Shown here piece by piece: positions 1 to 64,000 of a DNA stretch of 64,000 bases. The position numbers and the translations under genes were made by a program. Every line of letters begins with the position of its first letter. The first letter of the stretch is position 1. The notes under the pieces were generated by a model. It had not been told where the DNA came from, ran no database searches, and worked only from the letters and a program-made list of their open reading frames with translations. Origin of the DNA: Desulfobacterales bacterium (lineage in GTDB: Bacteria; Desulfobacterota; Desulfobacteria; Desulfobacterales; SpSt-501); contig JAUQXK010000097.1 of assembly GCA_030834695.1 (NCBI GenBank), forward strand, positions 88,823 through 152,822, written 5' to 3'.

Positions 1-284
1 GGGCCCGAGGCGTTGGCCGGAAAGTATGCGAAGAAATTCGGGGACTGCCAGTGGGTGATGCCCGGCAGGATCAATTCGCTCAGGTCCTTCAGGACCGCTT
101 CAAAGGGCTCGCCCCGCTCGGGTGGACGGGCGGGGAGCGTGGCCCGGATGTCGCCCGGCCGGACGCGGGAGAGCACGGGCAGGGATTCCACCCGCTCGTA
201 GTAATCGGCGACCCAATCGATCGCGGCATGCCCGAGGCGGCGGAACTCGGACGGAGTCATGTGGTAGCTTTTTTCTTCAGGCAT
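1..284 (-). CDS. PLP-dependent group II decarboxylase, N-terminal fragment (aromatic-L-amino-acid decarboxylase family)
   Basis: The reading frame starts at an ATG (284-282) with an AGGAAG ribosome site 7 bases upstream and runs off the left edge, so only the first 94 residues are present. The translation has the family's opening: a short leader, FRRLGHAAIDWVADYYE, a segment rich in prolines, then the signature HWQSPNFFAYFPANASG. In characterised members (aromatic amino acid, tyrosine and glutamate-type group II decarboxylases) this region forms the N-terminal dimerisation arm and part of the substrate pocket. The PLP-binding lysine lies outside the window, so the substrate cannot be judged. 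Family assignment is from recognised motif similarity. Confidence 0.85.
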   Translation of the reverse strand, partial: MPEEKSYHMTPSEFRRLGHAAIDWVADYYERVESLPVLSRVRPGDIRATLPARPPERGEPFEAVLKDLSELILPGITHWQSPNFFAYFPANASG

Positions 285-393
285 ATATGAGCTTCCTTTT
301 CAAAAGCTTGCCAGGACGCGCGGTGCCATTGCCTCCGCCTCCCCCCTTTAACCAAGTGGGCAGAGGGGATTTTCAAATCGACTTCATAAAAAA

Positions 394-873
394 TCAGCGG
401 CGGACCCGGTCGTAAATTTTTAAAACATAAGGCAAAGGGCCGGGCACGCGCTCACTCGCAGCCATCGCAAAGCTCTCGGGTATCTCCGGAAAAAACGTAT
501 CACCCGGCACCGACACGGGGACCACCGTGAGATAGATGCGGTCGGCCCGTCGGATGGACTCCCGAAAGAGCTCCCCTCCGCCGATGATAAATGCTTCGGT
601 TTCCTCCGTCGGGCAAAGCGCCAGAGCGTTCTCCAGGCTGTCCGCCGTCAGGCACCCGGCCGGCTGATAGTCCGGGCGACGGCTGATGACGATATTGAGT
701 CGGTCGGGCAGCGGCCGGCCGATGTCCTCGTACGTCTTGCGCCCCATGATCAGCGTGTGGCCCAGGGTGATGCGCCGGAACATCTTCTGCTCGCCGGGTA
801 TTTTCCATGGGATCGACCCGCCCCGACCGATGACCCGGTTTTCGGCCATGGCGACGATCAAAGAAATCCGCAT
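394..873 (-). CDS. folA: Dihydrofolate reductase
   Basis: This enzyme reduces dihydrofolate to tetrahydrofolate with NADPH in the cytoplasm. The 159-residue product has the usual family length and landmarks: MRISLIVAMAENRVIGRGG at the N-terminus, IPWKIPGEQKMFRRIT (W-loop and substrate helix), the TLIMGRKTYEDIGRPLPDR NADPH motif, and FIIGGGELFRESI near residue 105. An upstream ATG (891) and TTG (897) are in frame. The ATG at 873 is chosen because the conserved fold begins exactly there. The gene is isolated: no thyA lies beside it. Upstream (898-1372) is a non-coding stretch occupied by a long inverted repeat. Confidence 0.95.
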   Translation of the reverse strand: MRISLIVAMAENRVIGRGGSIPWKIPGEQKMFRRITLGHTLIMGRKTYEDIGRPLPDRLNIVISRRPDYQPAGCLTADSLENALALCPTEETEAFIIGGGELFRESIRRADRIYLTVVPVSVPGDTFFPEIPESFAMAASERVPGPLPYVLKIYDRVRR

Positions 874-901
874 TCCAGGCCGCTTCTTCATTTTCAAACC
901 C

Positions 902-1222
902 TTTTATTACTCCGGCAATTGAACAGGTACGCCTCCAGCCGAGGTCCGGCGGGGCGGGTTTTCGGCCGCAGCGCGCCGCAACCAAATTTTCAGGCGACCC
1001 TGCCACGCCCCCAAGCCGTCTAGAAGAACCGCGCACAGGCAGAGACGGCCGGCGGCTGCGTGGGCATGGGTCCTCCGGGGCTGTCCGGAACCATATGATG
1101 CGGGCTTGCTGCCGTACGATGGTTCGTTGAACCGATGGTTGTGGCGCGCTGCGGCCGAAAACCCGCCCCGCCGATGCGTGATAGGGCCGCATTGAACATA
1201 TTTTATTGCCGGAGTAATAAAA
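902..1222. repeat. Long inverted-repeat element between folA and the CDF gene
   Basis: Two arms lie head to head around a 151-bp core. Bases 902-919 and 1205-1222 are a perfect 18-bp inverted pair (attgccggagtaataaaa on the right). Bases 948-984 and 1136-1172 are a second inverted pair of 37 bp with a single mismatch, centred on GGGTTTTCGGCCGCAGCGCG. Between these blocks the arms have diverged (about 28 against 32 bases). No good coding frame crosses the element. It fills most of the 475-bp gap 898-1372. It could be a non-autonomous mobile element or a strongly structured transcript. No flanking target duplication was identified by eye. Confidence 0.75.
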
Positions 1223-1372
1223 CCGCCGCCCGGCTTCGGTGCTACAATAGAAGCCATGCAGTGTCAAGGCGGCCGGGTTCATCCCGGCCGGCGCGCGGCT
1301 GAAAAGCGTTGAAGCCGGGCGGAACGTCGGCTATAGTAATATAGAAGAACGCCAGCACACCCAAGAGGCCTG

Positions 1373-2317
1373 ATGACGGACCGGCTGCTGATTAACGATG
1401 TCACATCGCCACCGAGCCACACTCTGCCGGAAGCGCTCATCCGCAAGGTCACTTGGATTGGAATCACGGTCAACCTCGCACTGGCGATCTTCAAGCTGGC
1501 GGCCGGTATTTACGGCGACAGCCAGGCGGTCATCGCCGACGGCATCGAGGCGCTGCTGGACGTGTTCACCGTCATCCTGGTCTACGCCGGATCGCGGTTC
1601 TGGACCCGCCCTCCGGACGAAACCCATCCGTTCGGGCACGGGCGCATGGAAACCCTGGTGGCGGTGTTCATCGGCGTCTCGCTCGTGGGGGCTGCGGTCG
1701 GGATCGGATGGGAGTCGATGGCAACCCTGCATGAGCAGCATGCAACTCCGCCCGGCTGGATCGCCGCTGCAGCGGCCCTCGCGTCGGTCATCGGCAAGGA
1801 AATCCTCTACCGCTGGACGCTGGGAGTCGGACGCCGGATCAAAAGCGTTGCGGTGATCGCCACCGCCTGGCACTACCGCTCGGACGCCTTCAGTTCCCTG
1901 CCGGTGGTCATCGCGGTGACCGGAGCGATCCTGCTCCCGTCATGGACCTTTCTCGATCATCTGGGCGCGGTGGTGGTTTCGATGTTCATCCTGCACGCGG
2001 CGTTCAAGATTACCTGGCCGAGTCTCAAGCAGCTCATCGACGTTGGAGCGCCCGCCGAACTCCGCCGCCGGATAAGAGACATCGCCGGTGCCAGCCGAGG
2101 CGTTCGGCAGGTTCACGACATCCGCACGCGTTACATCGGAACCAGCATCCAGGCCGACCTACACCTCATCGTCGACGGCAACCTCACCGTCCGTGAGGGC
2201 CACGATATCGCCAGGGAGGTGGAAGCCCGGCTCATCCATGAAATCGAGGAGGTCGTCGATGTCGTGGTGCACGTGGAGCCCCCCGAGGAAGCACTCCCGG
2301 AGGAGAACCCGCAGTAA
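1373..2317 (+). CDS. Cation diffusion facilitator (CDF) family metal transporter
   Basis: The protein is a 314-residue inner-membrane metal/proton antiporter of the CDF family, with predicted transmembrane helices from about residue 25 to 215 and a cytoplasmic C-terminal domain (about 222-305) of the metal-sensing ferredoxin-like type. Family marks are ADGIEALLD (residues 55-63), HPFGHGR (85-91) and HYRSD (167-171). The last gives the usual His/Asp pair of the transport site. The first site position is Glu59 rather than the more common Asp or His, so metal preference is uncertain. The ATG follows AAGAGG at close spacing. It may be followed in the same transcript by the membrane-anchored unknown at 2358. 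Confidence 0.9.
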   Translation: MTDRLLINDVTSPPSHTLPEALIRKVTWIGITVNLALAIFKLAAGIYGDSQAVIADGIEALLDVFTVILVYAGSRFWTRPPDETHPFGHGRMETLVAVFIGVSLVGAAVGIGWESMATLHEQHATPPGWIAAAAALASVIGKEILYRWTLGVGRRIKSVAVIATAWHYRSDAFSSLPVVIAVTGAILLPSWTFLDHLGAVVVSMFILHAAFKITWPSLKQLIDVGAPAELRRRIRDIAGASRGVRQVHDIRTRYIGTSIQADLHLIVDGNLTVREGHDIAREVEARLIHEIEEVVDVVVHVEPPEEALPEENPQ

Positions 2318-2357
2318 GGCGTCGGAAACGACGGTTGCTTAACGGAGGAGGTAGCGA

Positions 2358-3254
2358 ATGAAAGCGGAACGCAATTACCAACCCGTCATGGTGCTTCTGG
2401 TTTTGGTCGTCGTCGGTATATTCCTCTGGATCCTGCTGAAGGATTGGTATGCCACCCGCATCGAAACCGCGCGCAAACAGGAGAGCCAGGAATGGCAGCA
2501 GCGCACCGAAGTTCTGACCCAGAAGCTCACGGACATGGAACAAGAACTGAAGGCCGCCCGTGGCGAGGCTCCCTTGGGCGAGAAGGTTGCGGAGGTCTTC
2601 GGGCCGCCGGCCGCCGAGCCCCCGGCGCGGGAAAAACCCATGGCCGCCGAGGAAATCGAGCGCCGCGTGAAAGCGTTTTTTGCCTACCTTGACGGCCGGG
2701 ACTATGTGAAAGCCTACGATCTGCCGGGGGGCGCCTACGAAGAATACGTGCTGGCGGTGGAGGCGCTCTCGGCCAATCCGCCGAGGGTGGCGGGCGAAAC
2801 CGAATCCCTGTACGAGATGCTGAAAAACGTCTCTTATTTCTTCAGGGCCATGGGCCGCAAACGCGTCCAGCTGGCGGCGGAAATCCTCAAAAATGAACCG
2901 GAGATCATGGAGCCCGCCATGCGGGTGTTCTTCCAGTGGTACACCGGACCCCTGGAAACGATGCGGGGCAAGCCCTCGCTGAAGACCATGTACGCCTGCG
3001 CCAGCTTTCTGGTGGACACCTTCGGCGGCCGAAGCTATCTGCTGCGCCGCGATTCCAGGATCCGGCTGTTGTCCATCTATTACTGCATCCAGGTCCTGGA
3101 CCGGGCCAACGACCAGAAGATCAATCCGAACGGGATCGACATCCGCCCGCTGATTACCGGAGCCGCCAAGGATATCCGCAGCCAGACGGGGCTGGCCTAC
3201 CAGAAAAACTATTTGGCGGAGCTGGAGCGGCTGGCCCGCAAATATCCGGGGTAA
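2358..3254 (+). CDS. Membrane-anchored coiled-coil protein of unknown function
   Basis: The 298-residue product has a single N-terminal transmembrane segment (about residues 10-28, VMVLLVLVVVGIFLWILL). A charged, Gln/Glu-rich stretch likely to form a coiled coil follows (about 33-70), then a proline-rich linker and a helical C-terminal domain (about 95-298) with no recognised motif. The topology suggests a short cytoplasmic tail and a periplasmic body. A strong GGAGGAGG ribosome site precedes the start. It is 40 bp downstream of the CDF gene and 30 bp upstream of the AMP nucleosidase gene, so it may be co-transcribed with them. No function can be assigned. Confidence 0.8.
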   Translation: MKAERNYQPVMVLLVLVVVGIFLWILLKDWYATRIETARKQESQEWQQRTEVLTQKLTDMEQELKAARGEAPLGEKVAEVFGPPAAEPPAREKPMAAEEIERRVKAFFAYLDGRDYVKAYDLPGGAYEEYVLAVEALSANPPRVAGETESLYEMLKNVSYFFRAMGRKRVQLAAEILKNEPEIMEPAMRVFFQWYTGPLETMRGKPSLKTMYACASFLVDTFGGRSYLLRRDSRIRLLSIYYCIQVLDRANDQKINPNGIDIRPLITGAAKDIRSQTGLAYQKNYLAELERLARKYPG

Positions 3255-3284
3255 AAACGAAGAAGACCGCCGAGGGAGAAGCCC

Positions 3285-4070
3285 ATGTCACTCAAAGAAC
3301 ATGAATACGTTCGCCAGACGCTGGAGCGCTACACCAATTGTCCGCTGGACGAATTCTGCGACCACATCCTCATCACCAATTTCAGGCGCTATCTGATCCG
3401 CTTTCAGGAAAAAACCAAGGGACGGCTTTGCGAGGGTAACTTTCGGATCGTCAACGCCAAAGACTTTAATTGCAGCATGATCGACTTCGGCATCGGCTCT
3501 CCCCAGGCGGCGCTGGTGATCAATTGCCTGGCCTATCTCGACAGCCTGAAATCGGTCATCATGCTGGGCATGTGCGGAGGGATCGACGACATCCTGAACA
3601 CGGGCGATTTTCTGGTGCCGTCCGCCGCCATCCGCGGAGAAGGCACCAGCCGCCACTACATGCCGCCGGAGTTTCCCGCCATCCCCGCTTCTTCCGTCAA
3701 TCTGTATTGCATCGGCGCCGTGCGCAAACTCGGTTTCACGCCGCATTGCGGCATCGTCTACACCACCGACCGCCGACTGTGGGAATTCGATGAGGAGTTC
3801 GTCGACTATCTCCGCCGCCGCCGGATCCTGGCCATCGAAATGGAGCTGGCCACGCTCTTTACCGTCGCCTACCGCTACGAGGTTCCGATCGGCTCCATCA
3901 TGCTGGTATCCGACATGCCGCTTCAGCGCCGCGGGATCAAGGACAAGAAGCTGTCCGAAGAAATCTATTCCAAGTTCATGGATATCCACCTGGACATCGG
4001 CATCGACGCCGTCTCCAAGCTGAGCGCCAACTGGAGCAAGGTTTCGCGCAAGTTGACCTCCGAATGGTAA
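3285..4070 (+). CDS. amn: AMP nucleosidase (short form)
   Basis: The enzyme would hydrolyse AMP to adenine and ribose 5-phosphate in purine salvage. The 261-residue product belongs to the nucleoside phosphorylase superfamily. It shows the central MLGMCGGI phosphate/ribose loop, AAIRGEGTSRHYMP, TTDRRLWEFDEEFVDYL, and the AIEMELATLF motif whose Glu contacts the ribose. It matches the compact AMP nucleosidase type lacking the extra N-terminal domain of the enterobacterial enzyme. It is followed immediately by a strong terminator, so it is probably the last gene of the 1373-4070 run. Confidence 0.88.
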   Translation: MSLKEHEYVRQTLERYTNCPLDEFCDHILITNFRRYLIRFQEKTKGRLCEGNFRIVNAKDFNCSMIDFGIGSPQAALVINCLAYLDSLKSVIMLGMCGGIDDILNTGDFLVPSAAIRGEGTSRHYMPPEFPAIPASSVNLYCIGAVRKLGFTPHCGIVYTTDRRLWEFDEEFVDYLRRRRILAIEMELATLFTVAYRYEVPIGSIMLVSDMPLQRRGIKDKKLSEEIYSKFMDIHLDIGIDAVSKLSANWSKVSRKLTSEW

Positions 4071-4119
4071 AAGCGGAAGCGCGGCGCTGTGTGAGATAGG
4101 CGTCGCGCTTCCGCTTTTT
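4069..4119 (+). terminator. Rho-independent terminator after amn
   Basis: An 18-bp stem (4069-4086 with 4101-4118, one G-U pair) starts at the amn stop codon, has a 14-base loop and ends in a run of five T. The A tract at its left foot would let it also act on the opposite strand. Confidence 0.9.
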
Positions 4120-4238
4120 AGCGAGCCAACCGATCGTCACCCCCGCTTGGCATCCTGCCCGAAATGCTTATCATGGTGCATCCAGCGCCGCGGACGGCGG
4201 CGCAGATCCCTCTATCCCCGTATGACCAGGTGGCGACG

Positions 4239-5336
4239 ATGAACCGGCGCCGGTTTTTGAATACGTTCTTCACCCTATTAAAGACCTCGTTGCTGGCCAG
4301 CGCGCTGCCGGCGTGGGCGCAGGCCTCCGTGGCGGACGTAAAAGAAGCCCCGCCGCTCCACTACCGGCCGCTCAACGGGCGCAGTCTGCGGGAAATCGCC
4401 CGCCGCCGGGAGCATCATGGCGCCGGCCGCTTCCTCAACCCGTTCGGGTTCGATCGATCGGGGCGCCTGCTCAAGGTCCTGTCCTGGAAGCTGTTTCACC
4501 GCAACCCGTTCGAGGAGGAGCTGAACCAGCAGACGGTGGCGCCCGTATCCGTCGACTGGGAGCGGCTGCGCCGGCCGGGGGACCTGTCCATCACCTACCT
4601 CAAACATGCCAGCCTGGTGATCCAGGACGCGGGCAGCCGCATCCTGGTAGACCCCGTGTTTTCAAGCCCGTTCTGGTTCATGCGAGACTACACGCCGTTC
4701 GACTTCGATCCCTCTCGAATACCGGCGCCCGAGCTGGTGCTGCTCACCCACGGCCACTACGACCACTTCGACACATCGTCGCTGGCCCAGCTGCCGCCCG
4801 ACACTCACGTCATCGCGCCGCCGGGCTATGCCGGCCTTCTGGACGAGGTCGGGCTGCGCCGTCGGACCACCCTTGACTGGTACGAGAGCGTCCGCAGCGG
4901 AGACCGCGAAATTATGCTGCTGCCGTGCAACCATTGGACCATGCGCAACCCGGTGGCCGGGCCGAATCTGGGCCTGTGGGGATCTTATCTGATCCGTACC
5001 GCCACCGGCCCCACCATCTATATTTCAGGCGACACGGCTTACTTCGACGGGTTCGACCAGATCGGGAAGGAGTTCGATATCGACCTGGCGGTATTCAACC
5101 TGGGGGCTTACGAGCCGCGCTGGTTCATGGCGCAAAGCCACATCGACCCCCGCGAGACCGTTCAGGCCTTCCGCGAGCTGAAGGCCCAGAAGCTGATGAT
5201 CATGCACTGGGGCACCTTCCAGCTCGGCGATGAACCCGTGCACCTGCCGCCGCAGCACCTGCGGGAGGAAATGCAGAAAGCCGGGCTGCTCAGCCGTCTA
5301 GTGGATTGGAGGCATGGGGATACCCGCCTTGTATGA
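4239..5336 (+). CDS. Exported metallo-beta-lactamase-fold hydrolase (NAPE-PLD/UlaG-like)
   Basis: The product is predicted to be a zinc-dependent hydrolase of the branch that includes N-acyl-phosphatidylethanolamine phospholipase D and UlaG-type lactonases. The metal motif THGHYDHFD is intact, followed by LPCNHW, ISGDTAYFDGF (Asp ligand) and IMHWGTF (last His ligand). The N-terminus MNRRRFLNTFF then a hydrophobic stretch ending ALPAWAQA looks like a Tat-type signal with cleavage after AQA, so the enzyme should act in the periplasm. An ATG at 4164 is in frame, but 4239 is preferred because AGGTGG lies 6 bases upstream and the twin-arginine motif begins there. The substrate is unknown. Confidence 0.85.
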   Translation: MNRRRFLNTFFTLLKTSLLASALPAWAQASVADVKEAPPLHYRPLNGRSLREIARRREHHGAGRFLNPFGFDRSGRLLKVLSWKLFHRNPFEEELNQQTVAPVSVDWERLRRPGDLSITYLKHASLVIQDAGSRILVDPVFSSPFWFMRDYTPFDFDPSRIPAPELVLLTHGHYDHFDTSSLAQLPPDTHVIAPPGYAGLLDEVGLRRRTTLDWYESVRSGDREIMLLPCNHWTMRNPVAGPNLGLWGSYLIRTATGPTIYISGDTAYFDGFDQIGKEFDIDLAVFNLGAYEPRWFMAQSHIDPRETVQAFRELKAQKLMIMHWGTFQLGDEPVHLPPQHLREEMQKAGLLSRLVDWRHGDTRLV

Positions 5337-5454
5337 CCCGATGGCAGCCATCGACCTGGCTTTGCCCTCGCGCCGCTTCCGTGTTATGGGTGGCGTGATT
5401 CGTGACAGCATTCATGAAACCTCCCACCCCGCGAACGGAGACCATGGAACCAAA

Positions 5455-6384
5455 ATGAGCATGCTTTTCCTGGCACCTGAACTCGAAGCCCAGTCCTGGG
5501 TCAAGCACCTGCACCGCCAGGACCCCGGCCTGGACCTGCGGATATGGCCCGATGTGGGGCCGCCGGAGGACGTGCTGTTCGTGCTCAGCTGGAAACACCC
5601 CCTCGGGACAATGAAACGGTTTCCGCGGCTCAAGTGCATCGCTTCGCTGGGGTTCGGCGTCGACCATGTCTTGCGCGACCCCGATCTGCCGGCCGGCGTG
5701 CCGGTCACCCGCATCGTCGATGCGGGGATGGTCGAAGCCATGAGTACGTACGTGCTCACGGCCGTGCTCGGCCACACCCGCCAATTCGACCTCTACCGCC
5801 GGGACCAGGCCCAGAAGGCGTGGGCGCCCCGCATACCGCGGCATCCCCGGGACGTGCGGGTGGGCATCATGGGACTGGGCCATCTGGGTTCGGATGCCGC
5901 TCGGAAGCTGCACGCGATGGGCTTTCCGGTTCGCGGATGGAGCCGCATCCCGAAGTCGATCGAGGGGGTTGCCGACTTCGCCGGTGATGACGCCCTGGAC
6001 GATTTTCTGGCCGGCGCGGATATTCTAATATGCCTGCTGCCGCTGACGCCGGAGACCCAGGGGATTTTAAACCGCCGCACGCTGTCCAAGCTCCCCGCCG
6101 GAGCCTACTTGATCAACGCGGCCCGGGGGGAGCACCTGGTGGAAGAAGACCTGCTCACAGCCCTCGAAAGCGGCCATCTGTCCGGGGCCTGCCTCGATGT
6201 GTTCCGCCAGGAGCCGCTGTCCGAATCGCATCCGTTCTGGAGCCACTCCCAGGTGACCGTGACCCCGCACGTCGCCAGCCTGACCTATCCGCGGGACGTG
6301 GCCCCCCAGATCATCGCGAACTACCATCGCGTGCGGGCCGGGCAGCCGCCGTGGAATGTCGTCGACTTGAAGCGGGGCTATTGA
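5455..6384 (+). CDS. D-2-hydroxyacid dehydrogenase (glyoxylate/hydroxypyruvate reductase A-like)
   Basis: This is an NAD(P)-dependent reductase of 2-oxo acids, related to GhrA. The 309-residue product has an N-terminal substrate domain, the Rossmann signature VGIMGLGHLGSDAARKL (about residue 138), LLPLTPETQGILN, INAARGEHLVEEDLLTAL with the active-site Arg, CLDVFRQEPL with the Glu, and TPHVAS with the catalytic His. The open frame extends back to 5314, overlapping the hydrolase gene. The ATG at 5455 is chosen because homologous sequence begins with MLFLAPELE. The distance from the preceding gene is 118 bp. The physiological substrate is unknown. Confidence 0.88.
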   Translation: MSMLFLAPELEAQSWVKHLHRQDPGLDLRIWPDVGPPEDVLFVLSWKHPLGTMKRFPRLKCIASLGFGVDHVLRDPDLPAGVPVTRIVDAGMVEAMSTYVLTAVLGHTRQFDLYRRDQAQKAWAPRIPRHPRDVRVGIMGLGHLGSDAARKLHAMGFPVRGWSRIPKSIEGVADFAGDDALDDFLAGADILICLLPLTPETQGILNRRTLSKLPAGAYLINAARGEHLVEEDLLTALESGHLSGACLDVFRQEPLSESHPFWSHSQVTVTPHVASLTYPRDVAPQIIANYHRVRAGQPPWNVVDLKRGY

Positions 6385-6520
6385 TCGTTCATGAGCCGTA
6401 ACGAGCCGTGCGGGGTGAACCTGTCATTTCGGCCACCGGAAGAAATCTGATTTTTCGACGCGTTGCCATCAAAAGATTCAATGACTCGATAGTGGGGTTT
6501 TCTAAAAGGGAGGTGGTGGT

Positions 6521-7099
6521 ATGAGGGCTGCGGCGTATCTCCTTATGATCCTGGCATGGTCGGTTTTCAGCATGGGTGGCCTGCAGGCGGCCGATCTGGA
6601 CAAGGAGTTTCTCAACAAACCGTGGGGAGCGCCGCTTTCCGAATTCGCGGAGCATGTCCACGTGGGCGGCAGCGGCAAAATCGCTTATTATGTGAACCCG
6701 AAACAGGCCTATACGCTTTTCGATACCCAGGTGACGAACCTGGTCTACGGCTTCTACGACGAAAAGTTCTTCGCGGTCTACGCCGGCCTCGAGGCCATCG
6801 ACGCGTACAGCACCATCAAGCGCGGCATCCAGCATCGATTCGGGATCCCCAAAATCAGCATGGAGTCCCGCGGCGCCCTGACCACCCATTCCTGGATGGT
6901 CGGCGAAACCCGCATCAAGATGAAGGTCTCCGAGGCCTCCGGGGCCATGAAGCTCTCCCTTTACTACTTGCCGCTTGCCGGCAGGGCCAACGCCGAGATG
7001 CAGAAAGAGCTGGACGAGGAGCCGCCCGAGCCGGTGTTTCCGCTCAGCCCCATCCGCCAGAAGGAAGCCGTCGAGCTGTTGGAACTCTTCAGCAACTGA
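6521..7099 (+). CDS. Predicted periplasmic protein of unknown function
   Basis: The 192-residue product begins with a signal peptide (MRAAAYLLMILAWSVFSMGGLQAADL, cleavage probably after LQA) and has no other membrane segment. The mature protein opens with KEFLNKPWGAPLSEF and continues as a mixed alpha/beta domain. The N-terminal 'WG.p.sef' pattern is common in small secreted proteins of unknown function, but I cannot assign a family. A strong AAGGGAGGTGG ribosome site precedes the start. It converges on the minus-strand LarA-domain gene 37 bp downstream. Confidence 0.8.
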   Translation: MRAAAYLLMILAWSVFSMGGLQAADLDKEFLNKPWGAPLSEFAEHVHVGGSGKIAYYVNPKQAYTLFDTQVTNLVYGFYDEKFFAVYAGLEAIDAYSTIKRGIQHRFGIPKISMESRGALTTHSWMVGETRIKMKVSEASGAMKLSLYYLPLAGRANAEMQKELDEEPPEPVFPLSPIRQKEAVELLELFSN

Positions 7100-7136
7100 C
7101 GACTTCCTAAAAAGGCCGATCTCGGGCTTGCGCGTC

Positions 7137-8429
7137 TCAAGGACCGGCGGGCAGACGCAGGTTGCCGTCCGCATCGAAGCTCAGGGGCGCGGCGGCGAGG
7201 ATTTCGGCGGAGGCCACCCCTGCGGCCTCCGCCGTCAAGGCCCGGCTGATCAAAAACTCGGAAAGGTGCATGGTGTCGCGGATCACCACCGCCCGCACCT
7301 CGGCGGCCGGCACCGGGCCGATGGTGGCAAAGCAGGCTTGGATCGCCTTGCGGTCGTTCGGCATGCGCACGGGGATGAAGGCCTTGCGCAGCGAAAGACT
7401 GGTGAGGGCGTTCATGAGGGTGGCCTCATAATCCAGCGCCTGAAAGACCTTTTCCGTAATGAAGTCGGCGTTCCCCAGGCCGATGGCGTTGCCCCCCGTT
7501 TGAGCGGACAGGTTCAGAACCGCGAGGCGTTTGACCTTAAGAATCCCGGAGAAGTCGCTTTCCATCAAATCGAAGGCCCGGCCGGTGACGTTCGGGTCCA
7601 TGCCGGCGCCGCTGATCTCCTTGCCGATCCGGTTCACCACCAGGACATCCAGATCCCGGAACGGCAGCCGGGGGATGTGCGCCTTGGCGAGTGCGTTCAG
7701 GCGGGTTTCCTCCTCTATGATCCGGCCGGCCGGCACCCCGGCGACGGCCAGCGCCCGGTCGTAGGCGTTTTCCACGACGGCCAGTCCGAAACGGAAATTG
7801 GCGGCGGCGGCGATCGTCTGCCCCATGGCCTGGCAGAGCTCAAAGAAGCCGTGCTTCATGGCCCAGGTATGATAGGCAATGGCCCCGCGGTGCTTGCCCA
7901 TGCCGACGCACAACATCTTCAGGATCCCGCTTTCGGCCGGACCGATGAACTTGGTATGGGGTTTGACGCGGTTGATGGCAATGGAGTGCTCCATCGCCAG
8001 GGCGTCCCGGCTGAAATACACCGGGACCTCGCCGAACACGGTGCCGACCGCCTCGACGTCCATCGTGGAGACGACCGGTGCGCCGCAGGATTCCTCGGTC
8101 ACGTTCAACCGCCGCAGGACGGCGGCCTGGCCCTCGGCCGTGGCGCCGCCGTGGCTGCCCATGGCCGGGATGATCGCCGGCCGGGCACCCGCCTGCCGCA
8201 GCCGCGCGCACACCGTGCGCACGATGATTTCGAGGCGGTCGATCCCGCGGCTGCCCACCCCAACGGCCACCCGGTCGCCGGCGCGGATCCCGCTCTGCGG
8301 AAGCAGACGGTCCATCTCACGGTTGACCGCCGCTACCAAGTCGTCGATGGCCTGGCGGCTGAAATTCATGCGCACGAGATGAAATTCCGGAAAATCGAAA
8401 TCGGCTTCGATGAAGGCGGGATATCGCAT
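7137..8429 (-). CDS. LarA-like (lactate racemase N-terminal domain, DUF2088) protein
   Basis: The 430-residue product matches proteins with the N-terminal domain of nickel-pincer lactate racemase. It has VGVGSRGIDR, PAMGSHGGATAEGQ with the conserved His, INRVKPHTKFIGPAESGILKML with the His and Lys that in LarA lie near the cofactor, and VVNRIGKEISGAGMDPN. It is longer than a lone domain and close to full LarA length, but whether it is a racemase, and on what substrate, cannot be told. No larB, larC or larE genes for cofactor synthesis are nearby. The ATG at 8429 is preferred over the in-frame ATG at 8438 and TTG at 8465 because AGGA sits 9 bases upstream of it. Confidence 0.75.
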   Translation of the reverse strand: MRYPAFIEADFDFPEFHLVRMNFSRQAIDDLVAAVNREMDRLLPQSGIRAGDRVAVGVGSRGIDRLEIIVRTVCARLRQAGARPAIIPAMGSHGGATAEGQAAVLRRLNVTEESCGAPVVSTMDVEAVGTVFGEVPVYFSRDALAMEHSIAINRVKPHTKFIGPAESGILKMLCVGMGKHRGAIAYHTWAMKHGFFELCQAMGQTIAAAANFRFGLAVVENAYDRALAVAGVPAGRIIEEETRLNALAKAHIPRLPFRDLDVLVVNRIGKEISGAGMDPNVTGRAFDLMESDFSGILKVKRLAVLNLSAQTGGNAIGLGNADFITEKVFQALDYEATLMNALTSLSLRKAFIPVRMPNDRKAIQACFATIGPVPAAEVRAVVIRDTMHLSEFLISRALTAEAAGVASAEILAAAPLSFDADGNLRLPAGP

Positions 8430-8513
8430 GGTCGTCATTCCTGGTCTTAACGCCGGCCGTGACAAATCCGACGGATTGAGTTAGGATTATCTGTAAGTTG
8501 AGTGAGCTTAACG

Positions 8514-9041
8514 ATGAAAGCCAAACCTGAAAAGCCGACCATGGAATTGTTCAAGGGCGTCATGCTGGCTCACATGATCCTGGGCCTGCACGTCGTCCTC
8601 ATCTGCCTGATCGGGCTCGTCGTGATCTTCTTCGGCGGCATCGCGCGGTACTGGGCCTGGATTTTCTTGGGCGGGCTCAGCCTGATAGCGGCCGGAGCCT
8701 ACTTCGTCTACCGCCGGCTGAAAGCCGAAGGCCGCAACGTGATACGCGACCTGCAAGGGGTGGCGGTGCCTTCGGGCAGCACGCTCGAAGTCCGTTTTCT
8801 GGGCGGGCTGGCCTCGGTTAAATTCGATCGACCGACGGCCTCAACGTTCCCCGAAATCGCGGCTTCTTCCTCGCCGCCCTTGCTTGAAGACCCGGAAACC
8901 CAGCGCCTGCGCGAGTTGGCCTCTCTGGCCCAGCTCTACGAGAAGAACCTCCTCACCCGCGAAGAGTTCGAGCGGGCCAAGGGGACGCTGCTCAGCTCCG
9001 TTCATCGGACAGTATTCGGACCCGGGTCATTAAAGAATTAA
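8514..9041 (+). CDS. Small membrane protein with C-terminal SHOCT-like domain
   Basis: The 175-residue product has two adjacent transmembrane helices (about residues 18-43 and 47-68), a cytoplasmic linker and a C-terminal helical hairpin LRELASLAQLYEKNLLTREEFERAKGTLL. That pattern is typical of SHOCT domains, which mediate oligomerisation. An in-frame GTG at 8502 is an alternative start, but neither has a strong ribosome site. Its last 50 bases overlap the convergent gene at 8992-9426. The function is unknown. Confidence 0.75.
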   Translation: MKAKPEKPTMELFKGVMLAHMILGLHVVLICLIGLVVIFFGGIARYWAWIFLGGLSLIAAGAYFVYRRLKAEGRNVIRDLQGVAVPSGSTLEVRFLGGLASVKFDRPTASTFPEIAASSSPPLLEDPETQRLRELASLAQLYEKNLLTREEFERAKGTLLSSVHRTVFGPGSLKN

Positions 9042-9426
9042 AATCGGCTTCCGCGACCGGCTCCCAGGGTGATCGCGGAACGAACTGCACAAAGGATTTG
9101 ACCCCGGGCGCAAACACCTTGCCGCCCTGAATCGCCGGAGCCCGCAGCCGAAACTTGAACTCTCCGCCGAAATCGAGCAACAGATCCAACTCATAGCCTT
9201 CTTCGAGCAGTTCCACCATCAGCGCGTTCGACGCGCGACCGCGCCCGCTCAGGCGGCGCTTCCCGCCGGGCCCCTCGGCAATCTCAATGATGGTCTCTTC
9301 GAGCACAACCGCGCGCTCGTCGACCGCCAGCAGGAGGGCCCGCTGTGCCAGGTATCGCCCCTCCTCGAACGGGATCCACTCGTTCATCGATTCGCCATCG
9401 TCCAATGGGTTTGACTTCCTTTGCAT
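8992..9426 (-). CDS. Conserved-looking protein of unknown function
   Basis: The 144-residue acidic, soluble product has no membrane segment and no recognised domain. Its composition (EEGRYLAQRALLLAVDERAVVLEE, LLLDFGGEFKFRLRAP) suggests a small beta-rich fold. The frame opens with an ATG at 9426, but that ATG lacks a ribosome site. An AAAGGAAG sequence sits 9 bases before an in-frame TTG at 9405, which could be the true start. A further ATG at 9387 is possible. It overlaps the convergent SHOCT gene by 50 bp at the 3' ends. It is probably real but not identified. Confidence 0.6.
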   Translation of the reverse strand: MQRKSNPLDDGESMNEWIPFEEGRYLAQRALLLAVDERAVVLEETIIEIAEGPGGKRRLSGRGRASNALMVELLEEGYELDLLLDFGGEFKFRLRAPAIQGGKVFAPGVKSFVQFVPRSPWEPVAEADFNSLMTRVRILSDERS

Positions 9427-9561
9427 GTAACACCCAAACCGGCGAAAATATCAACAGGAAATATCATCCGCATCTTGCCAAAAAGCTCGGCGCGGCCTAA
9501 AGTGGAACCGATTCGGAGTGCTGCGGCACAGGCAGCTGAAACATGTTCGAGAGGTTGAGCC

Positions 9562-11391
9562 ATGCACGGCTGGTGCGGAAAAATTCTAAGAGTGGACCTG
9601 AGCCGGGGGCGGATTACCCGTGAACCGCTCGACCCGCAGGTGGCGCGGAGTTACATCGGCGGGCGGGGACTCGGCATCTATTACCTGCGTCGGGAAGTCG
9701 ACCCGGCCGGCGATGCCTTCGGGCCGCAAAACAAGATCATCATGGCGACCGGGCCACTGACCGGCACGGCCGCTCCCACCGGCGCCCGCTACGTGGTGAC
9801 CACCAAGTCGCCCCTGACCGGGGCCATCACCTGCTCCAACTCCGGCGGGAATTTCCCCGCCGAGCTGAAGAAAAGCGGCCATGACGCCGTCATCATCGAA
9901 GGCGGTTCCGCCCGGCCGGTTTACCTCTGGATCGACGGCGACCACGCCGAACTGCGGCCGGCGGACCATCTCTGGGGCCGGACCACGCACCAAACCGACG
10001 ATGCCCTGCGCAGCGAAACCCACGAAAAGGCCAAAACGGCCGTGATCGGGCCGGCCGGGGAGAATCGCGTTCTTTTCGCCGCCATCATGAACGACCGGGA
10101 TCGCGCCGCCGGCCGAGCCGGTGTGGGCGCGGTCATGGGCGCCAAGAACCTCAAGGCCGTGGTGGTGCGCGGCCAGAGAGAGGTCGCGCTCGCCGACCCG
10201 GCCGCCTTCAAGGCCGTCAACACGAAATACCGCGAGGCCTTCAAGGCCAAGACCCAGGACGCGCCGCCGGCCCTGCGCACGCACGGCACGGCCATCACCG
10301 TGGTCGGCACCCAGAGCCATGGCGTCTTCCCCACGCGCAACTTCCAGCAGGGGACCTTCGAGGGCTGGGAGTCCATCTACGGGGAAACCCTCACCCAAAA
10401 ATACCTGGTGCGGCCGAAACCATGCTTCAGCTGCCCCATCGCCTGCGGCCGGGTCACCCGCATCCCCGACGGCCCTTACCAGGGCGAAGGCGAGGGACCG
10501 GAGTACGAAACCGTCTATGCCCTCGGGTCGGACTGCGGCGTGGACGATCTGGCCGCCCTCACCAAGGCGAACTACGAGTGCAACGAGCTGGGGCTGGACA
10601 CCATCAGCATGGGCGCGGCCATCGCCTGTGCGATGGAACTATACGAAAAGGGCTTTCTGAAGGAATCCGATACCGGAATGCCGTTGCGTTGGGGCGACGG
10701 CGATGCTCTGGTCCGGCTCACCCGGATGACCGCCCGGCGGGAGGGCTTCGGCGGCCTGCTGGCTGAGGGCAGCCTGCGGCTGGCGACCCGCTGCGGGCAC
10801 CCGGAGCTGGCCATGGTCGCCAAGGGCCTGGACTTCGCCGGCTACGACCCGCGCGGCGAACAGGGTATGGGCCTGGCCTACGCTACGTCTCCCATCGGCG
10901 GATCCCACATGCGCGGAGACCCCGCCTACTTCGAACTCCTGGGCGTGCCGGTCCCCGCCGACCCCCACACCTGGGAGGACAAGCCGCCGCTGGTGGCCAA
11001 GTGGCAGGATCTCTTCTGCGTGATCGACGCAGCCGGACTGTGCGTTTTCTTCAGCGTGCGCTACCTGGTGGAGCAAGACCTGATGGTGAAACCGGTCGGC
11101 ATTACCGAGCTTCTCAACGCCGCAACCGGCGCCGGGTATTCGCCGGAGGAGGTGGAAAAAACCGGCGAGCGCATTTTCAACGCCGAGCGGCTTTACCTGC
11201 AGGCGGCTGGCTTCACCCGCGGGGACGACAGCCTCCCCCCGCGCATCACCCGCGAACCCATGCCCGTCGGCCCGGCCAGGGGAATGGTCTGCAAGCTGGA
11301 GGAGATGCTGGGGCCGTATTACGCCTTGCGGGGCTGGACGCCGGAAGGCAGGCCGTCGGAAGCGAAACTCAGGCAATTGGGGCTGCTTTAG
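9562..11391 (+). CDS. aor: Aldehyde:ferredoxin oxidoreductase (tungsten type), copy 1
   Basis: The enzyme interconverts aldehydes and carboxylic acids with ferredoxin, using a tungsto-bispterin and one [4Fe-4S] cluster. The 609-residue product has full family length. The start MHGWCGKILRVDLS, the pterin-binding region (GPLTGTAAPTGARYVVTTKSP, CSNSGGNFPAELKKSGHDAVII) and MNDRDRAAGRAGVGAVMGAKNLKAV are typical. The cluster ligands are visible as PCFSCPIACGR near residue 288, with the distant fourth Cys in DAAGLC near residue 494. The following gene encodes a MoaD-like sulfur carrier, consistent with pterin cofactor supply. It differs clearly from copy 2 at 14281-16080, so the two probably have different substrates. 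Confidence 0.93.
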   Translation: MHGWCGKILRVDLSRGRITREPLDPQVARSYIGGRGLGIYYLRREVDPAGDAFGPQNKIIMATGPLTGTAAPTGARYVVTTKSPLTGAITCSNSGGNFPAELKKSGHDAVIIEGGSARPVYLWIDGDHAELRPADHLWGRTTHQTDDALRSETHEKAKTAVIGPAGENRVLFAAIMNDRDRAAGRAGVGAVMGAKNLKAVVVRGQREVALADPAAFKAVNTKYREAFKAKTQDAPPALRTHGTAITVVGTQSHGVFPTRNFQQGTFEGWESIYGETLTQKYLVRPKPCFSCPIACGRVTRIPDGPYQGEGEGPEYETVYALGSDCGVDDLAALTKANYECNELGLDTISMGAAIACAMELYEKGFLKESDTGMPLRWGDGDALVRLTRMTARREGFGGLLAEGSLRLATRCGHPELAMVAKGLDFAGYDPRGEQGMGLAYATSPIGGSHMRGDPAYFELLGVPVPADPHTWEDKPPLVAKWQDLFCVIDAAGLCVFFSVRYLVEQDLMVKPVGITELLNAATGAGYSPEEVEKTGERIFNAERLYLQAAGFTRGDDSLPPRITREPMPVGPARGMVCKLEEMLGPYYALRGWTPEGRPSEAKLRQLGLL

Positions 11392-11408
11392 CCGCCCGAA
11401 GGTAAAAA

Positions 11409-11642
11409 ATGAAGGTCAGCGTCCATGCATTCGCCAATCTGCGCGACTACGCGCCGGCCGGCGGTGGAAAGTTCGAGCTCGCCCTCGCCGACGGAGCAAC
11501 CGTTGCCGATTTATTGACCGCGTTGCGGATCCCGGCAGCGGTCGAGGCGGTCATGCTCGTCAACGGCCGCCGTGCGGATACCGCCACCCGGCTGAGCAGC
11601 GACGATGAAGTAACCCTGTTCCCCCCCATGGAAGGCGGTTGA
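11409..11642 (+). CDS. MoaD/ThiS-family sulfur carrier protein
   Basis: The 77-residue ubiquitin-like protein ends in the diagnostic Gly-Gly (TLFPPMEGG) that is thiocarboxylated to donate sulfur during molybdopterin/tungstopterin synthesis. It lies 17 bp after the aldehyde oxidoreductase gene with an AAGGT ribosome site and is almost certainly co-transcribed. Such pairing is common next to aldehyde:ferredoxin oxidoreductases. It could serve general cofactor synthesis or a form dedicated to its neighbour. No MoaE is beside it. Confidence 0.88.
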   Translation: MKVSVHAFANLRDYAPAGGGKFELALADGATVADLLTALRIPAAVEAVMLVNGRRADTATRLSSDDEVTLFPPMEGG

Positions 11643-11700
11643 GCCCGATCGCGTCGCGGGTCGGTTCAAAGGCCGATATCAGGTTCATGCGCAAAGGCTT

Positions 11701-12804
11701 CTACGCTTTTTTCTGCTGTTCTTTCTCCACCACGCAATAAATTCCTCCGCCGGCCATGAGTGGGCCGCGGCAGAGATTGTCCGACCGGCACGTCGCCTTC
11801 CGCAGATCCCCCGAGGCCCAACGCGCCACCAGACCCGGTTCGCGGATGAAGGGGCGGCTCATGGAAAAATAATCGGCATAGCCTTGGGCATAAAGCTTCT
11901 CGGCCAGCGGCACGGAGCGGATTCCTCCCACCAGGATCAACGGCACCGACAGCTTATCCTTGAACGCCTTGGCCGCTTTTCGCCAGTAGGCCTCTTTTTC
12001 TTCGGAGTCGATGTCTTTGCGGCAATGGTCTCCGGTGACGACCGTCCCTCCGCTCAATTCGATGGCGTCGATCCCGGCGCGCTCCAGCATCAATGCGGCC
12101 TCCAGGGAATCGCCTACCGTCAGGCCACCGTCAATGAAGTCCTCCGAATTCATCTTGATCAAGATGGGGAAGTCGCGGCCCACGCGGCTGCGCATCTTTG
12201 CCAGGATTTCCAAGACGGCTTTGGTTCGATTGGCGATGTCCCCCCCGTAAGCGTCGGTACGTTTATTGAAAGCGGGCGAAAGAAACTGGTTGACCAGGAA
12301 CCCGTGGGCGCCATGGATTTGGATGGCGTCGAATCCGGCCTCTTTGGCCCTTCGGGCCGCGTGCCCGAACGCCTCGACGATCGCTTGAATATCCTCGACC
12401 GTCATCACCTTTCCCCCGGAGCCGACATAGCCGTCCACTTTTGAAAGTGCCACCGGCGTCCGTCCGGTCACCTTTTCGTTGGATAAGATGCCCGCATGGG
12501 AAAGTTCGACGGCCACGCGCCCGTTGTATCGATGAACGGCATCCGTCATCTCCCGCAGGCCCGGGATGAACGTGTCGTCGGATAGACCCAATTGGCGCGG
12601 CGACCCCATCCCGTCCCGTCGGACATAGGTGTGGCTGGTGATGATCAACCCCACCCCTCCCCTGGCCAGTTGGACGTAAAGCTCCTTGAGTTCGGGGGTG
12701 CAGGTACCGTCATCGGCGGCCATGCCCTCCCATGTGGCTGAACGCACAAACCGGTTGGCAAGCGTCATTCCGTTGATGGTGGTCGCCTGAAAAAGCGTAG
12801 ACAT
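11701..12804 (-). CDS. Old yellow enzyme family NADH:flavin oxidoreductase (ene-reductase)
   Basis: The product is a 367-residue FMN TIM-barrel enzyme expected to reduce an activated C=C bond or a related substrate. Family marks are the start LFQATTINGMTLANRFVRSATWEGMA, IHGAHGFLVNQFLSPAFNKRTDAYGG, KMNSEDFIDGG, VGGIRS and MSRPFIREPGL. The C-terminus carries CRSDNLCRGPLMAGGGIYCVVE. Its Cys spacing does not match the [4Fe-4S] motif of the large dienoyl-CoA reductases and there is no second flavin domain, so this is the short form. It is the last gene of the minus-strand TRAP/AOR/hydro-lyase cluster, 18 bp after the beta hydro-lyase gene. Confidence 0.9.
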   Translation of the reverse strand: MSTLFQATTINGMTLANRFVRSATWEGMAADDGTCTPELKELYVQLARGGVGLIITSHTYVRRDGMGSPRQLGLSDDTFIPGLREMTDAVHRYNGRVAVELSHAGILSNEKVTGRTPVALSKVDGYVGSGGKVMTVEDIQAIVEAFGHAARRAKEAGFDAIQIHGAHGFLVNQFLSPAFNKRTDAYGGDIANRTKAVLEILAKMRSRVGRDFPILIKMNSEDFIDGGLTVGDSLEAALMLERAGIDAIELSGGTVVTGDHCRKDIDSEEKEAYWRKAAKAFKDKLSVPLILVGGIRSVPLAEKLYAQGYADYFSMSRPFIREPGLVARWASGDLRKATCRSDNLCRGPLMAGGGIYCVVEKEQQKKA

Positions 12805-12822
12805 GGGTTTTGCCCCTTTCTG

Positions 12823-13383
12823 CTATGCGGTGATTTCAAACTGCCGGCGCCCTATCGTGTAAAGATCGTTGCCATGGCAGTCGTTGACGACAATGACGGG
12901 CAGGTCCACGACGGTCAGCCTGCGGATGGCTTCGGGTCCCAGGTCCTCGTAGGCAATCGTTTGGGAGGCTTTTATCGCCATTGACAGCAGGGCGCCGGCC
13001 CCTCCGGTGGCGGCAAAATATACCGCCCTGTTCGTTTGCATGGAATGAACCACCTCGGGGCCCCTTTGTCCTTTGCCGATCATGCCTTTAAGGCCTCTGT
13101 CCAGAAGCGCGGGAGTGTATGGATCCATTCGGTAGCTGCTGGTAGGCCCAGCCGAACCCAACGCCATCCCGGGTTTGGGAGGCGCGGGGCCCACGTAATA
13201 AATAATGTTCCCTCTGAGGTCGAAGGGAAGGTCTTTCCCCTGGTGAATTAACTCAATCAGGCGTTTATGGGCGGCATCGCGGGCGGTGAAGATGGTTCCG
13301 TTCAAAAGAACACGGTCGCCCATTTTCAGTTGCATGACCCCATGCTCTGACAGCGGCGTCTGGATCCTGACGGGGGCGTCCAT
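12823..13383 (-). CDS. Class I fumarase/tartrate dehydratase, beta subunit
   Basis: This is the C-terminal part of a two-subunit [4Fe-4S] hydro-lyase. The 186-residue product has GDRVLLNGTIFTARDAAHKRLIE, the GNIIYYVGPAPPKPGMALGSAGPTSSYRMDPYTP stretch that carries substrate-binding residues, and MIGKGQRGPEVVHSM. The family includes two-subunit fumarase, L-tartrate dehydratase and mesaconate (methylfumarate) hydratase, and sequence alone does not separate them. A GGAGG site precedes the ATG. It lies 17 bp downstream of the alpha-subunit gene, a tightly coupled pair. Confidence 0.9.
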   Translation of the reverse strand: MDAPVRIQTPLSEHGVMQLKMGDRVLLNGTIFTARDAAHKRLIELIHQGKDLPFDLRGNIIYYVGPAPPKPGMALGSAGPTSSYRMDPYTPALLDRGLKGMIGKGQRGPEVVHSMQTNRAVYFAATGGAGALLSMAIKASQTIAYEDLGPEAIRRLTVVDLPVIVVNDCHGNDLYTIGRRQFEITA

Positions 13384-13400
13384 GATTTAGAGCTGCCTCC

Positions 13401-14246
13401 TCATAAGACCGCCGATTTGCAGCGGTGACTGTGGCATTGCAGGTTGACGGCGACCGGCAGGCTGCCGATATGGGTCGGGTAGGTTTCGATGTGCACGGCC
13501 AGAGCGGTGATGCGGCCGCCCAGGCCCTGGGGGCCGATCCCGGTCCGGTTGATGTCGCGCAGAAATTCCTGTTCCAGCTTCGCTATGACCGCATCGGGGT
13601 GGCGCTGGCCGACCGGCCTGAGAAGCGATTTTTTGGCGATGAGGGCGCATTTTTCGAAATTGCCGCCGATGCCGACGCCGACGATGACGGGCGGACAGGG
13701 GTTGGCGCCGGCTTCGCGGACCCGGTTGATCACGAATTCCCGGACGCCTTCCAATCCGGCGCCGGGATGGAAAAGCACCACCCGGCTCATGTTTTCGCCG
13801 CCGAAGCCCTTGGGAAGCACATGGATCCGGACCTGGTTGCCGGGCCCCATGTCCAGATGCACGATGGCAGGGGTGTTGTCCCCGTAGTTTTCGCGACTGA
13901 TGGGATCCAGGGTGGAGGGCCGCAGGAACCCATCGGCATATCCCTGGCGAACGCCTTCGTTGACGGCGGCGGTGAGATCGAGTCCCGCAAAATGAACATC
14001 CTGACCGATCTCAATGAAAACGACGGCCATTCCAGCATCCTGGCAAAGCGAAATGGATTCCTGCCGTGCAATCCGTGCGTTGTCGATCAGTTGTTTAAAA
14101 ACGTCTTTGCCCTGAGGAGATACCTCCTGCGCCAGGCCTTGCGCGTAGGCCTCCAGAACATCGGGGTTCAGAACGGTGGTGGCTTCGATGCAAAGCTGCT
14201 TGACGGTGCGGGTGATGAGTGCGGTGTCTATCTCACGGATCGCCAT
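13401..14246 (-). CDS. Class I fumarase/tartrate dehydratase, alpha subunit
   Basis: This is the iron-sulfur half of the hydro-lyase, 281 residues, the normal length of the split form. It contains QESISLCQDAGMAVVFIEIGQD with the first cluster Cys, VIVGVGIGGNFEKCALIAKKSLLRP with the second, and a third near the C-terminus (NLQCHSHRC). The open frame extends back to 14537 into the preceding gene, but the ATG at 14246 is where homology starts and it follows AGGGG. It sits 34 bp after the aldehyde oxidoreductase copy 2. A role in hydrating an unsaturated dicarboxylate, or dehydrating a hydroxydicarboxylate, imported by the adjacent TRAP system is an inference. Confidence 0.9.
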   Translation of the reverse strand: MAIREIDTALITRTVKQLCIEATTVLNPDVLEAYAQGLAQEVSPQGKDVFKQLIDNARIARQESISLCQDAGMAVVFIEIGQDVHFAGLDLTAAVNEGVRQGYADGFLRPSTLDPISRENYGDNTPAIVHLDMGPGNQVRIHVLPKGFGGENMSRVVLFHPGAGLEGVREFVINRVREAGANPCPPVIVGVGIGGNFEKCALIAKKSLLRPVGQRHPDAVIAKLEQEFLRDINRTGIGPQGLGGRITALAVHIETYPTHIGSLPVAVNLQCHSHRCKSAVL

Positions 14247-14280
14247 AAGCCCCTGCCTACGAGAGGGTCCCTTCCGGTTC

Positions 14281-16080
14281 CTACGCCACTCCCAGATCGA
14301 TAAGCTTTTGAGCCGGCGGCCGCCCTTGTTCATCCCAGCCACGGGTCTGGTAGTACAGGTTCCGCGCCGCCAGAAACCGCTTCTCGTCCACCCGGGCCCC
14401 GCCCGGCTGGCCGTCATCGAGATCCTCGGTAACGAACCGGACCGGCAACATGTCCGCTTCCACGCCTTCGCGCAGGTTGTAGAGCCGCTCCAAGGTCCAG
14501 ATCCTCTCGCCGATGCGCTTGAGGTCTTCGAGCGCAAGGTTCTCTCCGGTCAGGGCGTTATAGAGTTCGGTCAGCACCGGCCAGGTGTAGCCGGCGTTGC
14601 GCATCCCGAACTTGCACGTCAAGAGGGAGTCGGCAACCGCCAGAAAATGTTCCTTGTCGAGAAGGGTGGCGATATGGGCCTCAAAACCCTTTTCCTGGAA
14701 TTCACCGGCGAAGAGCTCATTGACGTAAAGCTGGGCGCGCAAATGACAGGCGCCGCGGCTGCTGGTCGCCAAGGAAAAGCCGGTCCCGAATGAGCGCCGC
14801 GATTCATAGCCGGGATACTCCTGTTTCTTGGCGTGGATCACCCGGGCCAACGCCCGCGGCCCCCATTTGGCGGACGCGCGGTACGAGCCTTCCGCCAGTA
14901 CGTCCCCGATCCCCTGGCGGGCCGCGATCTTGGGGATCAACGCCATGATGGACTCATGCTGGCCCCATCGCATGGAGGTGCCGTCCAGGTCGCCGGCGGT
15001 GATGATGCCGGACTCACACAGGTCCATGAGCCAGGCGAAGGTGTTGCCGCAGGTGATGGTATCCATCCCCAGGTCGTTGCACAGCAGATTGGCCATGAGG
15101 ATGGATTCAAGGTTGGAATTGCCGCAGTTGGAACCGAAGGACATCAGCGTCTCGTATTCCGGGCCCTCCACCTCTTCCAGCTGATAAGGGCCGTCCTTCA
15201 CCTGGTGGACGTTTCCGCACTTGAGTGGGCAGGTGAGGCAGCCGCGGTCCTTGACAAAGTACCGGTCCTTGAGGGCCTGGGCGTTGATGAGGGCGGCGTC
15301 CGCGAAATGGCCGCCTCGGAAGTTGCGGGTCGGCAGAGTGTGCTTGGCGTTGAAAAAGTCAAACGCGATGGAGGAACCGAACTTGGCAAACGCCTGAGCG
15401 GCCTCCACGGCTTTCTTGCCGCCCTGGCTGGAGATGGCCTTGACTTTATCCTTGTCGAAAAAATTCGTGCCGATCTTACCTTTCACCACAATGGCTTTAA
15501 GCTTCTTGCTGCCCATGACGGCGCCCACCCCCCCGCGCCCGGCAGCGCGATGCCCGTTCATGAGGGTTGCAAACTTGACCAGGTTCTCGCCGGCCGGGCC
15601 GATGCACACCACTTCGCCGCCGTCGTGATCCGCCTTGAGCTTTGCTTCCGTGGCAAAGACCCCAAGTCCCCACAGATGGTCGGCGTCCTTAAGGGCGGCC
15701 TGGCCTTCTTCCAAAACCAGGTAGCACGGCCGCACCGCGGCACCGGTGACCACCAGCGCGTCGAATCCCGCCCGTTTAAACCCCGGTCCCCACTTGCCGC
15801 CGCAATGGCTGGCCGCCGCCAACCCGGTCAGGGGCGACTTGGTGGTGACGTTGAAAAACGCCGAGAACACGCCGGCGCCGGTGTAAGACCCGGTCGCCAG
15901 AATCAGAGGGTTTTCCGGCGCCAGGGGGTCGACTCCGGCCGGGGCCAGCTGCGTCAACAGCATGATCCCCAACCCCCGACCGCCCAACACCTTCTTGACC
16001 ATCTCACCGTCCGTGGCTTTCACCGAAGCCGTCTGTTGCGTCAGATCCACCCAAAGGGTATGTCCAGTGTATCCGTTCAT
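14281..16080 (-). CDS. Aldehyde:ferredoxin oxidoreductase (tungsten type), copy 2
   Basis: The 599-residue member of the tungstopterin family opens MNGYTGHTLWVDLTQQ. It has the pterin motifs TTKSPLTGLAAASHCGGKWGP and MNGHRAAGRGGVGAVMGSKKLKAI, and cluster ligands GCLTCPLKCG near residue 281 with a later Cys in LLTCKFGMRNAG. The fourth-ligand context (LTCKFG) differs from the DxxGLC of copy 1, so it may belong to another subfamily with a different acid/aldehyde substrate. A GGAGG site lies 9 bases before the ATG. It is placed between the TRAP permease gene and the hydro-lyase genes, which suggests a role in processing the imported substrate. Confidence 0.92.
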   Translation of the reverse strand: MNGYTGHTLWVDLTQQTASVKATDGEMVKKVLGGRGLGIMLLTQLAPAGVDPLAPENPLILATGSYTGAGVFSAFFNVTTKSPLTGLAAASHCGGKWGPGFKRAGFDALVVTGAAVRPCYLVLEEGQAALKDADHLWGLGVFATEAKLKADHDGGEVVCIGPAGENLVKFATLMNGHRAAGRGGVGAVMGSKKLKAIVVKGKIGTNFFDKDKVKAISSQGGKKAVEAAQAFAKFGSSIAFDFFNAKHTLPTRNFRGGHFADAALINAQALKDRYFVKDRGCLTCPLKCGNVHQVKDGPYQLEEVEGPEYETLMSFGSNCGNSNLESILMANLLCNDLGMDTITCGNTFAWLMDLCESGIITAGDLDGTSMRWGQHESIMALIPKIAARQGIGDVLAEGSYRASAKWGPRALARVIHAKKQEYPGYESRRSFGTGFSLATSSRGACHLRAQLYVNELFAGEFQEKGFEAHIATLLDKEHFLAVADSLLTCKFGMRNAGYTWPVLTELYNALTGENLALEDLKRIGERIWTLERLYNLREGVEADMLPVRFVTEDLDDGQPGGARVDEKRFLAARNLYYQTRGWDEQGRPPAQKLIDLGVA

Positions 16081-16110
16081 GGCTATTATCCTCCAAAAAA
16101 ACTTGTTGGC

Positions 16111-17406
16111 CTATCGGGCTTCCATCATGTTCGGCACAAAGGTCACGATCTCCGGGAACGCGATGATCAAAGCCATGACGATCGCCTGCCAAAACAGGAA
16201 ATAACAGGCCCCCATGAACACCTCGCCAGTGGTCACGCACGGCCCGGCCACGGCCTTGACCGTGTAAACGTTCATGCCGACCGGCGGAGTAATCACTCCG
16301 ACCTCGCACAGGGTAATTACAATCAATCCGAACCATACGGGATCCCACTGGTATGCCGCGACAATCGGCATGACCGCCGGAAGCGTGATGATGAGCATGG
16401 AAACTGGGTCGATCATGCATCCGATGATCAGGTAAAGGAAAATAATCAACAGAAGCACGAAAATCGGCGGCATGTTCAATCCAACGACGAATTTCACGAA
16501 AGAGTCGATGGCCCCCGATGAGCTGAGGACGAAGGAGAACAGGTTGCCGAAGGTGATGATGATCAGCAGTGAGCAAGACAACATGCCGGCCTGCAGCAAC
16601 GACTGGTAAAAGACCTTCCAGGTGAAACGCCGGCGCAGGAGCAGCACCACGATGGCGCCGGCCGAGCCTATGGCTCCGGCGGCAGTGGACGTGAACCATC
16701 CCATGAAGAGCCCGCCGATCACAAGCATGATCAGGAATGAGATGGGCAGAACACCCTTCAACGCGACCAACTTCTCTCGGAGGGTAATTTTATCAGTGTC
16801 CGGCGGCGGAAACAGATGCGGCTTGACACGGCCGGCCACCTGAATGCCCACGCCGTAAGCGAGGGCGCTCAGAACACCCGGCACCACTCCGCCCACCAGG
16901 AGTTTATTGATCGGCTGCGAGGTGATCAGCCCGTAAAGGATCATCAGGATGCTGGGCGGGATCATGCACGCCAGTGCCCCGGCGGCGACGATGCAGCCGG
17001 AAGCCAACTGCTTGCTGTATCCCTTGGCGAGCATTTGCGGCAGCGCAATCTTGGTAAAAATGGAGGCGCTGGCAATCGTGGACCCCGAACAGGCCCCGAA
17101 CAGCGCGCAGCCGTAGTTGGTGGCCATGAGCATGCCCCCCCGCATGCGGCCGAGCCACTTGCTGGCCGCATCGAAAAGATCGCCGCTGATCCCGGCCTGG
17201 AATGCCAGCTCGCCCATGAGGATGAACATGGGGACGCAGGAAAGCGCATAGCTTTCCATTGCGCCGTAAAGAATGGTTTTGACGAAGGCGCAGCCGGCGG
17301 TCCAGTTGAGGTTGAAAACGATGCCGAAAAAACCGGCCAGCCCTAAACTGAAAGCCACCGGGATCGATAAAATTATCATCCCCATCATCGGAAGAAACCA
17401 GAACAT
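16111..17406 (-). CDS. dctM: TRAP transporter large permease subunit
   Basis: The 431-residue protein is the 12-helix DctM-type subunit that, with DctQ and a periplasmic binding protein, drives Na+-coupled uptake of organic acids. Recognisable features are the N-terminal hydrophobic run (MFWFLPMMGMIILSIPVAFSLGLAGFFGIV), CVPMFILMGELAFQAGISGDLFDAASKWLGRMRGG, the GACSGSTIASASIFTKIALPQMLAKGY loop, and the C-terminal GVITPPVGMNVYTVKAVAG. It follows dctQ by 11 bp. Which acid is carried cannot be read from the permease. Confidence 0.93.
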   Translation of the reverse strand: MFWFLPMMGMIILSIPVAFSLGLAGFFGIVFNLNWTAGCAFVKTILYGAMESYALSCVPMFILMGELAFQAGISGDLFDAASKWLGRMRGGMLMATNYGCALFGACSGSTIASASIFTKIALPQMLAKGYSKQLASGCIVAAGALACMIPPSILMILYGLITSQPINKLLVGGVVPGVLSALAYGVGIQVAGRVKPHLFPPPDTDKITLREKLVALKGVLPISFLIMLVIGGLFMGWFTSTAAGAIGSAGAIVVLLLRRRFTWKVFYQSLLQAGMLSCSLLIIITFGNLFSFVLSSSGAIDSFVKFVVGLNMPPIFVLLLIIFLYLIIGCMIDPVSMLIITLPAVMPIVAAYQWDPVWFGLIVITLCEVGVITPPVGMNVYTVKAVAGPCVTTGEVFMGACYFLFWQAIVMALIIAFPEIVTFVPNMMEAR

Positions 17407-17417
17407 TGCAGGCTCAC

Positions 17418-17957
17418 CTATTGTTGATCGTTGATGTCACACGTGTTGACCGCCGGCGTGGGTGGATTTTTCAAATCACGCAGGATGCGAACCATATCGA
17501 TGAGCAACTGGATCGTGACCAGCCCTGTGGCGATAGGTATCATGACCTTGGCCGGATACATGGGCACCCCCACGTTCCCCCCCGTATGCTCCCCGATTTT
17601 GACGCTGTGGATCGCCAGGGGAACACTGAGCCACGTCAGAAGCCCGAAAAGGAAGATCCCGCAGGGAGGGGTCAGCAGTTGCAGAAAGACCCGTGCTTTG
17701 GGGCCGAAACGATTAACCAGGATATCGATGACGATGTGGCGCTTCTTGATCTGAACGCTCAGCAGAAAAGCACAGACCGAAATGGGCATGATCGACATGA
17801 TCAATTCGGTGGCGCCGGGAAACGGCAGCTTCAGCAGCTTGTCGGCCACCACGTCTGCGATGGTCACCACCAGCATCAAGAACAGGACAAAGGCCCCGAT
17901 GACGCTCATGCCCCAGGCAATTCGGTCCATTATCTTATCTATCATCTTATCGATCAT
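17418..17957 (-). CDS. dctQ: TRAP transporter small permease subunit
   Basis: The 179-residue protein has four predicted transmembrane helices and the DctQ-type pattern LLSVQIKKRHIVIDILVNRFGPKARVFLQLL. The N-terminus repeats MIDKMIDKIMDRI, with several in-frame ATGs. The first ATG (17957) has AGAGGG 9 bases upstream and is used here. It precedes dctM by 11 bp. It is separated from the binding-protein gene by a terminator-like hairpin. Confidence 0.9.
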   Translation of the reverse strand: MIDKMIDKIMDRIAWGMSVIGAFVLFLMLVVTIADVVADKLLKLPFPGATELIMSIMPISVCAFLLSVQIKKRHIVIDILVNRFGPKARVFLQLLTPPCGIFLFGLLTWLSVPLAIHSVKIGEHTGGNVGVPMYPAKVMIPIATGLVTIQLLIDMVRILRDLKNPPTPAVNTCDINDQQ

Positions 17958-18044
17958 GAATAGTGTCCCTCTTCAGCTCTCGGAGTCCGGGTGTCAGCGC
18001 GGGGCCGCAGCCGGTATCCAATAAGCTGCAACGTCACGACATCA

Positions 18045-18098
18045 GCAAAAGAAAAACAGCGGCCGGCGATTTCTATATAGTTTCAAAACGCCGGCCGC
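18045..18098 (-). terminator. Hairpin with T-tract between dctP and dctQ
   Basis: On the minus strand a perfect 10-bp GC stem (18098-18089 with 18068-18059, gcggccggcg) and a 20-base loop is followed by TGTTTTTCTTTT. It begins about 20 bases after the dctP stop. A partial terminator or 3' stabiliser here would give more binding protein than permease. Confidence 0.8.
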
Positions 18099-18118
18099 AG
18101 ATTCTCTTTCTTGATCTT

Positions 18119-19159
18119 CTATTTTTTTCGAACGCGGCCGATGGCCTGGTCCCAAAGTTTAATGATGTCCTCGGCCTCCTGGCCCATGCCTTTTTTAGCC
18201 ATATCATCCTTCCACTGGCTACGGATGTCGGGGAGGCTGTCGATCCATTTCTGGCGGTCGGGGAACGGGATCAGGGTGATGCCTTGGGCTGTCGCTTCCT
18301 TGATGGCGGCGGCTTCGTAGTCGATGGTGAGCTGTTTGCCTTTTGCGGGCATCTCCTGCATGACCTGCTCGAACACCTGCTTGACGTCGTCGGGCAGTTT
18401 CTTCCAGCGTTCCAGGTTCATGATGCACATGGGTCCGGTGTTGACCCCCAGGTCCACCATGGTGATGTTCTTGGCCACCTCGTTGACCTTCGTCGCCAGG
18501 CCCATCTGCACCGAGAAGAAAGCGCCGTCGGTCATGTGCTTCTGCATGGCTTCGAACCAGTCGGCCTGCGTCAGGGTCATGCCGACTGCGCCGACCGCCT
18601 CATACCGCCGGGGCATATAGGGGCCCCAGGACCGGATCTTCTTGCCCTTGAGATCCTCAACGGTCTTGATCTGCTGCCAAGTCCAGAGCTGGTACTTGGG
18701 CAGGACTTGAACGTACATCAGCTTCATGTTCTGCTTTTCAAGCTCCTTTGGGATGGGTCCCTGCCAGTAAATGGTTTTTGCGACTTCGAACGCCTCCTCG
18801 TTGGTCCAGTTGACGAACCAAATCTGGTTGCCGCACTGGGCCAGGGGGAAGCGCGCGGGATAGTAGCCGGGCACCAGAATGGACATATCGATCCCGCCCG
18901 AGCTGACCAGGTCCGGCAGGTCGCTGGTCTTGCCAAGGCTTTCCGACCAGAAAATCTTGATTTTGACCTTCCCGTTGGTACGCTTTTCGATCTCGTCGGC
19001 GAACCATATCTCCCAGGATGTCAGGGTGGTCAGTTTCTCCGTAAACGGATGCCCCAAATTCAAGGTGATGTCGGCAGCTCTGGCCGGCGATGCGGCCAGC
19101 GAGAGCATCAGACACAGACACAATGCCGCCGACCATGAAACCACTGTCTTGCTTCTCAT
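18119..19159 (-). CDS. dctP: TRAP transporter solute-binding protein
   Basis: The 346-residue periplasmic binding protein has a signal peptide (MRSKTVVSWSAALCLCLMLSLAASPARA, cleavage after ARA) and the DctP fold. It includes NLGHPFTEKLTTLTSWEIWFADEIEKRTNGKVKIKIFWSESLGK, the LKGKKIRSWGPYMPRRYEAVGAVGMTLTQADWFEAMQKHMTDG region with the carboxylate-binding Arg, and FSVQMGLATKVNEVAKNI. The ATG at 19159 is chosen over an upstream frame start at 19201 because AAGGAGG lies just before it and the signal peptide starts there. It lies downstream of the GntR regulator gene. Confidence 0.92.
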   Translation of the reverse strand: MRSKTVVSWSAALCLCLMLSLAASPARAADITLNLGHPFTEKLTTLTSWEIWFADEIEKRTNGKVKIKIFWSESLGKTSDLPDLVSSGGIDMSILVPGYYPARFPLAQCGNQIWFVNWTNEEAFEVAKTIYWQGPIPKELEKQNMKLMYVQVLPKYQLWTWQQIKTVEDLKGKKIRSWGPYMPRRYEAVGAVGMTLTQADWFEAMQKHMTDGAFFSVQMGLATKVNEVAKNITMVDLGVNTGPMCIMNLERWKKLPDDVKQVFEQVMQEMPAKGKQLTIDYEAAAIKEATAQGITLIPFPDRQKWIDSLPDIRSQWKDDMAKKGMGQEAEDIIKLWDQAIGRVRKK

Positions 19160-19254
19160 GATGATTCCTCCTTGTGGTGTGGATTGCCGATGGTTGCCCA
19201 ACGAACAGCCGATTCGTCTCCGGTCACCAGGGTGTCGTCACTTCGCCCTTATCT

Positions 19255-20040
19255 TCATTCCGCTTGCTTGCGGCTTCCGGGCTTCGCTTTTTCTTCTTCA
19301 CCGGGTCGGCGAGCAACCGATGATGCGCTGGTACCGAAAAGCCTCTCCAACGCCTCGTCAATGTGGTTTCGCACCAAGAGCTCCAGTTCCTGCGGGTCAG
19401 ACCCTTCCTTTTCAAATAGCTCCAAAATCTGTTCATGAACGTCCAAGGCCATTTGAAAATCGAGCTTCTGATAACGATAGGACACAAAATACCAGAGCCG
19501 GTGCATGCGCAATTTCTGCAGGATTTCGATCAACAGTCGGTTGTCACAGGCATCAATGAAAATATCATGGAACAGTTGATGGTTTTGCCGATAGGCCTCG
19601 CGGTCTTGGCTGCGCCCGGCCCGTTTCATCGCCTCCAGGGCGGTCCGCATGGTCGCCAAGTCCTGGGGGTTTAATCTTCCATAGGCCAGCCGAGCCGCCA
19701 GCCCCTCCAGGTTGCCGCGCACGGGAAAGTTCTCCTGAACGTCGCGGGCGGTGATCTCTTTTACAAACGCTCCTCGGCGAGGCAGAATGACCACCAAGCC
19801 CTTTTTCTCCAGATCGCGAAAGGCTTCCCGCAACGGCGAACGGCTGACCCCCAGTTCCTGCTGCAGGTCCATCTCCAGCAACTGGGTGCCGGGTTCGAGA
19901 TCCCCATCCAGGATCGACTCCGTCAGAACCCTTGAAATCTGGTCGGTGAGCACCTGCGGGCTGAACCCCCGCGTGATGAACCTTGCACCCGTCCCTTTAA
20001 GGGATTTCTCTTTGGGATCAGCTTGACGATCCGTCGGCAT
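19255..20040 (-). CDS. GntR-family regulator (FCD ligand domain)
   Basis: The 261-residue regulator has an N-terminal winged helix (about residues 28-95: ILDGDLEPGTQLLEMDLQQELGVSRSPLREAFRDLEKKGLV) and a C-terminal all-helical FCD domain with metal/ligand residues (about 105-240: HQLFHDIFIDACDN, HEQILELFEKEG). FCD regulators usually sense organic acids. It is the first gene of the run leading into the TRAP and catabolic genes, 95 bp before dctP, so control of that cluster by the imported acid is a reasonable inference. The C-terminal tail after residue 240 is charged and probably disordered. Confidence 0.9.
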   Translation of the reverse strand: MPTDRQADPKEKSLKGTGARFITRGFSPQVLTDQISRVLTESILDGDLEPGTQLLEMDLQQELGVSRSPLREAFRDLEKKGLVVILPRRGAFVKEITARDVQENFPVRGNLEGLAARLAYGRLNPQDLATMRTALEAMKRAGRSQDREAYRQNHQLFHDIFIDACDNRLLIEILQKLRMHRLWYFVSYRYQKLDFQMALDVHEQILELFEKEGSDPQELELLVRNHIDEALERLFGTSASSVARRPGEEEKAKPGSRKQAE

Positions 20041-20131
20041 GGCAGACCCGCCTTCCTTCCAGAAACGACCTGCGGCTCCCTCCCGGGCCTCGCAGGTTGT
20101 GCGCGACCGGCCAATACCCGTCCGGTCGCAT

Positions 20132-20185
20132 TTCGATAGTATAGGTTGTCGCTTTCCGCTTCGCGATTGTCGAAAATCTATCGAA
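20132..20185. promoter_or_regulatory. Dyad ttcgatag/ctatcgaa upstream of the GntR gene
   Basis: An 8-bp inverted repeat (20132-20139 and 20178-20185) lies about 95 bp upstream of the GntR start, in the 286-bp gap 20041-20326. The 38-base spacing is longer than one regulator footprint, so it may be two half-operators or a hairpin. No good sigma70 box pair was seen here. Confidence 0.35.
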
Positions 20186-20246
20186 TCAGTCGGGATGTCA
20201 ACAGAAAAATGTTCACCGCTCTGCGGTCAGCAACGAAAGGCGATCG

Positions 20247-20266
20247 TTATTATCCCGGCAATAAAA
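20247..20266. repeat. Palindromic motif related to the ends of the 902-1222 element
   Basis: The sequence ttattatcccggcaataaaa is an imperfect palindrome and matches the tips of the inverted-repeat element at 902-919 and 1205-1222 at nearly every base. It stands alone in the gap between the GntR gene and the keto-acid cleavage enzyme gene. Confidence 0.5.
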
Positions 20267-20326
20267 TTTAGGTCTAATTCGCGCATGTCATCAATCGACG
20301 CAGCGCGGTTTCGCAGAGACGATAAG

Positions 20327-21145
20327 TTAACGCGCTTTCAAGTGCATGATTCGCCGGGCCTCGTCCGGAGTGGCCACCGGCCGGCCGAACTCGGCCGCCA
20401 TCTTCACCATCCGTTCGACAAAGCGTTCGTTCGGGGCGAGTTCACCCTTGCGGAAGTAGATGTTGTCCTCCAGGCCGATGCGCACGTGCCCGCCCATCAG
20501 GATCGCATGGGTGTTCACGACCAGCTGGGCCGGCCCGATGCCGGCCACGGTCCAAGTGGAACCGGCCGGGATGCTGTTCTTGAGATGCACCAGGTTTTCG
20601 ATCGTGGCGGGAATGGCACCCTTGAGCCCCATGACGAAATCGAAGTGCAGCGGCGGATCGGCCAGCCCCTTCTCCGCCAGTTCCACCGCGTTGCGGATCA
20701 TGCTGACGTCAAAGATCTCCATCTCCGGTTTGATGCCGTGCGTTTTCATGTCCTGTGCCAGGCGTTCGATGAGCTCGGGACTGTTGGCATAAACCGAGTC
20801 CGGGAAGTTGACCGATCCGGTGGTCAGGCTCGCCATCTCGGGCTTGAGCGTAAGCCGGTCGCTCCGCTGCTCATAGGCCATGCCGGCCCGTCCGCCGGTT
20901 GAAATTTGAATGATGAGCCCCGTGCGTTCCTTGAGTCCCGCGTGGATTTCTTTGAAAATGGAAAAATCCGTAGATGGGGACTCATCCTGCGGATGGCGGG
21001 CGTGAACGTGGATGACGGCCGCGCCGGCTTGTTCGCAGCGGATGCCGGACTCCACGATTTCAGCCGGGCGGATCGGGACATGGGGCGTTTTTTTCTTGGT
21101 GGGCAATGATCCGGTGACCGCGGCGGTGATGATGAGCTTTTCCAT
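20327..21145 (-). CDS. Beta-keto acid cleavage enzyme (BKACE, DUF849 family)
   Basis: The 272-residue TIM-barrel protein of the 3-keto-5-aminohexanoate cleavage enzyme family would condense a beta-keto acid with acetyl-CoA, giving acetoacetate and a new CoA ester. Motifs are IITAAVTGSLPTKKKTPHVPIRPAEIVESGIRCEQAGAAVIHVHAR with the zinc-ligand His pair, ISTGG, EMEIFDVSMI with the conserved Glu, and GGHVRIGLEDNIY. The family has many specificities, so the keto acid is unknown. It has its own promoter at 21178-21206 and is divergent from the Liv transporter genes, which may supply its substrate. Confidence 0.9.
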   Translation of the reverse strand: MEKLIITAAVTGSLPTKKKTPHVPIRPAEIVESGIRCEQAGAAVIHVHARHPQDESPSTDFSIFKEIHAGLKERTGLIIQISTGGRAGMAYEQRSDRLTLKPEMASLTTGSVNFPDSVYANSPELIERLAQDMKTHGIKPEMEIFDVSMIRNAVELAEKGLADPPLHFDFVMGLKGAIPATIENLVHLKNSIPAGSTWTVAGIGPAQLVVNTHAILMGGHVRIGLEDNIYFRKGELAPNERFVERMVKMAAEFGRPVATPDEARRIMHLKAR

Positions 21146-21177
21146 TGCGACCTCGCTTATCGGTGGATGATGCCTGC

Positions 21178-21228
21178 CTTATAGGCAAGATCCCTCAGTG
21201 CGTCAATGCCCTGCATAAGGCATTGACA
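21178..21228. promoter_or_regulatory. Divergent promoter region with palindrome between BKACE and livK-like genes
   Basis: On the minus strand a -35 TTGACG (21206-21201) and a -10 TATAAG (21183-21178) are exactly 17 bases apart, about 33 bases upstream of the BKACE start. A perfect inverted repeat tcaatgcc/ggcattga (21203-21210, 21219-21226) covers that -35 and also creates a TTGACA (21223-21228) pointing the other way. No good -10 follows the plus-strand box at normal spacing, so only the minus promoter is well supported. The palindrome is a likely operator. Confidence 0.7.
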
Positions 21229-21334
21229 TCATCGCTGAAATTGGGCACAGTATCACACTTTTTTGGATGACCTGACCGCCGCCGGAACCCGGCGGCACAA
21301 CACGACTCGCATATCATAAAAAAGGAGGCTGCTC

Positions 21335-22513
21335 ATGAAATGCAAACGCAGAATCACCGCTGTCGCCGTTGCCTTGCTGCTGCTCTGCGGAAGCGCCTGG
21401 GCCCAGGACACGATCAAAATCGGAGTGGTCGGCCCGCGTACCGGACCCGCCGCCGCCACGGGCGCGGCGTTTGAGGAAGGCATCAAGCTCGCCACGGAGT
21501 ACGTCAATTCCAAGGGCGGTGTGATGGGCAAGAAGCTGGAGATCGTCTTCGAGGACACCGCCGGCGCCCCGGATAAGGCCGCCTCCGGCTTCGAGCGCCT
21601 GGTCACGCGCGACAAGGTCGTGATGGTGTTGGGCGAAAGCCATTCGTCATCGGCCCTGGCTGAGATAGAAGTCGCCAACCGGATGAAGATCCCCTTCATC
21701 GTGGTGGAGGCCTGGGCGGATGAAATCACCTCCAAGAATTACCGTTATGTCTTTCGGGCCGGCCCATCCAACTCCGGCGTCGTAAGCAAGACCATCGCCA
21801 AATGGGTCGTCCATGAAAAGTTCAAGAGGGCCTTCATCGTCGCGGAGAATACCGACTGGGGCATCGGCATCGGCAAGCTGACCGAAAACGCCATTGCCAA
21901 GGCCGGCGTCCCGTCCGAATCCATGATCACCGAGCGCAACAGCCAGGATCATTACGTCGAACTGACCAAGATCAAAGCCTTCAAACCGGATGTGGTGCTC
22001 GCCTACATCTACGGCGTGGGGCTGCACTACTTCGTGGCCCAGGCCGGCGAAACCGGCGTGAGCAGCAAGGCCGTCACGCTCGACGGCGCCGGCCCGCCCA
22101 GCCTTTGGCCGGACTATTGGAAAAACGTCGGCGACTACGGCGACCTGGAATGCTTCGTATCCTCGATGCACGAGAAGGTGGAATTGACCGACTTGGCTAA
22201 GCACTACCGCGAAGCCTACACCAAAGCCTTCGGCAAGGCGCCGACCGACTATAAGTCACGCTCCATTTTCGACGGCATCCTGATCGCGGCCGATGCCGTC
22301 AGCCGCGCCAAGGCGACCGATGCCGATAAGCTGGTGGACGCCCTGGAAAAAACGAACCTCAAGACCACCCGCGGCATGGCCAAATTCAGCCTTGAGAAGG
22401 GCGGGGCCGAATACCATCAATGGGAGCCCCCCATGCTGGTCATCCAATGGCAGAACAAACAGCAGGTCGTCCTGTACCCGCCGGAGGCCGCCACCGGAAA
22501 AATCAAGCACTAA
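21335..22513 (+). CDS. livK: Branched-chain-amino-acid-type ABC transporter substrate-binding protein
   Basis: The 392-residue periplasmic protein has a signal peptide (MKCKRRITAVAVALLLLCGSAWA) and a type I periplasmic binding fold: TIKIGVVGPRTGPAAATGAAFEEGIKLATEYVNSKGGVMGKKLEIVFEDTAG, then LVTRDKVVMVLGESHSSSALA. Binding proteins of this group carry branched-chain amino acids, aromatic acids, amides or short acids, so the ligand is not fixed. An AAAGGAGG site precedes the ATG. It heads the set livK-H-M-G-F and is followed by a hairpin that may limit read-through to the permease genes. Confidence 0.9.
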   Translation: MKCKRRITAVAVALLLLCGSAWAQDTIKIGVVGPRTGPAAATGAAFEEGIKLATEYVNSKGGVMGKKLEIVFEDTAGAPDKAASGFERLVTRDKVVMVLGESHSSSALAEIEVANRMKIPFIVVEAWADEITSKNYRYVFRAGPSNSGVVSKTIAKWVVHEKFKRAFIVAENTDWGIGIGKLTENAIAKAGVPSESMITERNSQDHYVELTKIKAFKPDVVLAYIYGVGLHYFVAQAGETGVSSKAVTLDGAGPPSLWPDYWKNVGDYGDLECFVSSMHEKVELTDLAKHYREAYTKAFGKAPTDYKSRSIFDGILIAADAVSRAKATDADKLVDALEKTNLKTTRGMAKFSLEKGGAEYHQWEPPMLVIQWQNKQQVVLYPPEAATGKIKH

Positions 22514-22561
22514 GAAGAGGGTTCCGTGCGGAGCTTTTTCCTTTGAGTCCAGTTTAGTGGG

Positions 22562-22606
22562 GGCCGGGCGGAAGACATTCGAAGCGTCTTCCGCCCGGCC
22601 TTTGTT
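22562..22606 (+). terminator. Intercistronic terminator-like hairpin after livK
   Basis: A perfect 15-bp stem (22562-22576 with 22586-22600, ggccgggcggaagac) has a 9-base loop and is followed by TTTGTTC. It lies about 50 bases after the livK stop and 150 bases before livH. Confidence 0.8.
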
Positions 22607-22712
22607 CAGTCCAGAAACTCCAGCCGTTGGATGGTGAGGGAAAACGAGAGGGTGGGGAAAACGGTTATCGGAGGGCGGTGACGGACCCTGCGCTCACGAT
22701 TTTCACATAATT

Positions 22713-22746
22713 GAAATTTCCATGGCCGGAAGACCATGAAAATTTC
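22713..22746 (+). promoter_or_regulatory. Hairpin just upstream of the livH ribosome site
   Basis: The bases gaaatttccatgg (22713-22725) pair with ccatgaaaatttc (22734-22746) with one mismatch around an 8-base loop. The stem ends 12 bases before the livH ATG and abuts its AGGA, so it could affect translation. This is structural only, with no known family. Confidence 0.45.
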
Positions 22747-22758
22747 AGGAATCAAACC

Positions 22759-23616
22759 ATGCTTGCCATTTCAGTCATGAACGGCCTCGTGATCGGGGTC
22801 ATCTACGCCTTGGCGGCCCTGGGCGTGTCCCTGGTGGTCGGCATCATGAATGTGGTCAACTTCGCTCACGGCGAATTATACATTCTGGCCGGCTATTTCA
22901 GCTATCTCTTTGCCTCCGCGCTGGGGATGAATTTCATCGCTGCCATGCTGATCGCCCTCGCGCTGGTTTTTCTGCTGGGCATCGTCATCGAGGTCACACT
23001 CATCCGCCCCACCTACGGCAACGACATGTACTCGCTCATCCTGACCTTCATTCTTTCGATCGTGCTGCAGAACGCCTATCTGCTGATCTTCGGGCCCTAT
23101 CCCAACAAGCCACCCCTGTGGGTGAAGGGCGCCGCCGATGTCTTCGGGCTTTTTTTATACGGCAACCAGCGTCTGGCGGCCCTCATCGCAGGGGTCGCCG
23201 TAATCGCGGTCGTTTTCTTCATCATCAAGAAGACCTGGTTCGGCCGGATCATTCGCGCCACCAGCCAGGACCGGGAGATGGCCGAGCTGAACGGGGTGGA
23301 CACCACTCGGCTCAACATGTTGAGTTTCGGCCTGGGCTGCGCCCTGGCGGCCGCAGCCGGTGTGATCCTAACCCCGGTGTTCCCGGTGACTCCCACGGCC
23401 GGCGTGCCGGTGGCGCTGACCGCCTTCGTGGTGGTGGTCCTGGGAGGCATGGGGTCCATGTGGGGCTGCGTGGTGGGCGGCCTGCTCTTGGGTCTGGTGG
23501 AAAACTTGGGCGCCGCTTTCATCTCCACAGGCTACAAGAACGTCTTCGGTTTCATCATCTTGATCCTGGTGCTGCTGATCCGGCCTTCCGGGCTGTTCGG
23601 GCGAGCCAAGGTTTAA
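22759..23616 (+). CDS. livH: Liv-type ABC transporter permease 1
   Basis: The 285-residue inner-membrane permease has about eight helices and the LivH pattern NGLVIGVIYALAALGVSLVVGIMNVVNFAHGELYILAGYFSYL near the start, with GRIIRATSQDREMAELNGVDTTRLNMLSFGLG as the cytoplasmic coupling loop. The ATG at 22759 follows AGGA by 8 bases and matches the usual start. An earlier in-frame TTG at 22711 lies inside the upstream hairpin. It works with LivM, LivG and LivF encoded downstream. Confidence 0.92.
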   Translation: MLAISVMNGLVIGVIYALAALGVSLVVGIMNVVNFAHGELYILAGYFSYLFASALGMNFIAAMLIALALVFLLGIVIEVTLIRPTYGNDMYSLILTFILSIVLQNAYLLIFGPYPNKPPLWVKGAADVFGLFLYGNQRLAALIAGVAVIAVVFFIIKKTWFGRIIRATSQDREMAELNGVDTTRLNMLSFGLGCALAAAAGVILTPVFPVTPTAGVPVALTAFVVVVLGGMGSMWGCVVGGLLLGLVENLGAAFISTGYKNVFGFIILILVLLIRPSGLFGRAKV

Positions 23617-23623
23617 GAATCTA

Positions 23624-23794
23624 CTCAGGTAATGGGGCTTCAAGAGTTCAGGGTTCAGGGAATCTGGGAAGACAGACGCCGTCATTCCGGCCCCCCGCCC
23701 GGGAGAATCGGGCCGACGGCGGTCAGACCGGGGCAACTGTTTTTTTTCTGAACCCCGAACCCTTGTTCCTTTCCCTTGAAGCTTAAAACCTGAG
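23624..23794. repeat. Nested inverted repeats with GTTCAGG/CCTGAAC units between livH and livM
   Basis: Almost the whole 204-bp gap forms one dyad. The outer pair is ctcaggt/acctgag (23624-23630, 23788-23794), the next pair gcttcaag/cttgaagc (23637-23644, 23775-23782), and the inner pair gttcagggttcaggg (23645-23659) faces ctgaaccccgaaccc (23749-23763). The heptamer-like gttcagg units recur at 39889-39942 and 41787-41820. No coding frame or terminator with a clear T-tract was found here, apart from an eight-T run at 23740-23747. Confidence 0.7.
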
Positions 23795-23820
23795 CAGGCA
23801 CGAGATAAAAGGGCTATCTA

Positions 23821-24777
23821 ATGACGGGGAAAAAAGCGCTTTTGATTTCAATGCTGATCCTGGCGGGCATGTGCGTGTTGCCGCTGGGGCTCGGTATCTA
23901 CCCCCAGCACGTGCTCATCGTCAGCCTGTTCTACGTGATGATGGCCTCCAGCTGGAACCTGCTGGCGGGCTACACCGGACAGGTGTCCTTCGGCCATGCC
24001 GCCATGGCGGGGATCGGGGCTTACGCCTCCGGCATCCTGGCGGCCAAGGCGGGGATCAACCCTTGGATCGGGATTTGCCTCGGGACCGTTTTGGCGGCGC
24101 TGATCGGTCTCGGGCTGGGGGCGCTGTGCCTCAAGATGGGCGGCATCTACCTGTCGCTCACCACGCTGGCCTTTTCACAGATCCTGCACATCATCATTGT
24201 CAACGAGTACGACCTCACCCGCGGCACCATGGGGCTTCAAGTGCCGTCGCTTATGGCCGAGTATGACAAGCTGGTGTATTACTACATCATGCTGGCGGCC
24301 GCGGTCCTGATCCTATCCATCCTGTACCGCATGATTCATTCCAATCTGGGGCTTAATTTCCGGGCAGTGCAGAACGATGAACTGGCCGCCAAGTCGCTGG
24401 GCGTCAGGGTGTTGCAGGTGCGTGTGCTGGCCTTCACCGTGGCAAGCGCCATGGCGGGATTCGCCGGCGGCCTCTACGGCCACTACCTGTTGTTGGTCAC
24501 CCCGGAGATCCCCTCGCTCGACTTGCAATTCTACGTCCTGGCCATGACCGTGATCGGCGGCATGGGCTCCTTCATCGGCCCGATCATCGGCGCGTTTGCC
24601 CTGAACATTCTGGCGGAAAAAATCCGCGACTACGGCGAGTACCATGTGCTGGTGTTCGGGCTGATCGCGCTGGTCGTGGCACGATTTGCCCCGAACGGCC
24701 TGCTCGGGCTCTGGAAAAAATTCAAACCGATCAAGCCTATCCAAGCAGTTAAGCAGAAAGCTTTTCCGACCCCCTGA
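23821..24777 (+). CDS. livM: Liv-type ABC transporter permease 2
   Basis: The 318-residue permease has about eight to ten helices and LivM signatures: SLFYVMMASSWNLLAGYTGQVSFGHAAMAGIGAYASGIL, LKMGGIYLSLTTLAFSQI, NLGLNFRAVQNDELAAKSLGVRVLQVRVLAFTVASAMAGFAGGLYGHYL and VIGGMGSFIGPIIGAFAL. The ATG follows AAGGGC. It forms the membrane channel with LivH. The spacing of 204 bp from livH is unusual for this operon and is filled by the nested repeat. Confidence 0.92.
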   Translation: MTGKKALLISMLILAGMCVLPLGLGIYPQHVLIVSLFYVMMASSWNLLAGYTGQVSFGHAAMAGIGAYASGILAAKAGINPWIGICLGTVLAALIGLGLGALCLKMGGIYLSLTTLAFSQILHIIIVNEYDLTRGTMGLQVPSLMAEYDKLVYYYIMLAAAVLILSILYRMIHSNLGLNFRAVQNDELAAKSLGVRVLQVRVLAFTVASAMAGFAGGLYGHYLLLVTPEIPSLDLQFYVLAMTVIGGMGSFIGPIIGAFALNILAEKIRDYGEYHVLVFGLIALVVARFAPNGLLGLWKKFKPIKPIQAVKQKAFPTP

Positions 24778-24840
24778 AATAATTGACCCCCGAGAAAATT
24801 AAACTTTGGCAAGCAACTCTGCCAGTTAGGAACCAAGGAA

Positions 24841-25560
24841 ATGGCGTTGTTAGAAGGTCGAAAAATTAGCAAGTCCTTCGGCGGCGTCCAGGCTCTCAGC
24901 CAGGTCGATTTTGCCGTCGATCCAGGCACCATCGTTGCGTTGATCGGCCCAAACGGTGCAGGCAAGACCACCTTGTTCAACGCGGTGGCCGGCGCCTTCA
25001 AACCCTCATCGGGCCGGGTCGTGTTCGACGGCCGGGACATCACCGGCCAGCCGGCCGATACCGTCTGCCGGCTGGGGATGGCCCGCACCTTCCAGGTCAC
25101 CCGGCCGTTTGCGGCCATGACCTGCCTGGAGAACATCATGGTGGCCGCCATCAATCGCTACCCTCAAAAACCGCGGTCGTTCATCGAGGGCTTCGCGCGC
25201 GAAAAGCTGAGCCTGGTCGGCCTGGCGGACATGGAGCGTCTCGAGGCCCGCCACCTCAATGTGGTTCAGAAGAAGCGTCTCGAAATGGCGCGCGCGCTTG
25301 GCACCGACCCCAAGCTGCTGATGCTCGATGAAGTCCTGGGCGGCCTCAACACCCAAGAGATTCATCAAGCGGTGGAATTTATCCGCAACCTGCGGGATAA
25401 ATTGAAACTTACGGTACTGTGGATCGAGCATGTCATGGGCGCGGTCATGCAGGCGGCCGAGCGCGTGATCGTGCTGGACCAGGGAAAGGTTCTCATGGTG
25501 GGGACCCCGCATGAAGTGGTCAATGACCCGCGGGTCATTCAGGCCTATCTGGGAGAATAG
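24841..25560 (+). CDS. livG: Liv-type ABC transporter ATP-binding protein 1
   Basis: The 239-residue cytoplasmic ATPase has Walker A GPNGAGKTT (about residue 38), a Q-loop region near RTFQVTRPF, Walker B KLLMLDEVLGGL and the switch His in WIEHVMG. The ABC signature is degenerate: LNVVQKKRLEMARAL takes the place of the usual LSGGQ or LPYGQ, so the two Gly of the motif are missing. It starts 63 bp after livM with AAGGA and ends 2 bp before livF. Function as the LivG partner is inferred from order. Confidence 0.9.
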   Translation: MALLEGRKISKSFGGVQALSQVDFAVDPGTIVALIGPNGAGKTTLFNAVAGAFKPSSGRVVFDGRDITGQPADTVCRLGMARTFQVTRPFAAMTCLENIMVAAINRYPQKPRSFIEGFAREKLSLVGLADMERLEARHLNVVQKKRLEMARALGTDPKLLMLDEVLGGLNTQEIHQAVEFIRNLRDKLKLTVLWIEHVMGAVMQAAERVIVLDQGKVLMVGTPHEVVNDPRVIQAYLGE

Positions 25561-25562
25561 CG

Positions 25563-26273
25563 ATGGCTGAACTGCTGGAAGTCGCGCATATGGATCTTTT
25601 TCGCGGCGAAACGCAGGTGCTGTGGGACATTTCGCTTTCGATCGCGCCGGGCGAACGCGTTGCCATCCTGGGAAGCAACGGCGCCGGCAAGTCTTCGTTC
25701 CTGGCGGCGGTAACCGCTGGGATTCCTCCTGCGGCCGGCGAGATCCGATTCAACGGCCAGTCGCTGGTCGGCAAACGGCCCCACGAGGTGACCGGCCTCG
25801 GCATCGCCTTGGTGCCGGAAGGCCGACGGGTCTACAAGGACATGTCGGTCAGGGAAAACCTCGAAATGGGCGCCTTTCCCAAGAACGCCCGCGGCCGGCT
25901 GAAAGAGACCCTCGGCCACGTCGTTCAGCTTTTCCCGATCCTGGGGCAACGCCAGGACCAGCCGGCCGGAACCCTGTCAGGCGGTGAGCAGCAGATGCTG
26001 GCCATCGGCCGGGCCCTGATGAGCCGGCCCAGGCTTCTACTGGTCGATGAGCTCTCGCTGGGGCTCGCCCCCATGATCACCAAATCGATCTATCGCACCT
26101 TGTCCGAACTGGGATCCGACCTCACCATCCTGCTGGTGGAGCAGAACGTCGAACAGGCGCTGAACTTCTCTCAACGCGCCTGCATCCTCGAAAGCGGCCG
26201 CATCACCCGCTCCGGCAGTTCCGCTGGCCTCCTCCAGGACGCCGACATCCGCCGGGCGTACCTGGGGTTGTAA
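25563..26273 (+). CDS. livF: Liv-type ABC transporter ATP-binding protein 2
   Basis: The 236-residue ATPase has Walker A GSNGAGKSS, an intact signature LSGGEQQMLAIGRALM, Walker B LLLVDELSLGLAP and the switch His position replaced by Gln/Asn in LVEQNVEQAL, which is usual for LivF. It begins 2 bp after the livG stop, so the two are translationally coupled and should form the heterodimeric motor. A short hairpin atccaagg/ccttggat (26302-26320) follows the stop without a T-tract. Confidence 0.92.
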   Translation: MAELLEVAHMDLFRGETQVLWDISLSIAPGERVAILGSNGAGKSSFLAAVTAGIPPAAGEIRFNGQSLVGKRPHEVTGLGIALVPEGRRVYKDMSVRENLEMGAFPKNARGRLKETLGHVVQLFPILGQRQDQPAGTLSGGEQQMLAIGRALMSRPRLLLVDELSLGLAPMITKSIYRTLSELGSDLTILLVEQNVEQALNFSQRACILESGRITRSGSSAGLLQDADIRRAYLGL

Positions 26274-26360
26274 CGGCAAACCACTCATCGTTGCCTTTCC
26301 CATCCAAGGGGACCTTGGATTTCCCGCTTATGGGGCCATGGTCCCGCTAAAAATTTCCGA

Positions 26361-26390
26361 TTGTGTTAAGCGCCTTTTTGCCGATACAAT
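26361..26390 (+). promoter_or_regulatory. Possible sigma70 promoter for the hybrid kinase
   Basis: TTGTGT (26361-26366) and TACAAT (26385-26390) are 18 bases apart and end 30 bases before the kinase start. The -10 matches 5 of 6 and the -35 is weak. Confidence 0.5.
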
Positions 26391-26420
26391 ATCAATTAAA
26401 CCGTTGCTCATCGAGGGGTT

Positions 26421-29400
26421 ATGCATTGGCTCATACCAGCCCAAATCGCCGCTCTGGCCGGCACGTCGCTGCTGGCGTTGGTTTTCTATTATCTTTATTC
26501 ACAATACCATCATAATTTTCTCAGGATCTGGGCCGCCGCCTGGACGGTCTATGCCTTCCGTTTTGTCGCCGAACTGACAGGCATCCTCACCGGCGCCCCA
26601 TTGGCCGCGACAATCGCCTCTCAAGCCGTTACACTTTTCAGCGGCATTCTCCTTCTGTTCGGGACCTACGCATACGTCTCCCGACCGCTGCCGCGGGTCT
26701 GGCTGGCCGCCTGCGGCATCGGTCTGCTTTGGATGCTTTCCGCCGCCTGGCTGGGTGGCGACTTCCTGGCCCTGACCGGGCCGACTTCCATCGTCATTGC
26801 CGCCGCGTATGCCTGGACCGGCCGGGTCACTCTCCGGTCCTCTAAAATGCAGGGGATCGGAAAGAATGTGGCCGGCTGGGCCTTTGTCGCATGGTCCGCG
26901 TTAAAGCTCGGCTCTTCGTTCCGGGAAACCATCGGAAGCTGCGAGGAATGGGGGTTCCTGGTTTCGGCAATCCTGGAGACCTGCGTGGCGGTCGGCTTCC
27001 TGATAGCCTATTTCGAGCACTCGCGCGCCGAACTGGCCCGGAATACCGACCAGCTTCGCGACATCGTACACAACATGCCGGTGATGCTGGATGCCTTCGA
27101 TCAAAATTTGAATTTTATCGCGTGGAACAGAGAATGCGAGCGGGTCACCGGTTATGGCAGGTCGGAAATCATCAGCAACCCACATGCCCTCGAAACGCTC
27201 TACCCGGATCCGGAACAACGACTAAAAATGTTGGCAGACATCAAGGCCAGCGGATTCAATTTCCGGGGCCGAGAGTGGGACATCACGAGCAAAAGCGGAG
27301 AAGAGCGAACCGTATCTTGGTACAACATCTCCCGTGAATTCCCGATTCCCGGCTGGCATAGCTGGGCCGTGGGGGTGGATGTCACACAGCGCCGCCGGGT
27401 GGAACAGGAGCTTCGCACACGGGCTCAGCAGCAAGAGACCGTAGCCCTCTTGGGCCAGATGGCGCTGACCGGCGGAGACTCCGTCCGCCTTCTGAAGGAA
27501 GCCGTTCATGCCATCGGCCGCACGTTGGCGGTTGAATTCTGTGAAGTCCTGGAACTGTTGCCCGAGGCAGATCGATTGGTTTTCCGGGCTGGACTTCCGG
27601 GGATTGAGCATTTGATCGGTCAGGTCACGGTGGATGCCGGCAAGGGGTCACAGGCCGGCTACACGCTGCTGGCGCGGGAACCCGTGATCATGACGGACAT
27701 TGACACCGAAACCCGCTTTTCTCCACACCATCTCATGCGCGAACACGGAATCGTCAGCGGGATGAGCGCCGTCATCGGAGGCGCGCTTCGGCCTTTCGGA
27801 GTGCTGAATGCGAGCACAACGCACCGCCGCACGTTTACCAAGGACGACACCCATTTCCTGCAATCGGTGGCGAATATACTGGCAGCGGCCATCGAGCGCA
27901 AGCAGTGGGAGGAAACCCTCCACCGAAAGGAACAAGCATCGAAAAAATTGGCTAAAGAAGAGTCGGTGATGTCGGAAATCGGCCGGATCCTCAGCTCCAC
28001 TTTGAACATCGAAGAGGTCTACGACCAGTTCGCGGACGAGGTGAAAAAGATCCTTCCCTTCGATCGCATCGCTATTAACCTGGTTGATTTCAGCTTGCAG
28101 ACGGTCATCAGCAAGTATGTCGCCGGGCTACCGGTCGCGGGCCGGAGGGCGGGCGATCATTTCGATCTCGCCGGCACGGCGACGTCTGCGGTCGTCGCCT
28201 CGGGATGCGGCATGCTGCTTCCTGCGCTGCCGATTCAAGAGATCGAAGCCCGTTTTCCCGGTCATTTACCGGTTCGGCGCGTCGGGATCCAAACGACGCT
28301 TCTGGCCCCCCTCGTGTCGAAGGGCAAGGCCTTCGGCGCGTTGGTTTTTATGTCCGCCGATGCGAACGGATACACCCAACAGGATATCCCGGTCGCCGAA
28401 AACGTGGCTTCCCAAATCAGCGGCGCCATCGCTCATGCCCGGCTGCTGAATGAACTGCTTCGAGCGGAAGGATCTTTGCGAAGCAGCGAGATGGCCGCCA
28501 GGCGTCTGGTCCAGGAAAAGGCCGTCATGGCCGAGATCGGACGCGTCGTCAGCTCCACGCTGACGATTGAGGACGTCTACGAGGGATTTATCGAAGAAGC
28601 CCGCAAAATAATTTCTTTCGATCGTATTACGATTACCCGCATTCTGCCGGAAAGGGCGACGGTTCAGATCCTCTACACCTCCGGCCCGACAGTGCCCGAG
28701 CGCGGACCGAACGAGGAGTACCCGCTGTCCGGAACCATTTCTGAAAAAATCGTCGCCCAACGGGAGGGAGTTGCATTTGCGCCAAGCAGTGCAGAAGCGC
28801 TGAGCCGCTCGTTTCCGACCATCCTGCCCATGTGGAAAGCCGGGTTCCGGTCATTCCTGCTCGTCCCCCTGATCAGCCGCGACCAAGTCATCGGCGCGCT
28901 GGTCCTCTCGAGCTACACGGCGGACAACTATTCCCCGGATGACGTGACGATAGCCGAGAACATCGCATCCCAAATCAGCGGCGCCATCGCCAACGCCCAG
29001 CTGTTCGCAGAGCACAGACGGATAGCCGATGCGCTCAGCGAGAGCGAGGCCTCCTTGAAAAGCATCTTCCGGGTGGCCCCCATCGGAATCGGAGTGGTGC
29101 ACGACCGGATCCTCACCCAGGTGAACGATCGAATTTGCGAAATGCTCGGCTATACCGGCGAAGAGCTGGTCGGCAACAGCGCCCGCACGCTTTACCCCTC
29201 CGATGAAGATTTCGAGTTCGTCGGCCGGGAGAAATACATACAAATCGGTGCGAAAGGCACGGGCTCGGTGGAAACCCGCTGGCGGCGCAGGGATGGGTCG
29301 GTCATCGACGTCCTGCTGAGCTCGACTCCGCTCGATCCCTCCGACATGTCTCGGGGCGTGACCTTTACGGCCCTGGACATCACCGAGCGCAAGCGGGCCG

Positions 29401-30584
29401 AGGCCGAGCGCCAGGGCTTGGAGGAACGGCTCCGCCAGGCTCAGAAGATGGAGGCCATTGGAACATTGGCCGGCGGCATCGCTCATGATTTCAACAACAT
29501 CCTTGCAGCCATCATCGGTTTTGGAGAATTGGCCAAGATTGAATCAGACTTCAACGCCGAAGCGACCGCCAGTATCAACGAGATTTTGAAGGCATCGTTC
29601 CGGGCGCGGGACTTGGTGCGCCAGATCCTGACCTTCAGCCGACAAACCGAAGCCGAATTCATTCCCATCCAGGCCCACCTAATCGTCAAGGAAGCGGTCA
29701 AGCTGCTGAGGGCCTCGCTGCCGTCCACGATTCATGTCAAACAGAATATGGCCAGCCATGCAACGATCATGGGCGACCCCACCCAGATCCATCAAGTGGT
29801 CATGAACCTCTGCACCAACGCCTACCATGCCATGCGGGACAAGGGCGGGAATTTGGACGTGAGCCTTTCGGAGACTTCCGTAGGCGAGTCCTTTCAAACG
29901 GAGCTGAAGGACCTTGAACCGGGGCGATACCTGAAGCTCCGCGTGCAGGACACCGGCCATGGGATCGAACCGGGCTTCATTCACCGCATTTTCGATCCCT
30001 ACTTCACGACGAAGGAAAAAACCAAAGGAACCGGCCTGGGGCTTGCGGTGGTGCATGGAATCGTTAGGAGCCATCGCGGCGCCGTCACCGTTTCCAGTCT
30101 CCTGGGCGAGGGCACCACGTTCGACATATACTTTCCCATTGTAACCGAATCGGACGAAAAAACAGCGCCGGAAAAAGAAACCGCTCCGGCCGGCGGCTTC
30201 GAGCGCATCCTGTTTGTAGACGATGAACCAGCGATCCAGATCCTGGGCAAGCGGCTTCTGGGAAATCTCGGATACGACGTGATGACCTGCGCGAACGCTG
30301 GAGATGCCCTCGATCTTTTCCATTCGAATCCGGATCGCTTCGACATTGTCATCACGGACATGACCATGCCGGGCATAACCGGCGATCGGATGGCATTGGA
30401 AATGATGCGCATCCGACCGGATCTTCCCGTCATCGTGTGCACCGGCTTCAACGAACTGATCAACAGGGAAAGCGCCCGGGAATTAGGCATCCAGGCGTTC
30501 CTCATGAAACCATTCCTGAAAAACGAAGTGGCCCCGATCATCCGCGAGCTGTTGGACCGGAAAAAGCGCCGGCCGGCGAATTGA
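26421..30584 (+). CDS. Large hybrid sensor histidine kinase (7TM-like, PAS, three GAF, PAS, HisKA, ATPase, receiver)
   Basis: The 1387-residue protein starts with about six or seven hydrophobic helices (residues 1-190). It continues with a PAS domain (about 205-325), a GAF domain (345-495) and two further GAF domains (525-670, 705-865) that are clear internal duplicates (MSEIGRILSSTLNIEEVYD against MAEIGRVVSSTLTIEDVYE). A second PAS (872-990), a HisKA helix with phospho-acceptor His1022 in GGIAHDFNN, a GHKL ATPase with DTGHGIEPG and GTGLGLAVVHG, and a receiver with Asp1313 in IVITDMTMPG complete it. GAGGGG precedes the ATG. No output protein is adjacent, so its phosphorelay target is elsewhere. 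The cue could be a small molecule bound by the GAF domains. Confidence 0.92.
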   Translation: MHWLIPAQIAALAGTSLLALVFYYLYSQYHHNFLRIWAAAWTVYAFRFVAELTGILTGAPLAATIASQAVTLFSGILLLFGTYAYVSRPLPRVWLAACGIGLLWMLSAAWLGGDFLALTGPTSIVIAAAYAWTGRVTLRSSKMQGIGKNVAGWAFVAWSALKLGSSFRETIGSCEEWGFLVSAILETCVAVGFLIAYFEHSRAELARNTDQLRDIVHNMPVMLDAFDQNLNFIAWNRECERVTGYGRSEIISNPHALETLYPDPEQRLKMLADIKASGFNFRGREWDITSKSGEERTVSWYNISREFPIPGWHSWAVGVDVTQRRRVEQELRTRAQQQETVALLGQMALTGGDSVRLLKEAVHAIGRTLAVEFCEVLELLPEADRLVFRAGLPGIEHLIGQVTVDAGKGSQAGYTLLAREPVIMTDIDTETRFSPHHLMREHGIVSGMSAVIGGALRPFGVLNASTTHRRTFTKDDTHFLQSVANILAAAIERKQWEETLHRKEQASKKLAKEESVMSEIGRILSSTLNIEEVYDQFADEVKKILPFDRIAINLVDFSLQTVISKYVAGLPVAGRRAGDHFDLAGTATSAVVASGCGMLLPALPIQEIEARFPGHLPVRRVGIQTTLLAPLVSKGKAFGALVFMSADANGYTQQDIPVAENVASQISGAIAHARLLNELLRAEGSLRSSEMAARRLVQEKAVMAEIGRVVSSTLTIEDVYEGFIEEARKIISFDRITITRILPERATVQILYTSGPTVPERGPNEEYPLSGTISEKIVAQREGVAFAPSSAEALSRSFPTILPMWKAGFRSFLLVPLISRDQVIGALVLSSYTADNYSPDDVTIAENIASQISGAIANAQLFAEHRRIADALSESEASLKSIFRVAPIGIGVVHDRILTQVNDRICEMLGYTGEELVGNSARTLYPSDEDFEFVGREKYIQIGAKGTGSVETRWRRRDGSVIDVLLSSTPLDPSDMSRGVTFTALDITERKRAEAERQGLEERLRQAQKMEAIGTLAGGIAHDFNNILAAIIGFGELAKIESDFNAEATASINEILKASFRARDLVRQILTFSRQTEAEFIPIQAHLIVKEAVKLLRASLPSTIHVKQNMASHATIMGDPTQIHQVVMNLCTNAYHAMRDKGGNLDVSLSETSVGESFQTELKDLEPGRYLKLRVQDTGHGIEPGFIHRIFDPYFTTKEKTKGTGLGLAVVHGIVRSHRGAVTVSSLLGEGTTFDIYFPIVTESDEKTAPEKETAPAGGFERILFVDDEPAIQILGKRLLGNLGYDVMTCANAGDALDLFHSNPDRFDIVITDMTMPGITGDRMALEMMRIRPDLPVIVCTGFNELINRESARELGIQAFLMKPFLKNEVAPIIRELLDRKKRRPAN

Positions 30585-30588
30585 AACA

Positions 30589-30615
30589 GCGTCGGCGGAG
30601 TCGGCCGACGCCTTT
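30589..30615 (+). terminator. Terminator-like hairpin after the hybrid kinase
   Basis: An 8-bp stem gcgtcggc/gccgacgc (30589-30596, 30604-30611) with a 7-base loop is followed by a weak CTTTG. It lies directly after the kinase stop codon. Confidence 0.6.
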
Positions 30616-31002
30616 GACCCTGCGGCTCTAAACATCTCCCGTTCTGAGTAAACGATTCGGATTTCAAAGGCTATTATTGTCTTCGACCCCTTAATAATCG
30701 GCCGCGAATCGGCAGACGTATGGACCCGCCTTGTAAATAACCACTCGTTATATCCTCTTAGTCATGTAAAAACATAATCAAACAATATCAGATCAATACT
30801 AATTGTTAGCCAACGCAAACACACTCTTTTTCCCATGCAATTATGAATCAAAATGGTATGTTATTAAAAAATGTGTTGACAAAGAGAAACAATTTTTTCA
30901 TTAGGTTAATGAACGCCATTCATTTTGATGGCTTTGCATGCCTTTCGGTGGGCCCTTTGCTTGAACCTGAAGGCTCGGATGATTGATCGCGCCAAGATTT
31001 TA
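30616..31002. other. AT-rich intergenic region upstream of the nuo operon
   Basis: About 390 bases of clearly AT-richer DNA without a credible reading frame separate the kinase gene from the nuo promoter. A TTGACA at 30876-30881 has no good -10 at normal spacing. The base composition differs sharply from both flanks, which suits a control region for a large operon. No repeat of the families seen elsewhere in the window was noticed. Confidence 0.6.
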
Positions 31003-31031
31003 TTGACACTACCACTTTGTAGCTATATAAC
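31003..31031 (+). promoter_or_regulatory. Sigma70-type promoter of the nuo operon
   Basis: TTGACA (31003-31008) and TATAAC (31026-31031) are separated by exactly 17 bases, predicting transcription from about 31038 and a leader of some 35 bases. A small dyad tagct/agcta (31020-31024, 31032-31036) brackets the -10 and might be an operator. Confidence 0.85.
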
Positions 31032-31072
31032 AGCTAAAAACCATACCAAAACCATATAATTAGACAATAATC

Positions 31073-31453
31073 ATGCAGTTTACCTGGCTTAATCTCGCTA
31101 TAATCGTTTTTCTGGCAGCCGGAACGCTTTTAGGCGCTATGCCGCTCATCGGCGCAACGCTCCTGGCTCCCAAAAGCCGGGCGAAGGATCTCGACCTGCC
31201 TTACGAATGCGGAATTGCTCCTCATGGACCCGCTCGGGTGCGCTTCGGCATCAACTATTATTTTTACGCCTTGCTCTTCCTGGCATTTGATGTGGATGTC
31301 CTTTACCTTTTCCCGGTGGCCGCATTCTACCCCCATAGCCCGGGTTGGGCCGTGTTCTGGGAACTCATGATCTTTGTCGGCGTCCTGGCTTTGGCGGTAG
31401 TTTATTTCTGGCGAAAAGGGGTTTTCACGTGGCCGCGAAAAGTGACCTTCTGA
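31073..31453 (+). CDS. nuoA: NADH-quinone oxidoreductase subunit A
   Basis: The 126-residue membrane subunit has three helices and the NuoA signature [43 protein letters not shown], whose Cys/Glu loop lies near the quinone tunnel. It is the first gene of the operon. No Shine-Dalgarno sequence is visible before the ATG in the short leader, in contrast to almost every other gene of the operon. The last codons overlap the start of nuoB. Confidence 0.95.
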
Positions 31454-31962
31454 AGCAGGCTGAAGCACATATCGACCCCCCGATCCTGAACATCAAACCC
31501 ATCCAGCAGATCCTGGACCTGTGCCGGTCCATGTCTTTCTGGCCGATGACCTTCGGACTGGCCTGCTGCGCCATCGAAATGATGGCCGTTGGAATGGCGC
31601 GCTTCGACATCGCCCGTTTCGGGGCGGAAGCTTTCCGGCCTTCCCCACGCCAATCCGACCTGCTGATCGTGGCCGGCACCGTCTCAAAAAAAATGGCACC
31701 GGCGGTGGTGCGCCTCTACGAGCAGATGCCGGCCCCCAAGTGGGTCATGGCGCTCGGCAACTGCGCCATATCGGGCGGGCCGTTCTACTTCGAGGGCCAG
31801 TATGGCATCATCGCCGGCGTTGACCAGATCATTCCCGTGGATGTCTACGTGCCCGGCTGCCCGCCGCGGCCCGAGGGGTTGCTGGAGGGCATCTTCGAAC
31901 TTCAAAAAAAACTGACCGGCCGGCGCTGGTGGCCCGAAAGCCGGGAGGACAAGACCGCATGA
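31429..31962 (+). CDS. nuoB: NADH-quinone oxidoreductase subunit B
   Basis: The 177-residue subunit binds cluster N2, the last cluster before quinone. The ligands are visible as the tandem Cys in LACCAIEMM, the Cys in [10 protein letters not shown] and VPGCPPRPE. The frame is open from 31345, but the start is taken as the GTG at 31429, because AGGGG lies about 8 bases upstream and the protein then has normal length, overlapping nuoA by 25 bases. It ends in an ATGA overlap with nuoC. Confidence 0.94.
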
Positions 31963-32453
31963 GCCCGGTACCCGAAAACCGTCTGCCCGCCGAGCTGGAA
32001 TCGATACCCGCCTGGCGCAAAATAGCCGGTGGTTATCCGCGCAGCGGCTGCCATTTCGACTTGTACCTGGACGCCGATCATCTGCTGCCCGCCGTGCGCC
32101 GGCTGTTCGACCACGGTTATTTTCTCGAGGACATCGTCGGAGTCGATGTGGAAGAGGGAATCATGCTGATCTACCACTTCGACTGCTACGAAGCGTCCCG
32201 GCGCGTGGCCCTGCGGCTGACGGTCCCCCACGCGGCCCCGAGAGCCCCGTCCATTGCGGCGGTCTTCAGCGGCGCGGACTGGCATGAGCGCGAGTGCTTC
32301 GATTTTTTCGGCGTGCAGTTCGAAAACCATCCCGGCCTCAAGCCCTTGCTTCTTCCCGAGGATCTCGACCAGCACCCCTTGGTCAAGGAGAAAGACCGGC
32401 GCTCGATCTATGCCCTGATGCCCCTGGCGCAGGTCGTGGACACGCGGGGATGA
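31959..32453 (+). CDS. nuoC: NADH-quinone oxidoreductase subunit C
   Basis: The 164-residue 30-kDa-type subunit of the peripheral arm is separate here rather than fused to NuoD. The signature [37 protein letters not shown] is clear. The ATG at 31959 overlaps the nuoB stop (ATGA) and follows GGGAGG, so it is preferred to the in-frame start at 31929. It bridges NuoB and NuoD in the complex. Confidence 0.94.
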
Positions 32454-32502
32454 AACCTGACACTGCGAATGAGTCACTGAGGACGGTCTGAAGGAGCGCA
32501 GA

Positions 32503-32976
32503 ATGACCCAATATTCCATCATCCAGGACATGGACCGCTGCATCGGTTGTCTGAGTTGCGAGGTCTACTGCAAGGAGAACAAGCAGCTTCCGGAGGGGCC
32601 GCGCCTTTGCCAAATCGTCATGTTCGGCCGCCGTGTGATTCGCGGGCTGCCTCGTGAAGCCTATGTCTACATGGGCTGCTTCCACTGCCAGAATGCAGCC
32701 TGCGTGGCCGCCTGCCCCACCCGCGCCATGAAGAAGCGCGAGTCGGACGGTATCGTCTATGTGGAGCCGGACCTCTGCGTGGGCTGCAAGGCCTGCCTGG
32801 TGGCCTGCCCCTGGGGCGCGGCGCAGTGGGACCCCCGCAGCGAAAAGGCCGTCAAATGCGATCTGTGCAAGGACCGCATGGATCAGGGCCTGAAGCCCGT
32901 CTGCGTCACGGTCTGCACCACCCAATGTCTGAGCCTTAAAGAAATCGAAGAGCCTCCCCAGCGCGGACCGCGCTGA
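32503..32976 (+). CDS. Four-cluster ferredoxin subunit (DmsB/HybA/FdhB type) inside the nuo operon
   Basis: The 157-residue protein has four Cys groups that fit four [4Fe-4S] clusters: CIGCLSCEVYC, CFHCQNAACVAACP, CVGCKACLVACP and CDLC with the later CVTVCTTQC. This arrangement is that of electron-transfer subunits of molybdopterin enzymes and hydrogenases, not of any canonical complex I subunit. It is embedded between nuoC and nuoE with short gaps, so co-transcription is very likely. A partner could be the molybdopterin protein encoded at the far end (46700-48787), but a second protein of the same type lies beside that one. Confidence 0.92.
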   Translation: MTQYSIIQDMDRCIGCLSCEVYCKENKQLPEGPRLCQIVMFGRRVIRGLPREAYVYMGCFHCQNAACVAACPTRAMKKRESDGIVYVEPDLCVGCKACLVACPWGAAQWDPRSEKAVKCDLCKDRMDQGLKPVCVTVCTTQCLSLKEIEEPPQRGPR

Positions 32977-33050
32977 ATTCCGGCCGGGCCTCCCCGCCGG
33001 GAAGAGGCCCGGGCGTGTGGACCCGGAAGACACGGAGCGAGGAGAACGCA

Positions 33051-33551
33051 ATGCCCGAATCGGAAGCGACCTGCTGCCAGGAGCCCGAAGTGGATTTCGT
33101 CGTGCTGGACCGGATCATCCGCGATGAATTCGGCGGCCGGCGCGAAGCCATGATCATGATGATGCAAACCATTCAGCGGCGCTATCGGTATCTGCCCGAG
33201 CCGGCTCTGTATTATCTGTCCCAGGTTCTCGGCGTGCCGATCACCAAGATTTACGAGGTGGCCACGTTTTACGCCTCCTTCAGCCTGGTCCCCAAGGGCA
33301 AGCACCTCCTGCACGTGTGCACGGGAACGGCCTGCCACCTCAAGGGCAGCGGTGGCATGGTCCGGCACGTCGCCGCCAAACTGGGCATCGCGCCCGGGGC
33401 GACCACGCCGGACATGAAGTTCACCCTGGAGACCGTCAACTGCCTGGGCGCCTGCGCCGTTTCGCCGGTCGTGGTCTTCGACGACAAGTACTACCCTCAG
33501 GCGACCGTGGGCCAGCTCAACGAATTCATCGAGAAAGTCAACGCCGAATAG
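33051..33551 (+). CDS. nuoE: NADH dehydrogenase 24-kDa-type subunit
   Basis: The 166-residue thioredoxin-like [2Fe-2S] protein has ligands in CTGTACHLKG and CLGACAVSPV, and the family helix VPITKIYEVATFYASFSL. The ATG at 33051 follows GAGGAG and is preferred to an upstream frame start at 33015. It works with the next protein in NADH oxidation. A short N-terminal Cys pair (TCCQEPE) is unusual. Confidence 0.94.
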   Translation: MPESEATCCQEPEVDFVVLDRIIRDEFGGRREAMIMMMQTIQRRYRYLPEPALYYLSQVLGVPITKIYEVATFYASFSLVPKGKHLLHVCTGTACHLKGSGGMVRHVAAKLGIAPGATTPDMKFTLETVNCLGACAVSPVVVFDDKYYPQATVGQLNEFIEKVNAE

Positions 33552-33563
33552 CGGAGAATTTGA

Positions 33564-35465
33564 ATGGCAACCGCAATCAGCACCGCACCCGACCTCGCCT
33601 GGACGAAAAAGATCTCCAGCCCGCAAGAGCTCGCCTCGTTTCGCCAGGCGATCCTTGCGAGCTTGGACCCCAACGCGCCCCGCATCCGAGTCTGCTGCGG
33701 GACCGGCTGCAAGGCCGTCGGAAGTCTGGATGTCCTGGAGGCAATGAAAACCGCCGTGGCCGCGGCCGGTGTCGATGTTCACGTCATGCCCGAGGTCAAA
33801 CGCACCGGCTGCCACGGGTTCTGCTCCCGCGGCCCGCTGCTGACCCTGGAACCGCAGGGCTTGTTTTACCAGCGCGTCAAATCCGAGGACACCGCGGAAA
33901 TCGTTCAGAAGACGATCATCGGCGGCGAGGTGATCCCGCGTTTCCTTTACAAGCCCCCGGGTTCCAAGGAGGCCATCGCCAAGGTCAGCGACATCCCTTT
34001 CTTTGCCAAACAGACCAAACTGGTGCTCAAACGCGTCGGCCGGATCGATCCCTTCGACATCCGCGACGCCATCGCCGCAGGCGCCTACGAGGGGATCGCC
34101 AAAGTCCTGGCCGAAATGACACCCCAGCAGGTCATCGAGGAAATCAAGGTCTCCCGGCTGAGAGGCCGGGGCGGAGCGGGTTTCCCCACCGGCGTCAAGT
34201 GGGAATCCTGCGCCGGCCAGGCCGGCCGGCACTATGTGATCTGCAACGGTGACGAAGGCGACCCCGGCGCCTTCATGGACGCCTCCGTCATGGAGGGTGA
34301 CCCCCATGCGGTTCTCGAGGGCATGGCCATCGCCGCCTACGCCATGGGTTCCGATCGGGGTTTCCTCTACGTGCGCATGGAGTATCCCCTGGCGGTCCAG
34401 ACCCTCACGGCGGCCATCCGCCAGGCCGAGGACCTTGGACTGCTCGGCCAAAACATTTTAGGCACCGACTTCAGTTTTCGGGTTTCCGTCTCCACCGGCG
34501 CCGGCGCTTTTGTCTGCGGCGAATCTTCCGCCCTGATGTCTTCCCTGGAAGGCAAGGTGGGCCGCCCGCGGGCGAAATACATCCGCTCCACCGAAAAAGG
34601 CTTCCGCGACAGCCCTTCCAACCTGAACAACGTCGAGACCTACGCGAACGTGCCAGAGATCATCCTGCGCGGCGGCCAGTGGTACACCACCTACGGCACG
34701 GAGCGCTCAACCGGCACCAAGGTCTTCTCCCTCACCGGCAATGTTCATAACGTGGGCCTGGTGGAAGTGCCCATGGGCACTTCGCTCAAAGATATCGTCT
34801 TCGGTATTGGCGGCGGCGTTCCCAACAAAAAGGAGCTGAAGGCGGTCCAGACCGGCGGCCCTTCCGGCGGCTGCATCCCCATACCGAGCAAGTTCATCGA
34901 CATCAACGTGGGCTTCGGCAAGCTCGCCGAAATCGGCTCCATGATGGGCTCCGGCGGCATGATCGTCATGGACGAGAACACCTGCATGGTGGAGATTTCG
35001 CGCTACTTCATCAACTTCCTGGTAGAGGAGTCCTGCGGCCAGTGCACGCCCTGCCGCGAGGGGCTGACCCGTATGCGCGAGATCCTGTCGCGCATCACCC
35101 AGGGCGAGGGCCGCGAGGGGGACATCGAACTGCTCGAGGAGATCGGGCAGTTCACCAACAACTTTTCGCTGTGCGGCCTGGGGACCTCGGCCGCCAACCC
35201 GGTCTTGTCCACCATTCGATACTTCCGCGATGAATATGAGGCCCACATCCGGGACAAAAAATGCCCGGCCGGCGTATGCAAGCCGCTTTACTACTATGAA
35301 ATAGATTCTGAAAAGTGTACGGGCTGCGGCGTGTGCCGCAAGCGCTGCCCGGCCGCGGCCATCGAAGGCGAGAAAAAGAAGCCGCACACCATCCACCAGG
35401 AACTGTGCATCAAGTGCATGGAATGCTACCGCAACTGCAAGTTCGACAGCATCCGGATCATGTGA
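33564..35465 (+). CDS. nuoF: NuoF-type NADH-binding flavoprotein with extra Fe-S domains (HndC/HydB-like)
   Basis: The 633-residue protein is about 200 residues longer than classical NuoF. Its parts are an N-terminal thioredoxin-like [2Fe-2S] domain (CCGTGCKAVG, CHGFCSRGP), the FMN/NADH core (RGRGGAGFPTGVKWE, CNGDEGDPGAFMD, GAGAFVCGESSALMSSLEG), the [4Fe-4S] ligands ESCGQCTPCREG with a distant CGLG, and a C-terminal pair of [4Fe-4S] motifs (CTGCGVCRKRCP, CIKCMECYRNC). This layout is typical of NADH subunits of bifurcating [FeFe]-hydrogenases and formate dehydrogenases, and suggests ferredoxin contact. It sits between nuoE and a short NuoG-like gene. Confidence 0.94.
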   Translation: MATAISTAPDLAWTKKISSPQELASFRQAILASLDPNAPRIRVCCGTGCKAVGSLDVLEAMKTAVAAAGVDVHVMPEVKRTGCHGFCSRGPLLTLEPQGLFYQRVKSEDTAEIVQKTIIGGEVIPRFLYKPPGSKEAIAKVSDIPFFAKQTKLVLKRVGRIDPFDIRDAIAAGAYEGIAKVLAEMTPQQVIEEIKVSRLRGRGGAGFPTGVKWESCAGQAGRHYVICNGDEGDPGAFMDASVMEGDPHAVLEGMAIAAYAMGSDRGFLYVRMEYPLAVQTLTAAIRQAEDLGLLGQNILGTDFSFRVSVSTGAGAFVCGESSALMSSLEGKVGRPRAKYIRSTEKGFRDSPSNLNNVETYANVPEIILRGGQWYTTYGTERSTGTKVFSLTGNVHNVGLVEVPMGTSLKDIVFGIGGGVPNKKELKAVQTGGPSGGCIPIPSKFIDINVGFGKLAEIGSMMGSGGMIVMDENTCMVEISRYFINFLVEESCGQCTPCREGLTRMREILSRITQGEGREGDIELLEEIGQFTNNFSLCGLGTSAANPVLSTIRYFRDEYEAHIRDKKCPAGVCKPLYYYEIDSEKCTGCGVCRKRCPAAAIEGEKKKPHTIHQELCIKCMECYRNCKFDSIRIM

Positions 35466-35513
35466 CCGGCTGCCGGATGAAGCGGCGGCTGTGAGATCCG
35501 AAGGACATCAGGC

Positions 35514-36317
35514 ATGAAGATCATCATGGACGGAAAAGAGGTTGCGGCCGAACGTGGCCAGACCATCGTGGAGGTGGCTCGGCGCAACGGCGTCTACATC
35601 CCAACCCTCTGCCATGTCCCGGCGCTGGAGCCGGCGGCCATGTGCCGGGTGTGCACCGTGGAGTTGGTCGAAGGCCGCCGCACGCGCCTGGTGACCTCCT
35701 GCAACTACCCGCTGCGCGGAGATGCGGAGATCCGCACCGACACCCCCATGCTGCGGCAGAACCGCAAGGTGCTCATCGAACTGCTCGCTTCGCGCTGCCC
35801 CGACGCCGAAGCCCTGAAAGAGCTGGCCGAGCGCTACGGCGCCGACCTGAACCGCTTTCCGGCCGAAGACCGACAATGCATCATGTGCGGCCTGTGCGCG
35901 CGCGTCTGCGAGCGGGTCGGCGGCAACGTGCTCGCCCTCTGCGGCCGCGGGGTCGAGATCCGGGTGGACACCTCCTTCGGCCGGCTCTCGCCGACCTGCA
36001 TCGGATGCGCTTCCTGCGTTCAGATCTGCCCGGTCAACGCCATCCGCATCGAAGACATGGACGGCGAGCGCCGGGTGATCGTCAGGGGCAAGGAAGCCTC
36101 GCGCGTCCAGCTGCGCAAATGCACAAGCTGTGGCATCCACTTCGGTCCGGTGATCGACCTCGGTCCGGTGCTCGATCGTGCGGGGGAGGGGGGCGTCCCC
36201 GCTTTCAACGCCAGCGTCTGCCCGGCCTGTTCGCGGCGCAGCCTGGCCCGGCGTCTGGCCGAACGGCATTTTGAACAGCACGCGGTCGAATCTCCCGATG
36301 CGGACGAGGAAGGCTGA
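35514..36317 (+). CDS. Short NuoG-like Fe-S protein (HoxU-type) with C-terminal CxxC pair
   Basis: The 267-residue protein corresponds only to the N-terminal part of NuoG. It has a [2Fe-2S] plant-ferredoxin domain (Cys33, 44, 47, 63) and two [4Fe-4S] motifs (Cys122-132 CIMCGLCARVC and Cys162-172 CIGCASCVQIC). The His/Cys3 cluster motif usually following the [2Fe-2S] domain is absent, and so is the large molybdopterin-fold domain. An added C-terminal segment has CTSC (203-206) and CPAC (236-239), which look like a zinc ribbon or an extra cluster site. It passes electrons from the flavoprotein toward NuoI. The next gene is nuoD. Confidence 0.92.
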   Translation: MKIIMDGKEVAAERGQTIVEVARRNGVYIPTLCHVPALEPAAMCRVCTVELVEGRRTRLVTSCNYPLRGDAEIRTDTPMLRQNRKVLIELLASRCPDAEALKELAERYGADLNRFPAEDRQCIMCGLCARVCERVGGNVLALCGRGVEIRVDTSFGRLSPTCIGCASCVQICPVNAIRIEDMDGERRVIVRGKEASRVQLRKCTSCGIHFGPVIDLGPVLDRAGEGGVPAFNASVCPACSRRSLARRLAERHFEQHAVESPDADEEG

Positions 36318-36321
36318 CGCC

Positions 36322-37488
36322 ATGTCCCAGGATGTGAACTCCCGCCTGACGGGGGATTTCTATACGGCGCCGTTTGGCCCCCGCCTCGAGCCGGACGGCG
36401 ACACGCTGGTCCTCAACATGGGGCCGCAGCACCCCGCCACTCACGGTGTGCTGCGGGTGGTCGTGGAGTTGGACGGCGAGTACATCCGCCGTGCCGAGCC
36501 GGTCCTGGGTTACATCCACCGCATGCACGAAAAAATGGGTGAGGTGAAAACCTGGGTGCAGTACCTGCCCAACATGGGCCGGGTGGACTACCTGCACGCC
36601 CTCGCCTGGAACTGGGCCTATGTGGGCGCGGTCGAAAAGCTGATGGGCATCGAGGTCCCCCCGCGGGCCGAGTACATCCGGGTAATTACCTGCGAATTGA
36701 ACCGCATCAATTCGCACCTGCTCTGGTGGGGCGCGTACTTGTTGGACCTGGGCGCGTTTACTCCGATTTTGTATGCCTTCGCCGACCGCGAGCACATCAT
36801 GGACATCCTGCAGATGGTGACCGGTTCGCGGCTGACCTATTGCTACTACCGCTTCGGCGGGGTTTCGGGGGACGTGAACGACGAATTCATCCGCCGAACG
36901 CGCGAGTTTGTGGCCGACTTCAAGAAACGCCTGCCCATGTATCGGGCGCTGGTGACCGACAATATAATCCTGAGGGGCCGCTGCGAGGACATCGGCGTGC
37001 TGACCCCGGAGATGGCCCGGCGCTACGGCGCCACCGGGCCGGTGCTGCGGGGTTCGGGGGTGGCCTATGACGTACGCCGCGCCGAACCGTATTCAATCTA
37101 CGACCGGCTGGATTTCGACATCCCCACCGGCCGAAAGGGCGACGTAATGGATCGCTATGAGGTGCGCATGGCGGAATTGGACCAATGCCTGCGCATCGTC
37201 GAACAGGCGCTGGACGCCCTGCCGACGGGCGCCCACATCCACCCCGATCTGCCCGAACGATTCATTCCGCCCAAAGGCGAGGTCTACTACGCGGTGGAAG
37301 GCGCGCGGGGCAAAATCGGGGTCTACCTCTTGAGCGACGGCGGCCCGAAGCCCTACCGGGTCAAGCTGCGCTCGCCCGGTTTTTCCAACCTGAGCCTGTT
37401 CGCGGAGCTCGCCCAGGGCACGCTCCTGGCCGACGCCGTGTCCATCCTGGGCAGCCTGGACCTCGTGATTCCGGAGATCGACCGATGA
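36322..37488 (+). CDS. nuoD: NADH-quinone oxidoreductase subunit D
   Basis: The 388-residue 49-kDa-type subunit, a relative of [NiFe]-hydrogenase large subunits without the metal Cys, shapes the quinone site with NuoB. Signatures are LNMGPQHPATHGVLRVVVELDGE, EPVLGYIHRMHEKMGE, NRINSHLLWWGAYLLDLGA and VYLLSDGGPKPYRVKLRSPGFSNL. The ATG at 36322 is 4 bases after the previous stop. The longer frame from 36178 lies inside the preceding gene. Placement after nuoEFG rather than after nuoC differs from the E. coli order. Confidence 0.95.
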   Translation: MSQDVNSRLTGDFYTAPFGPRLEPDGDTLVLNMGPQHPATHGVLRVVVELDGEYIRRAEPVLGYIHRMHEKMGEVKTWVQYLPNMGRVDYLHALAWNWAYVGAVEKLMGIEVPPRAEYIRVITCELNRINSHLLWWGAYLLDLGAFTPILYAFADREHIMDILQMVTGSRLTYCYYRFGGVSGDVNDEFIRRTREFVADFKKRLPMYRALVTDNIILRGRCEDIGVLTPEMARRYGATGPVLRGSGVAYDVRRAEPYSIYDRLDFDIPTGRKGDVMDRYEVRMAELDQCLRIVEQALDALPTGAHIHPDLPERFIPPKGEVYYAVEGARGKIGVYLLSDGGPKPYRVKLRSPGFSNLSLFAELAQGTLLADAVSILGSLDLVIPEIDR

Positions 37489-38474
37489 CGGCACAGTTGC
37501 TGGAACTGCTTTCCCATCCGCTCGGGCAGATGATCACCGCGCTGGCGGCCATCATGGTCTTCATGGCCGTGAACGGCATGGCTTTGCAGTACGCGGAACG
37601 CAAGGTGGCCGGGTTCATCCAGCGCCGGCCGGGGCCCTACGAGGTCGGTCCGCACGGCCTGCTGCAGCCTTTCGCCGATGCCGGCAAGCTGATCAGCAAG
37701 CAACTCGTCGCGCCGCTCGGCGCGGACCGGTTGCTGTTCTGGATAGCCCCGCTCGTCTCGGTGGCGCCGGTGGTGGTCTGCTTCCTGCCCATCCCCTTCA
37801 GCCCGCTTTTGACCGGCATGAACATAAACCTGGGGCTCTTGCTTATATTGGCCTTCTCGGGCTTGAACACGCTCGCGCTCTGTCTGGCCGGTTGGGGGTC
37901 GAACAACAAATACAGCTTGCTCGGCGCGGCTCGGGCGGTCGCCCAGTCGGTGGCCTACGAGATCCCGCTGCTGCTATCCGTGCTGGCGGTGGCCTTCCAG
38001 GTCGGCTCCCTCGATCTCGCGGCCATTGCCGCGTCCCAGACCCAAGGTTTGTTGTCTTGGAATGTGCTTGTCCAACCCCTGGCCTTCATCATCTTCTTCA
38101 TTTCGGGCATAGCCGAAACCAACCGGGCGCCTTTCGACCTGCCCGAGGCCGAGAGCGAGCTGACCGCCGGTTTCCATACCGAGTATTCCGGCATGTGCTT
38201 CGGCATCTTTTTCCTGGCCGAGTACTCGTACATGGTGGTGGTCTGCGCCGTGGCCACCGCGTTGTTCCTGGGCGGCTGGGATGGCCCTGTCTTCCCGGGA
38301 CCCTGGTGGTTCCTCGCCAAGACATTTGCGCTCATCTTCGCCATGATGTGGTTTCGCTGGACCTTCCCCCGCGTGCGCTTCGACCAGCTGTTGAACATCT
38401 GCTGGAAGTGGCTGATCCCGCTGGGACTGGCCAACTTGGTGGCGACGGCCGCTATCGTCAAATGGGTGCAATGA
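37485..38474 (+). CDS. nuoH: NADH-quinone oxidoreductase subunit H
   Basis: The 329-residue membrane subunit has about eight helices and links the quinone site to the pump. Signatures are YAERKVAGFIQRRPGPYEVGPHGLLQPFADAGKLISKQ, AETNRAPFDLPEAESELTAGFHTEYSGMCFGIFFLAEY and FRWTFPRVRFDQLLNICWKWLIPL. The ATG at 37485 overlaps the nuoD stop (ATGA) and gives normal length. Confidence 0.95.
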   Translation: MTAQLLELLSHPLGQMITALAAIMVFMAVNGMALQYAERKVAGFIQRRPGPYEVGPHGLLQPFADAGKLISKQLVAPLGADRLLFWIAPLVSVAPVVVCFLPIPFSPLLTGMNINLGLLLILAFSGLNTLALCLAGWGSNNKYSLLGAARAVAQSVAYEIPLLLSVLAVAFQVGSLDLAAIAASQTQGLLSWNVLVQPLAFIIFFISGIAETNRAPFDLPEAESELTAGFHTEYSGMCFGIFFLAEYSYMVVVCAVATALFLGGWDGPVFPGPWWFLAKTFALIFAMMWFRWTFPRVRFDQLLNICWKWLIPLGLANLVATAAIVKWVQ

Positions 38475-39049
38475 GCATGAAACGTCTCTTCCAAAACATA
38501 AAGGGCCTATGGAGCTTGCTGGTCGGCCTGAAGGTCACGGGGGGCGAGCTAATCAAGCCCTGGCTCACGGTCCATTACCCGCGCCAGGAGGTTGAGAACC
38601 TATCGAGCTACCGCGGCCACATCGAACTGGTGCCGGCAACGGACGACCCCCTGACCCCGCGCTGCATCATGTGCTGGAAATGCGTCGAGATCTGTCCCTC
38701 GCGATGCATCAGCCTGCGCATGCACGCAACGGGCGAAGCGGGTGTCGCGGCCGCGGACGACCCGGGGCTCCTGTTGGCGCCGGAAGTGAAATCGCCCTAC
38801 TCCGCGCACCTGGCCCCGCCGCCGGACAAAATCGAGCGGATCCTCGACAGCTACCGGCTCAACTACAGCCTGTGCAGCCTCTGCGGGCTGTGCGTGCAGA
38901 TCTGCCCGGTGGATGCCATCCGCTTCTCCCGCAACGCCTACCTGGTGGGGACGACGCGGCAGAGCTTCGAGCTGGATCTGCTGGCCCGGCTGAAATCCCA
39001 GGCGGCATCTGCGCGCGGGGCCGCGCCGACGCAACCGCAAGGAGCCTAA
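38471..39049 (+). CDS. nuoI: NADH-quinone oxidoreductase subunit I
   Basis: The 192-residue subunit has two [4Fe-4S] clusters (CIMCWKCVEICPSRC and CSLCGLCVQICPVDA) and passes electrons to NuoB. The gap between the two motifs (about 60 residues) is longer than usual, with an insert containing LLLAPEVKSPYSAHLAPPPDKIERI. The ATG at 38471 overlaps the nuoH stop (ATGA). A second ATG 6 bases on is possible. Confidence 0.94.
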   Translation: MSMKRLFQNIKGLWSLLVGLKVTGGELIKPWLTVHYPRQEVENLSSYRGHIELVPATDDPLTPRCIMCWKCVEICPSRCISLRMHATGEAGVAAADDPGLLLAPEVKSPYSAHLAPPPDKIERILDSYRLNYSLCSLCGLCVQICPVDAIRFSRNAYLVGTTRQSFELDLLARLKSQAASARGAAPTQPQGA

Positions 39050-39054
39050 GATCG

Positions 39055-39573
39055 ATGGAACAACTGGCCCATGCTGCATATGGACTCTACCTGGTGCTCA
39101 TCCTCGCCGGGGCCTGGGCGGCCGTGCGCTGCCGGAACCTGGTGCGCGCGCTGCTGGGGCTCATCATGACCCTCTTCGGAGTCGCCGGGATGTATTTTCT
39201 CATGGCGGCCCCCTTCATGGCCCTGATGCAGATCCTGATCTATGTGGGTGCGGTGAGCGTGCTCATTTTCTTTGCCATCATGCTCACCCGCACGCCGGGC
39301 GGCGAGGCCGGCGAGGAGGGCGGAGGGGCGCGGCCGGCCGTGCGCACCGTGCTGGCCCTGCTGAGCGGGCTTCTGCCCGCGGCGATCCTGGCCGCGGTGA
39401 TTTTGACCAAGGCCCCCCAGAGCCTGCCCTTGAAACCCGAGCTTCCCCTCGGCCGGCTCGGTCAGTTCCTGACGGGGCCTTACGTGCTGGCCTTCGAGCT
39501 GATTTCGGTGGTGCTGCTGGCCGCCATGGCCGGAGCGGTCGTGCTCGGCTTCGAGAGGAGGAAAAGCGCATGA
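39055..39573 (+). CDS. nuoJ: NADH-quinone oxidoreductase subunit J
   Basis: The 172-residue membrane subunit has five helices and the NuoJ core FGVAGMYFLMAAPFMALMQILIYVGAVSVLIFFAIML, which carries the pi-bulge helix involved in gating. The ATG at 39055 follows AAGGAG. The frame open from 38671 is inside nuoI. It ends in an ATGA overlap with nuoK. Confidence 0.94.
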   Translation: MEQLAHAAYGLYLVLILAGAWAAVRCRNLVRALLGLIMTLFGVAGMYFLMAAPFMALMQILIYVGAVSVLIFFAIMLTRTPGGEAGEEGGGARPAVRTVLALLSGLLPAAILAAVILTKAPQSLPLKPELPLGRLGQFLTGPYVLAFELISVVLLAAMAGAVVLGFERRKSA

Positions 39574-39878
39574 GCCCGCTGGTGCTGTTCCATCTGGCCG
39601 CCCTGCTGCTGCTGGGCTTCGGCCTGTACGGTCTCACCAGCCGCCGGAGCCTGGTGGGAATGCTCATCTCGGTGGAGCTCATGTTGAACGGCGCCGGACT
39701 CGCGCTGGTGGCGAGCGCCCGGCTGACCCCGGCGTCGGATGAGCTGGGCCAGCTCGGCACCCTGCTGGTCATGGGGCTCGCCGCCGCGGAGGCCACCCTG
39801 GTGCTGGCCATGGTCCTGGTGGCGGCCAAGCGCTGGGGGACTTCGGACAGCGATCGGCTGTCGGCGTTGAAAGGATAG
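39570..39878 (+). CDS. nuoK: NADH-quinone oxidoreductase subunit K
   Basis: The 102-residue subunit has three helices with the two conserved membrane Glu: one in SVELMLNGAGLALVA (helix 2) and one in AAAEATLVLAMVLVA (helix 3). It starts in an ATGA overlap with nuoJ. It is followed by a perfect 18-bp inverted repeat in the gap before the first antiporter-like gene. Confidence 0.95.
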   Translation: MSPLVLFHLAALLLLGFGLYGLTSRRSLVGMLISVELMLNGAGLALVASARLTPASDELGQLGTLLVMGLAAAEATLVLAMVLVAAKRWGTSDSDRLSALKG

Positions 39879-39888
39879 AACAAGGAAA

Positions 39889-39942
39889 CAGGGTTCGGGG
39901 TTCAGGCGAAAGCAATCATCAGTTCCTGAACCCCGAACCCTG
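39889..39942. repeat. Perfect 18-bp inverted repeat of CCTGAACC units between nuoK and the first antiporter gene
   Basis: The bases cagggttcggggttcagg (39889-39906) pair exactly with 39925-39942 around an 18-base loop. The same CCTGAACCC unit occurs at 23645-23763 and 41787-41820. There is no T-tract, so termination is unlikely. It could mark an mRNA processing or stability site inside the operon. Confidence 0.8.
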
Positions 39943-39981
39943 AAAGAATCGTATCAGCACGTACCACGCAGGAAAACCATA

Positions 39982-41460
39982 ATGGTTATAGAACATTCCA
40001 CCTTGATCTGGCCGCTCGTATTCACCGGCCTGGCGCCCTTCTTCATCTGGCTGCTGCGGGGCAACATCAACGCCCGTGAGGGGGTATCTTTCGCCGCCGG
40101 CGTGCTCACCTTCGGCACGGTGCTGACCTTCGTGCCGCCGGTGCTGAACGGCCAGGTCCTGGTCTATCCTCTCTTCGTGATTTTGCCCGGCATCGAGGTC
40201 AAGTTCGGCGCGGACGGCCTGGGCCTCATTTTCGCGATCGTGGCCTCCTTTCTGTGGATCCTGGCGACGGCCTACAACATCGGCTACATGCGATCTCTCA
40301 AGGAGCACGCCCAGACCCGCTATTACTTCTGCTTCGCGGTGGCGATCTTCGGCGCTGTAGGGGTTGCCCTATCCGCCAATGTCTTCACGCTTTATCTTTT
40401 TTACGAAGTCATCACGGTATTCACCTACCCGCTGGTGGCCCATCACCAGGACGAGGAGGCCTACCACGGCGCGCGCAAGTACCTGGTCTACCTCATGGGC
40501 ACCTCCAAGCTCTTCCTGCTGCCGGCGATGATCCTGACCTATGTGCTCTGCGGGACGCTCGACTTCCGCCTGGGCGACCTGGCGCAGGGCATTTTCCCGG
40601 CGGACGCCGACCCCACCTTGGTGACGATCACATACGCCCTCTATGTCGCGGGCCTGGCCAAAGCAGCCATCATGCCGCTGCACAACTGGCTGCCCTCGGC
40701 CATGGTGGCGCCGACTCCGGTGTCGGCCCTGCTGCACGCGGTGGCCGTGGTGAAGGCGGGTGTGTTTTCGATCTGCCGGGTGCTTCTGTCCGCTTTCGGC
40801 GTCACCCGCATGGACGCGCTGGGTCTGGGCGACGCCACGGCTGTTTTCGCCGCCCTGACCATCGTGCTGGCTTCGGTCATCGCCCTGACCAAGGACGACC
40901 TCAAGGCCCGGCTGGCCTATTCCACCGTAAGTCAGCTTTCGTATGTGGTCCTGGGGGTCTCGATGCTCACCCCGCTCGCCGTGACCGGCGGCGTGGCCCA
41001 CATCGCCCACCATGCTTTCAGCAAGATCACGCTCTTTTTCACGGCCGGCGCCATCTACGTCGCCAGCCACCAGAAAAAGATCAGCATGATGTCCGGCCTG
41101 GGCCGGCGCATGCCGTGGACCTTCGGGGCTTTTGCGGTCGCCGCGCTGTCCATGATCGGAATCCCACCGGTGTGCGGGTTCGTGAGCAAATGGTACATGG
41201 TGAACGGTGCAGTGAGCGCCGGCCATTACGCCCTGCTGGCGGCCCTGCTGGCGAGCACGATCCTGAACGCGGCCTATTTCACGCCGGTGGTCTACAAGGC
41301 CTTCTTCGAGGAACCGGCGCCGGGGGTGGACCTCGGCCATTACACCGAAGCGCCGCTGTCCATGGTCGCGCCGCTGTGCTTCACGGCCGCGGTCAGCGTT
41401 TTTCTCGGGCTCTACCCCGAGACGTTCATCCAGTTCATTCACGCCCTGAAAGGGTTTTGA
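39982..41460 (+). CDS. Extra NuoM/MrpD-like antiporter subunit
   Basis: The 492-residue protein has about 14 helices of the complex I/Mrp antiporter family. The TM5 Glu is in YLFYEVITVFTYPLVAHH and the TM7 Lys in AGLAKAAIMPLHNWLPSAMVAPTPVSALLHAVAVVKAG. It retains TKDDLKARLAYSTVSQLSYVVLG and HIAHHAFSKITLFFTAGAIY. It lacks the long C-terminal lateral helix of NuoL. With the later NuoL-, NuoM- and NuoN-like genes it makes four antiporter-like subunits instead of three. AGGAAA precedes the ATG. Confidence 0.9.
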   Translation: MVIEHSTLIWPLVFTGLAPFFIWLLRGNINAREGVSFAAGVLTFGTVLTFVPPVLNGQVLVYPLFVILPGIEVKFGADGLGLIFAIVASFLWILATAYNIGYMRSLKEHAQTRYYFCFAVAIFGAVGVALSANVFTLYLFYEVITVFTYPLVAHHQDEEAYHGARKYLVYLMGTSKLFLLPAMILTYVLCGTLDFRLGDLAQGIFPADADPTLVTITYALYVAGLAKAAIMPLHNWLPSAMVAPTPVSALLHAVAVVKAGVFSICRVLLSAFGVTRMDALGLGDATAVFAALTIVLASVIALTKDDLKARLAYSTVSQLSYVVLGVSMLTPLAVTGGVAHIAHHAFSKITLFFTAGAIYVASHQKKISMMSGLGRRMPWTFGAFAVAALSMIGIPPVCGFVSKWYMVNGAVSAGHYALLAALLASTILNAAYFTPVVYKAFFEEPAPGVDLGHYTEAPLSMVAPLCFTAAVSVFLGLYPETFIQFIHALKGF

Positions 41461-41475
41461 GAAAAAGAGGCCATC

Positions 41476-41790
41476 ATGGGACAGCACCCGACGCCACCTT
41501 CCGCACTGCTGTCGGCTCCAGCCAGGAAGCTGCGCAACCTGATGTTCGCCGCGTTGGCCCTCCTGGTGCTGCTAAACCTGTTCATCCACCCGCACGAGCC
41601 GCACTTCGGCCTAGACGCCTATGCCGGATTCTGGGCGGTCTTCGGTCTGGTCGGCGCCGTGGTGCTGGGCCGCGCGGCCAAGGGGCTGGCCCACACCGTT
41701 CTGGGGAAGAACGAAGATTTTTATGAAAAAGGGACTGAGGATTCAATGCATGCGGCGCCCGCAGAGCAGAAACCGCCACACCACCATTGA
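41476..41790 (+). CDS. Small two-helix membrane protein in the nuo operon
   Basis: The 104-residue protein has two predicted transmembrane helices (about residues 22-39 and 49-68) joined by a short HPHEPHFGLDAYAG loop, and a hydrophilic tail ending in His residues. It resembles no canonical complex I subunit. Its position between two antiporter genes suggests an accessory membrane subunit. GAGG precedes the ATG. Its stop codon abuts the heptamer repeat at 41787. Confidence 0.8.
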   Translation: MGQHPTPPSALLSAPARKLRNLMFAALALLVLLNLFIHPHEPHFGLDAYAGFWAVFGLVGAVVLGRAAKGLAHTVLGKNEDFYEKGTEDSMHAAPAEQKPPHHH

Positions 41791-41820
41791 ACCCCTGAAC
41801 CCTGAACCCTGAACCCTTTG
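41787..41820 (+). repeat. Tandem CCCTGAA heptamers
   Basis: At least three direct copies of ccctgaa, with a fourth imperfect copy (acccctgaaccctgaaccctg and onward), start at the stop codon of the small membrane gene and reach the ribosome site of the next gene. It belongs to the same family as 23645-23763 and 39889-39942. Confidence 0.8.
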
Positions 41821-41831
41821 AGGTTATCAGC

Positions 41832-43595
41832 GTGACCGAGTTCCTGCACCCGTCCATATTCTTCGTAGCCTGCGCCCTGGCCGTGTGGCTGCTGCCCGGT
41901 CGGCTCGGGCGCTGGCTGCCGCCGGTGGCGGCGGCGCTCGCCATCGCCAGCGTGCTCGCCATGCAACCCGGCGTTTACACGCGGATCGGCTACCTGGGGC
42001 TGACGCTGGGGTTGGGCCGCGTGGACGCCCTCTCCACGGTCTTCGCCCACGTGTTCGCCATCCAGGCCCTGATCGGGTTCATCTTCGCCCTGCACGTGGA
42101 GGACCGCTGGCAGCATGTGGCCGCCTGCATGTACATCGCCGGCGCCTTCGGCTGCACCTTTGCCGAGGACTATGTCACGCTCTTCGTCTTCTGGGAGCTG
42201 ATGAGCGTCGCCTCGACCTTTCTGGTCTGGCTGCGGCGCATGCCGGCGTCGACCCGCGCGGGCATCCGCTACTTCCTCTTTCACATCCTGGGCGGCCTGC
42301 TGCTTCTGGCCGGCCTGCTCCTGCGCCATCAGGCCACCGGCACCTTCGCCTTCGAGGCCGCCGACCCGGCCGCGGCCCGGTTCTACGATATCCTGATCAT
42401 GCTGGGGTTCTGCGTCAACGCGGCCGTAATCCCTCTGCATGCCTGGCTGCCGGACGCCTACCCCGAGGCCACCGTGACCGGTGCCGTGTTCATGAGCGCC
42501 TTCACCACCAAGACGGCCGTGTACGTGCTGCTGCGCGCCTTTACAGGGTTCGAGATCCTGGGGATCATGGGCACCCTGATGACCATCTACGGCGTCATCT
42601 ACGCCACCATCGAGAACAACGCCCGCCGCATCCTGGCCTACCACATCGTCTCTCAGGTGGGCTACATGGTGGCGGGCGTGGGAGTGGGCACGGCCATGAC
42701 CGTCAACGGCGCCTGCGCCCATGCCTATGCCCACATCCTTTACAAGGGCCTGCTCTTCATGGGGGCGGGCACGCTGCTCTACGCGGCCGGCACGGCCAAG
42801 CTTTCGGACCTGGGCGGCCTCTACCGGCGCCTGCCGTGGGCCTTCCTCTGGTACATGGTGGCGGCGGTGAGCATCTCCGGCTTTCCGCTCTTCTCCGGGT
42901 TCGTCAGCAAGACCATGACCATCACCGGCGCGGCCGAGGCCCATCACACCTGGCTCGCCCTGGGCATGGAATTCGCGGCGGTCGGCACGTTCCTGTCGGT
43001 CGGCATCAAGCTGCCCTATTTCGCCTGGTTCGGCCGGCCCGACCCGGGGATCGCGCTCAGGCCCGTGCCCCGCAACATGTACGTGGCCATGGGGATCGCC
43101 GGCCTGCTGTGCTTCTATATCGGTGTGCAGCCCGGCTTCCTCTACCGGCTGCTGCCCAATCCCGTCGACTATGTGCCCTACACCCCCTGGCATGTACTCC
43201 AGTCATCGCTGCTGCTGGGGTTCACCGGCCTGGGGTTTTACCTATTGCGGCACAAACTGGTCCCGGAAGCAAAGATCAATCTCGACTTCGACTGGGTTTA
43301 CCGGATGATCGGCCGGGTGGTGCTCGCCCTGGCCCGCCGGCCGGTGGAACAGATCGACAACTGGTGGACCGAGTTTTACAACCGCGCCGGCCTGCGGGGC
43401 TTGATGAATGTCGCCGACGGCAGCGCATGGTTCGACAAGCGCGCCATCGACGGCGTCGTGGACGGCACGGCCCTGGGTGTGCGCCGCGTCGGCCGCACCG
43501 CGACGGGCGTCCAGACCGGCCGGCTTCAGGACTACCTGGCGGCGGCCGTGGTGCTGGGCCTGGCCGTCTTTGCGGTGGTCTGGTATGCGGGCTGA
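41832..43595 (+). CDS. nuoL: NuoL/MrpD-like antiporter subunit with a changed TM7 lysine
   Basis: The 587-residue protein has an antiporter core and a NuoL-like C-terminus (DGSAWFDKRAIDGVVDGTALGVRRVGRT, QTGRLQDYLAAAVVLG), which suggests it fills the distal position. The conserved TM5 Glu is present (Glu122 in FVFWELMSV). At the TM7 position where relatives have Lys before the PLHxWLP motif, this protein has Asn196 (FCVNAAVIPLHAWLPDAYPEA). That Lys is central to proton transfer in studied antiporter subunits. The start is a GTG at 41832 after GAGG. Confidence 0.88.
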   Translation: MTEFLHPSIFFVACALAVWLLPGRLGRWLPPVAAALAIASVLAMQPGVYTRIGYLGLTLGLGRVDALSTVFAHVFAIQALIGFIFALHVEDRWQHVAACMYIAGAFGCTFAEDYVTLFVFWELMSVASTFLVWLRRMPASTRAGIRYFLFHILGGLLLLAGLLLRHQATGTFAFEAADPAAARFYDILIMLGFCVNAAVIPLHAWLPDAYPEATVTGAVFMSAFTTKTAVYVLLRAFTGFEILGIMGTLMTIYGVIYATIENNARRILAYHIVSQVGYMVAGVGVGTAMTVNGACAHAYAHILYKGLLFMGAGTLLYAAGTAKLSDLGGLYRRLPWAFLWYMVAAVSISGFPLFSGFVSKTMTITGAAEAHHTWLALGMEFAAVGTFLSVGIKLPYFAWFGRPDPGIALRPVPRNMYVAMGIAGLLCFYIGVQPGFLYRLLPNPVDYVPYTPWHVLQSSLLLGFTGLGFYLLRHKLVPEAKINLDFDWVYRMIGRVVLALARRPVEQIDNWWTEFYNRAGLRGLMNVADGSAWFDKRAIDGVVDGTALGVRRVGRTATGVQTGRLQDYLAAAVVLGLAVFAVVWYAG

Positions 43596-43677
43596 AGTGG
43601 CGGCACGCCGCGGCTGAAGCCCCGCACCGTTTAAACACCCTAATGAGCATAAAACACTATTCGGAGTTGAGCTGCGC

Positions 43678-45234
43678 ATGAGTGAATGGCCCATATTGAC
43701 GGTGCTGATCTTCTTTCCGGTAGCGGCCTGCCTGGTCCTGCCCTTCATCCGCGGAGACCGGGCCGTACGGGTGTTTTCTCTCGGCGTGGGGCTCATCGAA
43801 CTGCTGCTGGCGCTGCCGCTCCTGCGTTTCGACCTGTCCGCATCCGGCTATCAGTTCCAGGAGAAAGCGGCCTGGGTGCCGCAGTGGGGCCTGCACTACC
43901 ATCTGGGCATGGACGGGATCAGCCTGCTGATGGTGCTGCTGACCGTGCTGCTGCTGCCGCTGTGCGTGCTGTGCTCGTGGACCTACATCAGCCGGCGGAT
44001 CAAAGAGTTTCACTTCAGCCTCATGCTCATGACATCGGCCTGCGTGGGCGTCTTCCTCGCCCTGGATTTCGTGCTGTTTTACATCTTCTGGGAGGCCATG
44101 CTGGTCCCCATGTTCCTGCTCATCGCCGTTTGGGGCGGGCCCGAACGCCGCTATGCCTCTCTCAAGTTTTTCCTTTACACCCTGGCCGGCAGCACGCTCC
44201 TGCTGGTGGCGATGGTGGCGTTCTACCTCGCCGGCGGCACCTTCTCCATCCCGGAGCTTTCGGCCAAATCCTACCCCTTCGGCTTTCAGTGCTGGACTTT
44301 TCTGGCCATGGCGTTCGCCTTTGCCATCAAGGTGCCCATGTTCCCGTTCCATACCTGGCTGCCGGCCGCGCACGTGGAAGCCCCCACGGCCGGCAGCGTC
44401 CTGCTGGCATCGATCCTGTTGAAAATGGGAGCCTACGGATTCCTGCGCTTCTGCCTGCCCATGACCCCGACGGCCAGCGTCTATTTTGCGCCGCTGATGA
44501 TCGCCGGTTCGATCGCCTCCATTCTGTATGGCGGTTTCGTGGCCCTCGGCCAGCACGACATGAAGAAGCTGATCGCCTATTCGTCGGTAGCGCACATGGG
44601 GTTCGTGACCCTGGGCATTTTTCTCTTCACCCTGCGCGGGCTGGAGGGCGCACTGATGGTCATGCTCAACCACGGCATCACCACGGGCGCCCTCTTTATG
44701 CTGGTGGGCTGCATCTACGAGCGCAGCCACAGCCGGGAGATCGGCCAAAACCTGGGGCTGGGCAAATATCTCCCGGCTTACATGGGATTCTTCGGTCTGT
44801 TTGCCCTTTCCTCATTGGGTTTTCCCGGTACCAACAGCTTCGTGGGCGAAGCCCTGGTGCTGATCGGCGCATTTGCGCACACGCCCTGGGTGGGCGCTGC
44901 GGCCGTCCCCGGCGTGATGCTGGGCGCGGCCTACATGCTGCGTCTGGGCCAGAAGCTGGCCTGGGGCGAACCGACCAAGGCCAAGGCCTGGCCGGACCTG
45001 AACGTCCGGGAGTGGGTCTATTTCGCCCCCTTGGCGGTCCTGGTGATTTACATCGGGCTCGCGCCGGGTTTGACCCTCAGGGCCATGGACCCGACGCTGA
45101 CTCGCGTCCTCGACGAATTTCGCCGGCGTTCGGCGATGGCCGCGGCCGAGGTGGCAGCGCCGCTGCCCGGCTGGGTGGTGACAACCCGCAGCGAGCTTCC
45201 GGCGTCGGATCCGGCGCCGGTGTTGCCGCGCTAA
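43678..45234 (+). CDS. nuoM: NADH-quinone oxidoreductase subunit M
   Basis: The 518-residue subunit has 14 helices and typical NuoM landmarks: LHYHLGMDGISLLMVLLT, FVLFYIFWEAMLVPMFLLIAVWGG with the TM5 Glu, AIKVPMFPFHTWLPAAHVEAPTAGSVLLASILLKMGAYGFLRF with the TM7 Lys, and AYSSVAHMGFVTLG. A GGAG lies upstream. The C-terminal 40 residues (EVAAPLPGWVVTTRSELPASD) are a hydrophilic extension not usual in NuoM. Confidence 0.95.
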   Translation: MSEWPILTVLIFFPVAACLVLPFIRGDRAVRVFSLGVGLIELLLALPLLRFDLSASGYQFQEKAAWVPQWGLHYHLGMDGISLLMVLLTVLLLPLCVLCSWTYISRRIKEFHFSLMLMTSACVGVFLALDFVLFYIFWEAMLVPMFLLIAVWGGPERRYASLKFFLYTLAGSTLLLVAMVAFYLAGGTFSIPELSAKSYPFGFQCWTFLAMAFAFAIKVPMFPFHTWLPAAHVEAPTAGSVLLASILLKMGAYGFLRFCLPMTPTASVYFAPLMIAGSIASILYGGFVALGQHDMKKLIAYSSVAHMGFVTLGIFLFTLRGLEGALMVMLNHGITTGALFMLVGCIYERSHSREIGQNLGLGKYLPAYMGFFGLFALSSLGFPGTNSFVGEALVLIGAFAHTPWVGAAAVPGVMLGAAYMLRLGQKLAWGEPTKAKAWPDLNVREWVYFAPLAVLVIYIGLAPGLTLRAMDPTLTRVLDEFRRRSAMAAAEVAAPLPGWVVTTRSELPASDPAPVLPR

Positions 45235-45247
45235 AGGAGAAAGCTCG

Positions 45248-46678
45248 GTGGAATTCAACGTGCACATGGTCCTGCCCGAACTCGTTCAGCTGGCGATCGT
45301 GCTGGCGCTCTTTCTGAAAAGCGTAGCAAAATCGTCCAAGAGCGATGGGTTTTTCGCGCGGGTCTTGCCGCTGGCGGCCGGCGCCGGCATGGTCGCCGCC
45401 GGTTTCAGCCTGGGAACCGAGGGCATCCTGTTCTGGGAGTCCTACAAAATCGACGGCCTGTCCCAGTTCTTCAAGTTCGCCGTGACGCTCGGGTTTACCA
45501 TCGCCGTGCTCAACGCCTCCTCCCAGCCGACCCTCGAGCCCGAAAAACGCGCGGACTACTTCCTGCTGCTGGCCCTGAGCGCACTCGGCCTCATGTGCCT
45601 TGCCAGCGCCGTGGAGCTGGTCACGATCTACCTCGCCCTGGAGCTCTCCTCCTACAGCCTGTACGCCTTGATCCCGCTGCGGGGGCGCGAGCCCCGTGCG
45701 GCCGAGGCCGGCATCAAGTACATCCTCTTCGGGGCCGCGGCCACGGCCCTGTCTCTTTTCGGCCTGGCTTATATCCTCGCCGGCCAGCACTCCAGCTATC
45801 TGGCCGTCCTGACCGGCCGGCCCTGGACCTGGGCCGCGGCGCCGGTCGGCGTCATCGGCCTGACGCTCTTCATGGCGGGCTTCTTTTACAAGCTCGCCCT
45901 CTTCCCCTTCCATTTCTGGGCGCCCGATGTTTACGACGGCGCCAGCAACGAAACGGCGGCCTACGCCGCCACCCTGCCCAAGCTCGGGGCCGTGGTGATC
46001 CTGATCCGTTTGGCCGCCATGCTCACGCCCGGCCTGCAAATCACCACAGTCCTGGCGGTCCTCGGAGCCGCCTCCATGACCTTCGGCAACCTCGCCGCTT
46101 TGACCCAGCAGGACATCAAGCGCATGCTGGGGTATTCCAGCGTGGCCCATGCCGGCTACGTCATGGTGGGACTGGTGGCGGCATCGGCGAGCGGCCTGGC
46201 CGCCGCGGGGTTCTACAGCCTGATCTATGTCCTGATGAATCTGACCTGCTTCTGGGTGATCTGCCGGCTGGCGACCGACGGCCGCAATCTCCAATTGAAC
46301 GACCTCAACGGGCTTTACCGCCGCGCACCGTTTCTGGCCTTTGTCCTTGCAGTGGCCGCCCTGGCGCTGGTGGGGCTGCCGCCCACCGCCGGCTTTATGG
46401 GCAAGCTCTTCCTGTTGAGCGCGGCCTGGAACCGCGGCTATGACTGGCTGGTGGTCGTCGCCGCATTGAACACGGCCATCTCCATTTACTACTACCTGAA
46501 TCTCATCCGGCATGCCTACACGGTCGAGGCGGACGGGGATGAAGTGACGCCGCCGCTGCCCGCCGCAGGGGGGGCCGTGTGGGGCGGTGTGCTGGCCGGG
46601 CTCCTGCTGCTTCTGGGCGCCGTTCCGGCGCCGGTGTTCAAGTGGGCCGAAGCGGCCGGGCGACAGCTGATGCCTTGA
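45248..46678 (+). CDS. nuoN: NADH-quinone oxidoreductase subunit N
   Basis: The 476-residue subunit has about 14 helices. Its marks are SSYSLYALIPLRGREPRAAEAGIKYILFGAAATALSLFG, MAGFFYKLALFPFHFWAPDVYDGASNETAAYAATLPKLGA with the TM7 Lys, and QQDIKRMLGYSSVAHAGYVMVG. The start is a GTG at 45248 after AAAGGAG. It is the last recognisable complex I gene. The molybdopterin protein gene follows 21 bp later with its own strong ribosome site. Confidence 0.95.
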   Translation: MEFNVHMVLPELVQLAIVLALFLKSVAKSSKSDGFFARVLPLAAGAGMVAAGFSLGTEGILFWESYKIDGLSQFFKFAVTLGFTIAVLNASSQPTLEPEKRADYFLLLALSALGLMCLASAVELVTIYLALELSSYSLYALIPLRGREPRAAEAGIKYILFGAAATALSLFGLAYILAGQHSSYLAVLTGRPWTWAAAPVGVIGLTLFMAGFFYKLALFPFHFWAPDVYDGASNETAAYAATLPKLGAVVILIRLAAMLTPGLQITTVLAVLGAASMTFGNLAALTQQDIKRMLGYSSVAHAGYVMVGLVAASASGLAAAGFYSLIYVLMNLTCFWVICRLATDGRNLQLNDLNGLYRRAPFLAFVLAVAALALVGLPPTAGFMGKLFLLSAAWNRGYDWLVVVAALNTAISIYYYLNLIRHAYTVEADGDEVTPPLPAAGGAVWGGVLAGLLLLLGAVPAPVFKWAEAAGRQLMP

Positions 46679-46699
46679 GATAGAACTACGGAGGAAGGA

Positions 46700-48787
46700 A
46701 TGCCGGCAAAAACCATTTACAGCGTCTGTGGCATGTGCCCGGTGCGCTGTCCGATTGAAGTGGACGTGGAAAACGAGCAATGCCGTTTCATCCAGGGCAA
46801 CCGGCAGGCGCCGTCGATCCGCGGGGCGCTCTGCACGCGCGGGGCGGCCGGGATCCCTTTCGTCCGCGACGATGAACGACCGCAGTTTCCCATGGTTCGC
46901 AAGGGCGAGCGCGGAGAGGGGCGATGGCAGCGGGTATCCTGGGAGGAGGCGTTTTCGTTCGCCGCCGAAAAAATCGCAGCGGCGCGCGACCGCTACGGCG
47001 GCCGCAGCCTCCTCTGGTCGGACACGGGTGGGCCCTTCAGCGACCTCCGGCAGGCTTTCGTGCGCGGCTTGGGCTCGCCCAATTATTTCAGCGCGGAGTC
47101 CGTGCATGGCGTCAATCGCCAGCACGCCGCCCTGTCCCTCTTCGGCTTCAGCGATGACCGGCTCGTCCTTGACCTGAAACATGCGCGCGAGGTGGTCCTG
47201 CAGGCGCGCAACCTATTCGAATCCGTTCACATCCAGCAGGCCAACGACCTCCTGGACAGCCTGGAGAACGGCGGGCGGCTCACGGTCGTTGATGTCCGCG
47301 CCACGGTAACCTCCGGCAAAGCCGATCGGTTTTTCCTCATCCGGCCGGGAACCGATTACACACTGAACATGGCCGTCATCCAGATTCTTTTGAAGCGCAA
47401 GCTTTACGACGCGGCCTATGCCGAGAAGTGGATCGCCGACCTGGATGAACTCGGACGCTTGACCGCCGGATTCAGCCCACAGGTCGCCGAAGCCGAAACC
47501 GGCATCCCGGCCGCTGATATCGAGGCCCTGGCCCAGGACCTTGCCAAAGCCGCGCCGCAGGTCATCTGGCATCCGGGCTGGAGGACTGCGCGCTACACCG
47601 ATTCCTTCTTTGTGTGCCGCACGGCCCTCATCATCAATGTCCTGCTAGGGTCCGTCGGCGCCAGGGGCGGCCTGCCGCTGAGCTCGCGTCCCGAAGACCT
47701 CGGCCAAAAGGGGCTGAGCCGACTTACCGACCTTTACCCGGCGGTGACGGAGCAACGCGCCGACGGCGTGGGCTGGAAATATCCGGCGTTCGAGGGGGGA
47801 CCGGGGCTTCTGCATACCGCCCTGGGCGCTATCCATTCGCATGATCCCTATCCGATCAAAGCCTGCGTGACCTACCAGCATGATCCGCTCGCCGAACTCC
47901 CCGATCCGGAGAAGCTCGCATCGATCCTGGCCGGCCTCGACCTCCTGGTGTGCGTGACCTCCGCCTGGTCCGAAACGGCCTGGAACGCCGACCTGGTGCT
48001 TCCCTTGTCGCCCTATCTCGAACGGGAAAGCCTGATCGCCCAGCTGGACGGCATCAGGCCGGGCTTCCTGCTGCGGCGGCGCTGCGTTTCTCCGCGTTTC
48101 GACACCCGATCGGACTGGGAGATCATCGGCGGCCTCGCACAGCGGCTGGGCCTGTCATCCCTGGCTTTCGGTTCGGCCGAGGACATCTGGAAGTTCCAAT
48201 TGGACGGCACCGGCGTGAGGCTGCAGGACTTCGATGCCAAGGGCATGGTGGACCTCACGGGCCAGCCGCAATACAGCCGCCTGACGGAGGGATTCCGGTT
48301 CCCCACGGATTCGGGCAAGATCGAGATGGTCAGCTTCCGATGGCGGCGGCAGGGCCTGCCCAGCCTGGGGTCTTATGTCCCGAAGAGCCACCCGGCCGCC
48401 GGGATGTTCCGCCTGATCCTGGGCGGCTGCGGCCTGCACAGCGAAGGCGACACCGTGAACAACCCGCTCCTGCACAAGCAGATGCCCGAAAACGTGCTCT
48501 GGCTGAACCAGGCGGCCGCCGCCGCATTGGACATCGCCGACGGCGAGACGGTGGCCGTTTCCGTCCAGGACCGCTCCGGACGCATCCGGGTTCGGCTCTC
48601 GGAATTCATTCATCCCGAAGCGGCGTTCACGGTGACCGGCTTCGGGCGCACGCTGCCGCCGGAATCGAGAGCCCTCGGACGCGGGCTGGCCGCCAACCGC
48701 CTCATGCCCGGCGGGCTCGACATCGGGGACCCCAGCGGCGGAGGATTGGCTCTGCAGGAACACGAAATAACCGTTCGCAAGCTGTAA
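46700..48787 (+). CDS. Molybdopterin oxidoreductase-like protein (Psr/Phs/Fdh family) attached to the nuo operon
   Basis: The 695-residue protein has an N-terminal [4Fe-4S] site (Cys10, Cys13, Cys17, Cys45), the bis-pterin fold (RVSWEEAFSFAAEKI, ARNLFESVHIQQAND, VVDVRATVTSGKADRFFLIRPGTDYTLNMAV) and a C-terminal beta-barrel (LNQAAAAALDIADGETVAVSVQDRSG). There is no Tat signal, so it should be cytoplasmic, unlike most polysulfide/thiosulfate reductases. In the segment that usually supplies the metal ligand, the protein reads GSPNYFSAESVHGVNRQHA (125-143), with Val/His where Cys, SeCys or Ser is expected. It may be a formate-dehydrogenase-like catalytic subunit or a catalytically altered NuoG-like part. 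A strong GGAGG precedes it. Confidence 0.88.
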   Translation: MPAKTIYSVCGMCPVRCPIEVDVENEQCRFIQGNRQAPSIRGALCTRGAAGIPFVRDDERPQFPMVRKGERGEGRWQRVSWEEAFSFAAEKIAAARDRYGGRSLLWSDTGGPFSDLRQAFVRGLGSPNYFSAESVHGVNRQHAALSLFGFSDDRLVLDLKHAREVVLQARNLFESVHIQQANDLLDSLENGGRLTVVDVRATVTSGKADRFFLIRPGTDYTLNMAVIQILLKRKLYDAAYAEKWIADLDELGRLTAGFSPQVAEAETGIPAADIEALAQDLAKAAPQVIWHPGWRTARYTDSFFVCRTALIINVLLGSVGARGGLPLSSRPEDLGQKGLSRLTDLYPAVTEQRADGVGWKYPAFEGGPGLLHTALGAIHSHDPYPIKACVTYQHDPLAELPDPEKLASILAGLDLLVCVTSAWSETAWNADLVLPLSPYLERESLIAQLDGIRPGFLLRRRCVSPRFDTRSDWEIIGGLAQRLGLSSLAFGSAEDIWKFQLDGTGVRLQDFDAKGMVDLTGQPQYSRLTEGFRFPTDSGKIEMVSFRWRRQGLPSLGSYVPKSHPAAGMFRLILGGCGLHSEGDTVNNPLLHKQMPENVLWLNQAAAAALDIADGETVAVSVQDRSGRIRVRLSEFIHPEAAFTVTGFGRTLPPESRALGRGLAANRLMPGGLDIGDPSGGGLALQEHEITVRKL

Positions 48788-48829
48788 CGGCGGCTGCTGG
48801 CGGTCTACGGCCGCCTTTCAGGAGATTGG

Positions 48830-49342
48830 ATGAGCAAACACATGATCCGCCACGATCCGCAGCGGTGCATCAGCTGCAAGGCCTGTGAGGTGCACTGCCA
48901 GGTCAAAAACCGGACGGCCGCCGCTGTCAAACCCGGAGCATTGATCACGGCAGGCCCGGACCGTCTGCTGGATAAGGTGCAGGTCCTATCCGCGTTTCGA
49001 CCGTGCTTCCACTGCGAAAAGCCCTGGTGTGTCGCCGTGTGCCCGACCGGTGCCATGGTCAAACGCGCCGAAGACGGCTTCGTGCACGTCGTCCGAGCCC
49101 TGTGCGTGGGATGCCGGGCCTGCGTCGGCGCCTGCCCCTGGAAGGTCCCGCAATGGGATGAATCCACCGGCCGGGTGGTCAAGTGCGACGGCTGCTTCGA
49201 CCGGGTCATGCAGGGGTGTGAGCCGGCCTGCGTGGCCGGATGCACGACGCATGCCCTTTCGTTCTCCCGGCCCAACGAAAACGTTCGCAAGGTCCGATTG
49301 CTTTACGCCAAATCCCTCCTGGTGGAAAAGAAATCTGGCTGA
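48830..49342 (+). CDS. Four-cluster ferredoxin subunit (HycB/CooF/PsrB type)
   Basis: The 170-residue protein has four Cys groups: CISCKACEVHC, CFHCEKPWCVAVCP, CVGCRACVGACP and CDGC with the later CEPACVAGC. It is a close structural analogue of the protein at 32503. It follows the molybdopterin gene by 42 bp with AGGAG, the usual order catalytic subunit then electron-transfer subunit. No membrane anchor gene follows, which supports docking onto another complex such as the one encoded upstream. Confidence 0.92.
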   Translation: MSKHMIRHDPQRCISCKACEVHCQVKNRTAAAVKPGALITAGPDRLLDKVQVLSAFRPCFHCEKPWCVAVCPTGAMVKRAEDGFVHVVRALCVGCRACVGACPWKVPQWDESTGRVVKCDGCFDRVMQGCEPACVAGCTTHALSFSRPNENVRKVRLLYAKSLLVEKKSG

Positions 49343-49511
49343 TGCAAACACGTCCTGGCGCTGAGGCTCGCTTTTTCTCCGCCGCTGAAACCACCCCCGC
49401 GGAGCCGGGCGGCCATGAACCGGGACGTGATACGGCATATTGTCGGTTCAGCTAACGCAAACTAAACCTCCGGCCAGCTGCCGCTGCCCGCCCAAAGGAG
49501 AAAAGCGACCT

Positions 49512-50534
49512 ATGCCAACCGCCGATTTCTTCCACCGTTATCTTTATGCCCTTTCCGAGATTCACGCGTCTTTCGACCTGGAGGCCACTCAGAACGCCGT
49601 GGTGCGCAACGCCGTGATGCTCTATGACGCCTGCGGGGCCAACCTGATGCTTTTCAATCCCAGCGAGGAGAATTTGCTGATCTCGGCATCGTTCGGACTC
49701 AGTGAGGCCTATCGGACCAAGGGGACGATCAGCCCCCGCAAAAGTCTGGGGGAAACGATCGATCGAGTGCCGGTGATCGTTCGGGATGTCGCCACCGACC
49801 CAAGGGTTCAATATCCGGAAGCAACCATCAAGGAGGGCATCCGTTGCATCGTCGGCCTGCCCCTTACGGCGACCAGCGCCTTGGTGGGGGCCCTGCGGCT
49901 GTATTTCGCCCAGCCCCGAGAATTCACTCCCGAGGAAATGGCATCCCTCCAGGCCCTGTCGCTTCAGGCCGGGCTGGCCCTTAAAAAAGCCTTCTATTTC
50001 GCCTCGATGAAAGCGGCTGTATCCGACATCCAACGCATGCCGTCCACCGATCTCAAGGAAGCCATGCAGTCGCTGCTCGCCACTGTGGCCAAATACGGTC
50101 TAGCTCGAGGCAGCGGCTTGCTGATGCGCGACCCCAAAACCAATACGCTCACCACCGTAGTGCGCTACGGCCTCAGCCAAAATTACCTTTCCAAGGGCCC
50201 GGTGTTGGCGGGGCTCAGCCTGGGAGAAGTGACCACCGGCAAACCCGTCGTGGTATCCAAGGTCGCTACCGATCCCCGGATCCAGTACAAGGAAGCCGCT
50301 GCAGCCGAGCATGTAGCGGCGATTCTGGGTCTGCCCGTTCGGATTGGAGGGGAGATCGCCGGCGCCCTGCGATTGTATTATCCCTTTGAGTTCGAACCCG
50401 GGCCGGACTACATCATGTGGATGGAGCACCTCGCCCACCAGGTCGGCATCGCTCTGGAGAAAACACAGCTGATGATCAAACTCAGGGAACGGGCCGATTG
50501 GTACGAAGATGTTCTAAGAGACCTGGAACGCTGA
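49512..50534 (+). CDS. Tandem-GAF domain protein
   Basis: The 340-residue soluble protein is made of two GAF domains (about residues 15-165 and 180-330) that are duplicates: [12 protein letters not shown] and [22 protein letters not shown] and [10 protein letters not shown] occupy matching positions. No output domain is fused, so it may be a ligand sensor acting by protein contact. The ATG at 49512 is preferred because AAAGGAG lies 11 bases upstream. The open frame from 49440 has no site. It lies 170 bp after the last ferredoxin gene and may belong to the same transcript. A weak GC hairpin (50542-50556) follows the stop. Confidence 0.82.
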
Positions 50535-50593
50535 ACGGATTGGGGGCGCCGAAAGCCCCTTCCCCCCTTCCAAGTGAGTTGGGTCATTTTCTG

Positions 50594-50640
50594 TGGGAGC
50601 GGCTTTCCAGCCGCGACGATCGAGGCTGAAAGCCGCCCCA
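50594..50640. repeat. REP-like palindromic hairpin
   Basis: The left arm tgggagcggctttccagcc (50594-50612) pairs with ggctgaaagccgcccca (50624-50640), with small bulges. The form resembles the TGTGGGAGCGGCTTTCCAGCC palindromes scattered in many proteobacterial genomes. It lies in the 206-bp gap between the GAF gene and the convergent hydratase gene. The A run that follows (50642-50648) is on the wrong side for termination of either gene. Confidence 0.65.
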
Positions 50641-50740
50641 TAAAAAAACTTTCTTGCCGATAAAGTGGCGCCGCACGCCATGGCTTGCTAAGCACCTGTA
50701 ATGGAACCCGACCGCCGTCGAGGGGAGCGGTCGCGCGGAA

Positions 50741-51592
50741 TTACGACAATGGGGCTTCGCCGAATTCGTAAACCCCGCGGTCGATGACCACGACGTGATC
50801 GGAAGCCCGCACCACCCTCCAGAACGCCCGGCCCCCGCTGCAGGACCAGATCAGCGTCTTGATGGCAGTACCGGCATAAAGCGGGCTGACAAACCGGCCG
50901 GCGATGCGCCGCACCCTCTCCGGAGATCCCGGAGTCAGGCAGCCGATCAGTGCCCGGCAGGCATGGCCCATCGTGCACAGCCCGTGCACGATGGGTTTCT
51001 CAAAGCCGGCGGCCCGGGCCGCCTCGGCATCCACGTGCAGCGCAAACGTATCTCCGGAGAGCCGATAGATCAGCGGCAGATCGACCGCGGGCACGGCCGC
51101 GACCGCGGCATCCGGCCGGCGGCCGGGAAACGGCAGCGGCTTTTTCGGAGCGTCCACCCCGCCGAAGCCTCCATCCAGCCGCGCGAACATCGTCACCACG
51201 CTGGTGCAAAGCCTCTGGCCGTCTGACAGATGGGTATCGAATTCGGCCACCACGAGGGCGCCCCTGTCCCGGCCTTTATCGTAACAGTGGGTGATGGTGC
51301 CGTCGGTGATCAGGTTTCCTTCCGGCGGAATCGGGCGGTGAAATATGAATTCCTGTTCCCCGTGCAGAATCCCCGCCGGGTTGAAGCCGGTCGCGGCGGC
51401 CAGCAGCGACGTGAAGTCGCCCAGCGCCGCCGCCGCGAAGGTCGGAATCACTTTGAGGGACTTTTCGTAGCAGTATTCGATTTCGGAGAAACCAGCCCCC
51501 ACGCCCAAGGCATAGAGCACCACGTCCTTCCAGCCGTACGTCAGCGTCATGGGACCGACTGGCCTGCCCACCGCCTCCAACGTGAGAGCCAC
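50741..51592 (-). CDS. MaoC-type (R)-specific enoyl-CoA hydratase
   Basis: The 283-residue double hot-dog protein resembles hydratase 2 of peroxisomal multifunctional enzyme. It should hydrate trans-2-enoyl-CoA to (R)-3-hydroxyacyl-CoA. Motifs are VGRPVGPMTLTYGWKDVVLYALGVGA near the start and, in the second hot-dog, LSGDTFALHVDAEAARAAGFEKPIVHGLCTMGHACRAL, which holds the catalytic Asp/His pair. The frame also has an ATG at 51607, but the strong AGGAGG lies just inside that frame and 6 bases before a GTG at 51592, so the GTG is chosen. It is a single gene converging on the GAF gene. Confidence 0.85.
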   Translation of the reverse strand: MALTLEAVGRPVGPMTLTYGWKDVVLYALGVGAGFSEIEYCYEKSLKVIPTFAAAALGDFTSLLAAATGFNPAGILHGEQEFIFHRPIPPEGNLITDGTITHCYDKGRDRGALVVAEFDTHLSDGQRLCTSVVTMFARLDGGFGGVDAPKKPLPFPGRRPDAAVAAVPAVDLPLIYRLSGDTFALHVDAEAARAAGFEKPIVHGLCTMGHACRALIGCLTPGSPERVRRIAGRFVSPLYAGTAIKTLIWSCSGGRAFWRVVRASDHVVVIDRGVYEFGEAPLS

Positions 51593-51824
51593 CAACCACC
51601 TCCTCATGCGGGCCGGGGATCGTTGTTCCCAAGCCGACCTCTCACTTCAAGAATCCCAGCGGCATAAATTAAAAAGGCAACAGACAGGTTGAAAATGATC
51701 TGACCCTATTTCGTTCGGTGCTTGTTCATGAAAAAAAATTCAACCGCTGCTATCATCGTTCCCGTAACCGTTTGACTATGTTGTAAACCCATTTTCTTGT
51801 TCCTAGAAGGAGGGGAACTGATAT

Positions 51825-52052
51825 TTGAAGGCTCGTGACCTCATTAGATTAATTGAATCCGATGGATGGGCCCTGATATCGACTAAAGGGATCCATCGGC
51901 AAATCAAACACTCGGTTAAACTGGGGCGGGTTACCATCGCCGGCCACCCGAATGATGATCTGGGACCTGGCACCCTGAACAGCGTCCTAAAGCAGGCTCG
52001 AATCAAGCACCGTCGAAAAAAACAGGGAGAAGCTACATGCACCGTTTTTTGA
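51825..52052 (+). CDS. hicA: HicA-family mRNA interferase toxin
   Basis: The 75-residue protein matches HicA: MKARDLIRLIESDGWALISTKGIHRQIKHS with the catalytic His, then VTIAGHPNDDLGPGTLNSVLKQARI. HicA is a small double-stranded-RNA-binding-fold RNase neutralised by HicB. The start is a TTG at 51825 with a strong AAGGAGGGG ribosome site. The gene overlaps the start of a hicB frame by 16 bases, the standard hicAB layout. That partner is cut short (52037-52156). The local sequence is less GC-rich than its neighbours, which suggests transfer. The 51593-51824 gap upstream has no other gene. Confidence 0.88.
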   Translation: MKARDLIRLIESDGWALISTKGIHRQIKHSVKLGRVTIAGHPNDDLGPGTLNSVLKQARIKHRRKKQGEATCTVF

Positions 52053-52156
52053 TCATAATCGAGAAAGCTGAAGGAAATTATTCCGCCTATTCTCCTGATC
52101 TAGTGGCAATTCGAAGAGGGCTATTCTCTCCCGCGCCTGGTTCGGCGTGCCTTTGA
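52037..52156 (+). pseudogene. hicB: Truncated hicB antitoxin
   Basis: An ATG at 52037 inside the hicA end opens a 39-codon frame reading MHRFLIIIEKAEGNYSAYSPDL, the exact N-terminus of HicB, ending the match near base 52102. The rest (VAIRRGLFSPAPG and on) is unrelated and lies in the tail region of the convergent amidase-like gene. The glycine/cysteine motif that normally follows SPDL, and the C-terminal DNA-binding domain, are gone. A rearrangement break at about 52100 is the simplest reading. Confidence 0.85.
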
Positions 52157-52927
52157 CGGCCGAGTGCGTTTCCCCCGCGGCCGCGTCTTTGGGGCCGCCG
52201 GCGAGCGGGGTGCGCTGCGCGGTTCGACGGTTGGGACGGCACGGTCGATGCGCAGCACCCCGCGCACGCCGTCCCAGGTGACATCGGCATCCACGTCGAT
52301 GACCTGGCGGAAGAGAATCTCCTCGCCGGCGAACACCTGGATCTCGCGCTCGCGCTGGGGCGCGACGACTTCCTCCAACATGGCCTGAGCCTTGAGCAAC
52401 ACCTGCTCGGCGTAATCGGCCTCCCACCCGCCGCCGACCACCGCCGCGCCGCGGTCGTTGGGCGCGGAGCGCTTGTACTTGTGGCCGACGCTGAAACCGA
52501 CCAGACCGCCCGACTGAAAAAACCGCCGGATGCTGTCGCACAGGATGCGGGCCAGGCGGGCCTGGCCGTCGTCGTTGCGGATCCATTCGGCCTGGCGCGG
52601 GTTGCTGGCGAAGAGCGGCTCGAGCAGGATCGCCGGCATATCGGTGAAGCGCAGGTTGAAGTCCCCGCGGCCGTCGAACCCGCCGACCAGAATTCCCTGG
52701 TCGCCGCCGGCGCTCAGGTTGAACTCGCGCGCCACCGCCTGGGCGTACCAGCGCCCCCAATTGCGGCTGGTCTGCGACGCATTGGCTCCCGTAATGACCA
52801 CGGCATAGCTCGCGGACGGGCTGGTGGAGCTGTTGAAATGATGCTCGACATACGCCGCGCAGCGGTCGGCGTTGGCCTGCTCCTGCCGCTCGCGGTAGTC
52901 GCCCTTGTAAAATTTGCATCGGTACAT
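52121..52927 (-). CDS. N-acetylmuramoyl-L-alanine amidase-like protein (amidase_3 family) without the N-terminal metal motif
   Basis: The 268-residue protein has the middle and end of an amidase_3 domain: DRCAAYVEHHFNSSTS (third zinc-ligand region), VAREFNLSAGG and AILLEPLFASNPRQAEWI with the catalytic-Glu-type segment. The family's opening strand with its DxGHGG and Glu ligands is not present in the translation or directly upstream, where an AAGGAAA site precedes the ATG. It therefore looks naturally short or decayed. Residues 135-230 form an extra domain, and the tail from 235 is a basic low-complexity stretch (PRGKRTRPSKARRTRRGRE). There is no signal peptide. Confidence 0.65.
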   Translation of the reverse strand: MYRCKFYKGDYRERQEQANADRCAAYVEHHFNSSTSPSASYAVVITGANASQTSRNWGRWYAQAVAREFNLSAGGDQGILVGGFDGRGDFNLRFTDMPAILLEPLFASNPRQAEWIRNDDGQARLARILCDSIRRFFQSGGLVGFSVGHKYKRSAPNDRGAAVVGGGWEADYAEQVLLKAQAMLEEVVAPQREREIQVFAGEEILFRQVIDVDADVTWDGVRGVLRIDRAVPTVEPRSAPRSPAAPKTRPRGKRTRPSKARRTRRGRE

Positions 52928-52995
52928 GGTGATTTCCTTGGCTGAGGCCCCGGAGCCGGCGCTGCGGTGGATCGGCTTACCCGGAGGTGCGCGCC

Positions 52996-53337
52996 TTACG
53001 GCTGCTGCTGGCGCTCTTCGCTTTCGTCGCCAACGGGAAGCTTGTCGAGCTTAGCCTGAATGCGGCGCAAATGCAGCCGGATCTCCCGCAGCTGCTCGGC
53101 CAGACAATCCGGCTCCTTTCCGGCAGGCCGGGGGTTGCCGCCGGAGCCGCCGATGGCCCGGGATATCTCATCCAGGCGAATGCCCAGAGTCATGATGAAG
53201 TAGAGCAACAACAGGAAGCCGAGCTGCCGCTCCCCCCAGTCCAGCACCCGCCATCCGAATACGGCCAGAATCAGGAAGATCACGCTGGCGATGGTGTAGG
53301 GATGCCTGGAAAACCTTTGATTGAACCAAAAAGCCAT
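52996..53337 (-). CDS. Small membrane protein of unknown function
   Basis: The 113-residue protein has two hydrophobic segments (about residues 16-32 and 38-52) and a charged C-terminal helix (LAEQLREIRLHLRRIQAKLDKL) that may form a coiled coil facing the cytoplasm. It begins 1 base after the acyl-CoA ligase stop, so translation is coupled to that gene. The amidase-like gene follows after 68 bp. The function is not recognised. Confidence 0.75.
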   Translation of the reverse strand: MAFWFNQRFSRHPYTIASVIFLILAVFGWRVLDWGERQLGFLLLLYFIMTLGIRLDEISRAIGGSGGNPRPAGKEPDCLAEQLREIRLHLRRIQAKLDKLPVGDESEERQQQP

Positions 53338-53338
53338 T

Positions 53339-55075
53339 CTATTTCACCTTGCTCCGCTCCTCGTCCCGCAGCAGCCGGCGCAGCACCTTGCCGACATTGG
53401 ACATGGGCAGCGTGTCACGGAATTCGATGGTTTTGGGCCGCTTGTAGCCGGCCATGTTGTCCTTGCAGAAGGCCATGATTTCCTCCACCGTAGCGGTCTC
53501 TCCGGGTTTGAGCTGGATGTACGCCTTGACCGCTTCGCCGCTCTTGGCGTCCGGTACGCCGACCACCGCCGCGATGGCGACCTTGGGATGCTGAAAGAGG
53601 ATGTCCTCCACGTCGCGCGGATAGACGTTGAATCCGCCCACCAGCACCATGTCCTTCTTGCGGTCCGTGATGTGGATGTACCCGTCTTCGTCGATATGCC
53701 CGATGTCGCCGGTGAGAAAATACAGCTGACCGTCGATCATGCGGAAGACTTTCTCATCCTCTTCCGGCTTATTCCAGTAGCCTTTCATCACCTGGGGGCC
53801 GCAGACGGCGATTTCTCCGTCCTGCCCCCTGGGCAGTTCCTGCGTCCCGCCGACCAGGTCCACCGCCTTGATATCGGTGCCCGGGAGGGGAAACCCGATC
53901 GAGCCGACCCTGCGCTGGCGGGTGTTGGTCGGGTTGGCGGTGGCCACCGGCGCGGTTTCGCTCAAGCCGTAACCCTCGAAGATAACGGCGCCCGTTCTCT
54001 CCTCGAACCGCCGGCAGACCTCCGGCGGCAGCGGAGCACCCCCCGAGAAACAGCCGATGAGCGAGGTGAGGTCGAATTTTTCCAGATGGGTATGATTCGT
54101 GAAAGCCATGAAGATCGTCGGCACCGCCGGCATGAGCGTGGGCCGGTGCTTCTGGACGATCTTGAGAACTTCGGTAAAGGGCGGCTGGCCGGCGCGGGGG
54201 TCGGGAACGCAAATCAGCCGGCTGGCGCTGGCGCAGGAGGAGAGCATGGCGCAGGTCATCCCGAAGCTGTGGTACCAGGGCAACACCCCCAGATAGGTGT
54301 GAAAGCCCCGGCGCTGGATCTCGGGCCGGGCGCCTGGCTCGTGCACGAGCTGCATCCACTGGTTGATGGCGGCAAGGTCGTACGTGAAGTTGGTGTGCGT
54401 CAGGCAGGCGCCCTTGGGAACCCCCGTGGTGCCGCCGGTGTAGAGAATGAGGGCCAGGTCTGTTTCCGGGTTGATGCGAACGACGGGCGGCTCGGGCTTC
54501 GCGGCGGCGACGACATCGTCGAAGAACAGGTGCCCGGCTTCGTACCGGTCGGCCTTCGGAATCTTGCCCAGCAAGCCGCCGATCAGCCCCTTGAGCTTCG
54601 GCAGATAGGATTTGACCCCGCAGATCACCACCGTTTCAACGTCGGTGCCTTCGATGGACTTGACCGTGGTGGGGTAGAAGTGCGGATGGTCCATACAGAA
54701 GACCGCCTTGGCGCCGCAGTCCTTGAGCTGATGCTGGAGCTCTTTGCCGGTGTAAAGGGGGTTGCAGGTGACGCCGACCGCACCGGCCTTGAGGATCCCG
54801 AAATAAATCGGCGGGAAATGGGGCAGATTGGGCAGGAATATGGCCACGCGGTCGCCTTTGCGGATACCGCGCGCCGCCAGAAAATTGGCAATGCGGTCGG
54901 CGGTGTCCTTCACCTGGGCATAGGTCCGCGAGGCATCGCTGAAAATCGTGTAGACCCGGTCCGGATACTCCTGGGCCGTTTCATCCAGGATCGAAAAAAG
55001 CGGTTTGTGGTAATCGGAGACGTTCCGGGGGACACCTTCCGGCCAGTTCGGGGTGGGCCAGTCCTGCACGGGCAT
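53339..55075 (-). CDS. Long-chain fatty acid--CoA ligase (AMP-forming)
   Basis: The 578-residue adenylate-forming enzyme activates a carboxylic acid to its CoA thioester with ATP. The P-loop-like motif LILYTGGTTGVPKGACLTH, the VLPWYHSFGM segment, FEGYGLSETAP, the YFLTGDIGHIDEDGYIHITDRKKDMVLVGGFNVYP hinge region and the C-terminal Lys in LPMSNVGKVLRRLLRDEE are present, so it should be active. The type resembles FadD. It could supply CoA esters for the acyl-CoA enzymes of the region. GGAGG lies before the ATG. Confidence 0.93.
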   Translation of the reverse strand: MPVQDWPTPNWPEGVPRNVSDYHKPLFSILDETAQEYPDRVYTIFSDASRTYAQVKDTADRIANFLAARGIRKGDRVAIFLPNLPHFPPIYFGILKAGAVGVTCNPLYTGKELQHQLKDCGAKAVFCMDHPHFYPTTVKSIEGTDVETVVICGVKSYLPKLKGLIGGLLGKIPKADRYEAGHLFFDDVVAAAKPEPPVVRINPETDLALILYTGGTTGVPKGACLTHTNFTYDLAAINQWMQLVHEPGARPEIQRRGFHTYLGVLPWYHSFGMTCAMLSSCASASRLICVPDPRAGQPPFTEVLKIVQKHRPTLMPAVPTIFMAFTNHTHLEKFDLTSLIGCFSGGAPLPPEVCRRFEERTGAVIFEGYGLSETAPVATANPTNTRQRRVGSIGFPLPGTDIKAVDLVGGTQELPRGQDGEIAVCGPQVMKGYWNKPEEDEKVFRMIDGQLYFLTGDIGHIDEDGYIHITDRKKDMVLVGGFNVYPRDVEDILFQHPKVAIAAVVGVPDAKSGEAVKAYIQLKPGETATVEEIMAFCKDNMAGYKRPKTIEFRDTLPMSNVGKVLRRLLRDEERSKVK

Positions 55076-55157
55076 TTCAACCTCCTTTTTTCGGTATGGG
55101 AAGAAGAACAGATGACGGGAAAAGCGCTGGCGAGTATAGAAAAACTACCGCAAGGTG

Positions 55158-55928
55158 TCAAACGGGAATGTTGCGGAATTCATTGCGGATCGCCTGATAG
55201 AGCTCTTCCCCGATGGCGATTCCGAGATCGATGAACCCGGGGCCGTAGGCCCGGCCGGCCGCCGTGCGAAAGGTGGATTTGATTCGGGCCAGGCTCGCCA
55301 TCCCGGCGGGGTAGTGCTTCAGGAAGTCGGACAGGGCCGGCCGGGTGAAGGCGGTCATCGCCCATAAGGTGTCCGTGAAGTTGTCCGGCCCCCAGCGGAA
55401 TTTATCGGCATCGTACAGGCAGTCGGACACCAGCGCGCCGTCACGCGTGTTGACGCTCACCGTGCTTTTGAAGGCCTCGTGGTTGCGAATGGCGCTGCAG
55501 ATGTCCTCGACTTCGCCGGCAACCAGCGGGTAGGCCGCGAGCAGTTCCCGCGCCCGGCAGGCCCCGTGCTCGGCGTGGTTGTTCTGCTTGCGCTGAATGT
55601 CGTGCAGCAAGCCGGCGCAGTGGGCGATGCAGATGCGCCGCGCGAGATAGCCCCCGGAATAACCGGCGGCCCGCCCTTCGATATGGATCAGCGCACCGGC
55701 GTCCAGGGCGACCTTGACGGCATGCAACAAACCGTGCCCGAAGTCATCCTCCAAGCGGTCGCACACACTCCGCCGCAAATTCAACACCAGCTCGTCGCTC
55801 TCGAACAGCGCTCGGGAGGCGTCCACCGCCTCGGCATGGTCGCGGTAAAAATCCGCCGGGGGGTACCGGGACGCGATCTGGCGGGCCCGGTCGCGCAGCC
55901 GCGCGTACAGGGAAGACGCATCGTCCAT
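55158..55928 (-). CDS. HD-domain phosphohydrolase of unknown substrate
   Basis: The 256-residue protein has an HD superfamily metal site: His in GHGLLHAVKV, the HD pair in CAGLLHDIQRK, AEHGACRARELL, and a later Asp in LYDADKFRWGPDNF. This points to a metal-dependent phosphohydrolase. No sensor or synthetase domain is fused. It lies 82 bp upstream of the acyl-CoA ligase gene on the same strand. The substrate is unknown. Confidence 0.8.
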   Translation of the reverse strand: MDDASSLYARLRDRARQIASRYPPADFYRDHAEAVDASRALFESDELVLNLRRSVCDRLEDDFGHGLLHAVKVALDAGALIHIEGRAAGYSGGYLARRICIAHCAGLLHDIQRKQNNHAEHGACRARELLAAYPLVAGEVEDICSAIRNHEAFKSTVSVNTRDGALVSDCLYDADKFRWGPDNFTDTLWAMTAFTRPALSDFLKHYPAGMASLARIKSTFRTAAGRAYGPGFIDLGIAIGEELYQAIRNEFRNIPV

Positions 55929-55953
55929 ACGGAGTGTCGCGTAAAGGATGAGG

Positions 55954-55991
55954 GAAAAAAAGTGCCGATTTCATTTCCATGAAACCGGCAC
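55954..55991 (-). terminator. Rho-independent terminator for the 56021-56515 gene
   Basis: On the minus strand a 13-bp stem with one mismatch (55991-55979 with 55974-55962, gtgccggtttcat) and a 4-base loop is followed by seven T (55961-55955). It lies 30 bases after the stop of the upstream gene and just before the HD-domain gene. Confidence 0.9.
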
Positions 55992-56020
55992 GTTATCTGG
56001 CGAATATAGTGAAGATGGAA

Positions 56021-56515
56021 TCAGCTTTCAAGCAGTTGGAAGGGTTGGCCGCAAACCTTCCAGCTGCCGCCTTCTCTGACCAGATTCAGAGTTTCCTGCA
56101 CCGGATGGGTTTCACCCATGAAAAACCAGCGCGCCACCAGGCCGAACACCGGATTGATCGTTCGCCGGCGCTCGCCCTTCAGCGTGACCACGGCCGTGTC
56201 GGCGTCCTTCAGGGAAGCCTTGACATCGATGTGATAGAGGCCCTGTTTCATGTAGTTGAATTCATACCCCAGCGAGCGTGCCGTCTGATCCATGCGTTGC
56301 AGGTAGTTTTGCACCGCATTTTTTTCAGTGCCCTGGGCCAGGTCTTTGCACAGCCGGTCGGCCATGGATGGATCCAGCCAGAAGTAGGCCTCAGCGAACT
56401 CTACGGCGGCTTTTTCAGGGTGGTCGCGCTGGTCGGCCACCGCCAAAACCACCTGAAGAATCAACGCCAACATGATGATTGAGGTAAACGTCAAGAATTT
56501 GGTGCCGCTGTCCAT
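56021..56515 (-). CDS. Membrane-anchored protein of unknown function
   Basis: The 164-residue protein has an N-terminal hydrophobic segment (LTFTSIIMLALILQVVLAVA) that may be an uncleaved anchor or a signal. It is followed by a small alpha/beta domain: EFAEAYFWLDPSMADRLC, YMKQGLYHIDVKASLKDADTAVVTLKGERRR and VREGGSWKVCG. The pattern recalls small NTF2-like or lipoprotein-type domains, but I cannot name a family. A strong terminator follows. AGGAGGAAGGG lies just upstream of the ATG. Confidence 0.75.
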   Translation of the reverse strand: MDSGTKFLTFTSIIMLALILQVVLAVADQRDHPEKAAVEFAEAYFWLDPSMADRLCKDLAQGTEKNAVQNYLQRMDQTARSLGYEFNYMKQGLYHIDVKASLKDADTAVVTLKGERRRTINPVFGLVARWFFMGETHPVQETLNLVREGGSWKVCGQPFQLLES

Positions 56516-56680
56516 GAACCCTTCCTCCTTTTAATCATTCATGGGGTGCCGCCCGGCAAGCGAAGCCGCTCCATGCCGTAATAACGCCGCCGATTAACAC
56601 GATTCATGGGTCAAAACAAGATTTTTTTGCGATGTTGCTCCGGAACCGCACGTTCATAGCCCCGCTCCGGCACCGCCGCG

Positions 56681-57379
56681 TTAGCGCACGGTACAGACGG
56701 AAACCCATGGCTCGGCAATGCTCCGAAAGCGCTCCATTTCCTCCGGAGAGTAGGAAGGATCGACGCCCTGGAAATAGTCGGGGCGCAGCATGTGGCAATC
56801 CCGGAACGGCTGGAGCGCGTAGCGGCGGCTGCCGGAAATCAACTGCGCGATATGCCGGATCGTGGCAGAGGTCACCAGCGGCCGTGCGCAGGTGGTCCGG
56901 AATTCGTAATCGACGCCTGAATCCATAATGATCTGAAGGCTCGCCAGCAGGGCGGCGCTGTCGCCCGGCTGGGCGACGCCTTCGGGGTAGCGCTCCGGCT
57001 CGGTCTTGATGTCCATGGCCAGGTAATCCACGAGGCCCGCTCCCACGAGGGCCTTGAGCATCTGGGGCCGGCTGCCGTTGGTGTCCAGTTTCACCGGGTA
57101 GCCCAGATCCTTGATGCGACGGCACAGGTCCGGGAGGTCCGCATGCAGGGTCGGCTCGCCGCCGGAAATCACGACGCCTTCCAGCCAACTCCGGCGCTGC
57201 ACTAAAAAGCCGATGACCTCGTCCTCGGCGATCGCCGCCGGCCGGCAGTCCGGATCGCCGGCCAGCTGGGGGTTGTGGCAGTAAGGACAATTGAAGTTGC
57301 AGCCGGTCAGGAACAGGACGCAGCTGATCTTTCCGGGGTAGTCGATGAGCGAGTGCTTCTGGAGGCCGCCGATTTTCAT
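56681..57379 (-). CDS. nrdG: Anaerobic ribonucleotide reductase activating protein (radical SAM)
   Basis: The 232-residue radical SAM protein has the cluster motif CNFNCPYCHN near residue 27, the VISGGEPTLH motif and the LDTNGSRP segment. It is of the activase type found beside class III reductases, and should make the glycyl radical on NrdD using SAM and an electron from ferredoxin or flavodoxin. The ATG at 57379 starts 5 bases after the nrdD stop. The longer open frame (to 57694) lies inside nrdD. Confidence 0.9.
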   Translation of the reverse strand: MKIGGLQKHSLIDYPGKISCVLFLTGCNFNCPYCHNPQLAGDPDCRPAAIAEDEVIGFLVQRRSWLEGVVISGGEPTLHADLPDLCRRIKDLGYPVKLDTNGSRPQMLKALVGAGLVDYLAMDIKTEPERYPEGVAQPGDSAALLASLQIIMDSGVDYEFRTTCARPLVTSATIRHIAQLISGSRRYALQPFRDCHMLRPDYFQGVDPSYSPEEMERFRSIAEPWVSVCTVR

Positions 57380-57384
57380 GAAAT

Positions 57385-59481
57385 TCAGGATGCGACCGTG
57401 ACGCTCTTGCGGTCTGCGAATTCGGCCGGCTTTTGGCTGATCCATTGGTCCACCGGCCGGAGGTAGCCCGCCACTCCGGAATAGACCTCGGTGGCTTCCC
57501 GGCACTGGCGGCAATGGGTCTGCTCCCCGTCCAAATACCCATGGGTCGGACAAATGCTGAAGGTCGGAGTGAGCGTAAAATAGGGCAGCCGATGGTGCGA
57601 GGCGATCTTGCGCACCAGATTGCGGATCACGGCTGGCTCCTTGACCTGTTCGCCGAGAAAAATGTGCAGGACCGTGCCGCCGGTGTACTTGCACTGCAGG
57701 TCATCCTGCAGCCGCAACGTTTCGAACAAGTCATCGGTGTAGCCGACCGGCAACTGACTGGAGTTGGTGTAGTAGGGAACGGCGCTCCCGCGGCGCACGT
57801 CGGCCTCGTTGGCACAGATGATCTCCGCAAAGCGCTGCTTGTCGATCATGGCCAGCCGGTAGGAGGTCCCCTCCCCCGGCGTGGCCTCGAGGTTGAACAA
57901 GGTCCCGGTGCTTTCTTGAAGGCCGGCAAGGGACTCTCGCAGGTAATCCATGACCCGCAGCGCGAACGCCTGGCCCGGTTCGGTGGCGATGTCCTGCCCC
58001 AGGAAATTCAGGCAGGCCTCGTTCATGCCGATGACGCCGATGGTTGAAAAATGATTTTTCCAATAGATACCGAAGTTCTTCTTGATCTCGCGCAGGTAGA
58101 ACTTGGAGTAAGGGTAGAGGTTCTTGTCCGTAAACTGCTCGAGCACCTTGCGCTTGAGGGTCAGGCTTTCGGCGGCGAGCCGCACCTGGCGGGCGAGCCG
58201 GGCGAAGAAGTCCCGCTCGTCCTGGCTCAGATAGCCGATCCGCGGCAGGTTGAGGGTCACCACTCCGACGGAGCCGGTCAGTGGGTTGGCGCCGAATAAC
58301 CCCCCGCCGCGCTTGAGCAGCTCGCGGTTGTCCAGCCGCAGCCGGCAGCACATGGAGCGGGCGTCCTCCGGCGACATGTCCGAGTTGATGAAGTTGGAAA
58401 AATAGGGGATCCCGTATTTGCCGGTCATGCGCCACACGGGCTCGAGGTTGGGGTTGTCCCAGTCGAAATCCGCCGTAAGGTTGTAGGTCGGGATCGGGAA
58501 GGTGAACACCCGGCCCTTGGCGTCGCCCGCCATCATGACCTCGGCGAAGGCCCGGTTGATGGCGTCCATCTCCGGCTGGAACTCGGCATAAGTCTCCGTC
58601 CGCTCCACCCCGCCGATGATCACCGGCGTGTTCTTCAGGATGGCCGGCGGGTGGAGGTCGAGGGTGATATTGGTAAATGGCGTTTGGAATCCTACCCGCG
58701 TCGGGATGTTGATGTTGAAGATGAATTCCTGCAGGGCCTGTTTGACCTCGCGGTATTCCAGCCGGTCATAGCGTACGAACGGCGCGAGCAGGGTATCGAA
58801 GTTCGAGATGGCCTGGGCTCCGGCGGCCTCGCCCTGCAGCGTGTAGAAAAAGTTGACGATCTGGCCGAGCGCGCTGCGCAGATGTTTGGGCGGGGAGCTC
58901 TCCACCTTGCCCTCCACCCCTTTGAACCCCTGACACAGCAGGTCCATCAGGTCCCAGCCTACGCAGTAGACCGCCAGCAGGTTCAGATCATGGATGTGAA
59001 GGTCGCCCTCGGCGTGGGCCTTCCGGATCTCGGGCGGATAGATGCTGTTCAGCCAATATTCGGAGGTGACCTCCGAGGAGATGTAATTGTTGAGGCCCTG
59101 CAGCGAGTAGCTCATGTTGCTGTTTTCGCGGATCTTCCAGTCGAGCTTATCGATGTAATGGTTCACTAGATCGACGTTGGCTCGGGTGGCGATCTTGCGG
59201 ATCTGAGCGTGCTGCTCACGGTAGATGATGTAGGCCTTGGCGGTCTTGTAAAAAGGCGAATCCAGCAGCACACGTTCAACGATGTCCTGGATCTCCTCCA
59301 CCTTGGGGGTCGGCCCGAGGCGCAGATCGTGGGCTAGGGTCAGAACGCGCAGGGTGAGCTTTCTGGCGTCGCGTTCGCTGAATTCGCCGGTCGCGTTGCC
59401 GGCCTTGGCGATGGCAGCGGTTATTTTGGATGAGTCGAAGTCGACGATCCGCCCGTCTCTCTTTTCAATCTTCTCGAACAC
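57385..59481 (-). CDS. nrdD: Anaerobic ribonucleoside-triphosphate reductase (class III)
   Basis: The 698-residue enzyme converts ribonucleoside triphosphates to deoxy forms without oxygen. An N-terminal ATP-cone (about residues 3-95, KRDGRIVDFDSSKITAAIAKAG) gives allosteric control. The barrel and a C-terminal zinc site (CPTHGYL, CRQC) follow, then the glycyl-radical segment VYSGVAGYLRPVDQW with the Gly near residue 672. Many relatives read YSRVxGY, and here Arg is replaced by Gly. The start is a GTG (59481) with GGGAG upstream. Its promoter carries paired NrdR boxes (59642-59693). Confidence 0.93.
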   Translation of the reverse strand: MFEKIEKRDGRIVDFDSSKITAAIAKAGNATGEFSERDARKLTLRVLTLAHDLRLGPTPKVEEIQDIVERVLLDSPFYKTAKAYIIYREQHAQIRKIATRANVDLVNHYIDKLDWKIRENSNMSYSLQGLNNYISSEVTSEYWLNSIYPPEIRKAHAEGDLHIHDLNLLAVYCVGWDLMDLLCQGFKGVEGKVESSPPKHLRSALGQIVNFFYTLQGEAAGAQAISNFDTLLAPFVRYDRLEYREVKQALQEFIFNINIPTRVGFQTPFTNITLDLHPPAILKNTPVIIGGVERTETYAEFQPEMDAINRAFAEVMMAGDAKGRVFTFPIPTYNLTADFDWDNPNLEPVWRMTGKYGIPYFSNFINSDMSPEDARSMCCRLRLDNRELLKRGGGLFGANPLTGSVGVVTLNLPRIGYLSQDERDFFARLARQVRLAAESLTLKRKVLEQFTDKNLYPYSKFYLREIKKNFGIYWKNHFSTIGVIGMNEACLNFLGQDIATEPGQAFALRVMDYLRESLAGLQESTGTLFNLEATPGEGTSYRLAMIDKQRFAEIICANEADVRRGSAVPYYTNSSQLPVGYTDDLFETLRLQDDLQCKYTGGTVLHIFLGEQVKEPAVIRNLVRKIASHHRLPYFTLTPTFSICPTHGYLDGEQTHCRQCREATEVYSGVAGYLRPVDQWISQKPAEFADRKSVTVAS

Positions 59482-59641
59482 GATGGGTGCTCCCGGGGCT
59501 GGGTTTCAGGTCAATTCATTGCGCACAACATCCATGTACTCCGGTCGGTTGCGACCGACCGGAGATCGGGGGAAATCTCTCTGTTTTTTTTTGTGTTCGA
59601 GCGAGGGCGTCCAGGTGAGGGCCGTTGTTACTAATAACAAA

Positions 59642-59693
59642 ATTTTACACAACATATTGATGAAAGTCAATAAAATCTTTCAACATATTGTGA
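59642..59693 (-). promoter_or_regulatory. nrdD promoter with two NrdR boxes
   Basis: On the minus strand TTGACT (59670-59665) and TAAAAT (59647-59642) are 17 bases apart. Two copies of CAATATGTTG (cores 59690-59681 and 59659-59650) match the NrdR box core and are exactly 31 bases apart, three helical turns, the known spacing. The proximal box fills the -35/-10 spacer, so NrdR should repress when dATP is plentiful. Confidence 0.88.
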
Positions 59694-59726
59694 TCACTAA
59701 GAATTTTAGCTTGATGGCCAAAATTC

Positions 59727-60620
59727 TTATCGGGAGGGCACAAAAACGTAGTCTGCGATGGAAGGATCGACCTCTTCACCGGGAGAGGCCTGATAAATGG
59801 TCCGGTAGGGAAGGGCGTTGCGCTTGAAAGCGCGCTCGGGAATTCCGTATTTGTATTGGATATGGCCGTTGCCGGCGAGCACCACGATGCGGTCGGTGTC
59901 GGTGATTTCGGCGACGGATTCGGCCATCACGTCTTCCCACACGCACTGGGCCAGATAAAAATCATCGAACTTCGCGCCGGTTTTGAAATCGTGCATGCCG
60001 AAGATTTTTTGAGCGTACTCGCGGTGAGCGGCGAAAGTCGTGTCGATCTGCGCAGGCAGGAATCCTTTCTCGTAGGGCGAGAGGTGCTCGATGCCCCCGA
60101 CGCGGATTTTGGGTGGGATGTTGACGGGCAGATTCAGGGCCACGAGCCGGATCTGATGGACCCGGATGTATTCGAGGATGTCGCGGTAAAGCGCATAGTC
60201 GAAACGCCAGTTGGCATACCAGTGGCTGCTGCGCAGAAAACCTTCTTCGTCGAGCTGACCGTCCGACCAGCGGGTGAGTACGGCCTGATACGAGCGGTCG
60301 AACATCTCCATGGCCACCGCCAGCTGCGGGCTCTGGGGGTGCAGCGCTTGAATGATGCGCAGTTGAATCTCGTGATGCCCGGGGGCGGTATGCTTTTCAC
60401 CCACATAGACCACCGCGGCAGTCAGCAGGTCGGCCAGCATGGCATCGAAGGATACCGGCTGGCCGGTGCTCCCCGAAATGATCGTTCCCGGCGATGGCAT
60501 CTCGAACGCGGATGGGCCGTTATCCATCTTAGTCGTCATGGCGCAGCCCGCCAGGAAGAAAACGGCCGCCGCGAGCACTCCGAAGGCCCGACTGGCTTGA
60601 TTCTTGATAATTGTACGCAT
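59727..60620 (-). CDS. ChaN-like haem-binding-type lipoprotein
   Basis: The 297-residue protein has a lipoprotein signal (VLAAAVFFLAGC, lipidated Cys) and the ChaN (DUF399) domain: AAVVYVGEKHTAPGHHEIQLRIIQAL, LAVAMEMFDRSYQAVL, and the C-terminal VLAGNGHIQYKYGIPERAFKR. Members bind haem or act in iron-regulated envelopes, but the role here is unknown. The ATG at 60620 is preferred to the in-frame GTG at 60644 because the signal peptide begins there. It lies upstream of nrdD on the same strand. Confidence 0.85.
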   Translation of the reverse strand: MRTIIKNQASRAFGVLAAAVFFLAGCAMTTKMDNGPSAFEMPSPGTIISGSTGQPVSFDAMLADLLTAAVVYVGEKHTAPGHHEIQLRIIQALHPQSPQLAVAMEMFDRSYQAVLTRWSDGQLDEEGFLRSSHWYANWRFDYALYRDILEYIRVHQIRLVALNLPVNIPPKIRVGGIEHLSPYEKGFLPAQIDTTFAAHREYAQKIFGMHDFKTGAKFDDFYLAQCVWEDVMAESVAEITDTDRIVVLAGNGHIQYKYGIPERAFKRNALPYRTIYQASPGEEVDPSIADYVFVPSR

Positions 60621-60766
60621 GAACACCGCATCGATGTGGGCCACACCGTGGTCGTACCGTTTCCAGCTCGGCTCACCCGGAAAGCAATTCGAAATTTGAT
60701 GTTCCTGCTTGTGCGGAGACGCTCCCCCTTGGGCTCAGCCTCCGCATCGGCAACCGCAGTCAACTG

Positions 60767-61186
60767 CTATCTGGCGGCACCGCCCGATAGGACGACGTCG
60801 AAAATCTTCATCAGCTGGTCGGCCGGAATAAATCCGGGCCGGTGGCCGATGACGGCGCCGCTTTCAGAGAGAAACCAGGTATCCGGAAGGCCCTTGACCC
60901 GGAACAGGGTGGCAGCGGCCTGCTCACGGTCCGAATCCACCCGGATGGCGATGAAGTTCCGGTTGAGGGCGCCGACCACCGCCGGATCCTTGAAGGTCTT
61001 GAGGTCCATGTCGCGGCAATAGGTGCACCATTCCGCATAAAAATAAAGGAACACCTTCTTTTTTTCGAATTTGCTGCGGGACATGCCGGCGTCATAGGTG
61101 TGCCACTCGATGCGGTCCGCTGCCGCGGATAGGTGCGGACTGCCGGCCATCAGAAGCAACAGGAGCGCTGCGATCGTTGCTTTCAT
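60767..61186 (-). CDS. Periplasmic thioredoxin-like protein
   Basis: The 139-residue protein has a signal peptide (MKATIAALLLLLMAGSPHLSAAA) and a thioredoxin fold with the redox motif WCTYC in FLYFYAEWCTYCRDMDLKTFKD, plus the cis-Pro segment VKGLPDTWFL. It should reduce or isomerise disulfides, or serve cytochrome maturation, in the periplasm. It follows proC by 1 base and may be coupled to it. Confidence 0.88.
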   Translation of the reverse strand: MKATIAALLLLLMAGSPHLSAAADRIEWHTYDAGMSRSKFEKKKVFLYFYAEWCTYCRDMDLKTFKDPAVVGALNRNFIAIRVDSDREQAAATLFRVKGLPDTWFLSESGAVIGHRPGFIPADQLMKIFDVVLSGGAAR

Positions 61187-61187
61187 T

Positions 61188-62045
61188 TTAGCTGTTGTTC
61201 GCGTCGGCGAAATACTTGATCATCATCTCGCCGAGTTCCTTGGAACGATGGGTGGCCGCTTCCACGGCGTTGATCAGGGTGGTCCGCAGCCCGCCCTTTT
61301 CGAGGGTATGGATGCCGGCGATGGCCGTACCGCCCGGCGACGTCACGCGGTCCTTGAGCTGGCCGGGGTGCTCGCCGGTTTCCATCAGCATCTTGGCCGC
61401 CCCCAACACGGTCTGGGCGGCCAGATACTGGGCGTCCTTGCGGGACAGCCCCATTTTCACGCCCGCATCGGCCAGCGCGTCGACAATGATGAAGATGTAG
61501 GCGGGCCCGCTGCCGCTCAACCCGGTGATGGCGTCCATCAGGTAGTTCTCGCGCAGGAAGACGGCCTTGCCCACGGAATTGAAGATGGCCATCGCCAGCT
61601 CGATGTCTTCCTTCTTGGCATGCTTTCCGGCCGACAACGCTGTGGCGGACTCTTTCACCGAAGCCGCAATGTTGGGCATCACTCGGATGAGCCGCAGCTC
61701 CTTGTGGAGCAGAGCCTCGATCGCCCGTAGCGGAACGCCCGCGGCAATGGAGATGACGAGCTTGGAAAGATCCAGCTGATCGGCGGTTTCCTTCAGCACC
61801 TCCGCCATGAGCTGCGGTTTAACCGCGTAAATGATGATTTCCGATTGGGCCACGGCGTCCACGTTCTGGGTGCTGGTGCGCACGCCGTAGCGGCCGCGCA
61901 GCTCCTCCAGCCGCTCCTCGCGGACATCGGTGCAGATGATGTCCGCCGGCTTGGCCGAACCGGATAACACCAAGCCGCTCACCAGGGCCTCGCCCATGTT
62001 GCCGCACCCCAAAAAACAAAGCTTTCTGCCGATCAACATGTCCAC
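61188..62045 (-). CDS. proC: Pyrroline-5-carboxylate reductase
   Basis: The 285-residue enzyme makes L-proline with NAD(P)H. It has the Rossmann motif LCFLGCGNMGEALVSGL, YAVKPQLMAEVL, RVMPNIAASVKESATALSAG, and the C-terminal signature GLSGSGPAYIFIIVDALADAGVKMGLSRKDA with RVTSPGGTAIAGIHTLEKGGLR. Length is normal. The thioredoxin-like gene lies immediately downstream. The divergent GntR gene is on the other side, 165 bp away. Confidence 0.95.
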   Translation of the reverse strand: MDMLIGRKLCFLGCGNMGEALVSGLVLSGSAKPADIICTDVREERLEELRGRYGVRTSTQNVDAVAQSEIIIYAVKPQLMAEVLKETADQLDLSKLVISIAAGVPLRAIEALLHKELRLIRVMPNIAASVKESATALSAGKHAKKEDIELAMAIFNSVGKAVFLRENYLMDAITGLSGSGPAYIFIIVDALADAGVKMGLSRKDAQYLAAQTVLGAAKMLMETGEHPGQLKDRVTSPGGTAIAGIHTLEKGGLRTTLINAVEAATHRSKELGEMMIKYFADANNS

Positions 62046-62141
62046 GTCCGCCTCCTCCCCCTAATTTCACGTCCGGTTCGAATTCTTATGAGCTCAGACC
62101 CTGATAGTCAAGCCCAATCTCGACCGGCCGGCGGCTTGCGC

Positions 62142-62181
62142 TTGACACGCCGATTGCAGGCAGTTATAAATGGTCTAACCA
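62142..62181 (+). promoter_or_regulatory. Sigma70 promoter with GntR/FadR-type operator upstream of the regulator gene
   Basis: TTGACA (62142-62147) and TATAAA (62165-62170) are exactly 17 bases apart. Directly after lies TGGTCTAACCA (62171-62181), the TGGTnnnACCA palindrome bound by FadR-type GntR regulators, covering the predicted start site. This points to self-repression of the downstream gene. Confidence 0.88.
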
Positions 62182-62210
62182 TTATAACCATCTCGCAACC
62201 GGCAACGGCC

Positions 62211-63005
62211 ATGTTTCAGACCGCCAAACCCACCAAGGTTTTTCAGGAAGTCGTCAGCCAAATCGAGGAGGCCATTTTGACCGGCCGCATCGAAACCGGC
62301 CAGACCCTTCCATCCGAGCGAGAGCTGAAGGTGATGTTTCAGATCAGCCGCGGAACCTTGCGGGAGGCCCTGCGGGTGCTGGAACAGAAGGGCCTGATCG
62401 AAATCCGCCTGGGGGTCGGCGGCGGCTCCGTGGTTCGCTCCGTCGATGCCGGGCAGGTCAGTGAAAGCCTGGGGCTGCTCATCCGATCGCAGAAGGTCTC
62501 CCTGAGCCACTTGACCGAATTCCGGGTAGGGATGGAGGGCAGCATCGCCGCGCAAGCAGCCGAGCGCCGCTCGGCCGCCGATGTCCGCAAACTGAAGGAC
62601 CTGCTGGCGGTCGCCGGGGCCTGTGCGAAAAACGGCCGCCGGGGCCGTGATGAACTCCTGGAGGTGGACAAGCAGATCCACATGACCATTGCCGCCGCCA
62701 CACAGAACCCGATTTACCAGAGCGTTCTCAGCTCTATCCATGACAACATCCACCGCTACTACGACCGCTTTCTATCCATGGATGACCGCGAGCTGTCGGA
62801 AAACTACCGGGACCTTTGCGATCTGGTCGCTGCCATTGAAAAAGGGGACGCCAGCGCCGCCCGACGGCTGGCCCGTGGGCATGTCCAGCGCTTCAGCATT
62901 CATATGCAACGCCGCGCCCGGGAGGAACCGTCCGGACCGAAAACGCCTTCCCGGCGCAGCGCCTCTGCGCCGAAGGGGAGTCTCCCGAGGAAACGATCGA
63001 TCTGA
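62211..63005 (+). CDS. GntR-family regulator (FadR/FCD type)
   Basis: The 264-residue regulator has an N-terminal winged helix (FQEVVSQIEEAILTGRIETGQTLPSERELKVMFQISRGTLREALRVLEQKGLI) and a C-terminal FCD helical domain (LTEFRVGMEGSIAAQAAERR, HMTIAAATQNPIYQSVLSSIHDNIHRYYDRF). The tail after residue 230 is basic and disordered. The ATG at 62211 is chosen because the fold starts there. The upstream frame from 62088 contains the promoter and operator. Its stop overlaps the ATG of the next gene (TGATG), so it likely controls the oxidoreductase. Confidence 0.92.
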   Translation: MFQTAKPTKVFQEVVSQIEEAILTGRIETGQTLPSERELKVMFQISRGTLREALRVLEQKGLIEIRLGVGGGSVVRSVDAGQVSESLGLLIRSQKVSLSHLTEFRVGMEGSIAAQAAERRSAADVRKLKDLLAVAGACAKNGRRGRDELLEVDKQIHMTIAAATQNPIYQSVLSSIHDNIHRYYDRFLSMDDRELSENYRDLCDLVAAIEKGDASAARRLARGHVQRFSIHMQRRAREEPSGPKTPSRRSASAPKGSLPRKRSI

Positions 63006-64000
63006 TGCGAATCCGCAAACACCCCATCCTGGCGATTCCGGAGAAGGACGCGATCCCGTTCACCTGGAACACCGCATCCCTGAGCGGGTATCCCGGCGAA
63101 ATGATATCGTCGGCCTTGATCGCCAACGGCGTCCACATTTTCGGCCACCACGCCAGGGACGGCAGCCCCCAGGGGCTCTTCTGCGCCAACGGCCAGTGTT
63201 CCCAATGTCTGGTGATCGCCGACGGCCGGCCGGTCAAGGCCTGCATGACGCCGCTGCAGGCCGGGATGGCGGTCCAGGGCGTCGAGGGCCTGCCCCGGCT
63301 GCCCGAGGACGATGCGGTCCCGCAAACGGCTTCGGTGGAATCCGTTGCCGTCGACGTGCTCATCATCGGCGGCGGCCCGGCCGGCTTGTCGGCCGCCATC
63401 GAACTGGGCAAACTCGGCGTGCGCACCCTGCTGGTCGACGACAAGGACCGCCTGGGCGGCAAGCTGGTGCTCCAGACCCACAAGTTTTTCGGCTCCGTGG
63501 AGGACTCCTACGCGGGAACGCGCGGCTTCGAAATCGGCCATATTCTCGCCGCGGGGCTCGCGCAACATCCGTCGGTCGAGGTCTGGCTCAACACCACGGC
63601 CGTAGCCGTATTTTCGGACCGGATGGTCGGCGTGGCGCGGAACGGCCGCTACGTCGCCATCCGGTCGTCAAAGCTCATGGTAGCCACCGGCGCGCGCGAA
63701 AAAATGCTCTCCTTCCCGGGCAACACCCTGCCCGGGGTTTACGGGGCCGGGGCCTTTCAGACCCTGGTCAACCGCGATCTGGTGAAGTCCTCCGAACGGG
63801 TGCTCATTGTCGGCGGCGGGAACGTGGGACTGATCGCCGGCTACCACGCCATCCAGGCCGGTATCACGGTCGTCGCCCTGATCGAGGCCCTACCCCAGAC
63901 CGGCGGCTACAAAGTCCACGCCGACAAACTGCTGCGCCTTGGCGTGCCCATTTACACCCGCCACACCATCCTCTGCGCGGCCGGCAACGAGCGCGTGGAG
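63005..64000 (+). CDS. (2Fe-2S)-binding FAD-dependent oxidoreductase, N-terminal part
   Basis: This is a partial gene of 332 codons, running off the right edge. It starts with a small plant-type [2Fe-2S] domain (FCANGQCSQCLV and a later KACMTP Cys, about residues 55-85), then an FAD domain (VDVLIIGGGPAGLSAAIELGKLGVRTLLVDD, about 117) and an NAD(P)-type Rossmann motif (VLIVGGGNVGLIAGYHAIQAG). The order is that of the alpha subunit of sarcosine oxidase, hydrogen cyanide synthase and opine/octopine dehydrogenase-type dehydrogenases. The substrate is probably an amine or amino acid derivative (inference). Partner subunits would be outside the window. Confidence 0.85.
   Translation, partial: MRIRKHPILAIPEKDAIPFTWNTASLSGYPGEMISSALIANGVHIFGHHARDGSPQGLFCANGQCSQCLVIADGRPVKACMTPLQAGMAVQGVEGLPRLPEDDAVPQTASVESVAVDVLIIGGGPAGLSAAIELGKLGVRTLLVDDKDRLGGKLVLQTHKFFGSVEDSYAGTRGFEIGHILAAGLAQHPSVEVWLNTTAVAVFSDRMVGVARNGRYVAIRSSKLMVATGAREKMLSFPGNTLPGVYGAGAFQTLVNRDLVKSSERVLIVGGGNVGLIAGYHAIQAGITVVALIEALPQTGGYKVHADKLLRLGVPIYTRHTILCAAGNERVE

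Follow-up and report, generated by a model that had tools for sequence, protein, structure and literature searches.

The 64,000-nucleotide stretch of DNA analyzed here (the window), from a Desulfobacterales bacterium related to sulfate reducers, carries, directly behind a complete nuo operon, a gene for a MopB-family protein in which the residue expected to hold the metal is missing. The locus raises the question of whether its product is still an enzyme or has become a non-catalytic part of a complex I variant. How complex I came by its inert molybdoenzyme domain (NuoG) has long been asked, and most studies of the matter have looked at the end state. The nuo operon (31073-46678) lies upstream of the MopB gene, and the genes for FdxH2 and a GAF-like protein follow downstream, in this order:

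31073..32453, + strand: NuoA, NuoB and NuoC, overlapping open reading frames (sequence reading; orthologous operons)
32503..32976, + strand: FdxH1, DmsB-like ferredoxin (sequence and domain/profile matches)
33015..35465, + strand: NuoE and NuoF, the latter at 33564-35465 (sequence and domain matches)
35514..36317, + strand: short NuoG, 267 amino acids, with [2Fe-2S] and 4Fe-4S dicluster parts (domain/profile matches)
36178..39878, + strand: NuoD, NuoH, NuoI, NuoJ and NuoK, starts approximate (sequence reading)
39982..46678, + strand: four antiporter-type subunits and a small protein, i.e. MrpD-like 39982-41460, small protein 41476-41790, NuoL/MrpD-like 41832-43595, NuoM 43678-45234 and NuoN 45248-46678 (sequence reading, profile matches)
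46700..48787, + strand: MopB-family subunit, 695 amino acids (Pfam, AlphaFold2, PDB structure match)
47072..47128, + strand: loop residues 125-143 of the MopB protein (GSPNYFSAESVHGVNRQHA), His136 replacing the metal-ligand Cys (alignments)
48830..49342, + strand: FdxH2, DmsB/PsrB-like ferredoxin subunit with 16 cluster Cys (profile matches)
49440..50534, + strand: GAF-domain-like protein (domain named by eye from the sequence; conserved neighbour)

The operon suggests a variant of complex I that has additional genes for ferredoxin and MopB. Its antiporter-type subunits are four (two MrpD/NuoL-like, NuoM and NuoN), accompanied by the small protein; standard complex I has three. NuoF (633 amino acids) carries a thioredoxin-like domain at the N-terminus and a 4Fe-4S dicluster domain at the C-terminus, and this NuoF of the hydrogenase HydB-like type together with the short NuoG resembles the NADH module of multimeric FeFe hydrogenases, a group that includes electron-bifurcating enzymes. 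The short NuoG is devoid of a MopB domain and matched the NuoG model TIGR01973 over positions 1-87 of 606 only. The FdxH1 gene between those of NuoC and NuoE is syntenic in relatives. All 16 cluster Cys of FdxH2 are present in 9/9 orthologues; the protein is expected to carry four [4Fe-4S] clusters and is the likely partner of the MopB protein.

The MopB protein combines in a single polypeptide the domains Molybdop_Fe4S4, Molybdopterin and Molydop_binding, each above the Pfam cut-off, and has one [4Fe-4S] motif formed by C10, C13, C17 and C45. Its AlphaFold2 model (mean pLDDT 92.9) matched best the PDB chain 2vpw_A (Z 42.7 over 678 residues, rmsd 2.1, 28% identity), so by domains and fold the protein is a member of the MopB (DMSO reductase or Mo/W-bisPGD) superfamily. 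NuoG was absent among the structure matches listed, which is informative neither way. As a PsrA/PhsA the protein scores below the cut-off of the PhsA equivalog NCBIfam (412.2 bits against 694), has no Cys ligand, begins with MPAKTIYSVCGMC without a leader peptide (read from the sequence by eye), and its gene is surrounded by nuo genes, FdxH2 and the GAF-like gene, with no gene for a PsrC-type anchor. As a formate dehydrogenase alpha subunit it falls below the TIGR01591 cut-off (180.5 bits against 666) and lacks the family's pair of selenocysteine or Cys with a following His, having neither selenocysteine nor Cys at position 136. A fused NuoG/Nqo3 chain was dismissed as the gene is separate from that of the 267-amino-acid short NuoG and the TIGR01973 score is 40.8 bits against a cut-off of 470. 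The score for QrcB (NF041783) is likewise below its cut-off (147.5 bits against 440). Two further Cys, C28 and C462, never vary within the nuo-linked clade described below, whose outside relatives have them in 6/36 and 1/36 sequences, respectively; they possibly serve as a structural or cluster contact.

The preliminary description of the window, made from the DNA letters alone, had placed Val135-His136 at the expected ligand position and called for an alignment with polysulfide reductase (PSR) and formate dehydrogenase (FDH). The first half of this comparison is clear: in the phmmer alignment His136 (codon CAT, 47105-47107) faces residue 173 of the polysulfide reductase 2vpw, a Cys. The second half is misleading, since phmmer pairs Val135 (codon 47102-47104) with the selenocysteine of FdhF solely by means of a one-residue gap. 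We take 136 as the ligand position because the spacing from the GSPN Asn is eight residues in both proteins and because the Cys of all close relatives falls at 136, not 135, in a gapless alignment. Among the non-redundant sequences containing the loop, those outside the protein's own clade have Cys136 in 117/117 cases and His132 in 117/117. The expected ligand is thus indeed missing, as first noticed, and no other conserved Cys or Ser that might reach the metal was found in the loop of the kin without the ligand; relative G395, for instance, has Ala in place of Ser134.

The relatives came from searches of whole genomes and GTDB contigs, which gave a family set of 131 non-redundant members with at least 34% identity; in the genome-contig scan a single-protein query returned no loci and an alignment query returned 80. 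In a tree computed without the loop and the other eroded positions, the ligand-less members belong to a single clade of 14 rows (SH-aLRT 100), and the changes between Cys and non-Cys number at least four, all within this clade. Cys136 is absent from 7/14 clade rows versus 0/117 sequences outside (Fisher p 3e-8, uncorrected for relatedness and descriptive only). Position 136 is occupied by His in the window, Leu in G396, Gly in G395, Phe in G254, Ser in G572 and Phe in G600, and an in-frame deletion of three residues takes out the ligand position in G514 (locus L231 on contig C201), of which the N-terminal part was read. The His/Leu/Gly/Phe variants make up the window's own subclade; the changes in G572, G600 and G514 lie on separate branches. 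G254 has a long branch, and its exact place is uncertain. Clade members G089, G772, G118, G295, G536, G597, G616 and G510 keep Cys136. The nearest kin in the tree are Cys-bearing MopB paralogues of Desulfobacterota rather than PSR or FDH proper. Four MopB genes of the window genome (L001, L002, L007 and L009) contain one in-frame TGA each, at the formate dehydrogenase selenocysteine position in at least three of them.

Loss of the ligand is accompanied by selective erosion elsewhere in the protein. A set of 36 relatives from outside the clade agrees at 74 alignment columns without exception; of these, the window protein departs at eight (R109T, H132A, C136H, H164E, A221T, R393Q, R576G and H646T) and keeps 66; G396 and G395 each depart at seven, the same positions minus A221, and a leave-one-out run on the outside rows gave a median of one broken column. 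The eroded positions also differ among the close orthologues (window/G396/G395: A/R/R at 132, H/L/G at 136, E/E/Q at 164, Q/Q/E at 393). Judging from their invariance and joint loss, R109, H132, H164, R393, R576 and H646 are probably substrate-side or active-site residues. H132 is altered in 14/14 clade rows and R393 in 13/14, the Cys-keeping rows included, and the changes at these two positions are therefore probably older than the loss of the ligand. The cluster ligands C10, C13, C17 and C45, reported as intact from the outset, are present in 14/14 clade rows. The equally early statement that the pterin motifs are intact also holds, most pterin-site residues being retained; N171, D198, R200, P216, G217, D219, D395 and P396 are kept in 14/14 rows.

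The linkage to nuo genes extends beyond the window. The operon with the MopB-FdxH2-GAF set is syntenic in G396, G395, G254, G089 and G772, and the same-genus orthologues G396 and G395 (70% and 64% identical to the window protein) occupy the same place after NuoN. In G600 the order is GAF, FdxH2, MopB and then NuoA onward, and in G514 and G585 the contig starts within the MopB gene, immediately upstream of NuoA. FdxH2 adjoins MopB in most clade genomes, though in neither G295 nor G616, and the GAF-like gene accompanies FdxH2 and MopB in most of them, even where the gene order has changed (G600, G536). This nuo type occurs in 10/389 genomes of the order, and a MopB protein of the clade was found in at least 9/10 of these versus 3/379 genomes without it. 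The lower bound comprises eight genomes with the full-length protein (the window genome G000, G396, G395, G254, G295, G536, G600 and G510) and G514, counted from its N-terminal part; in G585 the C-terminal 63 residues beside NuoA place the protein in the clade by position only. The Fisher test of this co-occurrence, descriptive like the one above, counted all ten. G572, G597 and G616 have a clade MopB with no close nuo operon of this type detected (G572 is 89% and G616 67% complete), and G295, G536 and G510 contain the operon as well as the MopB gene, without linkage between them. G585 also contains two Cys-type MopB copies (L230, L232, L243, L249) whose breaks at contig ends fall at identical residues in each, 176 and 294, which suggests a near-identical duplication that the assembler did not resolve.

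The nuo-linked MopB evolves under purifying selection. Between G000 and G396 its dN/dS is 0.196 and 19/26 loop residues (125-150) are identical, versus 0.082 and 25/26 for a Cys-bearing paralogue at a formate dehydrogenase locus (89% identical between these genomes) and 0.14-0.15 for NuoF and NuoN (82-83% identical); as dS of the nuo MopB pair is about 1, near saturation, the ratios are approximate. A dN/dS of about 0.2 means that the gene is no pseudogene. Part of the difference in rate from the paralogue could be due to a newly acquired function instead of relaxed selection.

How, then, is the absence of the ligand to be explained? An error of sequencing or assembly is barely conceivable: the assembly is fragmented (149 contigs), but a change from Cys to His takes two base changes, separately assembled relatives also lack the Cys and have other residues instead, and flanking positions are altered too. 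The preliminary description had suggested that His might serve as an unusual ligand in an active enzyme, and His136 does stand exactly at the ligand position and is able to coordinate a metal. We consider such an unprecedented ligand extremely unlikely, since R109, H132, H164, R393 and R576 are gone as well and the loop is roughly as divergent as the remaining protein; the Leu and Gly of the same-genus orthologues led us to reject the idea, and elsewhere in the clade the position holds Phe, Phe, Ser or a deletion. Decay of the gene after loss of function would fit its faster evolution relative to the paralogue, NuoF and NuoN and the erosion of the presumed active site. It is nevertheless very unlikely, as stop codons and frameshifts are absent, dN/dS is 0.2-0.29, 66 of the 74 family-invariant positions are retained, and the gene is intact and syntenic in several genomes, and the cysteines of FdxH2 are fully conserved.

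Loss of the Cys alone is no proof of inactivity: arsenite oxidase (AioA) is active although no amino acid of the protein binds its metal (PMC10100899). By this precedent the MopB protein might be an active enzyme that holds its metal by the pterins alone and acts on another substrate, and both the pterin-site residues kept in the Cys-less members and the constraint (dN/dS about 0.2) speak for it. We regard this explanation as unlikely, although it deserves serious attention: the presumed active-site positions vary among close orthologues, unlike in an enzyme with a single substrate, and AioA, which shares with MopB the lack of a protein metal ligand, is not closely related to it, the likeness being at the superfamily level (TIGR02693, 19.9 bits against a cut-off of 359).

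We therefore favour the explanation that the MopB protein is probably a former PsrA/PhsA-like enzyme subunit that was recruited to complex I and now acts as a non-catalytic electron wire or scaffold. In Desulfobacterota, a molybdo- or tungstoenzyme resembling PsrA/PhsA would have given rise to a cytoplasmic MopB subunit, recruited together with FdxH2 to a Nuo operon whose short NuoG has no MopB domain. After recruitment the family-invariant, probably substrate-side, positions would have been lost first and the metal-ligand Cys then several times independently, while fold, [4Fe-4S] site and ferredoxin clusters all persisted. At present the protein is most likely an electron relay or scaffold of the Nuo peripheral arm that no longer catalyses the ancestral reaction. 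The initial suggestion of a NuoG-like conduit is supported by the context, a complete nuo operon whose short NuoG has no MopB domain, by the fact that six more invariant positions have been lost together, and by the kept Fe-S ligands. Operon structure and co-occurrence suggest that the protein is physically attached to the Nuo complex, and since pterin-site residues persist, a pterin cofactor may still be bound, whether it carries a metal or not. Some observations weigh against our explanation. Had the cofactor disappeared altogether, the persistence of most pterin-site residues would be surprising; some clade members keep the Cys, and the genes of G295, G536 and G510 lie away from nuo.

It is possible, and we propose it tentatively, that in this clade a MopB subunit without metal has arisen for a second time, and independently, within an enzyme of the complex I type, the place of the C-terminal domain that the short NuoG lacks being taken by a PsrA/PhsA-like protein. 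Perhaps it has been caught in mid-transition, living relatives having kept the Cys, lost it in various ways, or lost the surrounding residues first. No described nuo-linked MopB of such type was found in the open literature searched, which does not imply that it is unpublished. The clade offers intermediates in living genomes, with the same operon type and fold and the ligand kept, replaced or deleted, and so allows a test of whether metal loss follows recruitment to the pump. It also calls for caution, as Desulfobacterota genes for which annotation would suggest a thiosulfate reductase or a formate dehydrogenase may encode non-enzymes.

Among known systems the Cys paralogues of Desulfobacterota share with the MopB protein its length, domain order, cluster motif and pterin-site residues, but in them Cys136 and the remaining invariant positions are unchanged, and they evolve much more slowly; the paralogue of the window genome (G000:C31:45005-47083, 54% identical to MopB) has a gene for a selenocysteine formate dehydrogenase as its neighbour and, unlike MopB, is located outside the nuo operon. 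PsrA (2vpw)/PhsA is the best match in structure and sequence, with the same fold over the full length. PsrA/PhsA proteins are Cys-ligated, exported and associated with a PsrC-type membrane subunit, whereas MopB has no Cys and no leader and sits with Nuo. NuoG/Nqo3, QrcB and ActB have been described as MopB homologues that lack either the cofactor or a catalytic function (PMC10100899, PMC6303296, PMC13059093), and QrcB is periplasmic and reported without a redox cofactor (PMC6303296, PMC13059093). QrcB and ActB resemble the proposed role of MopB in being recruited to respiratory complexes beside ferredoxin-type subunits; they differ in that their complexes have NrfD-type membrane subunits. The C-terminal domain of NuoG/Nqo3 likewise has a MopB fold tied to complex I and no metal-ligand residue, the tie of MopB being its operon linkage; it is fused to the 2Fe-2S/4Fe-4S part, whereas MopB is encoded by a separate gene, belongs to another MopB branch and has its pterin-site residues intact. 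The best-fitting reading of this comparison is that the clade probably parallels the history of NuoG, with the ligand lost after joining complex I.
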